Shown here: positions 1 to 44,360 of the stretch, in pieces
How the letters are laid out: each line of letters opens with the position of its first letter
Numbering within the stretch: position 1 is the stretch's first letter
Origin: Spirochaetaceae bacterium
Lineage (GTDB): Bacteria; Spirochaetota; Spirochaetia; Treponematales; Breznakiellaceae
NCBI GenBank assembly: GCA_031262035.1
Contig: JAISIL010000049.1
Span: 1-44,360 of the forward strand
Length of the DNA: 44,360 nucleotides
Direction: 5' to 3'
The notes under the pieces: generated by a model
What the model saw: only the letters and a program-made list of their open reading frames with translations
The model's database searches: none
What the model was told of the DNA's origin: nothing
Made by a program: the position numbers and the translations under genes

Positions 1-19
1 CTTTCATATCCACATCCAT
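1..19 (-). CDS. 5' end of a gene running off the left edge
   Basis: Only the first codons are present. On the minus strand an ATG at 19 is followed in frame by a second ATG at 7 and no stop before the window ends. A GAGG ribosome site lies about 10 nt upstream (30-33) and a TATAAT box lies further upstream (43-48), which is why I read this as a gene start. Nothing can be said about the product. The ATG at 7 is an alternative start. Confidence 0.35.
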
Positions 20-21
20 TT

Positions 22-48
22 GTTCTACACCTCTGTAGAACTATTATA
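22..48 (-). promoter_or_regulatory. Promoter -10 box with adjoining 8-bp palindrome
   Basis: A TATAAT (minus strand, 43-48) is followed by a perfect inverted repeat, GTTCTACA at 22-29 and TGTAGAAC at 34-41, with a 4-nt spacer that carries the GAGG ribosome site. Transcription would start inside the palindrome. It can be read as a repressor operator at +1 or as an RNA hairpin whose loop presents the ribosome site. No good -35 box is visible. Confidence 0.4.
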
Positions 49-229
49 TATTTTGGACTAGATATTGAGTTTTGAGTCAGCCATCCCTTTCGGCTAGATT
101 TAGTTTTGAGGCATCGCGCTACCCTTAAAAGAAAATTTGGAGGGTGGAAAAACAGCAGCTTATCCACAAACTGTAATACGCTGTTGGGCATGTGGTGAAA
201 GGGTATGAGGGGTAAGGGAGAGAAGGCTA

Positions 230-661
230 TCAAGTATCCATCGTAAAGGTAAATCGTGTGCCAGAGCCTTCACGAAATAAGGAAAAATCCCCGGCAGTAA
301 TAACATTTAGTCCAATGATGATGTCATGTGTGGGCTTCCCGGCATACTCAATGACTACAATTCCATAAAAATGGCGGTCATCATTCAGGGTAAGGTCTAT
401 CCGGTAAAAAGGGGTATCTCTGGTATCACCACCGAAGCCCCCGGCATCAATGGTTCCTGCCTGCTGTAAGCCCATCGATTCAACAAGTGGCTTACTTATT
501 GCACAAATTTGTGCACCGGTATCCCAGAGGGCACGAACATCGAAAGACTGCCTGGGTAAATCAGGCTGAGAATAATCAATAGCTTCTTTTACCGCAACAT
601 CAGATATAATAGCTAAGGGTTTTGTCGGGTATCTTAAAACAATTGTGTTGATTTCTGTCAT
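230..661 (-). CDS. Retropepsin-like (clan AA) aspartic protease, single domain
   Basis: A 143-residue protein with the aspartic protease signature ALWDTGAQICAIS near residue 45 and the C-terminal motif HDIIIGLNVITAGDF that completes this fold. One D-T-G-A site in a chain this short means it would act as a homodimer, like retroviral proteases. There is no signal peptide, so it is probably cytoplasmic; the substrate is unknown. I place the start at 661 rather than the longer in-frame start at 724. The ATG at 661 overlaps the upstream stop codon as ATGA, has GGGGA about 8 nt upstream, and the extra 21 residues only overlap the preceding gene. Its coupling to the 83-residue gene before it suggests the two products work together. 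The active-site call is firm; the role is not. Confidence 0.85.
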   Translation of the reverse strand: MTEINTIVLRYPTKPLAIISDVAVKEAIDYSQPDLPRQSFDVRALWDTGAQICAISKPLVESMGLQQAGTIDAGGFGGDTRDTPFYRIDLTLNDDRHFYGIVVIEYAGKPTHDIIIGLNVITAGDFSLFREGSGTRFTFTMDT

Positions 662-909
662 ATATAATCCCCGGTAATAGGGACAAAACCCATATATACT
701 TCGGCTTCGCCAACCGGATGGCATTTGGTTATGTTAAAAGTACCAAGTTTATGGCCATGAGTTAATAAATCCTTAAAACCATCTTCCCGCTCTTTATAAT
801 ACCCAAGCACTTTATTGTCGGCAATTGCAACATAATCTCCCATATGTCCGGCATTAATTGTTTCCTGGTTTGCCAAATAATAAAACAAGGCTCGTTTTGT
901 CTCGTTCAT
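658..909 (-). CDS. Small conserved-looking protein paired with the aspartic protease
   Basis: An 83-residue protein of unknown function (MNETKRALFYYLANQ...), without signal peptide or membrane segment. The start at 909 is chosen because GGAG lies 6-8 nt upstream; a GTG at 921 is in frame but has no ribosome site. Its stop overlaps the ATG of the aspartic protease (ATGA), so the two are translationally coupled and share the promoter at 928-956. Similar two-gene units with a small first ORF often encode partners (substrate, inhibitor or antitoxin-like), but nothing in the sequence proves that here. Confidence 0.7.
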   Translation of the reverse strand: MNETKRALFYYLANQETINAGHMGDYVAIADNKVLGYYKEREDGFKDLLTHGHKLGTFNITKCHPVGEAEVYMGFVPITGDYI

Positions 910-927
910 ATATTTCTCCACTGTTTA

Positions 928-956
928 ATGATAGTACATTCTGTCTGAGATGTCAA
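928..956 (-). promoter_or_regulatory. Sigma-70 type promoter of the protease pair
   Basis: Minus strand TTGACA (951-956), 17-nt spacer, TATCAT (928-933), about 19 nt before the ATG at 909. Near-consensus boxes with ideal spacing. Confidence 0.75.
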
Positions 957-970
957 GTGTGATAGGAAAC

Positions 971-1042
971 AGCGGCTGATGGGAGTCGAACCCACGTCTC
1001 CAGCTTGGAAGGCTGGGGTAATAGCCGTTATACGACAGCCGC
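971..1042 (-). tRNA. tRNA-Gly (anticodon TCC)
   Basis: A 72-nt cloverleaf: acceptor stem GCGGCTG / CAGCCGC, D arm, anticodon stem CCAGC / GCTGG with loop CTTCCAA giving anticodon TCC, and T arm GTGGG-TTCGACT-CCCAT. It closely follows the E. coli tRNA-Gly(TCC) layout. The 3' CCA is not encoded: the discriminator T at 971 is followed by GTTTCC. A promoter lies at 1229-1257, with palindromic repeats in between. Confidence 0.95.
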
Positions 1043-1046
1043 TAAC

Positions 1047-1219
1047 GTTAATTGCTCCGCTTCGCTACGCAATTAACTTACGGAGTTTGCTGCGCAAACT
1101 CCCATGAAATTTACTTCGCTTCGCTACGCAATTAACTTACGGAGTTTGCTGCGCAAACTCCCAAAAATTTGCTACGCTTTGTTACACAAAATAGCTTCAA
1201 GAGTTTGCTTCGCAAATTC
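1047..1219. repeat. Cluster of palindromic repeats next to tRNA-Gly
   Basis: A 47-bp direct repeat occurs twice without mismatch (1058-1104 and 1117-1163). Each copy contains a hairpin with a perfect 9-bp stem and 3-nt loop (GGAGTTTGC / GCAAACTCC). A third, degraded hairpin (GAGTTTGC / GCAAATTC) lies at about 1201-1218. A further perfect inverted repeat, GTTAATTGC (1047-1055) with GCAATTAAC (1069-1077), overlaps the first copy. It is REP-like; no transposase is present. Together with the tRNA and promoters this fills the gap between the CDSs at 909 and 1298. Confidence 0.85.
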
Positions 1220-1228
1220 TATGCTCTT

Positions 1229-1257
1229 ATTCTAAGGAAATTATCTTTTTTTGTCAA
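1229..1257 (-). promoter_or_regulatory. Strong promoter probably serving tRNA-Gly
   Basis: Minus strand TTGACA (1252-1257), 17-nt A-rich spacer, TAGAAT (1229-1234). No minus-strand ORF lies between it and the tRNA at 1042, so the tRNA is the likely target through a leader of about 180 nt made of the palindromic repeats. Confidence 0.6.
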
Positions 1258-1285
1258 GCGGGTAGTAAAAAATTTTCGGAAGGTG

Positions 1286-1291
1286 TATAAT
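1286..1291 (+). promoter_or_regulatory. -10 box of the LRR gene, 6 nt before its ATG
   Basis: A perfect TATAAT whose end lies 6 nt before the start codon at 1298, so transcription would begin at or next to the ATG. No clear -35 box. The only Shine-Dalgarno-like run (GGAAGG) lies upstream of the predicted transcript start, so it cannot act in translation. Confidence 0.5.
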
Positions 1292-1297
1292 AGTTCT

Positions 1298-3157
1298 ATG
1301 AAAAATATAAAATTGGTATTTGTAATGTTGTTTGTCGTGGTTTTTGGTGTTTCGGGTCAGATGCAGAATCCCCGTTTTGTGAGTGCTAGCCTCGATTTTT
1401 CTTTGCGGGATTCGGTTGACCAAACGGGGAACCTGTATATCACTGCCTGGAGTCAGCGGCCTTCTTTGTTGACCCTAGTCAGTGCTGACGGTTCTATCAG
1501 TCTGGCATTAAGTAATGAAAATGCAGGCCAGACCGGGCAAACCTTCATTTATGAGTATAATTCCGGCCTTGCATTGCAGAAAACGGTGCAGATTCCGAAC
1601 GAAAGGGCTCTTTTAGGGGCTTTTACCAAGGATACCGAGGGTAATTATTACATTTTTTATGCGGCAAACGCAAAAAGCCAGAACGATGTGAACATGGCCA
1701 TGGGAAAATACGATGCAGACGGCAAAAAATTGCTGGAATATACCCTTGTTGCCAATGCCCCAGATAGTTTTTCCGGTATACGGGAGCCTTTTAACGCAGG
1801 AACCTGTCGTTTGGAACTTTCCGGGGACAATTTGTGTGTGTATTTTGCCCGGGAAATGTTTAATGGGCACCAGGCAAGTTATGGCTTTGTGCTGGACAAA
1901 AATACCTTTGAGCGGATAGATAAGGGCGCCGCAACAAATGATATGGAAGCGCCCCGGCGTGTTATGCCCTATGTAAGCCATTCTTTTAATCAATATATTG
2001 TGCCGGTGGAAAATGGCTTTGTGTTCGCAGACCACGGCGATGCACATCCTCGTGCTTTTGGCTTTTCAAAATGGCAAACGAATGACCGCACCAAAAGACT
2101 AAAGGCCTTTACCTTTGCCGGTTCAATTGGGGCGAACCCGACCTATGCCGAGATGGGCGGCCTTGCAAAAACTTCTACAGGATTCATTTTTGCCGGAACA
2201 AACGGTGGTGGAGCAAATAATCCACGGAACCTTTTTATCCTTACCTTTCCGGACGACCTTTCTGCAATTACTATAAACCAGAACATAACGGCCTATGCAA
2301 GGGATGATGGGCATGTAGCGCATCCGAAGATTGCAGAGATTGCACCGTCTGCGGATGGCACAAGGCGTTATATTCTGCTTTGGGAACTGATGGAATTTTC
2401 TACCCAATCGGCTAATTCGATTGTCTCTGACCCAACCGGGTATAAATCTACCTGGTTTATATTGATTGATGAAACAGGAAAGGCCCTGACCGGCATGACC
2501 CAAATGCCTGAGGGCGTTCGCCTTAATATGAACGATACGCTTCGATATAATCCGGCAACAGGGGAACTATGCTGGGCGGTGAATGTGGGGGCAAAAGGTT
2601 TTGGCATTTGGGCCTTTAACCCGGACAAGCCAATAAATGCACATGTCGATGTATCGATGTTTGACAAACCGGAGACGGCAGCCGAAAGTGATTTTTCGTA
2701 TAAGATTATTGGCAATGCAGGACAGGCACAAACGGTGTCTATTACCGGCTACAAAGGCAGCATTCGCAACCTGATAATCCCCGACACTATTCAAGGGCTG
2801 CCGGTAACAGAAATTGCATCCAATGCATTTATCCGTGCAGGCATTGAAACGGTGCAATTACCAAAAGGGCTTGTTACAATTGCAGATACGGCATTCTGGT
2901 ATTGCAATATAACAGCACTTGATATACCTAATGGGGTGATTAGTATTGGTAAACAGGCCTTTTCGTTCTGCCGTGATTTACAAACAGTTAGTATTCCTGC
3001 CAGTATAGAAACAGTGCGGGAATTTGCCTTTATGGACTGCCCAAAACTCACTACCGTAACGATAGACCCGGCCTGTGATATGACACTGGGTTATGGTGCC
3101 TTCGATAAATGCCCTGCATTGGATGCAGCGAGTAAGGCAGTGATTGGGACTTATTGA
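1298..3157 (+). CDS. Exported protein with C-terminal BspA-type leucine-rich repeats
   Basis: A 619-residue protein. Residues 1-22 (MKNIKLVFVMLFVVVFGVSG) form a signal peptide. Residues about 25-460 are beta-rich with recurrent Asp/Gly turns and may form a propeller, but I do not recognise the family. Residues about 480-615 are LRR_5 (BspA/TpLRR) repeats: IRNLIIPDTIQGLPVTEIAS, VQLPKGLVTIADTAF, LDIPNGVISIGKQAF and VSIPASIETVREFAF, each about 23 residues. Such repeats are common in treponemal surface proteins and often mediate adhesion. A longer reading from 1169 is rejected because it runs through the palindromic repeats and lacks a signal peptide at its start. The gene appears monocistronic and possibly leaderless; it ends before a repeat-filled gap facing the sugar importer. 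Confidence 0.85.
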   Translation: MKNIKLVFVMLFVVVFGVSGQMQNPRFVSASLDFSLRDSVDQTGNLYITAWSQRPSLLTLVSADGSISLALSNENAGQTGQTFIYEYNSGLALQKTVQIPNERALLGAFTKDTEGNYYIFYAANAKSQNDVNMAMGKYDADGKKLLEYTLVANAPDSFSGIREPFNAGTCRLELSGDNLCVYFAREMFNGHQASYGFVLDKNTFERIDKGAATNDMEAPRRVMPYVSHSFNQYIVPVENGFVFADHGDAHPRAFGFSKWQTNDRTKRLKAFTFAGSIGANPTYAEMGGLAKTSTGFIFAGTNGGGANNPRNLFILTFPDDLSAITINQNITAYARDDGHVAHPKIAEIAPSADGTRRYILLWELMEFSTQSANSIVSDPTGYKSTWFILIDETGKALTGMTQMPEGVRLNMNDTLRYNPATGELCWAVNVGAKGFGIWAFNPDKPINAHVDVSMFDKPETAAESDFSYKIIGNAGQAQTVSITGYKGSIRNLIIPDTIQGLPVTEIASNAFIRAGIETVQLPKGLVTIADTAFWYCNITALDIPNGVISIGKQAFSFCRDLQTVSIPASIETVREFAFMDCPKLTTVTIDPACDMTLGYGAFDKCPALDAASKAVIGTY

Positions 3158-3180
3158 TATTCACCACGAACAGCGGTAAC

Positions 3181-3283
3181 AAGTGGTCTCGACAGGCTCG
3201 ACCACCGGGGGGTTGAGCCTGCGGTCCCTGAGCCTGTCGAAGGGTCGAAACCCGTTCGCGTGGTCTGCGTGGTTCGCGGTTAA
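3181..3283. repeat. Composite palindromic dispersed repeat between convergent genes
   Basis: Contains an 11-bp inverted repeat, TCGACAGGCTC (3189-3199) with GAGCCTGTCGA (3230-3240), of the widespread 'GGTCCCTGAGCCTGTCGAAGGG' family type. It is followed by a second unit at 3258-3283 (GCGTGGTCTGCGTGGTTCG...). Related pieces recur at 12432-12463 (partial), 23993-24006 (inside a gene) and 26065-26090 (inside a gene). It lies between two convergent genes and may end transcription from both sides. Confidence 0.8.
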
Positions 3284-3287
3284 AAAC

Positions 3288-4145
3288 CTATTCCTTTACG
3301 GCCGCTGACCCCATTGCTGTGGTGAGCAGCTTTTGTGATGCTATAAAGAATATAACAAAGGGCACAGATACTATCATTGCGCCGGCGGCGAAGTTGGTGA
3401 ACTCGTTTTTTCGGTCGGTTACAAAGCTGAACAATCCCAGTGCCAGCGTTTGATTTTCCGGGGAACGCAAGACCATCTTGGGGAAGATAAAGTCCATCCA
3501 GGGGCCGGTAAAGCTTGATATGGCAAGGAATATCAGTATCGGTTTGGCAACAGGCAGCACTATGGTAAAGAAGATGCGTGCATTGCTTGCACCGTCAATC
3601 CGTGCCGCTTCGTCAAGGGATAGAGGAATGGTGTCCATGTAACTTTTTACCAGCCAGGTGTTGTAGGGAATGTTGCCTGCCAAATAGACAAGAACAAGGC
3701 CCCAAAGGGTATCAAGCCCGCCAATGCGGTAGAGGATTACATAAATGGCAATCATGCCGACAAAAGAGGGAAAGATTTGCAGTATCAGAAGGCTCATCAT
3801 CATGCTTTTTTTCATGACAAAACGGAAACGGCTGAATACATAGGCGGCAAGCGATGCTACCAACACGGTTAATACACAGGTAGCTGCTGCAATAATCAGT
3901 GTGTTACGGAACCACAATGGGTAATCAGTATTGTTGAACAGATACTGGTAGTGTGTCCAGGTGATGCCTCTTTCGAAAGGAATTATCCCCATGTCGGCAA
4001 TTGATGTGCCCGGTGACACAGAAGCTGCAACGGCAAAAATTAATGGATAGAGCACCATAAAGGTGACTACAATAAAAAAGATATAGACAATTGTTTTATT
4101 TATAATGCGTGTAGCTTTATACGCTATTGTATTTACATTTTTCAT
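3288..4145 (-). CDS. malG: ABC sugar transporter permease, MalG type
   Basis: A 285-residue inner-membrane permease with about six hydrophobic segments. Near residue 179 it carries the EAA loop EAARIDGASNARIFFTIVLPVAKP in shortened consensus form (EAARIDGA...LP), which docks the transporter ATPase. Length and motif match the MalG/GanQ permeases of maltodextrin and galacto-oligosaccharide importers. It is the last gene of a binding protein-permease-permease operon, 2 nt after the preceding permease. No ATPase gene is present in the window, so a shared MsmK/MalK-like ATPase elsewhere is presumably used. The symbol marks the family; maltose as substrate is not proven. Confidence 0.88.
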   Translation of the reverse strand: MKNVNTIAYKATRIINKTIVYIFFIVVTFMVLYPLIFAVAASVSPGTSIADMGIIPFERGITWTHYQYLFNNTDYPLWFRNTLIIAAATCVLTVLVASLAAYVFSRFRFVMKKSMMMSLLILQIFPSFVGMIAIYVILYRIGGLDTLWGLVLVYLAGNIPYNTWLVKSYMDTIPLSLDEAARIDGASNARIFFTIVLPVAKPILIFLAISSFTGPWMDFIFPKMVLRSPENQTLALGLFSFVTDRKNEFTNFAAGAMIVSVPFVIFFIASQKLLTTAMGSAAVKE

Positions 4146-4147
4146 TT

Positions 4148-5449
4148 TTATACCGTCCCTTCCTTGTAGGATTTTGTGCGCCGGAAGTTGAATATGGCAA
4201 AGGGAGCGAGCACAATAAATATCATGACTGCAAGGACAGAAGCATATTTATAATCCTGCAGGTTTATTGTCAGTTTATAAATCCAGGTAACAAGAATATC
4301 AGTGCCGGCTGCACTGGTAGTAGTTGTGTCTGCTACCGTTGGCGCTCCGCCTGTAAGGAAGAATATAGCACCAAAATTGTTTATATTAAAAGTGAATGAC
4401 ATTATTATTAATGGCATAGTCTGATACAGCACCATCGGCAGGGTAATTTTCATAAAGGTCTGGAACTTGTTGGCTCCATCAATCTGTGCAGCTTCTTTTA
4501 TATCCTGCGAAATAGAGGTAAGGGTGCCGGTAACAAGCAGCATAAAGTAGGGAACGCCGGCCCAGAAATTAATCAAAATACAGACGACCATAGCAAGAAA
4601 TTGGTCTGAAAGCCAGGGAATAACGGCATCTTTTGAAATAATTCCCAGGGCAATGAGTGTCTGGTTAATGGTGCCAAATGAACCGTTCAGCATATTCCGC
4701 CATACCAGCATACTCACCACACTTGGCACGGCATAGGGTAGAATAAATATGGTGCGGAATGCAGGCATCAGTTTAATTTTACTTTCGGTAAGCACTACGG
4801 CAAGTATTGTTCCGCCTGCATAACAGGTAAAGGTAGCAAGAGCGCCCCATACAAGGGTCCAGAGGGCAACGCGTCCGAGGGCGCCTGTCCAGGCTTTTTG
4901 TCCGCCGAACATATCAACAAAGTTGTTCATTCCTACCCAGTCGATAGTATTTTGCGGTGGAATATGTTGGGGGCCATAATTGGTGAATGCGACAAGAACA
5001 GAAAAAATCAGGGGGACAATGACAAAGAATACAATCATCAGGAATGCAGGCGCAAGGGCTGTTACATGAAAAGCATCGCCGGTGATGTCGCTTAGCACAT
5101 GGCTTTTGTGCATGCGGCCTGTTTTGATATATTCATCGTAATCTTTCAGGGTGCCCCGTATAGAAATGATATACACACCAAGATATGTTGCAAGAACGCC
5201 GAGCATCATTACACCGTCTATCATCATAAACACTGAATTGTCACGCTGCATAATAGGCAGGTTCGGCTGTGGTGAACCGAGGGTGATTAAATCAATCAGT
5301 GTAGTGACAATCTGCGGCGAAAAAACAAGGACTGCAATTTCAACAAGCGCATACAAAGCCCCTTTTACATAGTCTTTTAAATATATAATCCGCCCCAGGC
5401 CCATGAAGAGGGCTGAGAGGGTTACAACTTTTTTTCGTTCTGTCGTCAT
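4148..5449 (-). CDS. malF: ABC sugar transporter permease, MalF type
   Basis: A 433-residue inner-membrane permease with about eight hydrophobic segments, including the extra N-terminal ones typical of MalF/GanP. The EAA loop EAAQIDGANKFQTFMKITLP lies near residue 318. The start at 5449 has GGAG 5 nt upstream. It pairs with the MalG-type permease immediately downstream and receives substrate from the lipoprotein encoded upstream. A 140-nt gap carrying a repeat-built stem-loop separates it from that binding-protein gene, so its mRNA level may be lower. Substrate is unknown: a maltodextrin, a beta-galactoside or another oligosaccharide are all possible. Confidence 0.88.
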   Translation of the reverse strand: MTTERKKVVTLSALFMGLGRIIYLKDYVKGALYALVEIAVLVFSPQIVTTLIDLITLGSPQPNLPIMQRDNSVFMMIDGVMMLGVLATYLGVYIISIRGTLKDYDEYIKTGRMHKSHVLSDITGDAFHVTALAPAFLMIVFFVIVPLIFSVLVAFTNYGPQHIPPQNTIDWVGMNNFVDMFGGQKAWTGALGRVALWTLVWGALATFTCYAGGTILAVVLTESKIKLMPAFRTIFILPYAVPSVVSMLVWRNMLNGSFGTINQTLIALGIISKDAVIPWLSDQFLAMVVCILINFWAGVPYFMLLVTGTLTSISQDIKEAAQIDGANKFQTFMKITLPMVLYQTMPLIIMSFTFNINNFGAIFFLTGGAPTVADTTTTSAAGTDILVTWIYKLTINLQDYKYASVLAVMIFIVLAPFAIFNFRRTKSYKEGTV

Positions 5450-5473
5450 AATTTCTCCAATATCGATAAGTCG

Positions 5474-5595
5474 AAGTAGGAAGTAGGAAGGAGGAAGGAG
5501 GAAGTAGGAAGGTTAGTGTAAGTAAGCATCGCTTGAAAATTCAATCTAAGCTTTCTACAACGAACTTCCTACTTCCTACTTACTCCTTCCTACTT
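5474..5595. repeat. GGAAGTA heptamer repeats forming an inverted pair between malE- and malF-like genes
   Basis: Two arrays built of AGTAGGA/AGGAGGA units face each other: 5474-5513 and, inverted, 5565-5595. They contain a perfect 17-bp inverted repeat (5474-5490 with 5565-5581), so the transcript can fold into a long stem-loop. The array also encodes the last Lys codon and TAG stop of the binding protein. A related array lies at 25963-26010. Confidence 0.85.
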
Positions 5596-6831
5596 AGCAA
5601 GGACTGCCGCGTTGGCTGCATCAAGTTCTTTTTGCACATCTGCGCCGTTCCAGATATTTGAGCTGGCTGCGTTAAAGGCGTCCCAGAATTTCTGCATAGG
5701 CGGAATTGAGGGCATGGGGAAGGCATAATCAAGTTGTGCAAGGAAGCCCGGTGCATAGGGATTGTTTGTGGTAACATTGAGCGCAGGCAGGGTGTTGGTG
5801 ATGTTTGCACGAAGCTGCTGCATTTCCGGTGTCATAAGGAAGGCGCCGAATGCATTTGCTGCATCGGGGTTCTTGCTGAAGGCTGACACAAACATAACAC
5901 GGGTGCCGCTAAACGATGCCGCCGGTGTGCTTTGGCTGGGCAAAGAGGGCAGGGCTGCAACACCGAACTTAATGCCGGCATTGGTAAAGTTATTCACATT
6001 CCAGGGGCCTGAAATATAAAGGGCAACATTGCCTGCCTGGAAGGCTGCGTCGCCTATCGCTGTGGTCATATCCGCTGCATTCACATCAAGAATCTGCTTG
6101 CGAAGGGTCTGGAAATAGGCCATTCCCTTGGCTGCATCTGCTGTATTAAGGTAGGTCTGTGTAGTGTCGGTGCCGCTGGGGCCAAAGAGCCGGTTGTTAT
6201 TTTCTGTGGTAAAGATGATGGTGTAGTAGGCATTGCCGACATCCATCATAAAGGGCCGCTGATTGCCGCTGCCCTTAAAGCCTTTTGCGAAGGTGATAAG
6301 GTCTTCCCAGGTTTTGGGAACCTGATTCTCCTGAATAAGGGCCGTGTTATAATACAAGGCATATGTTTCAGGGGAAACCGGGTAACCGTATTTCGTGCCG
6401 TCATAGGTAATGGCCTTATCGGCTGCACCAAGCACGCCTTTTAGAGCGCTGTCGGGGTTGGCGGTCGGAAGAACATAGCCATTGCTTACCAGGTTGCCAA
6501 GCATGTCGTGGGGGGCTGCAAACAAATCGGGGCCAACACCTGCCGGTCCGTCGAGTGCAATCTGGGTGGTAGAATCGCCAAGTTCTACATTAACAAATTT
6601 GATTGTTACATTGGGGTTCTGCTTCGTATAGGCTTCTCCCGCCTGCTTAATGAATTCATCCGGGCCATTAAGGCTTTCCCAAACGGTAAGGGTTACAGGC
6701 GCCGACGAAGAGGAGGCCGATGCGCCACCTGCCGAGCTTGCTGAGCTGCTTTTTGAACAAGCGCTAAAAGCAAGCATCAATGCAGCGAGAGCCACCAAGG
6801 CTGTCGCTAAAGATAAAGATTTTTTGTACAT
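5590..6831 (-). CDS. malE: Sugar-binding lipoprotein of the ABC importer, MalE type
   Basis: A 413-residue extracytoplasmic solute-binding protein of the bacterial family 1 type. Residues 1-25 are a lipoprotein signal ending in the lipobox AFSAC (Cys25), followed by a Ser/Ala-rich linker. The body shows family features: TLTVWESLNGPDEFIKQ at the first strand, FAAPHDMLG, and GNVALYISGPWNVNNF, the usual motif near residue 280. It is lipid-anchored and hands sugar to the MalF/MalG-type permeases encoded downstream. Ribosome site GGAGG lies 7-8 nt before the ATG, and the promoter is at 6862-6890. Oddity: its stop codon lies inside a heptamer repeat, so the natural C terminus may have been reset by the repeat. 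Confidence 0.9.
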   Translation of the reverse strand: MYKKSLSLATALVALAALMLAFSACSKSSSASSAGGASASSSSAPVTLTVWESLNGPDEFIKQAGEAYTKQNPNVTIKFVNVELGDSTTQIALDGPAGVGPDLFAAPHDMLGNLVSNGYVLPTANPDSALKGVLGAADKAITYDGTKYGYPVSPETYALYYNTALIQENQVPKTWEDLITFAKGFKGSGNQRPFMMDVGNAYYTIIFTTENNNRLFGPSGTDTTQTYLNTADAAKGMAYFQTLRKQILDVNAADMTTAIGDAAFQAGNVALYISGPWNVNNFTNAGIKFGVAALPSLPSQSTPAASFSGTRVMFVSAFSKNPDAANAFGAFLMTPEMQQLRANITNTLPALNVTTNNPYAPGFLAQLDYAFPMPSIPPMQKFWDAFNAASSNIWNGADVQKELDAANAAVLAK

Positions 6832-6861
6832 ACTTTTCCTCCGTATTTAAAATCTAATTTT

Positions 6862-6890
6862 AGTATAACACATTATTGAGAAAAAATCAA
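6862..6890 (-). promoter_or_regulatory. Promoter of the sugar importer operon
   Basis: Minus strand TTGATT (6885-6890), 17-nt spacer, TATACT (6862-6867), about 30 nt before the ATG. The sequence at the -10 box (TGTGTTATACT) resembles the left half of the palindrome at 11263-11280, but the right half is not conserved, so I do not call it an operator. Confidence 0.7.
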
Positions 6891-6921
6891 GGAAATTTTT
6901 AGTTTTTCTGTAGCTTAGGCT

Positions 6922-7995
6922 TTAAGCCATGGCTTCCTGGCGGCTGATGGCGCCTATTATATATATACCATCGGCACGGGTGATTATCTCGTCGCTCTGT
7001 TTCCCGTTCTTGATGACGGCAACCTGGGGGAATTTTGGTTCGTTAGGAATACTTCGTATTACCTGGGCAGGGCTTCCGTTGGAGAGCATCACGAAAGAAC
7101 CGATAGGATATATCGAAAGAGCTTGCACCAGGGCGCGGACAATTCTATCATCATAAGCCTTGCCTTCGTTACGAAGGATCTCTAAAATACCCCGTGTGGC
7201 CTGTCTTACCTCGTCCTTATACGGTTTTTTTGAATTGAAGGCCTCGTAAGAGCAGGCTACAGCGACAATTTTTGAATACAGATTGATTTTATTGGAGCCA
7301 ACGCCTCTTGGGTATCCCTGTCCATTCTCTCTTTCATGATGTTCCAGCGCCGGAGCACAGACCGCTTCTGGAAACTTGAAGGATTTGAGGAGCTTATAAC
7401 CTAAAACAGGGTGGGCAAGAAGGTGTTTTCGGTTTACCGGGCTAAGCGAAAGGTTAGAATAATAGACCTCCGTAGGGAGTTTGAGCATTCCGGCCTCGTG
7501 CAATAGGCCGGCGATTCCCAGTTCTTCCAGTCTTTCATCACTTAGTTTGAATTGAATGCCTATCAGAATTGATAGAATACAACTAATAGTGGAATGCACG
7601 GCAAGATTTTGAATAGCGCTTTCGTTTTCGTTTAAATCCTCCTCGCAGGCGAGGAGGATTTTTGAAGGGTCTTCCTTTAAATTTTGTACCAGATTTTGAA
7701 TTTTCTCTGCTATAAGGTCGTAGTCCGGGTCTTTATCCTCTGCAAGGTCATTCAATATACCTAAAGTCCAATCGAGAAATTGATTGTAGGCTATCTTTTC
7801 GTGGATACTCTTATCCTGACTAAGGATCGTTCCTTCGCTATAGAGGTCTTCGAAGCGCCAATCCGAGAGGGCATCCTTTAACTTTCTTTGCAGGGGAATG
7901 CCCGGCGCAGCGACAAGATAGTCGGGATCTTCAAGGGTGAGCGCTTCGCTAAAGGCATCGCCGCTGCTAATTCCGAATATATTGAATTTATTCAT
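6922..7995 (-). CDS. HD-GYP domain protein with altered metal-site residues
   Basis: A 357-residue cytoplasmic protein. Residues about 130-300 follow the HD-GYP c-di-GMP phosphodiesterase fold: LLHEAGM (165-170), HPVLGY (195-200), HHERENGQGYPRG (219-231, with GYP at 227-229). Two normally invariant acidic ligands differ: the HD motif reads H166-E167, and the usual 'aDxxDA' segment reads VACSYEAF (about 246-253), so its first Asp is Cys and its second is Glu. It may be a weak enzyme or a c-di-GMP-binding regulator rather than a full phosphodiesterase. The N-terminal 120 residues are unassigned. There is no Shine-Dalgarno sequence; the promoter places the transcript start next to the ATG. It is divergent from the aldo/keto reductase, with overlapping promoters. 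Confidence 0.8.
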   Translation of the reverse strand: MNKFNIFGISSGDAFSEALTLEDPDYLVAAPGIPLQRKLKDALSDWRFEDLYSEGTILSQDKSIHEKIAYNQFLDWTLGILNDLAEDKDPDYDLIAEKIQNLVQNLKEDPSKILLACEEDLNENESAIQNLAVHSTISCILSILIGIQFKLSDERLEELGIAGLLHEAGMLKLPTEVYYSNLSLSPVNRKHLLAHPVLGYKLLKSFKFPEAVCAPALEHHERENGQGYPRGVGSNKINLYSKIVAVACSYEAFNSKKPYKDEVRQATRGILEILRNEGKAYDDRIVRALVQALSIYPIGSFVMLSNGSPAQVIRSIPNEPKFPQVAVIKNGKQSDEIITRADGIYIIGAISRQEAMA

Positions 7996-8030
7996 CGAAA
8001 GTATTATACTACTTTATTCATATTTGTAAA
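7982..8030. promoter_or_regulatory. Overlapping divergent promoters (HD-GYP and Fe-S aldo/keto reductase)
   Basis: Plus strand: TTGAAT (7982-7987), 17 nt, TATACT (8005-8010). Minus strand: TTTACA (8025-8030), 16 nt, TATAAT (8003-8008). The two -10 boxes share six base pairs, so RNA polymerase can occupy only one at a time. The minus promoter ends 7 nt before its ATG. Confidence 0.65.
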
Positions 8031-8040
8031 GAGGGTAAAA

Positions 8041-9087
8041 ATGAAAGCGAAATATATTGAAGCAAAACTGGGCAGAACCAATCTTGTGGTTCATAAAGAT
8101 GGATTTGGTGCGCTGCCGATACAGCGGGCTAATTTTGAGGATTCCGGGGCGCTTCTCGCCAGAGCGCTCGATGGAGGCATCAATTTTATTGATACGGCGC
8201 GGGCTTATAGCGATAGTGAAGAAAAGATTGGGCGCTACATATCGGGGCGGAGGCAGGAATATATTCTTGCGACCAAGACCGTGGCGCTCAAGGCTGCTGA
8301 TTTCTGGAAGGATATTGAAACTTCGCTCGGCCTCTTGAAGACCGACCATATTGATATCTATCAGTTTCATAACCTGCCCTTTGCACCGAAGCCCGGCGAT
8401 GAAAGCGGCCTTTACGATGCAGCCCTTGAGGCGCAGAAAAAAGGGATGATTCGTTTTATTGGTATAACAAACCACCGCCTGCCTGTAGCCAAAGAGGCTG
8501 TGGAAAGCGGCTTGTATGATACCTTGCAGTTTCCCTTTAGCTATCTTTCCAGCGAAAAAGATATTGAATTGGTGCAATTGTGTGCAGAAAAGAATGTCGG
8601 CTTTATTGCCATGAAGGCCCTTTCAGGCGGCCTTTTGCAGGATATAGGGGCAGCCCGTGCCTGGCTTGCCCAATACCCCAATGTAGTGCCGATTTATGGC
8701 ATTCAAAAGATGAGCGAACTGGAGCAGTTGATTGAACTGATGGAAGCCACAGGCGATACGGTGCCGCAAATAAGCCCTGCACAAAAGGCTATTATTGAAA
8801 GGGACCGGAAAGAACTTATTGGTAACTTCTGCCGTGCTTGTGCTTATTGCATGCCCTGTTCGGTTGGCATACAACTCAATTGGGCCTGCCGCATGGACGC
8901 CTGCCTGAAACGCATGCCCTTACCCGGCCTTATGACCGAATACTGGCTACAAGAAATGAACAAGATAAAAGACTGCACCCAATGCGGCCTCTGCAAAACC
9001 CGCTGCCCCTACGGCCTGGATATTCCCAACATCATCCCCAGGAATTACCGGATATATATGGAAGAATACAGGCGGTTTCATGGTTGA
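8041..9087 (+). CDS. Aldo/keto reductase with C-terminal iron-sulfur domain
   Basis: A 348-residue cytoplasmic oxidoreductase. The N-terminal (about 1-265) aldo/keto reductase barrel keeps the catalytic tetrad: Asp and Tyr in FIDTARAYSDSEEKIG, Lys in ILATKT and His in YQFHN. The C-terminal 80 residues carry two cysteine clusters, CRACAYCMPC and CTQCGLCKTRCP, expected to bind [4Fe-4S] centres. This matches the COG1453-type 'predicted oxidoreductase of the aldo/keto reductase family', which may take electrons from ferredoxin, in keeping with an anaerobe. The start at 8041 has AGAGGG 5-6 nt upstream; an upstream in-frame start at 7888 lies antisense to HD-GYP and is rejected. The substrate is unknown. 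Confidence 0.88.
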   Translation: MKAKYIEAKLGRTNLVVHKDGFGALPIQRANFEDSGALLARALDGGINFIDTARAYSDSEEKIGRYISGRRQEYILATKTVALKAADFWKDIETSLGLLKTDHIDIYQFHNLPFAPKPGDESGLYDAALEAQKKGMIRFIGITNHRLPVAKEAVESGLYDTLQFPFSYLSSEKDIELVQLCAEKNVGFIAMKALSGGLLQDIGAARAWLAQYPNVVPIYGIQKMSELEQLIELMEATGDTVPQISPAQKAIIERDRKELIGNFCRACAYCMPCSVGIQLNWACRMDACLKRMPLPGLMTEYWLQEMNKIKDCTQCGLCKTRCPYGLDIPNIIPRNYRIYMEEYRRFHG

Positions 9088-9090
9088 GTA

Positions 9091-9148
9091 GATTGCTTAT
9101 CGTAGATTATTCGTGTCGGCGAAGCCGATTCGTGTCCATTCGTGGTTG
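9091..9148. repeat. 58-bp dispersed palindromic repeat, copy A
   Basis: Differs from 19845-19902 at one position (57/58), in the same orientation. It contains the hairpin TCGGC-GAA-GCCGA and ends in ATTCGTGGTTG. It lies between two convergent genes 4 nt after the Fe-S reductase stop and may serve as a bidirectional terminator, although there is no T tract. Confidence 0.85.
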
Positions 9149-9181
9149 AAATCAAGTGCAAACATCCATTTTGTAGTCGCC

Positions 9182-10114
9182 TCAATCCCACAATTCTTTC
9201 CAGTCTTTTGCACCCGGCCATAAGAACACTTGGCCTTTTACCAGGCGGCAATTTTTGTCGGCCTTTGCCAGCATTGCCATTTCCGCATCTGTTAATGGGT
9301 CGGTATTCACACATTCAAGGTTTGCCTTGTAGTGCGCCGGGGAAAGCGAAAACGGAATGGGGATATGCCCATGTTGCACGGCCCATTTTAGACACACCAT
9401 TGAAGGGTGAATATTGTGTGCCTTTGCAATAGCTTCGACTTCCGGCATTTGGGTGTCGATCACATCACCTGGTGCCTTGTCCCGTTCGGGCCGGTTGGGG
9501 GAACCCATGGGGCAGTAGCCGATTACTTCTATTCCCTGCTTAATGCAATACTCAAATAATTCCGGCTGCTGGAATGCGGGGTGTAATTCCATTTCGATAA
9601 AGGCCGGTTTTATTGTGCACTGCGGCAGCACTTCTTTCAGTTTTTTCACCGTCATATTGGACATGCCGATGGTGCGTGCAAGGCCCATTGTTTGCAGCCT
9701 TTCCATTTGCCGCCAGACTTGCATAAAATGCGTGGCACTCCAGGGTTTTGAATCGGGGTTGCGGCTGTCCCCTGCGGCATGGGGTGCATGGTAGTTGGGA
9801 AAAGGCCAGTGCACAAAAAAGCAATCGATATAATCAAGGCGTAAATCATGCAAAGTTTTGGCACAGGAAAGCAAGATGTCCCCTTTTCCCTGCATATCGT
9901 TCCACACTTTTGAAGTGACAAAAAGTTCTTCGCGTTTGACGATGCCTTCGTTTAAAGCCTTTTCAAACACTGCTCCAATTTCCGCCTCGTTCCCGTAGAC
10001 GCTTGCACAATCAAAAAAACGGTAGCCACAGTGTAATGCCCCTTCTACCGCTGCGGCAATTTCCGTCGCTGTGCAATGGTCTGAACCGAAAGTACCAAAA
10101 CCTATTTTATTCAT
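9182..10114 (-). CDS. NAD(P)H-dependent aldo/keto reductase
   Basis: A 310-residue cytosolic reductase with the full catalytic tetrad: Asp and Tyr in FFDCASVYGNEAEIG, Lys in FVTSKVW and His in CFFVHWPF. Other family marks are GMSNM and the cofactor-loop segment around IPIPFSLSP. It would reduce an aldehyde or ketose to an alcohol or polyol. It is the second gene of an operon, its ATG overlapping the stop of the zinc alcohol dehydrogenase gene (ATGA), so the two probably act in one pathway, for example interconverting sugar and polyol or handling lactaldehyde from fucose. That pathway is inference from neighbouring glycosidase genes. It is clearly a different subfamily from the Fe-S reductase at 8041. 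Confidence 0.88.
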   Translation of the reverse strand: MNKIGFGTFGSDHCTATEIAAAVEGALHCGYRFFDCASVYGNEAEIGAVFEKALNEGIVKREELFVTSKVWNDMQGKGDILLSCAKTLHDLRLDYIDCFFVHWPFPNYHAPHAAGDSRNPDSKPWSATHFMQVWRQMERLQTMGLARTIGMSNMTVKKLKEVLPQCTIKPAFIEMELHPAFQQPELFEYCIKQGIEVIGYCPMGSPNRPERDKAPGDVIDTQMPEVEAIAKAHNIHPSMVCLKWAVQHGHIPIPFSLSPAHYKANLECVNTDPLTDAEMAMLAKADKNCRLVKGQVFLWPGAKDWKELWD

Positions 10115-11175
10115 TTTAATTCTTCATCAAAACACACCGCCACCTTGCCGCAGTGTCCGCTTGCCATGAGCGCATAGGCCTCGTCTGCTTTTTCCAGCGG
10201 GAAACGGTGGGTGATTAAAACATCGGGGTGGATATTCCAGCGGACCAAACGCTCTACCAAATCTTCCATGCGCCAAATGCTGGTGACCCATGAACCAATT
10301 ATCGTTTTCTGCGGATGAATCATGTCGGGGCTGGGGTTGATGCTTAATGTATTGCCTTCTCCAACCAATGCCACCGTTCCCCACTGACGGGTTCCACGAA
10401 CTGCAATCTGTCGGGCAGCATCGTTTGCGCTTGCATCAATTGCTTTTTCGCAGCCTTTACCATTTGTGGCATCAAGTATTTGCTGCACGGTGCTGTCGCT
10501 TGGTTTTAAGACAATGTCTACCAGCTTTAACTTTTTGGCAAGTTCGATACGCTCGTCGATTAATTCCACGCCGATAATTTTTTGTGCGCCCATTGCACGG
10601 CAAAGCATCGCAGCGGCTAAACCCACCGGCCCCAAACCGGTAATTAGCACATTATCGTTTCCGCTGATGCCGATTTTTTCCAGTGCTTCATACACAGTAC
10701 CAAAACCACAGGCCACTTGTGCGCCGTCGGCATAGCTTAAACTATCGGGAAGTTCCACACAGTCTTTTTCATCTGCCAATAAATATTCAGCCATGCCGCC
10801 ATCGCGCTGCCAACCATAAGCGGCACGGAGGGGCGAACTACAGGAAATCATATAGCCCATGCGGCAATCATGGCAGACGCCGCAGCCTGATATATGGTAA
10901 ATAATCACCCGGCTGCCTTTATGGAAGCGCCGCACCCCCGGCCCTTCTTCCACTACCTGCCCGCAAGGCTCATGCCCGGCGATCTTTCCGTCGATATAAC
11001 CCTCGGCGCCTTTTCCGGTGTGTTCCCGGTAAATGGCCCGTATGTCGCTGCCGCAAATTGTGCAGGCCTTCATTTTAACCAGCACCTGCCCATGCCCCGG
11101 TGTAGGGATGGGAAAGTCGCCCATTTTTACTGTGCTGTTTCCGGGCAGCATCGCCCCGCGCATTGAACCTTGCAT
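10111..11175 (-). CDS. Zinc-dependent medium-chain alcohol/polyol dehydrogenase
   Basis: A 354-residue dehydrogenase. The catalytic zinc site is marked by CTICGSD and GHEPCG. The structural zinc site is GCGVCHDCRMGYMISC (four Cys spaced C-x2-C-x2-C-x7-C). The Rossmann motif is GLGPVGLAAA. These mark the MDR superfamily of sorbitol, threonine and alcohol dehydrogenases. I choose the ATG at 11175 (MQGSMRGAML...), which has GGAG 8 nt upstream. The ATGs at 11199 and 11196 lie in the predicted -10 box and would not be on the mRNA. It is divergent from the GntR-type regulator, whose palindrome lies in the shared region, so common control is likely. Substrate not determined. Confidence 0.88.
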   Translation of the reverse strand: MQGSMRGAMLPGNSTVKMGDFPIPTPGHGQVLVKMKACTICGSDIRAIYREHTGKGAEGYIDGKIAGHEPCGQVVEEGPGVRRFHKGSRVIIYHISGCGVCHDCRMGYMISCSSPLRAAYGWQRDGGMAEYLLADEKDCVELPDSLSYADGAQVACGFGTVYEALEKIGISGNDNVLITGLGPVGLAAAMLCRAMGAQKIIGVELIDERIELAKKLKLVDIVLKPSDSTVQQILDATNGKGCEKAIDASANDAARQIAVRGTRQWGTVALVGEGNTLSINPSPDMIHPQKTIIGSWVTSIWRMEDLVERLVRWNIHPDVLITHRFPLEKADEAYALMASGHCGKVAVCFDEELK

Positions 11176-11193
11176 ATACTTGTCTCCTGTATA

Positions 11194-11223
11194 CATCATA
11201 ACACAGAAAAATGGCTATGGCAA
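11194..11223 (-). promoter_or_regulatory. Promoter of the dehydrogenase / reductase operon
   Basis: Minus strand TTGCCA (11218-11223), 18-nt spacer, TATGAT (11194-11199). The predicted transcript start near 11187 supports translation from the ATG at 11175. Confidence 0.5.
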
Positions 11224-11244
11224 GGGAAAAACGAAAAAATTGTC

Positions 11245-11273
11245 TTGTTTTTTTTGTAAAGTTGTATTATACT
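11245..11273 (+). promoter_or_regulatory. Promoter of the GntR-type regulator
   Basis: TTGTTT (11245-11250), 17-nt spacer, TATACT (11268-11273). The -10 box ends 9 nt before the ATG at 11283 and lies within the operator palindrome, pointing to autorepression and a leader of only a few nucleotides. Confidence 0.55.
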
Positions 11274-11280
11274 TAATACA
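11263..11280. promoter_or_regulatory. Operator palindrome at the regulator promoter
   Basis: TGTATTATACTTAATACA: perfect 7-bp arms (TGTATTA / TAATACA) around TACT. It covers the regulator's -10 box and matches 12567-12584 at 15 of 18 positions. Size and symmetry suit a dimeric GntR winged helix. Confidence 0.65.
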
Positions 11281-11282
11281 TC

Positions 11283-12431
11283 ATGAAAAAGAAACAATTC
11301 CTATACCGGGACATCGAAGACTTCCTGATGGACCTGATTGCCCAGAATCAGAACAAGGCCGGGGTGAAGATGCCCACGGAGAAGGCCCTCTGCATAAAGT
11401 TTAATGCCAGCAGGGTGACGGTGCGGAAGGCGGTGGAACAGTTGGTAGAAGAAGGCTACCTTTACCGGCAGCGGGGGAGCGGGGTATTTATCAGCGGGAA
11501 GACACCGACTATCATGCAAGTGCCGCTGAGTGAAGCACAGCAAAGTGATAAGGCTGTTGGAAAAAGCACAATAAAAATAACAGAGCCGATACATGTAAGC
11601 CTTCTCCTTGCCTCTGCGGCGAACAATTTTTTTCAGGAAATTATAGAAGGGGCTTCGGAATACCTCAAGACAAAAAATTCCTGGCCGCCGAGGATTGTGT
11701 TTACTGAATACAATCAGGAACTGGAAAACCGTGCAATAAAAGAAATAATGGCTGAACGCATGTCCAAGGGCATCATCATTTGCCCCCTCAACGATGAACA
11801 ATACAACAAAGAGCTCTTTATGCTGGCCATGAATGGCTTCCCCATCGTGATTTTAGACCATTTTTTCGATGGTTTTGATGTATCTACCGTAGGAACCGAC
11901 CATTTTGAGTCGGCAAAACGGGCTACCGAGTATTTAATCAAGAAGGGGCGGAAGAATATCGGGCTGATTCAGGGGAAATCGGGTATCAGCACCACATTGA
12001 AGGAACGGCATGCCGGTTTTCAGAAGGCTCATATCGATAATAACCGCCTGATGCAAACAAAACATGAACTTTTATATTCCCGAAAAGATGAAAAATCAAT
12101 GGAAGAGATGATAGAAAAATTCCTGAAGAAAAACAAAAAGCTCGACGCCCTTATCAGCACCGGCGATAATGTCGGTCTTGACCTTTACCGGGTAAGCAAA
12201 AGGCTTGGAATAAAGGTGCCCGATGATATGGAAATAATTTTTTATGATGATAATTATAAATGGTTTGCAGATTTGCTGCCCTTTAGCCCCACTGTAATGG
12301 CACAGCATAATTACGAAATTGGCTATGAGGCTGCGAAGATTTTGATTAATCTGATTACTAACCCAAAAGCAAAGACTCAAACTCTTCGATTGCCGGCGAC
12401 ACTGATACCGGGACAATCTACGGGAGACTAA
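11283..12431 (+). CDS. AraR-like transcription regulator: GntR helix-turn-helix fused to LacI-type sugar sensor
   Basis: A 382-residue regulator. Residues about 3-72 are a GntR winged helix (FLYRDIEDFLMD..., KMPTEKALCIKFNASRVTVR with recognition helix, and VEEGYLYRQRGSGVFIS). Residues about 100-380 are a LacI/GalR-type periplasmic-binding-protein fold (IHVSLLLASAANNFFQEIIE, GIIICPLND, GRKNIGLIQG, LDALISTGDNVGLDLYR). This GntR-plus-LacI fusion is the architecture of Bacillus AraR, which represses sugar genes until a sugar binds. The ATG at 11283 has no Shine-Dalgarno sequence but follows a -10 box closely. Palindromes in its own promoter and at the glycosidase operon start point to repression of both. 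The inducer is unknown; a sugar released by the glycosidases is likely. Confidence 0.88.
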   Translation: MKKKQFLYRDIEDFLMDLIAQNQNKAGVKMPTEKALCIKFNASRVTVRKAVEQLVEEGYLYRQRGSGVFISGKTPTIMQVPLSEAQQSDKAVGKSTIKITEPIHVSLLLASAANNFFQEIIEGASEYLKTKNSWPPRIVFTEYNQELENRAIKEIMAERMSKGIIICPLNDEQYNKELFMLAMNGFPIVILDHFFDGFDVSTVGTDHFESAKRATEYLIKKGRKNIGLIQGKSGISTTLKERHAGFQKAHIDNNRLMQTKHELLYSRKDEKSMEEMIEKFLKKNKKLDALISTGDNVGLDLYRVSKRLGIKVPDDMEIIFYDDNYKWFADLLPFSPTVMAQHNYEIGYEAAKILINLITNPKAKTQTLRLPATLIPGQSTGD

Positions 12432-12463
12432 AGGTGGTTTCGACAAGCTCAACAACCGTGGTT
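12432..12463. repeat. Partial copy of the TCGACAGGCTC dispersed repeat
   Basis: AGGTGGTTTCGACAAGCTCA and following bases, starting directly after the regulator's stop codon. It resembles one arm of the element at 3181-3250; the second arm is missing. Confidence 0.6.
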
Positions 12464-12537
12464 GCAATTTGTATTATAATTTTCTCGAAAACCAGACAAA
12501 TTCATCTCGGTTTTTCCGAAAAAACAATACAAAAACA

Positions 12538-12567
12538 TTGACGCTTGTCTTATTCCGGGCGTATAAT
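12538..12567 (+). promoter_or_regulatory. Promoter of the glycosidase operon
   Basis: TTGACG (12538-12543), 18-nt spacer, TATAAT (12562-12567). Predicted transcript start near 12574 and leader of about 45 nt, with AAAGGAG before the ATG. Confidence 0.7.
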
Positions 12568-12584
12568 GTCTTATGTTTAATACA
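12567..12584. promoter_or_regulatory. Operator palindrome at the glycosidase promoter
   Basis: TGTCTTATGTTTAATACA: 7-nt arms with one mismatch around a 4-nt spacer, 15/18 identical to 11263-11280. It starts at the last base of the -10 box and covers the predicted +1, a classical blocking position. A lone half-site TGTATTATA at 12470-12478, about 97 bp upstream, might support looping. Confidence 0.65.
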
Positions 12585-12618
12585 ACTTCTAGCAAGGAAC
12601 CTCAAAGGAGAACACTGT

Positions 12619-15069
12619 ATGAAACGAAGTAATTTAAACAAAGGCTGGCAATTTATCAGGGAAGCTGATGAGAAAATAACCATTGACCTTCCCCATGATT
12701 TTACCATCAGCACTGATGTTAGTGAATCATCGCCAAACGGTAACGCTACTGGCTATTATTCAGGCGGCGTTGGCACTTATACGCGGATGCTGGATATCGA
12801 AGAGCAGGACGGAGAAGACCGGCGTTTTCTGCTTGAAATAGACGGCGCATATGGCAATACTGAAGTCTCTCTGAACGGCCACCTCTGCCTGGGCAGCAGC
12901 GGAAAGGCGGTGCATCATCATGGTTACACGCCTTTTCAGGTGAACCTGACGCCCCATATTCGAGCCGGAAAACAAAACAGGCTTTCGGTGCAGGTAAATA
13001 ATACTGCTCCGCAGAATTCCCGCTGGTATTCAGGGAGCGGCCTTTATCGCAATGTGAAGCTCCTCACTTCGCCTTTGGTTCATTTGTCTCCCTGGCCGGT
13101 GTATGCCCGCACAGAATATATTGATACCGAGGGCACCGCTTATATCACGGTGGAAAACAGCGTAGAAAACCATAGCAGCAAAGATTGTCAGGTGCAGCTC
13201 TCGGTGCGTCTGGAAGAAAAAACGGCAAAGACCACAAAGGCTGCACAAAAATGTGCCTTATATATTCCGGCTATGGGCAGTGCAAAAGGCAAAGTGACGC
13301 TCATCGTTCCCCATGCAGACCTTTGGGATATTGATGACCCCAAACTGCATATCATTACGGTAGAGTTATCTAAATATGAAGACAATAATGCAACATTGCA
13401 TATAATAGATAGTGATTCTTGTGTATTCGGTATCCGAACCATCAGCGTAGATAGTCAAAATGGCCTCCGGCTTAATGGAAGAACGCTCAAGCTGAAAGGC
13501 GGCTGTGTCCATCATGACAACGGCCTTCTGGGAGCAGCAGCCTATCCTGATGCTGAATACCGCAAAATGGCCTTGCACAAGGAGGCAGGCTTTAATGCCA
13601 TCCGTTCGGCACACAATCCGCCGTCGAGCGCCCTCCTGGACGCCTGCGACCGCCTGGGACTTCTGGTGATTGATGAAGCCTTTGATATGTGGGAAATGAG
13701 CAAAACGCTCAATGATTATCATCTGTATTTTGATGACAATTGGCAGGAGGATTTCAAAGCAATGCTCCTCCGCGACCGGAACCACCCTTGTATCTTTGCA
13801 TGGTCTACCGGCAATGAAATTCCTGAACGACTGGGCCTCAGTGAGGGTTACCGTTTGGCTGCAGAACTTGCCGCTTTTGTCCGGCAATTCGATCAGAGCC
13901 GCCCGGTTTTGAATGCGCTCTGTTCCGCCTACAACGGCCTTGATGATGAGGATATGGAAAAGAGTATGCAATCAATGCGGGAACGGTCGGAACAGCAGAA
14001 AGCCGGAATAAAAAACCTGAGCCCCGATTACGGCGATTCAATTCTTGGGCGCTTAAGCGAAAACTTTGTCGCCCCGCTTGATGTCGTCGGCTACAATTAT
14101 ATCGACCACCGCTATGAAAGCGACCATGAAATCTGGCCGGGCCGCATCATGTGCGGCACTGAAAGCTACCCAATGGCATTTGATAAGGTCTGGGACAAGG
14201 TGGAACGATTCCCCCATGTGATTGGCGACTTCACCTGGACAAGTTTTGATTATCTGGGAGAAGCAGGCATCGGTCAGGCGCTCTACCTGCCGAAGGAAGA
14301 AGCAGAGAAACTTTCTATCTGGTATTTACCAAAGGACTTTCCCTGGCGTTTAGCAAATGATGCAGACTTTGATATCTGCGGTGTCGGACTTCCCCAGCTT
14401 CATTACCGTAAGATTGTGTGGGGGAGCAGCGAAACTTTTGTTTGTGTGCTGCACCCGAAAAATTTTTGTTTAAGCGAAGTAATAAGCGCCTGGGGCTGGC
14501 CTGATGTAAAAGCCGAATGGACATTCCCCGGATATGAGGGGCAGAAGACAAGGGTTGAAGTCTACAGCGCCGCCGATTCGGTGGAACTTTTCCTTAATGA
14601 GAAAAGCTTAGGTGTTAAGCCTGCGGGAAAGGCAAATCGGTATAAAGCTATCTTTGAACTGCCCTACGAACCGGGCGTCTTGAAAGCTCAGTCTGCAAAC
14701 GGCAGCTCCATGGAAGTGGAAACAGCCGGAGATACTGTCAGCATTAAAATAACTGGTGATAGTTACAATGATACATTTCACAATCATCCCGATAATGAAA
14801 AACTGGGCTATTACCATATCGCTCTGATAGATGCACAGGGCCGTTTGGCGCCGCATCAGGACCGTCTGCTCTACGCTTCCGTATCAGGCAGCGGCAGCCT
14901 TCTGGCTTTGGGAAGCGCAAATCCGATGACGACAGAGAATTATTGCACCGGCAGTTTTAGCACCTGGCATGGCAGATGCCAGGCCATTGTCCGGAAAGAC
15001 GGCGGGGGAGAGGAGACTTTGCTCAAGATCCAGGCAGAAGGGCTGCCAGACGCAATTGTGCGGATATGA
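12619..15069 (+). CDS. Glycoside hydrolase family 2, beta-galactosidase type
   Basis: An 816-residue enzyme without signal peptide, therefore cytoplasmic. The order is GH2: jelly-roll sugar-binding domain (about 5-180), Ig-like domain (about 185-290), TIM barrel (about 295-600), then C-terminal beta domains of the type seen in DUF4982-containing galactosidases. The acid/base Glu is E400 in AWSTGNEIPE; the nucleophile is probably E515 in CGTESYP. It should release beta-linked galactose (or a related sugar) from imported oligosaccharides. The start at 12619 is set by AAAGGAG 9-12 nt upstream. It is the first gene of the glycosidase operon, 13 nt before the GH31 gene, with an AraR-like operator over its transcript start. 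Exact specificity within GH2 cannot be read by eye. Confidence 0.9.
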   Translation: MKRSNLNKGWQFIREADEKITIDLPHDFTISTDVSESSPNGNATGYYSGGVGTYTRMLDIEEQDGEDRRFLLEIDGAYGNTEVSLNGHLCLGSSGKAVHHHGYTPFQVNLTPHIRAGKQNRLSVQVNNTAPQNSRWYSGSGLYRNVKLLTSPLVHLSPWPVYARTEYIDTEGTAYITVENSVENHSSKDCQVQLSVRLEEKTAKTTKAAQKCALYIPAMGSAKGKVTLIVPHADLWDIDDPKLHIITVELSKYEDNNATLHIIDSDSCVFGIRTISVDSQNGLRLNGRTLKLKGGCVHHDNGLLGAAAYPDAEYRKMALHKEAGFNAIRSAHNPPSSALLDACDRLGLLVIDEAFDMWEMSKTLNDYHLYFDDNWQEDFKAMLLRDRNHPCIFAWSTGNEIPERLGLSEGYRLAAELAAFVRQFDQSRPVLNALCSAYNGLDDEDMEKSMQSMRERSEQQKAGIKNLSPDYGDSILGRLSENFVAPLDVVGYNYIDHRYESDHEIWPGRIMCGTESYPMAFDKVWDKVERFPHVIGDFTWTSFDYLGEAGIGQALYLPKEEAEKLSIWYLPKDFPWRLANDADFDICGVGLPQLHYRKIVWGSSETFVCVLHPKNFCLSEVISAWGWPDVKAEWTFPGYEGQKTRVEVYSAADSVELFLNEKSLGVKPAGKANRYKAIFELPYEPGVLKAQSANGSSMEVETAGDTVSIKITGDSYNDTFHNHPDNEKLGYYHIALIDAQGRLAPHQDRLLYASVSGSGSLLALGSANPMTTENYCTGSFSTWHGRCQAIVRKDGGGEETLLKIQAEGLPDAIVRI

Positions 15070-15082
15070 TTAAGGGGTGGTT

Positions 15083-17404
15083 ATGCTTGTATCAAATCCA
15101 GGTAAAAATATAATTCGGCTCTGTTTTGGCAGCAAAGAGTTTCCCAAAGCGGAACAGTCAATAATCGGTATAAGTATTGACAGTAATACTGTCGGTACTG
15201 CTGCTGAATCAGAAATACGGCTTGAGACAAAAGAAAATGGAGCGCTTGAATTTTATCTTACTGACAGTAAAGAAGGTGAAGGTGCAGAAGATCAGCTTCT
15301 GTTGCGGATGTATCAGCCTGAACTGGCGCCACAACCGGTGATGCATTATCAGAATGCAGGTGGTTTGCAGACAATTAAAACAGTTGACGGCGAACGCACT
15401 TTTGCAGATAATCTCATTCCGGTACACGACAGGACAGCGTATCGGGCAAAGTTATATTTTGATTTAAAACCCGATGAAACGATTCATGGTTTTGGACAGG
15501 CGGAAGAAGGCATATTTGATTACCGGCATGAAAATCAATATTTGTATCAGCACAATATGCGCAGCCCGATGCCTTTTTTTGTGTCAAGCAGGCATTATGG
15601 GATATTGATTGACACCGGTTCTTTGATGTATTGGAATCCGAACGAAGGCCATCATCACCCTGATGCGCCGGTCAATTGCCCCTACTTATTTCTTGACACG
15701 GTTGATTATCTTGACCTGTATTTTATTTATGGCGCAAGTTATGATGACATAATAAAAGGCTATCGCCTGTTGACAGGAAAAGCGCCTCTTCTGCCGAAAT
15801 GGGCCTATGGTTATATACAATCAAAATGTGAATACCGCACACAAGAAGAATTGCTCAGTATAGTAAAAAAATATCGCGAACTTCATATTCCTCTTGATTG
15901 CGTGGTGCAGGACTGGAATACCTGGGAGGCCGGTAAATGGGGAAATAAGCATGTTGATAAAAAGCGCTTCCCTGATTTAAAAGCGGCTAATGATGAAATA
16001 CATCGAATGCATTGTCATAGTATGATTAGTATTTGGCCGACAATGTCATCAGGAGAAGACCATGACGAGATGAAAGCAAAACAACATTTGTTGCTTGATG
16101 ACTCAACCTATGATGCATTCAGTGAAGAAGGGCGCAAAATATACTGGCAGCAATTCAATAAAGACCTTTTTTCAAGCGGTTTTGACTCAATGTGGGCGGA
16201 TTCAACAGAACCTTTTACCGGTCTTGATTGGAACGGAGCGGTTCTACGCGAGCCCTTTGAACGGTATATGCTTGTCGGTGGTGAACATAAAAAATATCTT
16301 GATGCTGCAAAGGCTTCAACCTATACCCTTGAACACAGTAAGGGCCTTTATGAAGGACAGCGGGAAACAACTGATACAAAACGGGTTATAGTAGTAACGC
16401 GCTCTGCATGGGCGGGTATTCAGCGTTATGGTGTTGTTCCCTGGTCCGGTGATATAAGCGCCACCTGGCCAACCCTGAAAAAGCAAGTTACCGAAGGCAT
16501 AAATATGGCAGCTTCAGGACTTCCCTGGTGGTCAAATGATGCAGGCGCGTTTTTCGTAGTAAAAGACAACTACCCGTTGAAAGGATGCGGCCATAATCAA
16601 AATCCCTTTGTAGAATGGTTCTGGCATGGCGCTTTTGAACAAGGCATTAATGATAGTGCCTTTCGTGAATTCTATACCCGCTGGCTGCAATACGCCTGTT
16701 TCCTGCCCATAATGCGTTCTCACGGTTCTGATGCCCCACGCGAAATATGGAACTTCGGTTCAGAAGGTGAACCATATTATGATGCAATAGAAGATGCAAT
16801 ACGATTGCGGTATAAACTCTTACCCTATATCTATTCCCTGGCCGGGATGGCTCATTTTGATTCATACACTTTACTGCGCGGTTTGTTTTTTGACTTTCCC
16901 GAAGATAAAACAGCATGCGCCATAGAAGACCAATATATGTTTGGCCCTGCCTTGCTGGTTTGTCCCGTAACGGAACCGAATGCAACAGAACGCAGATGCT
17001 ATCTTCCTGAAACATCTGCTAAGCTGTGGTATGATTTCTACACAAACACTGCATACAAGGCCGGTCAATGGGTCACCGCAGATGCGCCGCTCAATCGTAT
17101 TCCGCTATTTGTTCCCGGCGGTTCGATTATCCCTGTCGAGCCAAAATGTGTCGAATATGCTGATGAGACTAGTGACGAGCCGCTTGAGCTTCGTGTGTAT
17201 GCCGGTTGTAACGGTCATTTCACCTTATATGAAGATTCCGGAGACGGTTATGCGTATGAAAAAGGCGAATATAACCGTGTTTCATTGAATTGGTGTGATG
17301 ATACCGGCGTTTTAACTGTAGAAAAAGCGGAAAAGTTATTTAACAATTCAATAAATAAGAGATTATACACACAATCGCTGGTCGACAAACCCGACCGTGC
17401 GTAA
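15083..17404 (+). CDS. Glycoside hydrolase family 31, probably alpha-xylosidase
   Basis: A 773-residue cytoplasmic enzyme of GH31. The nucleophile is D373 in SMWADSTEPF and the acid/base D457 in PWSGDISATW; LPWWSNDAGAFF follows, as usual. Alpha-glucosidases of the family mostly read WxDMNEP, whereas alpha-xylosidases tend to vary here (D-A-T-E-P-like), so the D-S-T-E-P form favours alpha-xylosidase, though not decisively. It would remove terminal alpha-D-xylose (or glucose) from oligosaccharides. The start at 15083 has AAGGGG 5 nt upstream; a GTG at 15077 would lie in that ribosome site. It is the middle gene of the operon, between GH2 and GH29. Confidence 0.88.
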   Translation: MLVSNPGKNIIRLCFGSKEFPKAEQSIIGISIDSNTVGTAAESEIRLETKENGALEFYLTDSKEGEGAEDQLLLRMYQPELAPQPVMHYQNAGGLQTIKTVDGERTFADNLIPVHDRTAYRAKLYFDLKPDETIHGFGQAEEGIFDYRHENQYLYQHNMRSPMPFFVSSRHYGILIDTGSLMYWNPNEGHHHPDAPVNCPYLFLDTVDYLDLYFIYGASYDDIIKGYRLLTGKAPLLPKWAYGYIQSKCEYRTQEELLSIVKKYRELHIPLDCVVQDWNTWEAGKWGNKHVDKKRFPDLKAANDEIHRMHCHSMISIWPTMSSGEDHDEMKAKQHLLLDDSTYDAFSEEGRKIYWQQFNKDLFSSGFDSMWADSTEPFTGLDWNGAVLREPFERYMLVGGEHKKYLDAAKASTYTLEHSKGLYEGQRETTDTKRVIVVTRSAWAGIQRYGVVPWSGDISATWPTLKKQVTEGINMAASGLPWWSNDAGAFFVVKDNYPLKGCGHNQNPFVEWFWHGAFEQGINDSAFREFYTRWLQYACFLPIMRSHGSDAPREIWNFGSEGEPYYDAIEDAIRLRYKLLPYIYSLAGMAHFDSYTLLRGLFFDFPEDKTACAIEDQYMFGPALLVCPVTEPNATERRCYLPETSAKLWYDFYTNTAYKAGQWVTADAPLNRIPLFVPGGSIIPVEPKCVEYADETSDEPLELRVYAGCNGHFTLYEDSGDGYAYEKGEYNRVSLNWCDDTGVLTVEKAEKLFNNSINKRLYTQSLVDKPDRA

Positions 17405-17416
17405 AGGAGATAATGT

Positions 17417-18946
17417 ATGCAGGAAAAATTTAACGCGAGTTTTGATTCGCTCTATAACTATGCGGTTCCCGAGTGGTTTCAGGACGCAAAGTTTGGCATT
17501 TGGAGCCACTGGGGTGCGCAGTCGGTTCCAATGTATGGGGACTGGTATGCCCGCAATATGTATGTGGAAGAAAGCCCTCAGTATCTGTATCATATCCGCC
17601 ACTATGGGCATCCCTCAAAATTCGGTTACAAGGATTTGGTTAAGTTGTGGAAGGCTGAAAAGTTCAGCGAAGAATCAGCCGACGAATTGATGGGCCTGTA
17701 TGTAAAAGCCGGTGCTCATTATTTTATGGGACAGGCTATGCATCATGACCACTTTTTCAATTTTCCGTCCCGATATAACCGTTTTAATTCTGTTGAAATC
17801 GGTCCGCACAAGAACATAAGCGGTATATGGAAAGGTGCTGCTGACAATCATCATCTCCCCTTTGGCCTTTCCGAGCACCTGGGCGCTTCATTCACCTGGT
17901 GGGCGGTGAACAAAGGGCATGACCGGTATGGGCCTTATAAAGACATCCCCTATGATGGTAACAACAAAGAATACGAAGATTTCTATTTTAATAATTATCA
18001 GCATATCATTCCCGAAGGAGACACACGCTGGATAGACGGATGGTATACTCCTAATGAAGAATATCACCAATTGTGGCTTGCAGTTATAAAGGAAATTATT
18101 GATACCTTCAAGCCGGAACTGCTTTATACTGATGGCGGCCTTCCCTTTGGCTATGTTATTGAATCCGGCAAACCGGAATATTCGGCGGGAGTAGACGACC
18201 CGCGCTATCACTACGGCCTTGAGGCGGTTTCATATCTGTATAATACCTCAATCGGAAAGCATGGCGAGAACCAGGCAGTGTATCTGCAAAAAGACCGGCG
18301 TAAGGAAATCTACAGTGTGGGTGTGCTGGATATTGAAAAGAGCCAGCTTCCCGGAGTGCAGGAACGTTCCTGGCATACCGATACCTGTATTGGCAATTGG
18401 TTCTACGACGTGCGGCAGGACTACAAAAAACCGGGGCACATCATCGAGATGCTTATTGATATTGTCTCGAAAAACGGCAACATGCTCCTCAACATTCTAC
18501 AGAGGCCTGACGGCAGCATTGATGACCAGGCGCATTTTATTCTTGACGAGATTGCCTCATGGATGCCGGTCTGCGGAGAGGGCATATTTGGCACAAGGCC
18601 CTGGCGGGTGGACGGTCATGACCGTTACGGCGAGGGAAGATCCGGTGTGTTGATAGAAGGCTTCAAGGAAGAACAGGTGCCCTGGCAGGATACTGATTAC
18701 CGCTTTACCACAAAACAGGAGAAAGACGGCGGCCTTACTGTCTACGCCTTTATGATGAAAGCGCCGGAGAATCGGGTTGCAGTGATTCGTTCCTTTGAGC
18801 CGCGTGAAAAGGTCCGATCAGTAAAGCTCCTTGACGGCAAAGCTGGTATCCCCGTGGAATGGAGTCAGAACTTTGGCGCCCTCACCGTGAAGCTTCCGGA
18901 AACTTTGCCCACGCAATATACGAATTGCTTAGCGATAGTATATTAG
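17417..18946 (+). CDS. Glycoside hydrolase family 29, alpha-L-fucosidase
   Basis: A 509-residue cytoplasmic enzyme. The N terminus PEWFQDAKFGIWSHWGAQSV is the family hallmark. MHHDHFFNFPS corresponds to the HHDGF-type substrate-binding motif, and the likely nucleophile is D239 in LLYTDGGLPFG. The C-terminal about 100 residues form the usual beta-sandwich. It would hydrolyse terminal alpha-L-fucose. One deviation: the canonical H-H-D-G-F reads H-H-D-H-F, which may tune specificity. Ribosome site GGAG 7 nt before the ATG; 12 nt after the GH31 stop, so co-transcribed. The gene ends ahead of a palindromic element facing a minus-strand lipoprotein gene. Confidence 0.9.
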   Translation: MQEKFNASFDSLYNYAVPEWFQDAKFGIWSHWGAQSVPMYGDWYARNMYVEESPQYLYHIRHYGHPSKFGYKDLVKLWKAEKFSEESADELMGLYVKAGAHYFMGQAMHHDHFFNFPSRYNRFNSVEIGPHKNISGIWKGAADNHHLPFGLSEHLGASFTWWAVNKGHDRYGPYKDIPYDGNNKEYEDFYFNNYQHIIPEGDTRWIDGWYTPNEEYHQLWLAVIKEIIDTFKPELLYTDGGLPFGYVIESGKPEYSAGVDDPRYHYGLEAVSYLYNTSIGKHGENQAVYLQKDRRKEIYSVGVLDIEKSQLPGVQERSWHTDTCIGNWFYDVRQDYKKPGHIIEMLIDIVSKNGNMLLNILQRPDGSIDDQAHFILDEIASWMPVCGEGIFGTRPWRVDGHDRYGEGRSGVLIEGFKEEQVPWQDTDYRFTTKQEKDGGLTVYAFMMKAPENRVAVIRSFEPREKVRSVKLLDGKAGIPVEWSQNFGALTVKLPETLPTQYTNCLAIVY

Positions 18947-18960
18947 TGTTAGAAAAATAA

Positions 18961-19017
18961 CCACGAATAACACAAATGATATTGCCCCGGGATACTTCAG
19001 GGCAATATCGTTCGTGG
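18961..19017. terminator. Palindromic element between convergent genes, possible bidirectional terminator
   Basis: Nested inverted repeats: outer CCACGAA (18961-18967) with TTCGTGG (19011-19017), and an inner perfect 10-bp stem GATATTGCCC (18978-18987) with GGGCAATATC (19000-19009). It has no T tract, so a rho-independent role is uncertain. It shares GATACTTCAGGGC with 19758-19770 and the CCACGAAT theme with 19803-19902. Confidence 0.6.
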
Positions 19018-19032
19018 CTATCCTATAAACAG

Positions 19033-19656
19033 TTACTGTTTTGTCCAGGGAGAACCTTCAAGGCGTGAAGCTCCAAACATGCCGCTTGTTGTTACAGTTA
19101 GTGTATTACCGTCGACGATGTATGTGCCTTTTGCGGTTCCATCTGAATAGGTGACACTTATTTGTTTCGCTGTGGACTTGAATGAATCACCATCTTTATT
19201 TGCAGTAGTTGGGTATATCCCATCCTTTGCAATCATTTTACCGTTGGCGAAACTCAAAGTTAGTTTGGCTTCCCTGGTCCAGACTGTTTCGTTCAGATTA
19301 TCCTGACCGGGGGTTCCGGACTTCAATGTCCAGGTTCCTGCAGCATGGCCCCAGAAGTTCCACCAGTCAGTATTACCAAAATCAAGTGTTGAACCGGATA
19401 CCTTGCAAACATCCATTTTGTAATCGCCTGATGCAAGGGTTTTGCCATTAAAAACCACCTTCCAGTTTGTAGCAGTAAAGGACAGTTCGTAGTTTTCCGT
19501 CTTCGCCCATGAAGTGCCATCAAAGTTGTAAGGCGGCGGTGCATTAGGGTCAGTTGTCGCGCAAGCGACTAAACAGGTGCCAAGCGAAATGCCGACCATG
19601 AGCATGCAAAGCATGCGAACGGCAATACCGAATGAAAAGAATTTTGATTTTTTCAT
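19033..19656 (-). CDS. Lipoprotein of unknown function
   Basis: A 207-residue precursor with a lipoprotein signal ending in LVAC (Cys32). The mature part is beta-rich with Thr/Gly/Trp strands (GTSWAKTENYELSFTATNWK, GTWTLKSGT, ATIONS of the form GTYIVDGNTLTVTT) and looks like a small beta-barrel or lipocalin-like fold, as in many treponemal lipoproteins; I cannot assign a family. The opening GTSW and the closing SPWTKQ echo each other, hinting at two half-repeats. Ribosome site AAGGAG 9 nt before the ATG at 19656, promoter at 19695-19723. It does not overlap its neighbours and appears monocistronic. Confidence 0.75.
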   Translation of the reverse strand: MKKSKFFSFGIAVRMLCMLMVGISLGTCLVACATTDPNAPPPYNFDGTSWAKTENYELSFTATNWKVVFNGKTLASGDYKMDVCKVSGSTLDFGNTDWWNFWGHAAGTWTLKSGTPGQDNLNETVWTREAKLTLSFANGKMIAKDGIYPTTANKDGDSFKSTAKQISVTYSDGTAKGTYIVDGNTLTVTTSGMFGASRLEGSPWTKQ

Positions 19657-19694
19657 TTTTTAATTCTCCTTGAACAATTTCAATTTGTATTATT

Positions 19695-19723
19695 ATATTA
19701 TTATGTTTTGTATTAACTGTCAA
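19695..19723 (-). promoter_or_regulatory. Promoter of the 207-residue lipoprotein
   Basis: Minus strand TTGACA (19718-19723), 17-nt spacer, TAATAT (19695-19700), preceded by an A/T-rich stretch resembling an UP element. It shares CACTTGACAG and the upstream A/T block with 21185-21213. Confidence 0.7.
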
Positions 19724-19802
19724 GTGGGTTTGAAAAAAAATTAAAAAAAATTTTAGCGATACTTCAGGGCGAAGACATTTACTTTCAAATCCCAAGAAAA
19801 AT

Positions 19803-19902
19803 AACCACGAATAACGCGAAACCGCTTCGCGGACACGAATTTTAGATTACTTATCGTAGATTATTCGTGTCGGCGAAGCCGATTCGTGTCCATTCGTGGT
19901 TG
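19803..19902. repeat. Composite palindromic repeat, copy B with extra left arm
   Basis: Outer arms AACCACGAAT (19803-19812) and ATTCGTGGTT (19892-19901); inner hairpins CCGC-TTC-GCGG-like and TCGGC-GAA-GCCGA. Positions 19845-19902 repeat 9091-9148 with one mismatch. With the promoter at 19695 it fills the 265-nt gap between the two lipoprotein genes. Confidence 0.85.
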
Positions 19903-19921
19903 TTTTTTATGATTCTTGGAA

Positions 19922-20395
19922 TTAGTATCCACTTGGTAGATCGGATTCCTTTTCCATGCTACTATAACTAAATGAAGCCGAACCGTTCTTAAAATTTGCT
20001 TCCTTGTAATAAACATCACTAGAAATCCCAATCATTACCAGATAAGTTCCATTCCCCGTAAATGTACTTCCCGCTGTTGATCCGTAGAATGAAATTAACG
20101 AAAATGGCGATGTAGTATCTGTACTAGCGGCAACAGTATATTCGAAGGCATCAATTAAACTCGCCATGGTTGTTATTGATGTCTTATTATCACAAATTAT
20201 TACTGTAGCTTCACTTGGATCAGACTGAGACAAAGTAGGGCATCCGCTAATTGTTAGAGTACCTTTTGCTCCACCACCGCTACTTCCACCACCACCGCTG
20301 AGAAATGAGGGGTCGGTATAAGGTCCTGTGCAAGCAGTCATCAGTGTCATAAGGCACATTGTAATAACAATAGTAAATAGAATTTTTTTCTTCAT
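19922..20395 (-). CDS. Small lipoprotein with Gly/Ser-rich linker, unknown function
   Basis: A 157-residue precursor. The lipoprotein signal ends in LMTAC (Cys22), followed by a short tether with two Gly/Ser-rich runs, then a Thr/Ser-rich beta domain (GTLTISGCPTLSQSD, GNGTYLVMIGISSDVYYKEA). I do not recognise the family. The start at 20395 is chosen for GGGAGG 8 nt upstream; an upstream in-frame start at 20419 would overlap the preceding gene. It begins 13 nt after the outer-membrane protein gene and is probably co-transcribed with it, so both may act together in the outer membrane. Confidence 0.75.
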   Translation of the reverse strand: MKKKILFTIVITMCLMTLMTACTGPYTDPSFLSGGGGSSGGGAKGTLTISGCPTLSQSDPSEATVIICDNKTSITTMASLIDAFEYTVAASTDTTSPFSLISFYGSTAGSTFTGNGTYLVMIGISSDVYYKEANFKNGSASFSYSSMEKESDLPSGY

Positions 20396-20408
20396 AATGC
20401 TGGCCTCC

Positions 20409-20969
20409 CTAGAATACAAATCCTAAACCAAAGCCAAGTTGCCAGCCAATTGGGCTAAAGCTCATTGAATTTTGATTTGATTTCGCAAGGACATAGCCAA
20501 GCGATGGTTCCAGAAAAAAACCATCAGCAATAACCTGCCGCCATCCTGTCTTTAATGCAAATGTGAGGCCTGTGAAGACCGGGTCATCCGAACCTTCTTG
20601 GTCCAAATTACTGAATCCAATACCTACATCCAGATACAGCTTTTCATGATTTGTTGAAAGTGGATACCAGCGACCATGGGCATCCATACCAAAATAAGTG
20701 ACGTCTGCCCCACTCACTTCGCCAGTATACAAATCCAGTCTTATACCTATACTGTAGCCTGATACTAAAAGACGCTCGTAAGATGCTGCAATACCAAAAA
20801 TCTTAGTATCAGCATCACCCTCCACATTTTCGCCTGCAATAAACCCCTGAACTAAGGGAACTGCATCGATAGTGATAGCGTTCCAGACGCTGGCTTGTTC
20901 GCTTTGAGCGAATAGCCCCGACGATAAACCAAACAGACAGACTGCGGTTACCACCATTTTCTTTTTCAT
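20409..20969 (-). CDS. Outer-membrane beta-barrel protein
   Basis: A 186-residue precursor with signal peptide MKKKMVVTAVCLFGLSSGLFAQ (cleavage after Ala21 or so; only its first 20 residues are hydrophobic core and flank). The mature part has alternating amphipathic strands (FGIAASYERLLVSGYSIGIR, KLYLDVGIGFSNLD, FFLEPSLGYVLAKS) and ends LGFGLGFVF with a C-terminal Phe, the usual recognition signal for the barrel assembly machinery. An eight-strand barrel of the OmpX/OmpW or PF13505 type is likely. Ribosome site GAGAGG lies about 9 nt upstream. A TTGACA at 21012-21017 has only a poor -10 box, so the gene is probably expressed from 21185-21213 with the small ORF before it. Confidence 0.8.
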   Translation of the reverse strand: MKKKMVVTAVCLFGLSSGLFAQSEQASVWNAITIDAVPLVQGFIAGENVEGDADTKIFGIAASYERLLVSGYSIGIRLDLYTGEVSGADVTYFGMDAHGRWYPLSTNHEKLYLDVGIGFSNLDQEGSDDPVFTGLTFALKTGWRQVIADGFFLEPSLGYVLAKSNQNSMSFSPIGWQLGFGLGFVF

Positions 20970-21037
20970 AATTTTTTCCTCTCTTTATTATTATTTTTTA
21001 TGCAAAGCAAATGTCAAACACTTACTTTTCATAAAAT

Positions 21038-21166
21038 TTACTTTTTTATAGCCCTCTCCAACTCGACCAGTGCCCGAATATAGGCTTTCAGTCTTTGCCT
21101 GACTTCAGGTGGCAGGTTTTGGTAGGCTTGAATCAAAATAAAAAGGCTATTTTTTTCTATTTTCAT
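21038..21166 (-). CDS. 42-residue ORF resembling a lone regulator C-terminal helix
   Basis: A short ORF (MKIEKNSLFILIQAYQNLPP... ending ...LVELERAIKK), predicted all-helical and basic. Its core, Y-x-x-L-P-P-E-V-R-x-x-L-x-x-x-I-x-x-L-V-E-L, parallels the C terminus of the divergent XRE regulator, F-x-x-L-H-P-K-L-R-x-x-V-x-x-x-L-x-x-L-L-E-I. A good promoter (21185-21213) directs transcription 12 nt before the ATG, but there is no Shine-Dalgarno sequence. It may be a relic or a stand-alone interaction peptide, and may also lead the operon with the outer-membrane protein 68 nt downstream. Confidence 0.5.
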   Translation of the reverse strand: MKIEKNSLFILIQAYQNLPPEVRQRLKAYIRALVELERAIKK

Positions 21167-21184
21167 ATCGTTTTATGTATTATA

Positions 21185-21213
21185 AATATATCATACTAAG
21201 TATTATCTGTCAA
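21185..21213 (-). promoter_or_regulatory. Strong promoter upstream of the 42-residue ORF
   Basis: Minus strand TTGACA (21208-21213), 17-nt spacer, TATATT (21185-21190), preceded by an A/T-rich block like that at 19723 onward. Confidence 0.7.
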
Positions 21214-21277
21214 GTGCTTTTTCAAAAAAAATTAAAAAAATTTCAAATATCCTCTAGTAAAAAAAAATTACCCTTGC

Positions 21278-21283
21278 TATACT
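21278..21283 (+). promoter_or_regulatory. Extended -10 box of the XRE regulator
   Basis: TGC-TATACT (TG at 21275-21276) is an extended -10 element; the hexamer ends 7 nt before the ATG at 21291, so the transcript should start at or next to the start codon. No convincing -35 box and no Shine-Dalgarno sequence. Confidence 0.55.
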
Positions 21284-21290
21284 AAAATTA

Positions 21291-21635
21291 ATGGAAAATA
21301 GTGGCGGAGAACGGATTGCTGAAATACGAAAAGCTCTTGGCTTGACCCAAAAAGAGCTGGCAATTAAAATCCGTGTTTCTTGGAATTATGTGTCTGCACT
21401 GGAACAGGGACAAAAGCCCCTCAATACCCGAATCATCAAGCTTATCGCCGATACCTTCAATGTGAATGAATCCTGGTTGGAAACGGGGAATGGGCAGATG
21501 TTTAATGACATAGCCGATACAGAATTAGCCGAAATCACCAGCCTTTTTAGCCAACTCCACCCGAAATTACGGAGCCTTGTGATTGAGCAATTGGGCGTCC
21601 TGCTGGAAATCAATGAGGAAGCGAATAGGGGTTAG
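21291..21635 (+). CDS. XRE-family helix-turn-helix regulator
   Basis: A 114-residue protein. Residues about 7-62 are a Cro/CI-type helix-turn-helix: RIAEIRKALGLTQKELAIK, recognition helix around SWNYVSALEQGQK, then RIIKLIADTFNVNESWLETG. The C-terminal 40 residues are helical and may dimerise (SLFSQLHPKLRSLVIEQLGV). Small regulators of this shape are frequent in treponemes. It converges on the Rpn gene with a 4-nt overlap of the coding ends, and diverges from the 42-residue ORF with a similar C-terminal motif. It probably controls its own promoter and perhaps that ORF; a target palindrome is not obvious. Confidence 0.85.
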   Translation: MENSGGERIAEIRKALGLTQKELAIKIRVSWNYVSALEQGQKPLNTRIIKLIADTFNVNESWLETGNGQMFNDIADTELAEITSLFSQLHPKLRSLVIEQLGVLLEINEEANRG

Positions 21636-21823
21636 CGTGTCTGTAAGTATTGCTGAACCTGTTCCATTGGTAGTTTAAGCGCCTGTGAAATTTGCTCGGT
21701 ACTCATGCCGTAATCAAATAGGTTAGTGACATCTTCTGTTTTACTTACTTTTGTTGCATCATCCCATGCTTCTTTTGACCGTATTTCAATAGCTTTTTCC
21801 GTATTCCATTCGGTTAATAACAT
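21632..21823 (-). CDS. Internal in-frame ORF of the Rpn gene: candidate intragenic antitoxin (RpnS-like)
   Basis: 63 residues, MLLTEWNTEKAIEIRSKEAW onward to the shared stop, in the frame of the C-terminal part of the nuclease. GGAGGTGAT (21828-21836), close to full complementarity with the 16S rRNA tail, sits 8 nt before this ATG, while the full-length start has no Shine-Dalgarno at all. The product is the helical C-terminal domain with a predicted helix-turn-helix-like end (YGMSTEQISQALKLPMEQVQ). In E. coli, rpn genes have been reported to make such a C-terminal short protein that binds and inhibits the full nuclease. Here it could also be made independently of the A11 frame break. Confidence 0.65.
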   Translation of the reverse strand: MLLTEWNTEKAIEIRSKEAWDDATKVSKTEDVTNLFDYGMSTEQISQALKLPMEQVQQYLQTR

Positions 21824-22478
21824 GTTTATCACCTCCGTAGAATGTTTTTTTAGATAATTTATCAATATACCATGGTCAATGCTGTAAATAACAGCTTTTT
21901 TCATAGCATCATTTAAATTCTTTTCTGTTTCAACAAACTGACGAACCACACTGATGAATGATGCATATTCCTTCAAAGTCTCGCATTTGCTCAGTATGCC
22001 GCTATTCCGGCCTTCGTTTACATTGTAGACTGTTACCAGTAATTCCATTTGAGGATTATCTTTTAAGCCCAAAAATGAATCTGAAAGCCTGATTTTTTTT
22101 TTTATCAGGGTACTCATCTTCTCCATTGTAAAGTACATAAAATTCAGGGTTAGGTATTTTTATCAATTTTGAACTATACAGGTTGTCGCTATCGGTTATC
22201 TCTTTATAAACACCTACAGCGTACATCAGAAGCCGCAATGCCATATTCGGGTTTATCGAACTTTGGTGCTCAACAAGCACTACAAGACGGTCGCCCACGG
22301 TGAACGAGAGGTCGTTAATCTGGTCCATAAAAAGCACATCTTCTAAGGTATTGATCTCAATAGGCTCGTCCGGAGCTATAGTTTCCCCGGAAATAGCCGG
22401 ATAAAGTGAGCGAATTTCTTCCGGCTCGCTAAAGAGACTCGAAAAAACGCTGGCCTTGTGCTGTTTGTTCGCTTTCAT
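21632..22478 (-). CDS. Rpn-family PD-(D/E)xK nuclease, reading frame broken at an A11 tract
   Basis: The N-terminal 140 residues (22478 to 22056) hold the nuclease core: INDLSF with D56 and VLVEHQSSINPNMALRL with E70 and Gln72, as in Rpn / PF12784-type proteins. The rest of the protein continues in another frame (GLKDNPQMELLVTVYN... to 21632). The frames join at eleven A's on the coding strand (22093-22103): with ten, the text reads D-K-K-K-I-R-L-S-D and a 281-residue protein results. Polymerase slippage on A11, phase variation, decay or a sequencing error could each explain this. Promoter TTGATT-17-TATATT lies 7 nt before the ATG, with no usable Shine-Dalgarno. An internal start at 21823 has a very strong ribosome site. 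Known family role: DNA cleavage in recombination and antiphage toxicity. Confidence 0.8.
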
Positions 22479-22485
22479 CTCTTAT

Positions 22486-22514
22486 AATATATCATAACTA
22501 AAGAAAAAAATCAA
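22486..22514 (-). promoter_or_regulatory. Promoter of the Rpn gene
   Basis: Minus strand TTGATT (22509-22514), 17-nt spacer, TATATT (22486-22491), ending 7 nt before the ATG at 22478. Its -35 box lies within the inverted repeat at 22506-22533. Confidence 0.6.
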
Positions 22515-22533
22515 TACCCTTACACTGATTTTT
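22506..22533. promoter_or_regulatory. Inverted repeat between the Rpn and efflux promoters
   Basis: AAAAATCA (22506-22513) and TGATTTTT (22526-22533), perfect 8-bp arms with a 12-nt spacer. It overlaps the Rpn -35 box and ends 2-3 nt before the sigma-54 -24 element, so a protein bound here could affect both genes. Confidence 0.45.
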
Positions 22534-22534
22534 C

Positions 22535-22551
22535 ATGGCACAAATCTTGCT
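22535..22551 (+). promoter_or_regulatory. Sigma-54 (-24/-12) promoter of the efflux operon
   Basis: ATGGCACAAATCTTGCT: TGGCAC (22536-22541), 5 nt, TTGCT (22547-22551). The GG and GC doublets are exactly 10 nt apart, as required for sigma-54. The predicted start is near 22562, 15 nt before the ATG at 22577. The operon's last gene encodes a sigma-54 activator, which supports this call. Confidence 0.8.
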
Positions 22552-22576
22552 GCTCATTTAATAGGAGTATATTTTG

Positions 22577-23821
22577 ATGAAAAAACCGGGTAATTTTTAC
22601 ACAGTGTTTCATTGTTTTCTGTTCATTGTGGCATTAATTGCCCTTTGTTTGGGGACAGTTTCTTGTGCAAAGGTGAGTGCTGCTACGGCGCCTGCGGGTT
22701 ATGAGTTTACTGCTATTCGAAAGGGTTCTATTGAAAAGACTATTGCGTCTACAGGCAGCCTTGAGCCGCTTGCTACGATTACTGTTCGTGCACAGATGAA
22801 CAGCATTGTAGAAGAAGTCCTGGTTGATTATAATGATATAGTACAAAAGGGGCAGTTGATTGCACGCCTCAATACCGACCGCCTGGTGCTTGACCGTGAA
22901 AAACAGCAGGCGAGTGTTTTGACTGCACAGGCAAACTTTGATGTGCAGCAATTGAATTATCAGAATCAGCAGAAGCTCTTCGAGAAAAAATTGATTTCAG
23001 AATATGAACTCAAGCAGGCGAAGGCTTCTATGGAAAGCTCACAGGCAAGTCTTCTTACTGCAGAGGCTAATCTGAAAGATACCGATACACAGATTAACCA
23101 ATATGCTATCATCACCAGCCCTATTGATGGCATTGTGCTTACCCGGAGTATCAGTGCAGGCGACAGTGTCGTTGGCGGCAGTACTTCGGCAGGCACCGAG
23201 CTTTTTACCATTGCAAAAAACCTTGAAGATATGCAGATAGAGGCCGGGGTTGGCGAAATGGATGTGTCACAAATTTTTATCGGACAGAAGGTGCGTTTTA
23301 CCCTTGAGGCCCTGCCCGGAAAAACATACAATGGGGTTGTTGCAAATCGCTACCTTATGCCTACAACAGAAAGTAATGTGCAGACCTACACGGTCATTAT
23401 CAATGTAGATAATAAAGACGGCAGCCTGCTCCCCGGTATGACCTGTTCACTTGAATTCATTGCCGAGCAGTATAATGATATATTGATTGTGCCCAATGCA
23501 GCATTACGCTACACACCATCTACGCTTGCTGCAAGTGAAGCTGCTGCGTCGAATACAAACCAGCCGGGTATGCAGATAATGGTTCCCGGTATGCGGATGC
23601 CCGGAACAGGACCGCGAAGGCCGGCAGCAGTAAGTAACACAAGTAATGATTCTGAAAAGAAACAGGTCCAGTTTACACCAAAAACTATCTGGTATCTTGA
23701 TAGTGACGGTAAACTAAGCAAACTTGATGTTATGGCAGGTGTAAGTGACGGTGTTAATACACAAGTGGAGAGTAATACTAGTATTGAAGGTATGCAAGTA
23801 ATATTGAGGGAGAAGATATAA
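22577..23821 (+). CDS. macA: MacA-type periplasmic adaptor (membrane fusion) lipoprotein
   Basis: A 414-residue adaptor. Residues 1-30 are a signal ending in the lipobox GTVSC (Cys30). The biotinyl-lipoyl half-motifs (TVRAQMNSIVEEVLVDYNDI near 65-85 and YAIITSPIDGIVLTRSIS near 180) flank a helical hairpin (about 100-170, rich in Gln/Ala/Glu) that docks on the outer-membrane channel; a beta-barrel domain follows. A Pro/Gly/Met-rich loop (about 325-350) is unusual. It bridges the MacB-type ABC pump and the TolC-type channel encoded downstream. The start at 22577 follows AGGAG; it is the first gene after the sigma-54 promoter. The symbol gives the family, not a proven substrate. Confidence 0.88.
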   Translation: MKKPGNFYTVFHCFLFIVALIALCLGTVSCAKVSAATAPAGYEFTAIRKGSIEKTIASTGSLEPLATITVRAQMNSIVEEVLVDYNDIVQKGQLIARLNTDRLVLDREKQQASVLTAQANFDVQQLNYQNQQKLFEKKLISEYELKQAKASMESSQASLLTAEANLKDTDTQINQYAIITSPIDGIVLTRSISAGDSVVGGSTSAGTELFTIAKNLEDMQIEAGVGEMDVSQIFIGQKVRFTLEALPGKTYNGVVANRYLMPTTESNVQTYTVIINVDNKDGSLLPGMTCSLEFIAEQYNDILIVPNAALRYTPSTLAASEAAASNTNQPGMQIMVPGMRMPGTGPRRPAAVSNTSNDSEKKQVQFTPKTIWYLDSDGKLSKLDVMAGVSDGVNTQVESNTSIEGMQVILREKI

Positions 23822-23825
23822 GAAT

Positions 23826-23911
23826 CTCACGCAAAGCCGCAAAGGCGCCAAGGTTGCTATAAGCAATCTTACTAAAACTTTGCGTCTTTGCGCCTTTGCG
23901 TGAGCTTTTTT
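23826..23911 (+). terminator. Dispersed inverted repeat with T6 tail between adaptor and ATPase genes
   Basis: Arm 23826-23848 (CTCACGCAAAG...GGCGC) pairs with 23882-23904 (GCGTC...TTTGCGTGAG) at about 20 of 23 positions, with a 33-nt loop, and is followed by TTTTTT (23906-23911). This is the layout of an intrinsic terminator, made by a widespread 'CGCAAAGGCGCAAAG' type repeat, lying inside an operon. Confidence 0.6.
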
Positions 23912-23926
23912 ATAAAGGTAATAACT

Positions 23927-24733
23927 ATGTCAATAGTAGAAATGACAAACATAAAACGCATCTACAAAGTAGAAGGTGATAAAAAAAAGAGATCTCGACA
24001 GGCTCAATCTCCGGTAGACAGTATTACTGTGCAGGCTTTGCGGGGTGTGGATTTTTCTGCTGAGGCAGGTGAATTTGTTTTTATTATGGGGCCATCCGGT
24101 TCGGGTAAGTCGACATTGATGAACATTATAGGCTGCCTGGATAAACCAAGCGACGGTGATTACCTGCTTGACGGCATCAATGTAAGTGAGGCAAAAGGTG
24201 ACACCTTTGCTATGATACGCAATGAAAAAATCGGTTTTGTTTTTCAGTCTTTCAATTTACTGAACAGGACTACTGCATTGGAAAATGTTGAATTGCCCCT
24301 CTTTTATGCCCGTGAAAAAAAGTTTTCCAAAACACGGGAGCGTGCATTGGAGGTGCTTAATGAAGTGGGCCTTGGCGACAGGCTTTCCCATGTGCCTTCC
24401 CAATTATCAGGCGGGCAGCAGCAAAGGGTGGCAATTGCTCGTGCTATGGTAAACGACCCGGCTTTTATCCTTGCCGATGAACCTACCGGCGCATTGGACA
24501 GTGAAATGACCCTTGAAATAATGGCCCTGTTGCAAAACCTGAACGATAAGGGCAAAACAATATTGATGGTTACCCATGAACCGGACCTTGCCTGCTTTGC
24601 AAAACGGGTAGTGAATTTGCGTGACGGTGAAATTGTATCCGATGAGCCTATTACTCAGCGGAAAAGGGCAAGTGATGCATTAGAGGAATGGCGAAGCTGT
24701 CATACTTCGCTGGAAGCAGGAGAAAATCAATGA
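23927..24733 (+). CDS. MacB/LolD-type ABC transporter ATPase
   Basis: A 268-residue nucleotide-binding protein of the LolD/MacB class. It shows Walker A GPSGSGKST, Q-loop in FVFQSFNLLNRTT, signature LSGGQQQRVAIARA, and Walker B with switch in FILADEPTGALDS and VTHEPD. It powers the permease encoded next. Residues about 17-32 (GDKKKRSRQAQSPVDS) form an extra stretch in the loop before the ALRGVDF strand; the underlying DNA contains TCTCGACAGGCTC, the core of the dispersed repeat at 3187-3199. The start at 23927 follows AAAGG by 8 nt. Its stop overlaps the permease ATG (ATGA). Confidence 0.9.
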   Translation: MSIVEMTNIKRIYKVEGDKKKRSRQAQSPVDSITVQALRGVDFSAEAGEFVFIMGPSGSGKSTLMNIIGCLDKPSDGDYLLDGINVSEAKGDTFAMIRNEKIGFVFQSFNLLNRTTALENVELPLFYAREKKFSKTRERALEVLNEVGLGDRLSHVPSQLSGGQQQRVAIARAMVNDPAFILADEPTGALDSEMTLEIMALLQNLNDKGKTILMVTHEPDLACFAKRVVNLRDGEIVSDEPITQRKRASDALEEWRSCHTSLEAGENQ

Positions 24734-25965
24734 ACTTTTTTCTTATGCTAAAAACCTGTATCCGTTCGATTATGCGTAACCGTATGCGTAGTTTTCTTAC
24801 TTCTCTGGGAATAATTATCGGGGTAGGGTCTGTGATTATTATGCTGGCGGTAGGGCAGGGAACACAGGCTCAAATTAATGATCAGCTTTCCGCTATGGGA
24901 ACGAATCTTTTGCAGATAATGCCGCAGCGTGTCCGCTTTCAGCCGGGGCAGATGATGCGGGTGCGTCCACCGGCATTGACCAATACTGATTTACAAAAAA
25001 TACACAGCGATGCAAGTTATGCTTCTGCTATATCAGGTGTGTCACAGGCGAGCTTCACCGAGGTTGGCAGTGCGGGGACTGATCAAATTACTGTTAGTGG
25101 TGTTGAACCAGAGTATATTAGTATACAGAACCGTATTGTAGCACTGGGAACAATGTTCGGCGATGAAGACCTGCAAGACCGTAACCGGGTTGCTGTTATA
25201 GGCACTACCACAGCGAAAACCCTTTTCGGCAACCCCAATGCAGCATTGAATGCCTCTATGCGCATAGGCACACTTCCCTTTACCGTTATTGGCGTGCTGG
25301 AAAGCAAAGGCAGCAGTTACGGGCAGGACCAGGATGAAATTATCTGGGTGCCATTAACTACATTCCAAACCCGATTGCGCAATACCAATACGGTAAATTC
25401 GATACAGGTAAGTGTTGCATCAAAAAACTATATGGCAGCAGAAGAAGCAGAACTGAAAGCAATTTTGCGTGAGACGCATGGCCTTTCAACTGAAGCTGCA
25501 TCTACTGAGAGCAGTGATGATTTTCAAATAATGAACAGTGCCGATATGATAGATACGGCAAATGAAATAATGGGAATGCTCACCGCATTGCTGGCAGCTA
25601 TTGCCGGTGTGTCGCTACTGGTTGGCGGTATTGGTATAATGAATATCATGTTAGTATCTGTAACAGAACGGACAAGGGAAATAGGTATTCGAATGGCTGT
25701 AGGGGCAAAAAAGTCCGATATACTGACACAGTTTTTAACTGAATCGGTGCTGCTCAGTTTAATGGGCGGCCTTATCGGTGTTGCATTGGCAGCGGGTGTA
25801 TGTGAATTATTAACGCGGCTTGTTGCACAAATATCTACACTGATAAGCCCCGGCGTAGTGCTCATAGCTGTGCTCTTTTCCGCCGGTGTTGGCGTCTTCT
25901 TCGGCTTCTACCCCGCACAGAAAGCGGCAAAGATGTATCCCATTGATGCTCTGAGGTATGAATAA
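24730..25965 (+). CDS. macB: MacB-type ABC permease (FtsX superfamily)
   Basis: A 411-residue inner-membrane protein. One N-terminal membrane helix follows the conserved RNRMRSFLTSLGIIIGVGSV; a periplasmic MacB_PCD domain covers about 45-280, and three C-terminal helices carry the FtsX motif (VSLLVGGIGIMNIMLVSVTE then RTREIGIRMAVGAKK). This is the permease half of a split MacB, since the ATPase is a separate upstream gene. It would expel an antibiotic, peptide or lipid-like substrate via the adaptor and outer-membrane channel. GGAG lies 7 nt before the ATG. The stop codon TAA abuts the heptamer repeat array that follows. Confidence 0.9.
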   Translation: MNFFLMLKTCIRSIMRNRMRSFLTSLGIIIGVGSVIIMLAVGQGTQAQINDQLSAMGTNLLQIMPQRVRFQPGQMMRVRPPALTNTDLQKIHSDASYASAISGVSQASFTEVGSAGTDQITVSGVEPEYISIQNRIVALGTMFGDEDLQDRNRVAVIGTTTAKTLFGNPNAALNASMRIGTLPFTVIGVLESKGSSYGQDQDEIIWVPLTTFQTRLRNTNTVNSIQVSVASKNYMAAEEAELKAILRETHGLSTEAASTESSDDFQIMNSADMIDTANEIMGMLTALLAAIAGVSLLVGGIGIMNIMLVSVTERTREIGIRMAVGAKKSDILTQFLTESVLLSLMGGLIGVALAAGVCELLTRLVAQISTLISPGVVLIAVLFSAGVGVFFGFYPAQKAAKMYPIDALRYE

Positions 25966-26010
25966 GGAGTAAGTAGGAAGTAGGAAGTAGGAAGGAGTAA
26001 GTAGGAAGGT
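25963..26010 (+). repeat. GGAAGTA heptamer tandem repeat between permease and outer-membrane channel genes
   Basis: About six AGTAGGA/AGGAGTA units. It starts at the TAA stop of the permease and its last unit (GAAGG) sits 7 nt before the ATG at 26017, so it supplies the ribosome site of the next gene. Same family as 5474-5595. Confidence 0.8.
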
Positions 26011-26016
26011 TGTTGT

Positions 26017-27369
26017 ATGCAGTATAAGATTGTAAAACTATTATTTATTTTGTTTGTTTTGTTTGCGTGGTTCGCGTGGTTTGCGGTTAATCTTCAGGCT
26101 TTGTCGTTGGAGGAAGCTGAGAAGTTGGCGCTGTCTGCGTCGCCGGAGTTGAGGAAATATAATCTTATTGAGGAAAACAATTCACTGAAAGAAAAGGGTG
26201 ATTTATTTAACCGTCTGCCTTCTTTGGGAAGCCTTAGAGTGTCGGGGGAGAGTGATTTGAAGGATACGGTTCAGGGCACGCTTAGTTTGCCTTCATCTAT
26301 TAGTGCGACGCTTTGGGATGGCGGTGTGTATAGTATTACTAAACAGTTAAATGCTATCACATCAGAATCGACCAAGAATTCTGTGTTGCAGGCTTACTAC
26401 GATGTCCTTTCCGGTGTTGCTACATCATACTATGATGTACTGGAGGCACAAACTACTTTAGAAAATGCAAAGGCCGATCTGGAAAATCAGGAAATCAATT
26501 GGGAAAAGGCAGAGGTTCAGTATCAGTCGAAGATGCTTGGGCAAGGCGATTATTTACAAGCAGAATTTGATTACGCTGATGCCAAAACGGCCTTGAATAA
26601 GGCAGGGCGCGATCTGGCTGCGAAAAAAACTGTCTTGCAAAAGCTCCTTGGTCTATCGGAAGACCTGCCTGAATTGTCGGACATCAATTTTGATGCCTAT
26701 ATTGATTTTCTGCAAACACTTGCCGCTTATGACGATGCGGCAATCGCAAGCCTTAAAACAAAGTTGCTTAGTCTGGTCCAAACACGGAATCCGGGCTTTT
26801 TGAATGCAGGCTTGAACTTAAAGCAATCGGAATTAGGCCTTAAGCAGGCACAAACTGGCTATATGCCGAACTTTCAGGCAAGTTTTTCCTTCCCCAGCCC
26901 TTCGGTGAACCTGAACACTACAGATATAAACAATAATTCTGTTCTTCAATGGTCAAAAATGAGTTTAGGCATCTCAGGCAGTATTTCCCTTGATTTTTGG
27001 AAGACGGCAAATTCTGTGGCACGCAGTAAAAATTCCCTTGCACAGCAGCAGATAGACTATCAGAGCACGGTCGACCAACTTGACACAGATGTCTACAATG
27101 CTATAATTAGTTTGATAAACAATGCAACTTCGGTTGTTTCTACGGAAAGAGCCCTGGAAATAAGGCAGATACAGTATGATTCTGCCGAGGCGCTTTACAA
27201 TTTAGGCCAGTATTCCTCGCTTGACCTCTCTGAGGCACGTATTAATTTTAACCAGAGTCAGGCGGCCAGTAATACTGCACGGTATAGCTTTTTAAAACAG
27301 CTTGCAACAATACGGGGCCTTGCTGCTTTTAATACTATGCCTGAATTAGTATCATTTATAAGCAAGTAG
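26017..27369 (+). CDS. TolC-type outer-membrane efflux channel
   Basis: A 450-residue outer-membrane factor. Residues 1-32 are a signal peptide ending near LQA, followed by LSLEEAEKLALSASPELRKY, the usual start of the OEP fold. Two repeats of long helices and strands follow; the second begins around GLNLKQSELGLKQAQTGYMP, with ARSKNSLAQQQIDYQ and the closing EARINFNQSQAASNTARYSF. It forms the outer-membrane duct of the tripartite pump. The hydrophobic core of the signal peptide (AWFAWFAVN, 17-25) is encoded by a copy of the dispersed repeat found at 3258-3283 (23/26 identical). Its ribosome site comes from the preceding heptamer array. Confidence 0.88.
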   Translation: MQYKIVKLLFILFVLFAWFAWFAVNLQALSLEEAEKLALSASPELRKYNLIEENNSLKEKGDLFNRLPSLGSLRVSGESDLKDTVQGTLSLPSSISATLWDGGVYSITKQLNAITSESTKNSVLQAYYDVLSGVATSYYDVLEAQTTLENAKADLENQEINWEKAEVQYQSKMLGQGDYLQAEFDYADAKTALNKAGRDLAAKKTVLQKLLGLSEDLPELSDINFDAYIDFLQTLAAYDDAAIASLKTKLLSLVQTRNPGFLNAGLNLKQSELGLKQAQTGYMPNFQASFSFPSPSVNLNTTDINNNSVLQWSKMSLGISGSISLDFWKTANSVARSKNSLAQQQIDYQSTVDQLDTDVYNAIISLINNATSVVSTERALEIRQIQYDSAEALYNLGQYSSLDLSEARINFNQSQAASNTARYSFLKQLATIRGLAAFNTMPELVSFISK

Positions 27370-27399
27370 CTTGCAGGGAAGTATATAAGGAAGTATACA

Positions 27400-28731
27400 A
27401 TGAATAAAAGGGAAACAAAAACGCTGAAGATTAAAACATTGCCACTGAAGACCTTGTCACTTTTTGTGGCATTGCTTATATGGTTAGTGATACTGGTATT
27501 CATGACCTATATCGGTTGGAGCCTTCGCGATCGTGCCCGTTTAATTACCGCTGGCGAGAACGAGATGTTTTTTAATATCATTCAAATGCAATTCTTCAGA
27601 ATGGACAGCTTTTCCGAGGTAGACGAGCTCCTTGAATCCGAACCGGTGTTTAAAGAACGGATTTTGGGTATTGGTTTATATGATAGCAATCTAAAGGATA
27701 AATACCGTTGGGGCACTGCTCCTCTTACTCTGGACCAGGATAAAATAAATACCGGTAAGAGTGATAAATGGAATCGCTGGACTTCTGCCAATAGCTGGAA
27801 TGGTGCAGTGAAATTTATTGTCCGTCTCGGGCCGCGCCGGAATATTCCTGCTCCTCCTGCTCCTCCTGCTCCCGATTCGCCTCCTTCGCCTCCTCCGGCG
27901 CCTGATTCCAGACAGCAAAGGTTTCAGTTTAGTGATAATTATTTTTATATGGAAGTGGTGCATCCGATTTATCAGCGAACCTTTATTCTGACTACGATAT
28001 TTTTTCCATTTATAGCAATTCTGATGCTTCTTCTGGTTTTATACACACGCCGCCTTTTTCTGCGGAACCATGAGTATAGCGAAAAACTGGAAGCGCAAAA
28101 AAATCTTGTTGTGTTGGGAACTGCTGCGAGCACTCTTGCCCATGAAATCAAGAACCCGCTTTCATCAATACGCTTACAGACAGGTATTCTTGAAAAAACC
28201 TGTCCCGCTGGAAACGATGAGATATCTGCAATAAACGAAGAAATAGACCGGCTTTCCGATATGACCTATAAGGTAAATGATTATCTTCGTGATGCAAAAG
28301 GCAGGCAGGAAGTTATCAATGTTAAAGATTTACTGGAAGAAGTGTCAAGAAAACTGCTTGGCACAAATACTGTGCAGACTACTTGTGATAGTCCTTTAGT
28401 ATACATTGATTGTGAACGCCTTCGCTCGGTTTTGGAAAATATAATTCGAAATGCAATGGAATCGGGCAGCAAGCTTGATGAAGTGAAGGCAGGCATAGAA
28501 AAAATCGATAATAAAATATGTGTCAAAATAGAAGATAGAGGAAAAGGTATAGCCGAAGAAAACCTTTCAAAAATCTTCGACCCCTTCTGGACAAACAAAA
28601 GCAGAGGCACCGGTATCGGCCTTTCTGTGAGTAAACGATTTATTGAAGCGGCAAAGGGGAGTATTGAAATAAAAAACAGGCAAGAAGGCGGAGTAGAAGT
28701 GCTCATTACACTACCGGAGGTAAAAGTATGA
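27400..28731 (+). CDS. Membrane sensor histidine kinase
   Basis: A 443-residue kinase. Membrane helix one is about 20-40 and helix two about 195-218; the periplasmic sensor between them contains a proline-rich run at about 150-172. The catalytic part has H-box LAHEIKNPLSSIR (His248), N-box NIIRNAMESG, and the ATP-binding G motifs DRGKGIAEE, FDPFWTNKS and GTGIGLSVSK. This HisKA/HATPase layout is that of NtrB/ZraS-like kinases that partner sigma-54 activators. Its stop overlaps the regulator's ATG (ATGA). Lying in the efflux operon, it probably senses envelope stress or the pump substrate. Confidence 0.92.
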   Translation: MNKRETKTLKIKTLPLKTLSLFVALLIWLVILVFMTYIGWSLRDRARLITAGENEMFFNIIQMQFFRMDSFSEVDELLESEPVFKERILGIGLYDSNLKDKYRWGTAPLTLDQDKINTGKSDKWNRWTSANSWNGAVKFIVRLGPRRNIPAPPAPPAPDSPPSPPPAPDSRQQRFQFSDNYFYMEVVHPIYQRTFILTTIFFPFIAILMLLLVLYTRRLFLRNHEYSEKLEAQKNLVVLGTAASTLAHEIKNPLSSIRLQTGILEKTCPAGNDEISAINEEIDRLSDMTYKVNDYLRDAKGRQEVINVKDLLEEVSRKLLGTNTVQTTCDSPLVYIDCERLRSVLENIIRNAMESGSKLDEVKAGIEKIDNKICVKIEDRGKGIAEENLSKIFDPFWTNKSRGTGIGLSVSKRFIEAAKGSIEIKNRQEGGVEVLITLPEVKV

Positions 28732-30065
28732 AAATACTAATAGTAGACGATGAAAAACACATACGGGAATCTTTAAAAAAATATCTTTCACTTGATGATA
28801 TAGATTCTGTTACCGCAGAAACCGGTGAAGCGGCAAAGGACCTCCTTGAAAAAGAAGCCTTCGATGCTGCCATCCTCGACCTGCGATTACCCGGTATTTC
28901 AGGCCAGGACCTTCTGCAATGGATGATTGAGCAGGGCTTTCAAATTCCTGTTATTATGATTAGTGCACATGGCCAGATTGAAGACGCAGTGAATGCACTC
29001 AAGGCCGGCGCCCGCGATTATATTGTAAAACCTTTTGACCCCGCAGAACTTATCATCAAACTCCGTTCTATTGTGCAAACACAAAGGCTCGAAAACAAGG
29101 TGCAAACCGAGGAGCGCACAAAACCTGACAGTTTTCTTATTGGCGAAACACCGGTGATGCAGGAGCTGAAAAAACGTATTGGAAAAATTGCCGAAAGCGA
29201 TGTTACCGTTTTAATCACCGGCGAATCAGGTTCGGGAAAGGAAATGGTTGCAAGGGAAATTCATCGTCTCAGTCCTAATTGTGATGAGCCTTTTGCAGCA
29301 GTTAATATCGGTGGTATACATGAGGGCCTTATGGAAAGCGAACTTTTTGGCCATGAAAAGGGAAGTTTCACCGGCGCACAAAACCGTAAACTCGGCCTTT
29401 TTGAAGTAGCCGGCAGGGGCACTATCTTTCTCGATGAAATTGGCGAGACGCCGCTTCCCTTGCAGGTCAAACTTTTGCGTGTTTTGCAGGAACGTAAAAT
29501 CCGCCGCCTGGGAAGCAATGTGGACATTCCGGTGAATGCACGAATTATAAGTGCCACAAACCGTGATCTTGAAAAACAAATTGCCGAGGGCAAGTTCCGT
29601 GAGGACCTTTACTACCGCCTCAATGTGTTTCGCCTTCATTGTCCGCCTCTTTGCGAGCGGCTTAATGATATTCCCCTTTTGTCCGAGCATGTTGTCGGAA
29701 AGCTCTGCCGGCGAATGGGTCGGTCGCTTGTTCACCTCAGCGGAAACGCACTTCTACGCTTACAGTCTTATAATTTCCCGGGAAATATCCGCGAGCTTGA
29801 AAATATTCTTGAGCGGGCGCTTATCTATGGCGACAGAAATATGAATATAATAGAAGAAAATGCGATAGAAATCAGAAATATCCAGCCAAAAGAGCCGGTA
29901 AAGCCTTCTTCTGCATCAGAGACAGTAATAACCATTGATGAACTTGAAAAAAAGGCAATTTTCGAAGCTCTGGAACGCTGTAATAATAACCACAGCCAGG
30001 TAGCCCGTGAACTGGGCATTACCCGAAAAACCCTCTTAAATAAATTAAAAGCATATTTAAAATAA
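28728..30065 (+). CDS. NtrC-family response regulator (sigma-54 activator)
   Basis: A 445-residue regulator. The receiver domain (1-120) has acidic pocket D7/D8, phospho-acceptor D51 in AILDLRLPG and Lys101 in IVKPFDP. The AAA+ domain (about 138-375) has Walker A GESGSGKE (165-172), the sigma-54 contact loop GSFTGA (212-217, Ser for the common Ala) and Walker B GTIFLDEIGE. The C-terminal Fis-type helix-turn-helix ends NNHSQVARELGITRKTLLNKL. It would be phosphorylated by the kinase encoded just upstream and open sigma-54 promoters. The one seen at 22535-22551, at the head of the same operon, is the obvious target. Confidence 0.93.
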   Translation: MKILIVDDEKHIRESLKKYLSLDDIDSVTAETGEAAKDLLEKEAFDAAILDLRLPGISGQDLLQWMIEQGFQIPVIMISAHGQIEDAVNALKAGARDYIVKPFDPAELIIKLRSIVQTQRLENKVQTEERTKPDSFLIGETPVMQELKKRIGKIAESDVTVLITGESGSGKEMVAREIHRLSPNCDEPFAAVNIGGIHEGLMESELFGHEKGSFTGAQNRKLGLFEVAGRGTIFLDEIGETPLPLQVKLLRVLQERKIRRLGSNVDIPVNARIISATNRDLEKQIAEGKFREDLYYRLNVFRLHCPPLCERLNDIPLLSEHVVGKLCRRMGRSLVHLSGNALLRLQSYNFPGNIRELENILERALIYGDRNMNIIEENAIEIRNIQPKEPVKPSSASETVITIDELEKKAIFEALERCNNNHSQVARELGITRKTLLNKLKAYLK

Positions 30066-30099
30066 TTTTTTCTCAAAGTGAAAGCAAAATAAAACTTAT

Positions 30100-30120
30100 C
30101 TCCATACTTCTTGTATGGAG
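30100..30120 (+). promoter_or_regulatory. Hairpin sequestering the ribosome site of the next gene
   Basis: CTCCATAC (30100-30107), loop TTCTT, GTATGGAG (30113-30120): perfect 8-bp stem. The GGAG in its 3' arm is the Shine-Dalgarno sequence 8 nt before the ATG at 30129, so folding would block initiation. No T tract, so not a terminator. Confidence 0.55.
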
Positions 30121-30128
30121 TATCTTAA

Positions 30129-30821
30129 ATGAAGAAATATGTTTATCTCGTTCTCATGGCGCTTGCCGCCGGAATCTTTGCCTATGCGGAGGAAATTCCG
30201 CCGGCAAAGCTTACAGTCCTTTCCGGCTCTGACAATTATACTGTTATTCAGAGCTGGGATAACAGGCCTTTTGTATTGTGTTCTCTTAATGACAGTTTTA
30301 TTGCCTATAATGAGAAGATGGAACTGGTGTATGAAAGTAAAGTTCCCGGGCAAATAAAAGAGATAAGCTCTTTTTCCTATCTTTCCGAAACATACATTGT
30401 CATTAACTACCTTGATAATGAAACACAATCTGATGATTTTTTCTTCCTCAAGCTCGATTATAACTCTAATTTTTTAGAGCTCTCTCAGTATAAGAGTGCT
30501 CAGCATATACAGAAATACTACCCATATATTGAAGATGATGATGAAAGTGTCGGTTTGTATTATATCACTAATGGTAATCTTTACCAGAATGATGAAAAAA
30601 TCAATACAGACAGTGAATATGTTATTGATATAAGCCCTGATGCTTACATTGTAAAAGATGGCTTTCTTGAAAAGAAAATACCCTGTGATATAGCACCGCG
30701 GACACAATATTTTATGAATGAAAAAGAGATGACCTATTTTATAAATAACATCAAATATGCAATAACAACAGATGATGCTGTTGTAACTTTATACAGGATA
30801 GAGGAAGACTATGAAGACTAA
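30129..30821 (+). CDS. Exported protein of unknown function, first gene of the giant-protein operon
   Basis: A 230-residue precursor with signal peptide MKKYVYLVLMALAAGIFAYA. The mature part is beta-rich, acidic and Tyr/Asn/Asp-rich (IQSWDNRPFVLCSLNDSFIA, IVINYLDNETQSDDFFFLKL, YYPYIEDDDESVGLYYITNG), perhaps a partial propeller; I do not recognise a family. Its coding end overlaps the start of the 4306-residue gene by 11 nt, so the two are translationally coupled. Its ribosome site lies in a hairpin, so translation of the whole operon may be gated there. No own promoter is evident in the 63-nt gap after the response regulator, so it could continue the efflux transcript. Confidence 0.75.
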   Translation: MKKYVYLVLMALAAGIFAYAEEIPPAKLTVLSGSDNYTVIQSWDNRPFVLCSLNDSFIAYNEKMELVYESKVPGQIKEISSFSYLSETYIVINYLDNETQSDDFFFLKLDYNSNFLELSQYKSAQHIQKYYPYIEDDDESVGLYYITNGNLYQNDEKINTDSEYVIDISPDAYIVKDGFLEKKIPCDIAPRTQYFMNEKEMTYFINNIKYAITTDDAVVTLYRIEEDYED

Positions 30822-33800
30822 ATATATAATTCTTTTCGTATTGGCCTTGCAGGCGGCTGCCCTTTTTGCCGGTGGAGGCAAAGAAAGTAGCAAGGAAACT
30901 ATTTTTGAGATGGGTTCAATAGATCTATCTATAAGCAATTATAACAGTATGGAAAATGAGGAGTATTCCGGAACGATTTTTTATAATTATTATGCCGGTA
31001 AAGCTAAGATAAAGGCAAACCCCTCTGAGAAAGAAAACCCATTTGTTCGTTATACTATATCCTTATGGGAAAAGGATAATGATGATAAGTATAAGAAAAT
31101 AACTAGTTTTGAAGAAGATAAATACTTTGCGATATCGAATAATACAAGAATACAGATTGAATATAGTATTTATGGTTCTCTTAGTAGTTATCCGGTTAAA
31201 AAATGCGTATATACAATTGATTTTAAAAAAAGTAATAATGAAAATTATACGGAAAGCGAGACTATTGAAAGAGAATTTATACATGCTCGTGCAAGATTCA
31301 AATTTAAGTATAAATTGAAAAGCATTAATATTCCTCAAATAAATACTTCTGACCCAAGTGTCTTTAGTTTTTTTCCGAATCAATTAGAATGGCAAAACAA
31401 TACTTCGAAAAGCCTTTTGCTTAGTAATTCTCAGGGTGGAAAGGTGGTGGTAACAAAAGATAACAATGTAATAGAGGCTTTTACTTATGCAAAGGATACG
31501 AGCCGATTAGTTCCTTTTAGAAAAAAATTATTTGATGGCACCTATAAAGTAGAGATAACTGAAAACGAAATTATCGGCATTGTAGTGAAAGGACAATTTT
31601 GGTTTAGATATGATGCAACAAAACCTAGTTTAATTGTAAATAAACAGGTAAAAAATAACTGGAATAAAAGCGGTAAGATTAATGCTACAGCCTCGGACGG
31701 ATTAAGCGGCGTTAATTCTTCTTCTCTCCGTTATAAAAAGAAACCGGAAAATGCTGCCTGGTCTTCATGGCAGAGAGGTTCGGTGGCTTCATTTCCTGAT
31801 GGTGTAAATCAATATACCTTTGAAGTATATGATAATGCCGGCAATAGAACGGAAGTATCAGGAACAGTCCAGGTAGATACGATAGCGCCCTCTATTCAGG
31901 CAAGTGTTGCCTCTTATGCTGTCTCTGATAAATTAACATTTATTACCAATGCAGGTGATGGTAATTCCGGTATCAGAAATGTATACTATTCACTTAATGA
32001 TAAAGAAAAAATACAATGTGCGAACAATAGCGCTGTTAGTATTTCTGTTAAGGCATTGGCCGAAGGAAATCATACCATAAAATTTTATGCAGAGGATAAT
32101 GCTGGAAATGAAGCGGCAAGTTCAAGTTATACCTTTAAGATTGTTCGAAAACAGCCTAAGATTACTGCAATTCTACAGCAGGATAAACCTATCAGTGAGA
32201 ATGAGTATATATACAGCAATGCACTTCAGTTAAACATCAGTACCGATACTCAAATACAGGATTACTATTGGTATATCACACAGGAAAATAGGAAAGAAGA
32301 TTTTTCAAAGGCAAACAGAACAAAGGCCGCTACTATTACTGTATCCAATATAAAACATGGCCTGACTTATCTTATAATAAAGGCAATAGATATATATGGC
32401 AACGAAAGTAATATCATAAAAAGAAAGATACTACGCGATGCCTATATCCCCGGCCTGCCTCTTATAAAAAGCCCGACACACAAACAGTGTTCTACTGCCG
32501 ATGAAGCAGTATCAAATACAAAGGCAGAATTTGTCTTCAAACCTGCAATTAATGTTTACTCTGGTGTGGCTGCATATCGCTGGAAGCTTTACAAAGGCAA
32601 TTCTGTTTATAAAGAGGGCCGTATAGATACACTTGATGGTAGTCAGAGTGGCTCCCTTGAATTTGTCTTACCGGATAATCAGGCAAACGAATACTATATA
32701 TTGAATGCCGCTTGTATAGCAGGAAATAAAACAACAGGACAGGATGCAAGCTATAAGTTCAGAATTGATACCGACCCTCCAAAAGGACTGCGTATTGATA
32801 TTAACCCGCATACCGATTCTGCCAATTGGTATAATGAGGTGTATGCAAAACTGACATGGAATATTCCGAAAGATATGACCGGAGTAGAAAAATATGCCTA
32901 TTGTGTCAGTGAAACAAGCAATAGCAATAATCTGCAATGGATATACCTGAAAGAAAGGGAAGCAAATATTTCATTGGAAAGTTTTATCTTGAATAAAACA
33001 AAGAACACAGTCTTTATACATGTAGCCTGTTTTGACAATGCAGGTAATTCCATGCAGGCAGTGCGAAAAATAAACCTGGATATAGCGAAACCTCAGTTTA
33101 TTGATAAAAAAGCGCCTGCAATAACAGCCTTGACAGGCGGAAATGCAATCAGCCTTAATTGGGGACGAACAAAAGACAATGAAACATCTGTCGAAGAAAT
33201 ACTTGTCAAGATAATTAACATGAACACTAATGAAGTGATTAATGCAATAAGCCTTGAACCTTCAAAACAAGACTATACTATAGATAATCTCCCCGAAAAA
33301 GCTGCTATGACTATCTATGTAGAATGTATCGATGCTGCCGGTAATCGTAACAGTATCTATGATTTTTATGCAACAGGCGGCGCAGTTATTCCTGCAAGTT
33401 ATTCCCTGCCTTATAGCGAAAGCATTAATGGTTTTTACCTTGAAGGAAGTGAAAAACGGGACACTAAAACAAAAGCCCTCTTATCCTATCAGGATTTGGA
33501 GATAAAACTGCCGCAAACCATTGCTGTTCCGAAAAAACGATATAAAATTGCATCTGCCCAAATACATAATGGTCAGTTATTGGAAGCAATTAGCTCCCCC
33601 GAAGACATACAACTCGAAGCACTTGGGTTTACCCTAAAAGGAAGGGCCTTTCGGTTTAACCGCTTCGACGGCCTTTATCTGAATGATGCATTGTATAAAA
33701 ATGCTGTCAATATAGGCAGTGTCCATTTAGGTTCACCTGAACACATGTCCTTTAGCAGTGAAAAAACAACCTTAAGCACTAGTAAAACAGTTCATTGCGA

Positions 33801-36800
33801 TAATGGCCTCAGTATAGAACAGGTTGAATGGCTCTACCTGGACGGTCAATATGAATACTTTGGCGGCAACAATAGTATTATCAGCAATTATAATCTTCCT
33901 GTTGCAAATGCAAGAATTGACAGCAGCAATGCCAATATTTCAGGTGATATTAAAACAAGCCCGCAGAAACCGGCTGTTTTAAAAATGCAGAACATTGATT
34001 ATCATATACTAAAGGCTGATTTTAAAGACAATTACATTAATATACAAAAAGCCTATGTTCTTTTAAGTAAAGAATTTGATACAGAAAAACTCTTCCTCGA
34101 AAATTTTACTATTGATACAAGAGACGGGAAGATACTCTGTGAAGATGACTTCAAGGTAAATAATACCCTTGCGCAAACAAAGGGTAATGTAAAAATAAAA
34201 ACACTTTCTTTTTACTTTGATGAGGACGGCCGCCTGAAAGCTTCAACAGAAATAGACCTGGGTGTTTATGGCATATATCAGAAAGATGATATTATCTTTA
34301 GTGCCGATACCATAGACTATGCTTCCAATATTATAAGCCTTCCCAATGAAATTACTGTGCATGGTTTTCAGATGCTTGTCGAAAAAGCATATTTTTCGCC
34401 AAAAGGCTTGCATATACTGACAGGAAAGATACAGGTATTCAATAGATATTTCGCTTTTGCAGACCTTGGTATTGAAATAAACGAAAGAGACAAAATTTAC
34501 CAGGAAGGCCGTATTACAACATCAATTCGGGAAGACACAGGCTATGGAGCTGAGTATCAATTTATAAACGGCAGGATAAACAAGGCCAATGTAAATTTTG
34601 ATATAAAAGTTCCCTTGTCGCAGACTATACAAGATAGCAACGGGAATAAATTTTGGGAATTTAAGAATGCAATATTAAATAGCAATTATACAATTCACCA
34701 TGCAAAAATCAATAATAAAGAAATCAGTATAGGTTCATACAATATACAGGCAGAAAATATCAGCCTGGACAATACTGCAATGAGTATCGAAAAACTGAAT
34801 TCTATTAAGTTGCCTGATGTCAGCAATTCGGTAATTAGTTTTGACAATCTAAGATGCAATTATACCACAGTGCTTCAGGATGCAAAATACAATGGCAGTG
34901 CTGATTTTGAACTTGCCTCATGGAAAATATCATTTAAAAACCTGCTCTTGGACGAAAAAGGTGTTGGTGGTGAAGCAAGCCTGAGATTGCCCGAAAACCT
35001 TGGTGGACATGATATTATGTTCTCCGATTTAAGAATCGACGGCAATTCGACTATACACAGCGGTTCTTTAAGTGAAAATAACGATATTATTCTCTACTAC
35101 AATATTCCTGTCAAAATGAAATTCGGAAGGCTCATTCATAGTGCTACAGGCTATAATCTTGTTTCTGAAGCCCCTGAGGTAATACACGAAAACACTGTCC
35201 TCTTTAGTCTTGGGAAAACTGCTTTTGATACAGCAGGTAATTTGAAAGAATCATTTGCAGGGCAGGGCTCGGCACGCTTTGTATCAAGCAATAATTATTT
35301 TGTTGATTCCGATGCTGCCTGTTTAAAAGATGGCGCTGCCCTGATTAAAGGAAAAATAGGCTCAAAACACTGGGAAAAGAGCAAAAAGAATGCGGTTTCT
35401 TCTGAAAATATTTATTATTCCGTAGGAAACAGAGTAAAAACTAATACGCTGAAAGATAAATCAATAGAGTATTCGTATAATGGATGGGAGCTTAGCGGTA
35501 GCGATGTAGAGTTTTCCCATAACAGGACTAGTATATACAGTAACACTGTTCAATTGAATGGGAAAACTATTGATATAGGCAAGGCAGAGTATACAAGTGA
35601 TGGCATCTTATTTGAAACTGCAATACAAAACCAAAATGTCAAGCTTACCTTACCATCCGGCTTACCTGCAACCATCACAGAAACACGCTGGAAAGAAGAT
35701 GGCCTTTATGCAAGTATGATGATTGGAATACCGAGCTGGTTAGAAGGAACCTATCTCTATTTTGAGAATGTGTTACTAAAAAGCGATGGCAGTATTGATT
35801 GCCTCAGTGAGGTGAAAAATTATTCTTTTGCCTATGGTGAATTTTCATTTAATGCAGAAGGTATAAGGCTGAACAATGCAGGTTTGCAGATAGAACAGTC
35901 GGAAATTATTCTCCCCGCCGCTTTATCACATGCAGCAATCAGTGTTTCTGCACTACAGATAAGTAATACTGGTATAGTAATAGAAAGTGGCCAGGTTGCT
36001 CCTTTTGCACTTCTTGGTTTAACTTTATGGTTAGACAGTATAGCAGTAAATAATGACAGGTTCAGTTTTGAAGGCGGTATTCGTCTTCCTGACGAAACGC
36101 CCGGTGTATTATCACGAAAAATTATTCAAATTGATGAATTCAGTATCGGCACAAATGGACAGGACTTAAAATTAATTGCCAAACTGAATCGTGAATACTA
36201 TCTTCCCTTAATTGGCGCCTTTGCAATGAATGTGCAGGACCTTGTTGTTGAAATTACTGACAATGCAAGCCGGATTACAATGGCAAAAGGCGAATTGCTT
36301 TTACCTTCAAGTTATGGACAAACAAGCGCTACTATTAGTGATGTCCGTTACAATATAAAAGAAAAGAAGTTTGATTTTAGCGAAATAAAAGTAACAAGCG
36401 ATATTGTTCTCAATTTTAGCGGATTAAAATTTGCAATGAATATGCTTCGATTTAACAGTAATGGTGATATTTCATTTGATGGATTTGTACACTTTCCCAA
36501 GGAAAATATTCCGCCCTTCCTTGCTGGTAGAATTTGCCGTATAGATACATTTGAAATTCTTAGCGACGGCAGTTTGGGCAATCTGTCTATTCATTTAAAT
36601 AATCTTGAAGGCTCTCTTTCCAGTAATAATAACAATGCAATACTACGAAATGGTAATCTTGATATTAGTAAAGAAAAGGATATGTTACTTAAACTTTCAA
36701 TAAAAGGCGATATAGAATTATCATCTGATATGCCCGATGACCTTAAAGGTTTAAGGCTGGCAATCAATGAATTTATCTTTGACATTGAAAACAAGAAAAT

Positions 36801-39800
36801 AAAGAGCCTTGATGCATCATTAAGTAAAAACAGCCACAGTATATCCAATATGGAGATAAAGAATTTATTTTTGGGCCTGCAATATCAGGAAAGTAAAAAC
36901 GACATGATTGTTTCAGTGCGTGGCGGCCTTATCTTTCCCTCGAATTTTCCGGACTTCCTTGCCGGTCAGACAGTAGAACTCCGCCGCTTCGAGATTAGTG
37001 TCAATAAAGGTATACAAGCCCTCGATGCAAAGTATGAATTACCAAAGAATATTCCCTACACGCTAACCGGCGATATTATGATTAAGAATGCTGTGCTTGC
37101 CGCTGTTTGGCGTAATAACAGAGTAGAGTTCGAAGCAGACGGTCTTTTGTATATTCCAAAAGATACATTGATTAGCGGAGTAGGGGAATTATCATCAAAG
37201 ATTAGACTCCGGCTTAATTCTCTTGAAGGGCTGAGTGAGCTGTATTTTGATACAATTTTAAAAGACAGTCGTATATATGATACCTTTATAACGAGGGGAA
37301 TTAAGTTCTGTATCGATAAAAAAGAAAAGAAACCATTACTCATTTCACTTAAAGGTGACCTTGAGGTAGCACAAGATAGAATATCATTTATTGATAAGAA
37401 TTTGAAATTTAAAGTCAATTCATTCACTATTGATGAATACGGCAATATTAAGCAATTCGATGTCAGATTGAACAAAGTAGATATGACTCTTTTTGGGCAA
37501 GTGGCAATTAAAGATGCAAACCTTGTAGCACGCAGGTATAAAACTGATGACTTTATCATCGCTATAGACGGAAGGCTTGGCCTTGTATCAGAATTATTGC
37601 CCGAAACAGTCCGAAATTCTGAATTTGTTATCAAAAAGTGTGAAATATCCACCAAGAGAGGACTGTTGAATTTTGATGCCGGCTTAATTACCGCCGTCAA
37701 GTTTTCTATATTTACTGATATATCAGTAAATATAAACGCACTCAGTATATCTTCAAAGCAGTTTACGATAGACGGCAGTATTACTTTGCCGGACTTTTTC
37801 CCTGATGGCCTGAAAGGGCGCACAATCAGTTTACAGAATTTTGCAATGGACTGGAAAGGTATCATCCTTGATATGCAGGGTGCTATTGACCGGAGCAATT
37901 TTGATTTCTATGGCTTTAAAGGCTATTTCGAAGATCTCTTTATCGGGAGAAATGAAAGCGGAAAATTTGTCTTCAAAATGAAAAACTGCGATATAACACT
38001 GCCTTCCAGTCTTAAGATAAAAGGCTCAAATAAAGTAGGTATAAAAAATGCATTCCTTTATTTGGATTCCGGTAAAATTGCCGGGCAATTTATGGCAGGA
38101 ATGATACCGGTAGATATTGCCGGTTTTACCCTGGAACTTATTGGTCCCTATATTGATGACAAGAATTATGCGATAGGTTTTGCAAAAGCGACACTAAAAT
38201 CGCCTGAAATACTCAAAACGGCAAGTGTTTCACTGAATGAAGTATCAATTTCAGCAAAAAATGGCCTGCAAGTTCAAGGTGGAGAATTCCTTCTGCCGGC
38301 ATTTACTATGGGCACGCTTACATTCTACAATGTCCGTGTTGGATTCCTTATGCAAAGTGATAATTACGAAATTAGTGGTAGTGGTAGTGTTATATTACCA
38401 GGTGCAGGAAGTGTGTATGCTGATGTATCATTTACCAATGTGTCAGATTTGTATCCTATCGGTTTACAGCGGGCGATATTTACCTATACTATTTGGCCTG
38501 GTATTCTTCTTGGTGGAACAGGCTTAAGGCTTAATGCCATAAGAGGTAGTATAGCCTACGGACCGCCGAATGAAGTGCCCGAGAAAGTGCAGGGAATGTT
38601 CAGTAATGCCGGCCCCCGAATATCATTGGGTTTAGGCCTGGTCGATGCCGGTGGTGGAAATATTATTACAATGGTTCCCTCTGTATGGGTTGATTTACAC
38701 AATGGCACCTGGGCTCTGGACGGTAAAGCCATTGTTCTAAAAGGTGTTCTTGATTTGGAAGCAGAGGCTTTGGCATCAGTCGGCAAGATGGGCTTCTATG
38801 CGGGAATGGATTTTAAACTAAAGTTTGTTAAAGGCGGCCTTGAGTTCTATATCTTCGATAAAAATGAAAAGGTATTGATTTCCGGCGAAGGCCGTGTTCA
38901 ATTTGGTATTTCAAGAGGTTCTATTGTCAATAAAAAAGTATTGGGTATAAGAATCGTTATTCCCAGGAATGAATTATGGCTTCCAAGAATTGGTGCAGAG
39001 TTTGGCGCTTTCAAAAATGGAAAATCAGGTTTTAAAGGTTTTGTTCGGGTGCCTATACTGGGTGATATTGGTGTGTTTGTCGGTGGCGGAAGTCTGAAGC
39101 TGGGAAATGTATCAAGCTATAAGATTGAAAAACCCACCTGGGCAAGAAGCTTGCTGCTTAGTCAAAATACTGTTCTCGATGAAGATACAAATATGATGAA
39201 TCTTGATTCTTATGGAGACGACAAAGACTATGAAAAAGAATACCCGGTGTATATCAGTAAGAGCCTTGACCGTGCAATATTTGTGTTGGCACATATTGAT
39301 GGTGAACCGCAGATTGAAGTGCAAACAGCTTCCGGTAAGACATATCGTGCAGGCGATGAGAATACCGAACTGAGTATTATGGACGGTATCTATGCACTGA
39401 CTGTATATGAAAATGACCCTGGCCTCTGGAAGGTTAAGGTCAGCAATATTCGTGAAGATAAGTATGCTTTAAGCATCATGGGTGTTGCAGAAAACCCTAT
39501 AGTTATCTTTGATAATTTGCACAGTGATATAAATGCACAGAATACAAATGTAAATATTGCCGGCCGGACAAACTATAGCAATATTGCTGTGCATCTTTTT
39601 GCAAGTAACGATGATGGCATCTTGTGGATACCCTTGGGAAGCGCCTTTGCAGATGACGCAGGTGAATTTAGTTTTAGTTTGCAAACTGATGAATTAAGTG
39701 ACGGCAAGTGGGCTATTGCCGCCGAACTTGATGAAAAAGATGAATTATTGTCCGACAAGTATCGTGCAGAGGGTAAAATCATACTGGATAGAAAGAATAT

Positions 39801-42800
39801 CCCTCTGCGTGCCCTTGAAAAGGTCTATATTGCAGAAAATGATGGCGAAATGACCCTTTTTTGGGAAAATAACAATGGCAGCCGCACAAAAGGTTACAAT
39901 GTTATGCTGGAAAATCTTTCTACAAAACAAAAGGATATACTGTATGTAGGCAATATCACTCAATTACGTATCCCCGGTTGGACAAAGGGTGATGAAATAA
40001 AAGCAAGTGTTGCAAGCCTTGACGAATATGACAGTGTTAGTAGCTATACCAGCGCTCCGCTTATTTCTGTTGGCTCTGAAAAAGCGAGTGTTAATATACC
40101 TGTTCTTTTAAATAAAGTTACCAAGATAAAAATGAATACCGGAACTGTTTATCAGGGAATCTTGCCTGCACAAATTGACCACTATCAGAATACCGGCGAT
40201 GCTGCAATGTATTTATTTGCAAGAGAAACTGCAAAGGACAATGATGCAGTCAGGCTTTTATTTGACAATGAGATAAAGGTTGTATCTTCTCAGTGCGATA
40301 TTCCTTTTACTGTTAGTTTAAGTGATGATATAGCACCCGGACTGTATACACAGGAATATGAGGTATACAATATTGCCAACAATACTGTAAAAGAGATTTC
40401 TACAATCGAAATAGAAGTTTCGTATCCTGCACCGCTTATAGAAAGCATTGAACCAGCCTTCATAAACATTTCAGAAGAAAGAATGATTAGCATTATTGGT
40501 AGAGGCTTCAGCAAAGGTATTCGTGTCTTATGTAATTATAGTGAATTACCCATTGAAAAGAATTCTACCTCCTCTGTGCTGAATGTGCTCTTGCCTGAAA
40601 ACCTTGAAGCTGGAGAACAGAGCATCATTGTAGAAAATGCAAGCGGAGACAAGGCCCATTCGACTGTCCTTGTTACAAGGCCTGATTGGTCAGCCCGCTT
40701 CTATACCTCCTTCGCCGAACTGAATCCCGGTGGGCAGATTGAGATACCTGTTGAGATTGTCCCCGTGGAAGGCTTTAATGGTATTGTCAATTTCTCCGTC
40801 CTGAATGCCCCTGCCTTTATACAGATGAATATTCCTTCTATACAGGCAGGCGAAAGTGCATTTATCACAATATCTGCTTCAAAAGAGGCAAAGACAGGGA
40901 CATATCCCCTTAGTATTACCAATGCTAATGGCCGTTCCTTTGAGTTTATCGTTCAAATTAGTGCAGAAAAATTGCTTCCACGTATTTCAAGCCTTTCAAA
41001 CGATATAGGCAGAGTAGGGGACAAAATAGAAATTTACGGAAATAATTTTACTGAACAAGGCGAACTCAGCTTGAATGGAAGCGCTCTTTCCTATGAACAG
41101 TGGAGCGATTCTAAAATCACCTTCACAATACCACAGGGTAGTAAAACCGGTATGCTGCAAATTCAGAATGAGGCCGGTCTTAGTAATGCAACACAATTGA
41201 TTGTTAAAGAGATGTGGTCGCTAAAAGTACAAGATGATTATCTCCCTTTTGATAGTGGTGAAAGTAAAGAAATTAGCCTCTACCTAAATGGAAGTGATAC
41301 TGAAACAATCGAAATTGCACTTGAAAAAAATAATACATTGCCCTTTGATATAAGTCTTGACAAAACAAGTACCAAAGCGCCTTCGCGGATTCTCCTGTCT
41401 ATAAAAGCAAGGGAGAGTGCCGAAGCAGGAATGTATTCACTGGCGCTGAATGCTTTTAGTGCTGCACAAAATACCCTTAAGCAAAGTCTGATTATCACAC
41501 TGGAAGTAATCAACTCTTTTGAGATTACAACAGATTATCTGGACGAAGGCCGCATCGGCAGGCCCTATTTTGCGGAACTTGATTGCAAAAACAATAAAAC
41601 CGATGCTACTTACTCCATTGCTAGTGGCAGTTTGCCTAAAGGAATTGTTCTTAGTGCCAATGGCATAGTGAGTGGGATTCCGGAAACATCCGGTCTCTTT
41701 CATTTTACTGTGCTTGCACTTGATGGCAGTAAAAAGGCATTCAAAGAATTCGATTTAACTATAGTAGATGATATATGGCTGGGTAAAAATGATGATAGCC
41801 TCTCTTTAAGCAGAGTTCCTGCACGGGAACATATTTTGTTTCAATACAAAACTGACAGCACAATACTTGATATATTTGCACTAGCCGATACCATTGTTCT
41901 GCACAGCGAAAATGCTATTAGTGCATTGAATTACAAAGGGGAACTACTCTGGAATTGTGCCGGTAATTATAGGCAAATAGCCTACCGGAATAACAAAATC
42001 TACCTCTATTCAGACAATAATGTCTTGAAAGTGCGTGATATTCATTCAGGTTATCTTATCTGGAAAAGAGAAGGCATCTATGCAATGAAACTCATTAATG
42101 ACAGGCTTTACCTGAAAACAAATAAATACAATCTTGTGGTGCATGCAGACTCAGGCCATTTACTTCAGCAAATTGATGACTTCGACTATGGTAGTAATAC
42201 TACATTCTCAGATACCAAGCAAGAAATATTTGCCTTCGAAAAATCTGTTTCAATAGAAGATAATAAACTGCTTGTGCGAAATTTGTATACAGCTAATACC
42301 ATTTGGGAAAAAGAAGGAAGCTGGACTCAGCTTGCCCTGTATAATGGTAATCTGCTTGCTTCAGAACAGGACACCCTGACCGTATTCCATGGTCCTGATA
42401 ATGAAACCGGCCCCATAAGCAGTATTCGCATTGTTAAGGGCCAAAAAAACAAGAATAATTGGTATACCGAGGCGGTAAAAATCAAGATTGAAAGTTACGA
42501 CATCGAAAGCTACAGCAAAAAACCTGAAGTGTTTATAAACAATATACGCCTTAACGATGATATCGAAACCATTGAACTGAGTGAAAACGGTGTGTATACT
42601 ATTGCTGCCTTCGCAGTGGATAACCATGGCATGCAGGGAAACACCGTCAGGCAAACAATCAAGATTGATAGGGAAATACCCCAAAGTAAGGCAGATATCT
42701 CAGGCCCTCTAGGGAAGAATAATTGGTATACCGGCCCGGTAAGCATTGGCATTCATGCCGAGGATGCAGTCTCCGGTATTGATACCATAGACACAAACTA

Positions 42801-43731
42801 TGGCCAATATACCGGTCCTATTATGCTGAACGAACAGGGTATACATCAATTTAGCTGGCATGCAGTCGATAAGGCCGGTAACAAAGAACAATGGCAGAGC
42901 ATCTTTCTCAATATTGATTATGAAACCCCTTGGACAAATGCAGAAATAAGCAATGAAAATGGCTACAGCATTATTGAATTAAACTCCAGTGATGCTCTTT
43001 CAGGCCTTGCTCAAATTGAATACTATATAGACAATGCCCGTATACAAACCTACAGTGAAACGCTTGTTATAGAAGAAGCAGGCAATCATAAAATCTACTA
43101 CCGTGCAATCGACAATGCCGGCAACACCGAAAGGTGGAAGTGTATGGACTTCAATGTCAGGCAGAAGATGTCGGCCAAGGCAATTGTTGAAAACCTTATT
43201 ATTGATGGCCAGGAATCAGTTTCTCTGCCTTATACAAAGGGCGGCTTTAAAAACATGCCCTCCTATTGTATAGGCGCCGAATATTTTATCGCCAAAACTG
43301 CATCCTTTAGCGTCAGGAAAGATGCTGTTGTGTATATGCTTATCGACAATGAAATACAAATGAAGCGCCTTTTTGCCGGTGATACTATGAAAATAACCGA
43401 GGCAGATAAAACGGCAAGCATATTTGTTCAGGAAATAAAACCACTGCTTGCCACAATCACTGTAGACAGAAAAGCTGATACATTGCAATTTGATGCACTG
43501 ATAGAACCCTGGAAATACTCGAGAAGATTGCCATTAAAAGAACATTGGTATGTCGAAATTGACGGGAACAAGCTTGAAGTAAGCGGCAAGGTATTCCCCT
43601 TACCTGTAGAGATAAAAGACAATCGCAATAAGGCCATCAAAGTGCTCTATGAGTTGATTGCTCTCGATGGAAACATTGAATATAAGACTGAAAAATATAT
43701 TTTTATAGGAGATTTACATGAAAAGAATTAA
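30811..43731 (+). CDS. Giant exported multidomain protein with about 72-residue central repeats
   Basis: 4306 residues, uninterrupted. Signal peptide 1-20, then AGGGKESS. Residues about 265-860: Ig/FN3-like domains with A-x-D-x-A-G-N closings (Asp341, 429, 527, 742, 841). About 867-2770: a large beta-rich region; from about 1756 to 2395 its units start like G-x-I-x-L-P-x-x-F-P-x-x-L-x-G (markers at 1756, 1828, 1892, 1967, 2039, 2111, 2183, 2255, 2323, 2394; steps 64-75, mostly 72). Then an FN3-like domain (about 2999-3089), IPT/TIG-like domains (about 3208-3290 and 3389-3467), a He_PIG-like Ig domain (about 3570-3655), a PQQ-propeller-like stretch (about 3656-3877), OmpL47-like Ig repeats (about 3877-4119) and a unique C-terminal tail. 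No sortase, autotransporter or barrel anchor is seen. Function unknown: adhesin, surface layer or envelope-spanning groove protein are options. Confidence 0.85.
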   Translation: MKTKYIILFVLALQAAALFAGGGKESSKETIFEMGSIDLSISNYNSMENEEYSGTIFYNYYAGKAKIKANPSEKENPFVRYTISLWEKDNDDKYKKITSFEEDKYFAISNNTRIQIEYSIYGSLSSYPVKKCVYTIDFKKSNNENYTESETIEREFIHARARFKFKYKLKSINIPQINTSDPSVFSFFPNQLEWQNNTSKSLLLSNSQGGKVVVTKDNNVIEAFTYAKDTSRLVPFRKKLFDGTYKVEITENEIIGIVVKGQFWFRYDATKPSLIVNKQVKNNWNKSGKINATASDGLSGVNSSSLRYKKKPENAAWSSWQRGSVASFPDGVNQYTFEVYDNAGNRTEVSGTVQVDTIAPSIQASVASYAVSDKLTFITNAGDGNSGIRNVYYSLNDKEKIQCANNSAVSISVKALAEGNHTIKFYAEDNAGNEAASSSYTFKIVRKQPKITAILQQDKPISENEYIYSNALQLNISTDTQIQDYYWYITQENRKEDFSKANRTKAATITVSNIKHGLTYLIIKAIDIYGNESNIIKRKILRDAYIPGLPLIKSPTHKQCSTADEAVSNTKAEFVFKPAINVYSGVAAYRWKLYKGNSVYKEGRIDTLDGSQSGSLEFVLPDNQANEYYILNAACIAGNKTTGQDASYKFRIDTDPPKGLRIDINPHTDSANWYNEVYAKLTWNIPKDMTGVEKYAYCVSETSNSNNLQWIYLKEREANISLESFILNKTKNTVFIHVACFDNAGNSMQAVRKINLDIAKPQFIDKKAPAITALTGGNAISLNWGRTKDNETSVEEILVKIINMNTNEVINAISLEPSKQDYTIDNLPEKAAMTIYVECIDAAGNRNSIYDFYATGGAVIPASYSLPYSESINGFYLEGSEKRDTKTKALLSYQDLEIKLPQTIAVPKKRYKIASAQIHNGQLLEAISSPEDIQLEALGFTLKGRAFRFNRFDGLYLNDALYKNAVNIGSVHLGSPEHMSFSSEKTTLSTSKTVHCDNGLSIEQVEWLYLDGQYEYFGGNNSIISNYNLPVANARIDSSNANISGDIKTSPQKPAVLKMQNIDYHILKADFKDNYINIQKAYVLLSKEFDTEKLFLENFTIDTRDGKILCEDDFKVNNTLAQTKGNVKIKTLSFYFDEDGRLKASTEIDLGVYGIYQKDDIIFSADTIDYASNIISLPNEITVHGFQMLVEKAYFSPKGLHILTGKIQVFNRYFAFADLGIEINERDKIYQEGRITTSIREDTGYGAEYQFINGRINKANVNFDIKVPLSQTIQDSNGNKFWEFKNAILNSNYTIHHAKINNKEISIGSYNIQAENISLDNTAMSIEKLNSIKLPDVSNSVISFDNLRCNYTTVLQDAKYNGSADFELASWKISFKNLLLDEKGVGGEASLRLPENLGGHDIMFSDLRIDGNSTIHSGSLSENNDIILYYNIPVKMKFGRLIHSATGYNLVSEAPEVIHENTVLFSLGKTAFDTAGNLKESFAGQGSARFVSSNNYFVDSDAACLKDGAALIKGKIGSKHWEKSKKNAVSSENIYYSVGNRVKTNTLKDKSIEYSYNGWELSGSDVEFSHNRTSIYSNTVQLNGKTIDIGKAEYTSDGILFETAIQNQNVKLTLPSGLPATITETRWKEDGLYASMMIGIPSWLEGTYLYFENVLLKSDGSIDCLSEVKNYSFAYGEFSFNAEGIRLNNAGLQIEQSEIILPAALSHAAISVSALQISNTGIVIESGQVAPFALLGLTLWLDSIAVNNDRFSFEGGIRLPDETPGVLSRKIIQIDEFSIGTNGQDLKLIAKLNREYYLPLIGAFAMNVQDLVVEITDNASRITMAKGELLLPSSYGQTSATISDVRYNIKEKKFDFSEIKVTSDIVLNFSGLKFAMNMLRFNSNGDISFDGFVHFPKENIPPFLAGRICRIDTFEILSDGSLGNLSIHLNNLEGSLSSNNNNAILRNGNLDISKEKDMLLKLSIKGDIELSSDMPDDLKGLRLAINEFIFDIENKKIKSLDASLSKNSHSISNMEIKNLFLGLQYQESKNDMIVSVRGGLIFPSNFPDFLAGQTVELRRFEISVNKGIQALDAKYELPKNIPYTLTGDIMIKNAVLAAVWRNNRVEFEADGLLYIPKDTLISGVGELSSKIRLRLNSLEGLSELYFDTILKDSRIYDTFITRGIKFCIDKKEKKPLLISLKGDLEVAQDRISFIDKNLKFKVNSFTIDEYGNIKQFDVRLNKVDMTLFGQVAIKDANLVARRYKTDDFIIAIDGRLGLVSELLPETVRNSEFVIKKCEISTKRGLLNFDAGLITAVKFSIFTDISVNINALSISSKQFTIDGSITLPDFFPDGLKGRTISLQNFAMDWKGIILDMQGAIDRSNFDFYGFKGYFEDLFIGRNESGKFVFKMKNCDITLPSSLKIKGSNKVGIKNAFLYLDSGKIAGQFMAGMIPVDIAGFTLELIGPYIDDKNYAIGFAKATLKSPEILKTASVSLNEVSISAKNGLQVQGGEFLLPAFTMGTLTFYNVRVGFLMQSDNYEISGSGSVILPGAGSVYADVSFTNVSDLYPIGLQRAIFTYTIWPGILLGGTGLRLNAIRGSIAYGPPNEVPEKVQGMFSNAGPRISLGLGLVDAGGGNIITMVPSVWVDLHNGTWALDGKAIVLKGVLDLEAEALASVGKMGFYAGMDFKLKFVKGGLEFYIFDKNEKVLISGEGRVQFGISRGSIVNKKVLGIRIVIPRNELWLPRIGAEFGAFKNGKSGFKGFVRVPILGDIGVFVGGGSLKLGNVSSYKIEKPTWARSLLLSQNTVLDEDTNMMNLDSYGDDKDYEKEYPVYISKSLDRAIFVLAHIDGEPQIEVQTASGKTYRAGDENTELSIMDGIYALTVYENDPGLWKVKVSNIREDKYALSIMGVAENPIVIFDNLHSDINAQNTNVNIAGRTNYSNIAVHLFASNDDGILWIPLGSAFADDAGEFSFSLQTDELSDGKWAIAAELDEKDELLSDKYRAEGKIILDRKNIPLRALEKVYIAENDGEMTLFWENNNGSRTKGYNVMLENLSTKQKDILYVGNITQLRIPGWTKGDEIKASVASLDEYDSVSSYTSAPLISVGSEKASVNIPVLLNKVTKIKMNTGTVYQGILPAQIDHYQNTGDAAMYLFARETAKDNDAVRLLFDNEIKVVSSQCDIPFTVSLSDDIAPGLYTQEYEVYNIANNTVKEISTIEIEVSYPAPLIESIEPAFINISEERMISIIGRGFSKGIRVLCNYSELPIEKNSTSSVLNVLLPENLEAGEQSIIVENASGDKAHSTVLVTRPDWSARFYTSFAELNPGGQIEIPVEIVPVEGFNGIVNFSVLNAPAFIQMNIPSIQAGESAFITISASKEAKTGTYPLSITNANGRSFEFIVQISAEKLLPRISSLSNDIGRVGDKIEIYGNNFTEQGELSLNGSALSYEQWSDSKITFTIPQGSKTGMLQIQNEAGLSNATQLIVKEMWSLKVQDDYLPFDSGESKEISLYLNGSDTETIEIALEKNNTLPFDISLDKTSTKAPSRILLSIKARESAEAGMYSLALNAFSAAQNTLKQSLIITLEVINSFEITTDYLDEGRIGRPYFAELDCKNNKTDATYSIASGSLPKGIVLSANGIVSGIPETSGLFHFTVLALDGSKKAFKEFDLTIVDDIWLGKNDDSLSLSRVPAREHILFQYKTDSTILDIFALADTIVLHSENAISALNYKGELLWNCAGNYRQIAYRNNKIYLYSDNNVLKVRDIHSGYLIWKREGIYAMKLINDRLYLKTNKYNLVVHADSGHLLQQIDDFDYGSNTTFSDTKQEIFAFEKSVSIEDNKLLVRNLYTANTIWEKEGSWTQLALYNGNLLASEQDTLTVFHGPDNETGPISSIRIVKGQKNKNNWYTEAVKIKIESYDIESYSKKPEVFINNIRLNDDIETIELSENGVYTIAAFAVDNHGMQGNTVRQTIKIDREIPQSKADISGPLGKNNWYTGPVSIGIHAEDAVSGIDTIDTNYGQYTGPIMLNEQGIHQFSWHAVDKAGNKEQWQSIFLNIDYETPWTNAEISNENGYSIIELNSSDALSGLAQIEYYIDNARIQTYSETLVIEEAGNHKIYYRAIDNAGNTERWKCMDFNVRQKMSAKAIVENLIIDGQESVSLPYTKGGFKNMPSYCIGAEYFIAKTASFSVRKDAVVYMLIDNEIQMKRLFAGDTMKITEADKTASIFVQEIKPLLATITVDRKADTLQFDALIEPWKYSRRLPLKEHWYVEIDGNKLEVSGKVFPLPVEIKDNRNKAIKVLYELIALDGNIEYKTEKYIFIGDLHEKN

Positions 43732-44360
43732 GATTCTAACACTGGCGCTTGGTATTCTATTTTCTTTACACACTGCAGTTTTTGCAGACAAGAATTATAG
43801 AATAGTCCTTGAAAAAGGCGACTACTATCTGAGGTTCCCCGGGTATAGTAGCTGTGATTATGAGGTCAGCGATGCTATGGGAAATTACTACCACTGGGAT
43901 AGTGTAACAAGACTGTATAAAAAGGGAAGGGCGCTTGCTGTCCTTGACCTTCTGAAAAAATCCGGCAGTATTAATCTTAGCGGTGAAAGACTTGCTATTC
44001 CCTTGCCCAACAGAAATAATTTTGTGTCTCAGACTCAAGATGAACTCAGATTACAGCTCACCCTATGGACAGCGGATAAAAATGATATACGAAACATCAT
44101 GGGAACAAAACTGAGTATCAATCATACTATTGAATGGTGGCCTGGTGAATCAGCATTTTTCAATTTAGTTAGAACAACAAACAGCAGTGATAAGGATAAA
44201 ATAATGAGTATGCTCTATGCCTATTTCAATGATAAAGGCGAAGGGGTAAATTTTCAGAATATGATAAGTGCAGAGTATTCCGAGGCCAATAACATTCATC
44301 TTTTTGATACTATTGATGCTGAAAAAAAGAAAAAGGCGCTCGATTCCCTGGCCGATATGC
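43718..44360 (+). CDS. Exported protein, cut by the right edge
   Basis: An open frame of 214 codons to the window end. It begins MKRIKILTLALGILFSLHTA and VFA, a clear signal peptide; the mature part (DKNYRIVLEKGDYYLRFPGY, IEWWPGESAFFNLV) is beta-rich and not recognised. AGGAGA lies 7 nt upstream, inside the end of the giant gene, and the coding regions overlap by 14 nt in different frames, so it is translationally coupled to it. As third exported product of the same operon it may assemble with the giant protein. The size beyond 214 residues is unknown. Confidence 0.8.
   Translation, partial: MKRIKILTLALGILFSLHTAVFADKNYRIVLEKGDYYLRFPGYSSCDYEVSDAMGNYYHWDSVTRLYKKGRALAVLDLLKKSGSINLSGERLAIPLPNRNNFVSQTQDELRLQLTLWTADKNDIRNIMGTKLSINHTIEWWPGESAFFNLVRTTNSSDKDKIMSMLYAYFNDKGEGVNFQNMISAEYSEANNIHLFDTIDAEKKKKALDSLADM

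What the first reader, a model, noticed from the sequence alone, without database searches (positions are those of the whole stretch)
36073..38010. About 72-residue degenerate tandem repeats inside a 4306-residue protein
Markers of the form G-x-I-x-L-P-x-x-F-P-x-x-L-x-G recur at residues 1756, 1828, 1892, 1967, 2039, 2111, 2183, 2255, 2323 and 2394, mostly 72 apart, with low identity between units. I recognise no family. The regular beta pattern could build a long solenoid or a groove like TamB/AsmA-type lipid-transfer proteins, which would be new for an exported giant protein in a spirochaete. Related units probably extend outward to about 867-2770.
Basis: partly seen in the sequence, partly recalled or inferred. 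Interest (0 to 1): 0.75.

Follow-up and report, generated by a model that had tools for sequence, protein, structure and literature searches.

The report
Giant spirochaete beta-repeat envelope protein family
Some termite-gut, rumen and related spirochaetes carry a secreted protein of 4,000-6,500 residues whose middle third is an undescribed, length-constant array of about 72-residue all-beta units that may form a long lipid-binding groove, though that function is inferred, not shown.

Summary
The ORF at 30811-43731 (+) encodes a 4306-aa protein with a signal peptide and a true array of degenerate ~72-aa repeats. Unit profiles match each other in register and never match control slices. A unit HMM gives 0 hits in shuffled sequences. 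Related units extend N-terminally to ~860; extension past ~2440 is not established. Colinear homologues (4,100-6,440 aa) occur sporadically across class Spirochaetia. The array keeps its length to 1-2% at ~30% identity, while the flanks vary by 11-16%. AlphaFold2 (pLDDT 74-79) gives one repeating A-B-C-D four-strand meander per unit, with no separate globular domains visible at secondary-structure level. Strand amphipathicity matches YhdP/YdbH/TamB. Fold matches are weak but lean to single-sheet or groove structures: LptD, ApoB100, chorein/VPS13-like, OspA, with RHS shells as the rival. After the array comes the most conserved part (2440-2775), an ~18-strand amphipathic meander. No Pfam or NCBIfam family covers array or module. 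It is not TamB (the genome has its own) and not an RBG protein (4 strands per unit, not 5). Best reading: a new giant envelope beta-belt that works like an AsmA/VPS13-type groove. Fold class is fairly likely; lipid transfer is unproven (~0.4).

The parts
30129..30821 (+). Upstream secreted protein (230 aa), overlaps the giant gene by 11 bp; a secreted gene sits immediately upstream of the giant gene in the homologous loci inspected too (370-580 aa, look beta-propeller-like by eye)
   Evidence: The f1 copies are homologous to each other; the window's own short copy has no phmmer match to them, so for the window this is position only.
30811..43731 (+). Giant secreted protein, 4306 aa
   Evidence: colinear homologues
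30811..30870 (+). Signal peptide (residues 1-~20), no lipobox Cys
   Evidence: sequence; most homologues with an intact 5' end start the same way; no signal-peptide program was run
31648..33360 (+). N-terminal Ig-like region (residues ~280-850)
   Evidence: Big_13 389-444, Big_3_2 297-356; length varies between homologues
33388..36015 (+). N-terminal part of the repeat array (residues 860-1735), more degenerate units
   Evidence: hhalign to the main array probability 98.7, E 1.7e-16; AF2 pLDDT 79, all beta; length CV 1.9%
36061..38346 (+). Main repeat array (residues 1751-2512), 11 units of ~72 aa; includes the reported interval 36073-38010
   Evidence: four strands A-B-C-D per unit in the AF2 model; length CV 1.1%
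38128..39135 (+). Most conserved module (residues 2440-2775): ~18 amphipathic strands, meander; motif YPIGLKRAxFxY...GGxAYGPPDEVP; its first ~70 residues overlap the last HMM unit
   Evidence: conservation 42-47% per block; VIA matches to OM barrels Z 8-10 but rmsd mostly 9-18 A; face statistics
39136..41880 (+). C-terminal Ig-like/TIG/He_PIG domains (residues 2776-3690)
   Evidence: TIG 3208-3283, He_PIG 3594-3651; NF058597
41881..42480 (+). Propeller-like stretch (residues ~3691-3890)
   Evidence: by eye only
42508..43170 (+). OmpL47-type domains (residues ~3900-4120)
   Evidence: NF047446 E 2.2e-47, four stretches in the protein, best 4055-4116
43718..44359 (+). Downstream secreted protein, cut by the contig end; homologues ~1,100 aa end with D-C-x-G ... 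G-D ... H motifs of NlpC/P60 kind
   Evidence: no Pfam model confirms the peptidase reading

Best explanation
A secreted giant envelope protein whose middle ~1,600 residues form one long antiparallel beta meander: about 20 degenerate ~72-residue units, each of four strands (A-B-C-D) followed by a Pro-rich loop (LPxxFPxxLxG) that, because the strand number is even, always lies on the same edge of the sheet. One face of the sheet is hydrophobic. The array ends in a strongly conserved ~335-residue amphipathic meander and is held between variable Ig-like, TIG and OmpL47-type domains. Shown: the repeats, the shared predicted secondary-structure unit, the amphipathic strand pattern of the main array, the fixed array length and the conserved gene order. 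Inferred: export by the signal peptide (read by eye), and that the sheet curls into a belt or groove that binds acyl chains or another hydrophobic ligand, as in AsmA-type proteins, VPS13, the LptD taco or ApoB, and spans part of the spirochaete envelope, with the Ig-like ends and the co-encoded secreted proteins docking it. About 80-97 strands at ~4.8 A would give a belt of roughly 40 nm if it is fully extended (inference).
For: Repeats and their N-terminal extension. Ten units with the same A-B-C-D order and similar offsets in the model; second model all beta, pLDDT 79. Array length varies 1.1-1.9% among homologues of ~30% identity while flanks vary 11-16%, unlike adhesin repeats that gain and lose copies, and as expected for a part that must span or close. 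Amphipathic ratio over local shuffles: main array 1.22, YhdP 1.26, YdbH 1.26, spirochaete TamB 1.24, versus 1.07-1.17 for this protein's own Ig-like parts. Fold matches: LptD (E 6e-5), ApoB100 (E 7e-5, probability 0.93), chorein-domain proteins of mimivirus and Tupanvirus (E 2e-3 and 6.5e-3), TamAB 9xdd (E 0.42), LptC in 6mit (E 0.40), OspA single-layer sheet; the LptD taco superposes on residues 1664-1818 over 130 residues at 4.6 A, Z 5.2.
Against: pTM only 0.38-0.40, so the global shape (open belt, tube, shell) is unknown; coordinates could not be inspected. All fold matches have TM about 0.1 and may only mean 'long antiparallel meander'; RHS shells (teneurin E 1.4e-6) score as well. The N-terminal half of the array is only weakly amphipathic (ratio 1.07) and the C-terminal Ig/TIG part (1.17) is close to the main array. 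No sequence homology to AsmA/TamB seen (though the test was underpowered). No inner-membrane anchor beside the array. Sporadic presence (about 3-6% of genomes) argues against an essential lipid bridge.
Confidence: 0.42

Rival explanations
1. Surface or periplasmic scaffold/adhesin: the array is a rigid beta rod that displays the Ig-like, TIG and propeller domains, with no lipid cargo.
For: Ig-like, TIG, He_PIG and OmpL47-type domains on both sides; sporadic, accessory distribution; neighbours look like a secreted propeller and a cell-wall enzyme.
Against: Array units are degenerate and their number does not change between homologues; strands carry a hydrophobic face of AsmA-like strength, unusual for an exposed single sheet.
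Confidence: 0.3
2. Closed beta shell of the RHS/teneurin/ABC-toxin kind that encloses a cargo.
For: Teneurin-3 is the best Foldseek hit of the N-terminal model (E 1.4e-6) and the Rhs effector Tse15 is fourth (E 1.2e-4).
Against: No RHS/YD-repeat family hit in this protein or its homologue slices; strands of 10-16 residues and ~72-residue units instead of ~20-residue YD repeats (RHS unit size from general knowledge); TM 0.06.
Confidence: 0.12
3. LptD-like conduit: the array is a periplasmic taco and module 2440-2775 is an outer-membrane barrel into which it opens.
For: VIA matches of 2438-2766 are nearly all OM barrels (OprD/Occ, LptD, ushers, VDAC; Z 8-10); strand faces differ by 2.17 against 1.16 +/- 0.22 in shuffles; LptD tops the Foldseek list; no LptD (PF04453) found in this genome.
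Against: rmsd mostly 9-18 A, so no closed barrel is shown; aromatic share of the hydrophobic face is 16%, AsmA-like, not the 24-30% of FhuA/FadL/LptD barrels; 1,500 further residues follow the module.
Confidence: 0.12

Closest known systems
AsmA-like proteins TamB / YhdP / YdbH
   Same: Long all-beta envelope protein, degenerate repeats, amphipathic strands of similar strength; weak fold match to TamAB
   Different: Three to five times longer; ~850 aa of other sequence before the array; no PF04357 domain; own genome already has a TamB, which is near-universal in relatives (36/40) while the giant is sporadic
RBG bridge-like lipid transfer proteins (VPS13, ATG2)
   Same: Tandem beta-meander units ending in a loop; chorein-domain viral proteins among fold matches
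   Different: Four strands per ~72 aa rather than five strands plus a loop (RBG definition: PMC12066543); no chorein family hit
LptD (periplasmic taco + barrel)
   Same: Best Foldseek hits; 130-residue local match to the taco; a following amphipathic meander
   Different: No PF04453 match; no shown barrel closure
OmpL47-type domain proteins of spirochaetes
   Same: Domain NF047446 in the terminal parts
   Different: Does not cover the array or the module

Membership tests
AsmA/TamB family | TamB C-terminal domain (PF04357) | tested here: not met
   No hit in this protein or the homologue slices scanned, while spirochaete TamBs hit at about 1e-7 to 1e-19
AsmA/TamB family | N-terminal membrane anchor leading directly into the groove | tested here: not met
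   Signal-peptide-like helix, then Ig-like domains to ~850 before the array begins; anchor definition from PMC10900882
AsmA/TamB family | Profile homology to TamB/YhdP/YdbH | tested here: inconclusive
   Probabilities 0.1-1.7%, but the positive control (spirochaete TamB vs E. coli TamB) gave only 3.5%
AsmA/TamB family | Amphipathic beta strands along the whole array | tested here: inconclusive
   Main array as strong as YhdP/YdbH, N-terminal half weak
AsmA/TamB and RBG | Open hydrophobic groove that carries lipid | not testable with these tools
   No coordinates, low pTM
RBG superfamily (VPS13/ATG2) | Five strands plus loop per unit | tested here: not met
   Four strands per unit in the predicted model; definition PMC12066543
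LptD | PF04453 barrel domain | tested here: not met
   No hit
LptD / outer-membrane barrels | Closed transmembrane barrel in 2440-2775 | tested here: inconclusive
   Z 8-10 but rmsd mostly 9-18 A
RHS/teneurin shells | RHS/YD repeats | tested here: not met
   No RHS family hit
OmpL47-type domain proteins | NF047446 domain | tested here: met
   E 2.2e-47, flanks only

The most novel reading that the evidence does not exclude
An independently evolved class of bridge-like hydrophobic conduit: a four-strand-unit beta groove about 40 nm long, built into one giant secreted protein together with a terminal amphipathic module and surface-type Ig domains, in spirochaetes that already have TamB.
Probability: 0.2. 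Interest if true: 0.85.

Novelty: new variant of a known kind. Interest (0 to 1): 0.55.

Why it matters
It defines a protein family with an undescribed repeat and module, in gut and other spirochaetes, at a size where function is usually guessed at. If the groove reading holds, it adds a second, non-TamB beta-bridge with a different unit (four strands) and would make convergent evolution of lipid bridges testable. The constant array length is a direct, checkable constraint that ordinary adhesin repeats lack.

Tried and rejected
Ungapped autocorrelation for the period: no clear peak at 72, replaced by profile HMMs. Phages and plasmids by tblastn: no match. IMG/VR scan: nothing. PDB by sequence profile: nothing. 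Profile comparison with TamB, YhdP, YdbH and LptD: no signal, but underpowered. DUF945 (E 0.027 in 2 of 10 members) is below any cut-off and was dropped. SMI1/KNR4 hit in the downstream protein (E 9e-4, no stretch passing alone) treated as spurious. NlpC/P60 reading of the downstream protein rests on a motif only. Other phyla could not be sampled with a whole-genome handle; the GTDB-wide pattern scan returned only spirochaetes, but its pattern was narrow. VIA lists cover about 2438-2766 and 1487-1990 only, so absence of other folds there means little.

Full report
Observation. The ORF at 30811-43731 encodes 4306 residues with a signal-peptide-like start. Profiles of single units taken from an alignment of giant homologues match each other with hhalign (89% of R-R pairs over probability 50; non-adjacent in-register pairs at E 1e-19), whereas none of 190 unit-control pairs does. 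A unit HMM (consensus LISFSGSLILPSKFPGGLAGKSLAIKNFEIDTDGGIKDFDAGLSLPDIFTLFGGLELSLGSLSI) finds 11 units at 1751-2512, one further weak match at 1388-1415, and nothing in 51 shuffled sequences. Residues 850-1720 are a more degenerate extension of the same array (probability 98.7, E 1.7e-16). The stretch after 2440 is related only doubtfully.

Relatives. A search of 394 genomes of the order found matches in 24 genomes and 12 genera, some of them only small relatives; the giants among them are 4,100-5,200 aa where complete. The family sample gave 10 of 200 genomes, and the phylum sample 12 of 393, adding further families of the class. One ORF reaches 6440 aa. Named records are Treponema, Spirochaetaceae and Spirochaetales MAGs. 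A tree of the array and module largely follows families, with exceptions (one f1 copy groups with f20, one f3 copy with f1), which suggests old inheritance with frequent loss and perhaps some transfer. Some genomes carry two copies (G129, G672; G682). Shorter secreted proteins of ~670-880 aa carry a few recognisable units.

Length constraint. Between 13 full-length giants the main array measures 695-720 residues (CV 1.1%), the N-terminal part 875-943 (1.9%), the module 334-350 (1.3%), but the N-terminal flank 860-1467 (15.6%) and the C-terminal flank 1125-1782 (10.8%; a few of these ends are cut by contig ends, so this last figure is an upper bound). At about 30% identity this means that no unit has been gained or lost.

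Structure. AlphaFold2 on 1636-2800 (10 sequences) gave pLDDT 73.5, pTM 0.38, and for the ten successive units the same order: strand A starting ~15 residues after the marker Gly, then B and C (up to 16-17 residues), and D ending at the next marker (my tabulation; units 2, 9 and 10 have broken strands). AlphaFold2 on 850-1990 gave pLDDT 79.2, pTM 0.40, again all beta. Foldseek: LptD, ApoB100, teneurin, Rhs, OspA, and in the viral library two chorein-domain proteins, all with TM near 0.1. VIA: module 2438-2766 against OM barrels Z 8-10, rmsd mostly 9-18 A; residues 1664-1818 against the LptD taco, 130 residues, 4.6 A, Z 5.2, which is inside the range the tool calls common for unrelated folds.

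Amphipathicity. Observed over locally shuffled alternation: main array 1.22, module 1.26, N-terminal array 1.07, Ig regions 1.07 and 1.17; YhdP 1.26, YdbH 1.26, E. coli TamB 1.42, spirochaete TamB 1.24, FhuA 1.18, FadL 1.38. Aromatics on the hydrophobic face: array 15%, module 16%, AsmA-like 9-15%, barrels 24-30%. This fits a groove better than a membrane barrel for the module, without deciding it. Using the strands of the model instead of sliding windows, the module is clearly two-faced (2.17 versus 1.16 +/- 0.22 in shuffles) and the array only modestly so (1.39 versus 1.11 +/- 0.14).

Context. A secreted gene lies immediately upstream of the giant in the homologous loci read, and a ~1,100-aa secreted protein downstream in several loci of three families, homologous to the gene cut by the window's end. 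The latter carries D-C-(I/S)-G and later G-D...H in the three copies read to their end. The genome encodes a separate TamB and no PF04453 LptD was found.

Verdict. The repeats are genuine, old and length-constrained, in a family without a library model. The groove idea is the best single reading but rests on fold class and strand pattern, not on a demonstrated trough or lipid.

Noticed in passing
5473-5512, 5564-5595, 25964-26009: Intergenic GGAAGKA heptamer repeats, at 5.5 kb as an inverted pair ~50 nt apart; the 26-base form occurs at about 16 places genome-wide and its backwards control at none. Looks like a dispersed repeat element of this genome.
   Followed up: partly
1058-1216: 59-bp tandem repeat, 2.7 copies, just beside tRNA-Gly(tcc) at 970-1043.
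   Followed up: no
22574-30065: MacA-MacB-TolC-like efflux genes followed by a sensor kinase and an NtrC-type regulator directly upstream of the giant operon; not looked for as a conserved neighbourhood elsewhere.
   Followed up: no
L049, L050, L052, L053, L054, L056, L057: Shorter secreted relatives (about 670-880 aa) with a few recognisable units; L053 has a propeller-like gene just upstream.
   Followed up: partly
L040 (G386:C1:1954000-1973900): The giant gene is split over four ORFs in an otherwise single-contig genome, so it is either decaying there or hit by sequencing errors.
   Followed up: no
L065: Homologous ORF of 6440 aa in a Spirochaetales MAG, the longest seen.
   Followed up: no
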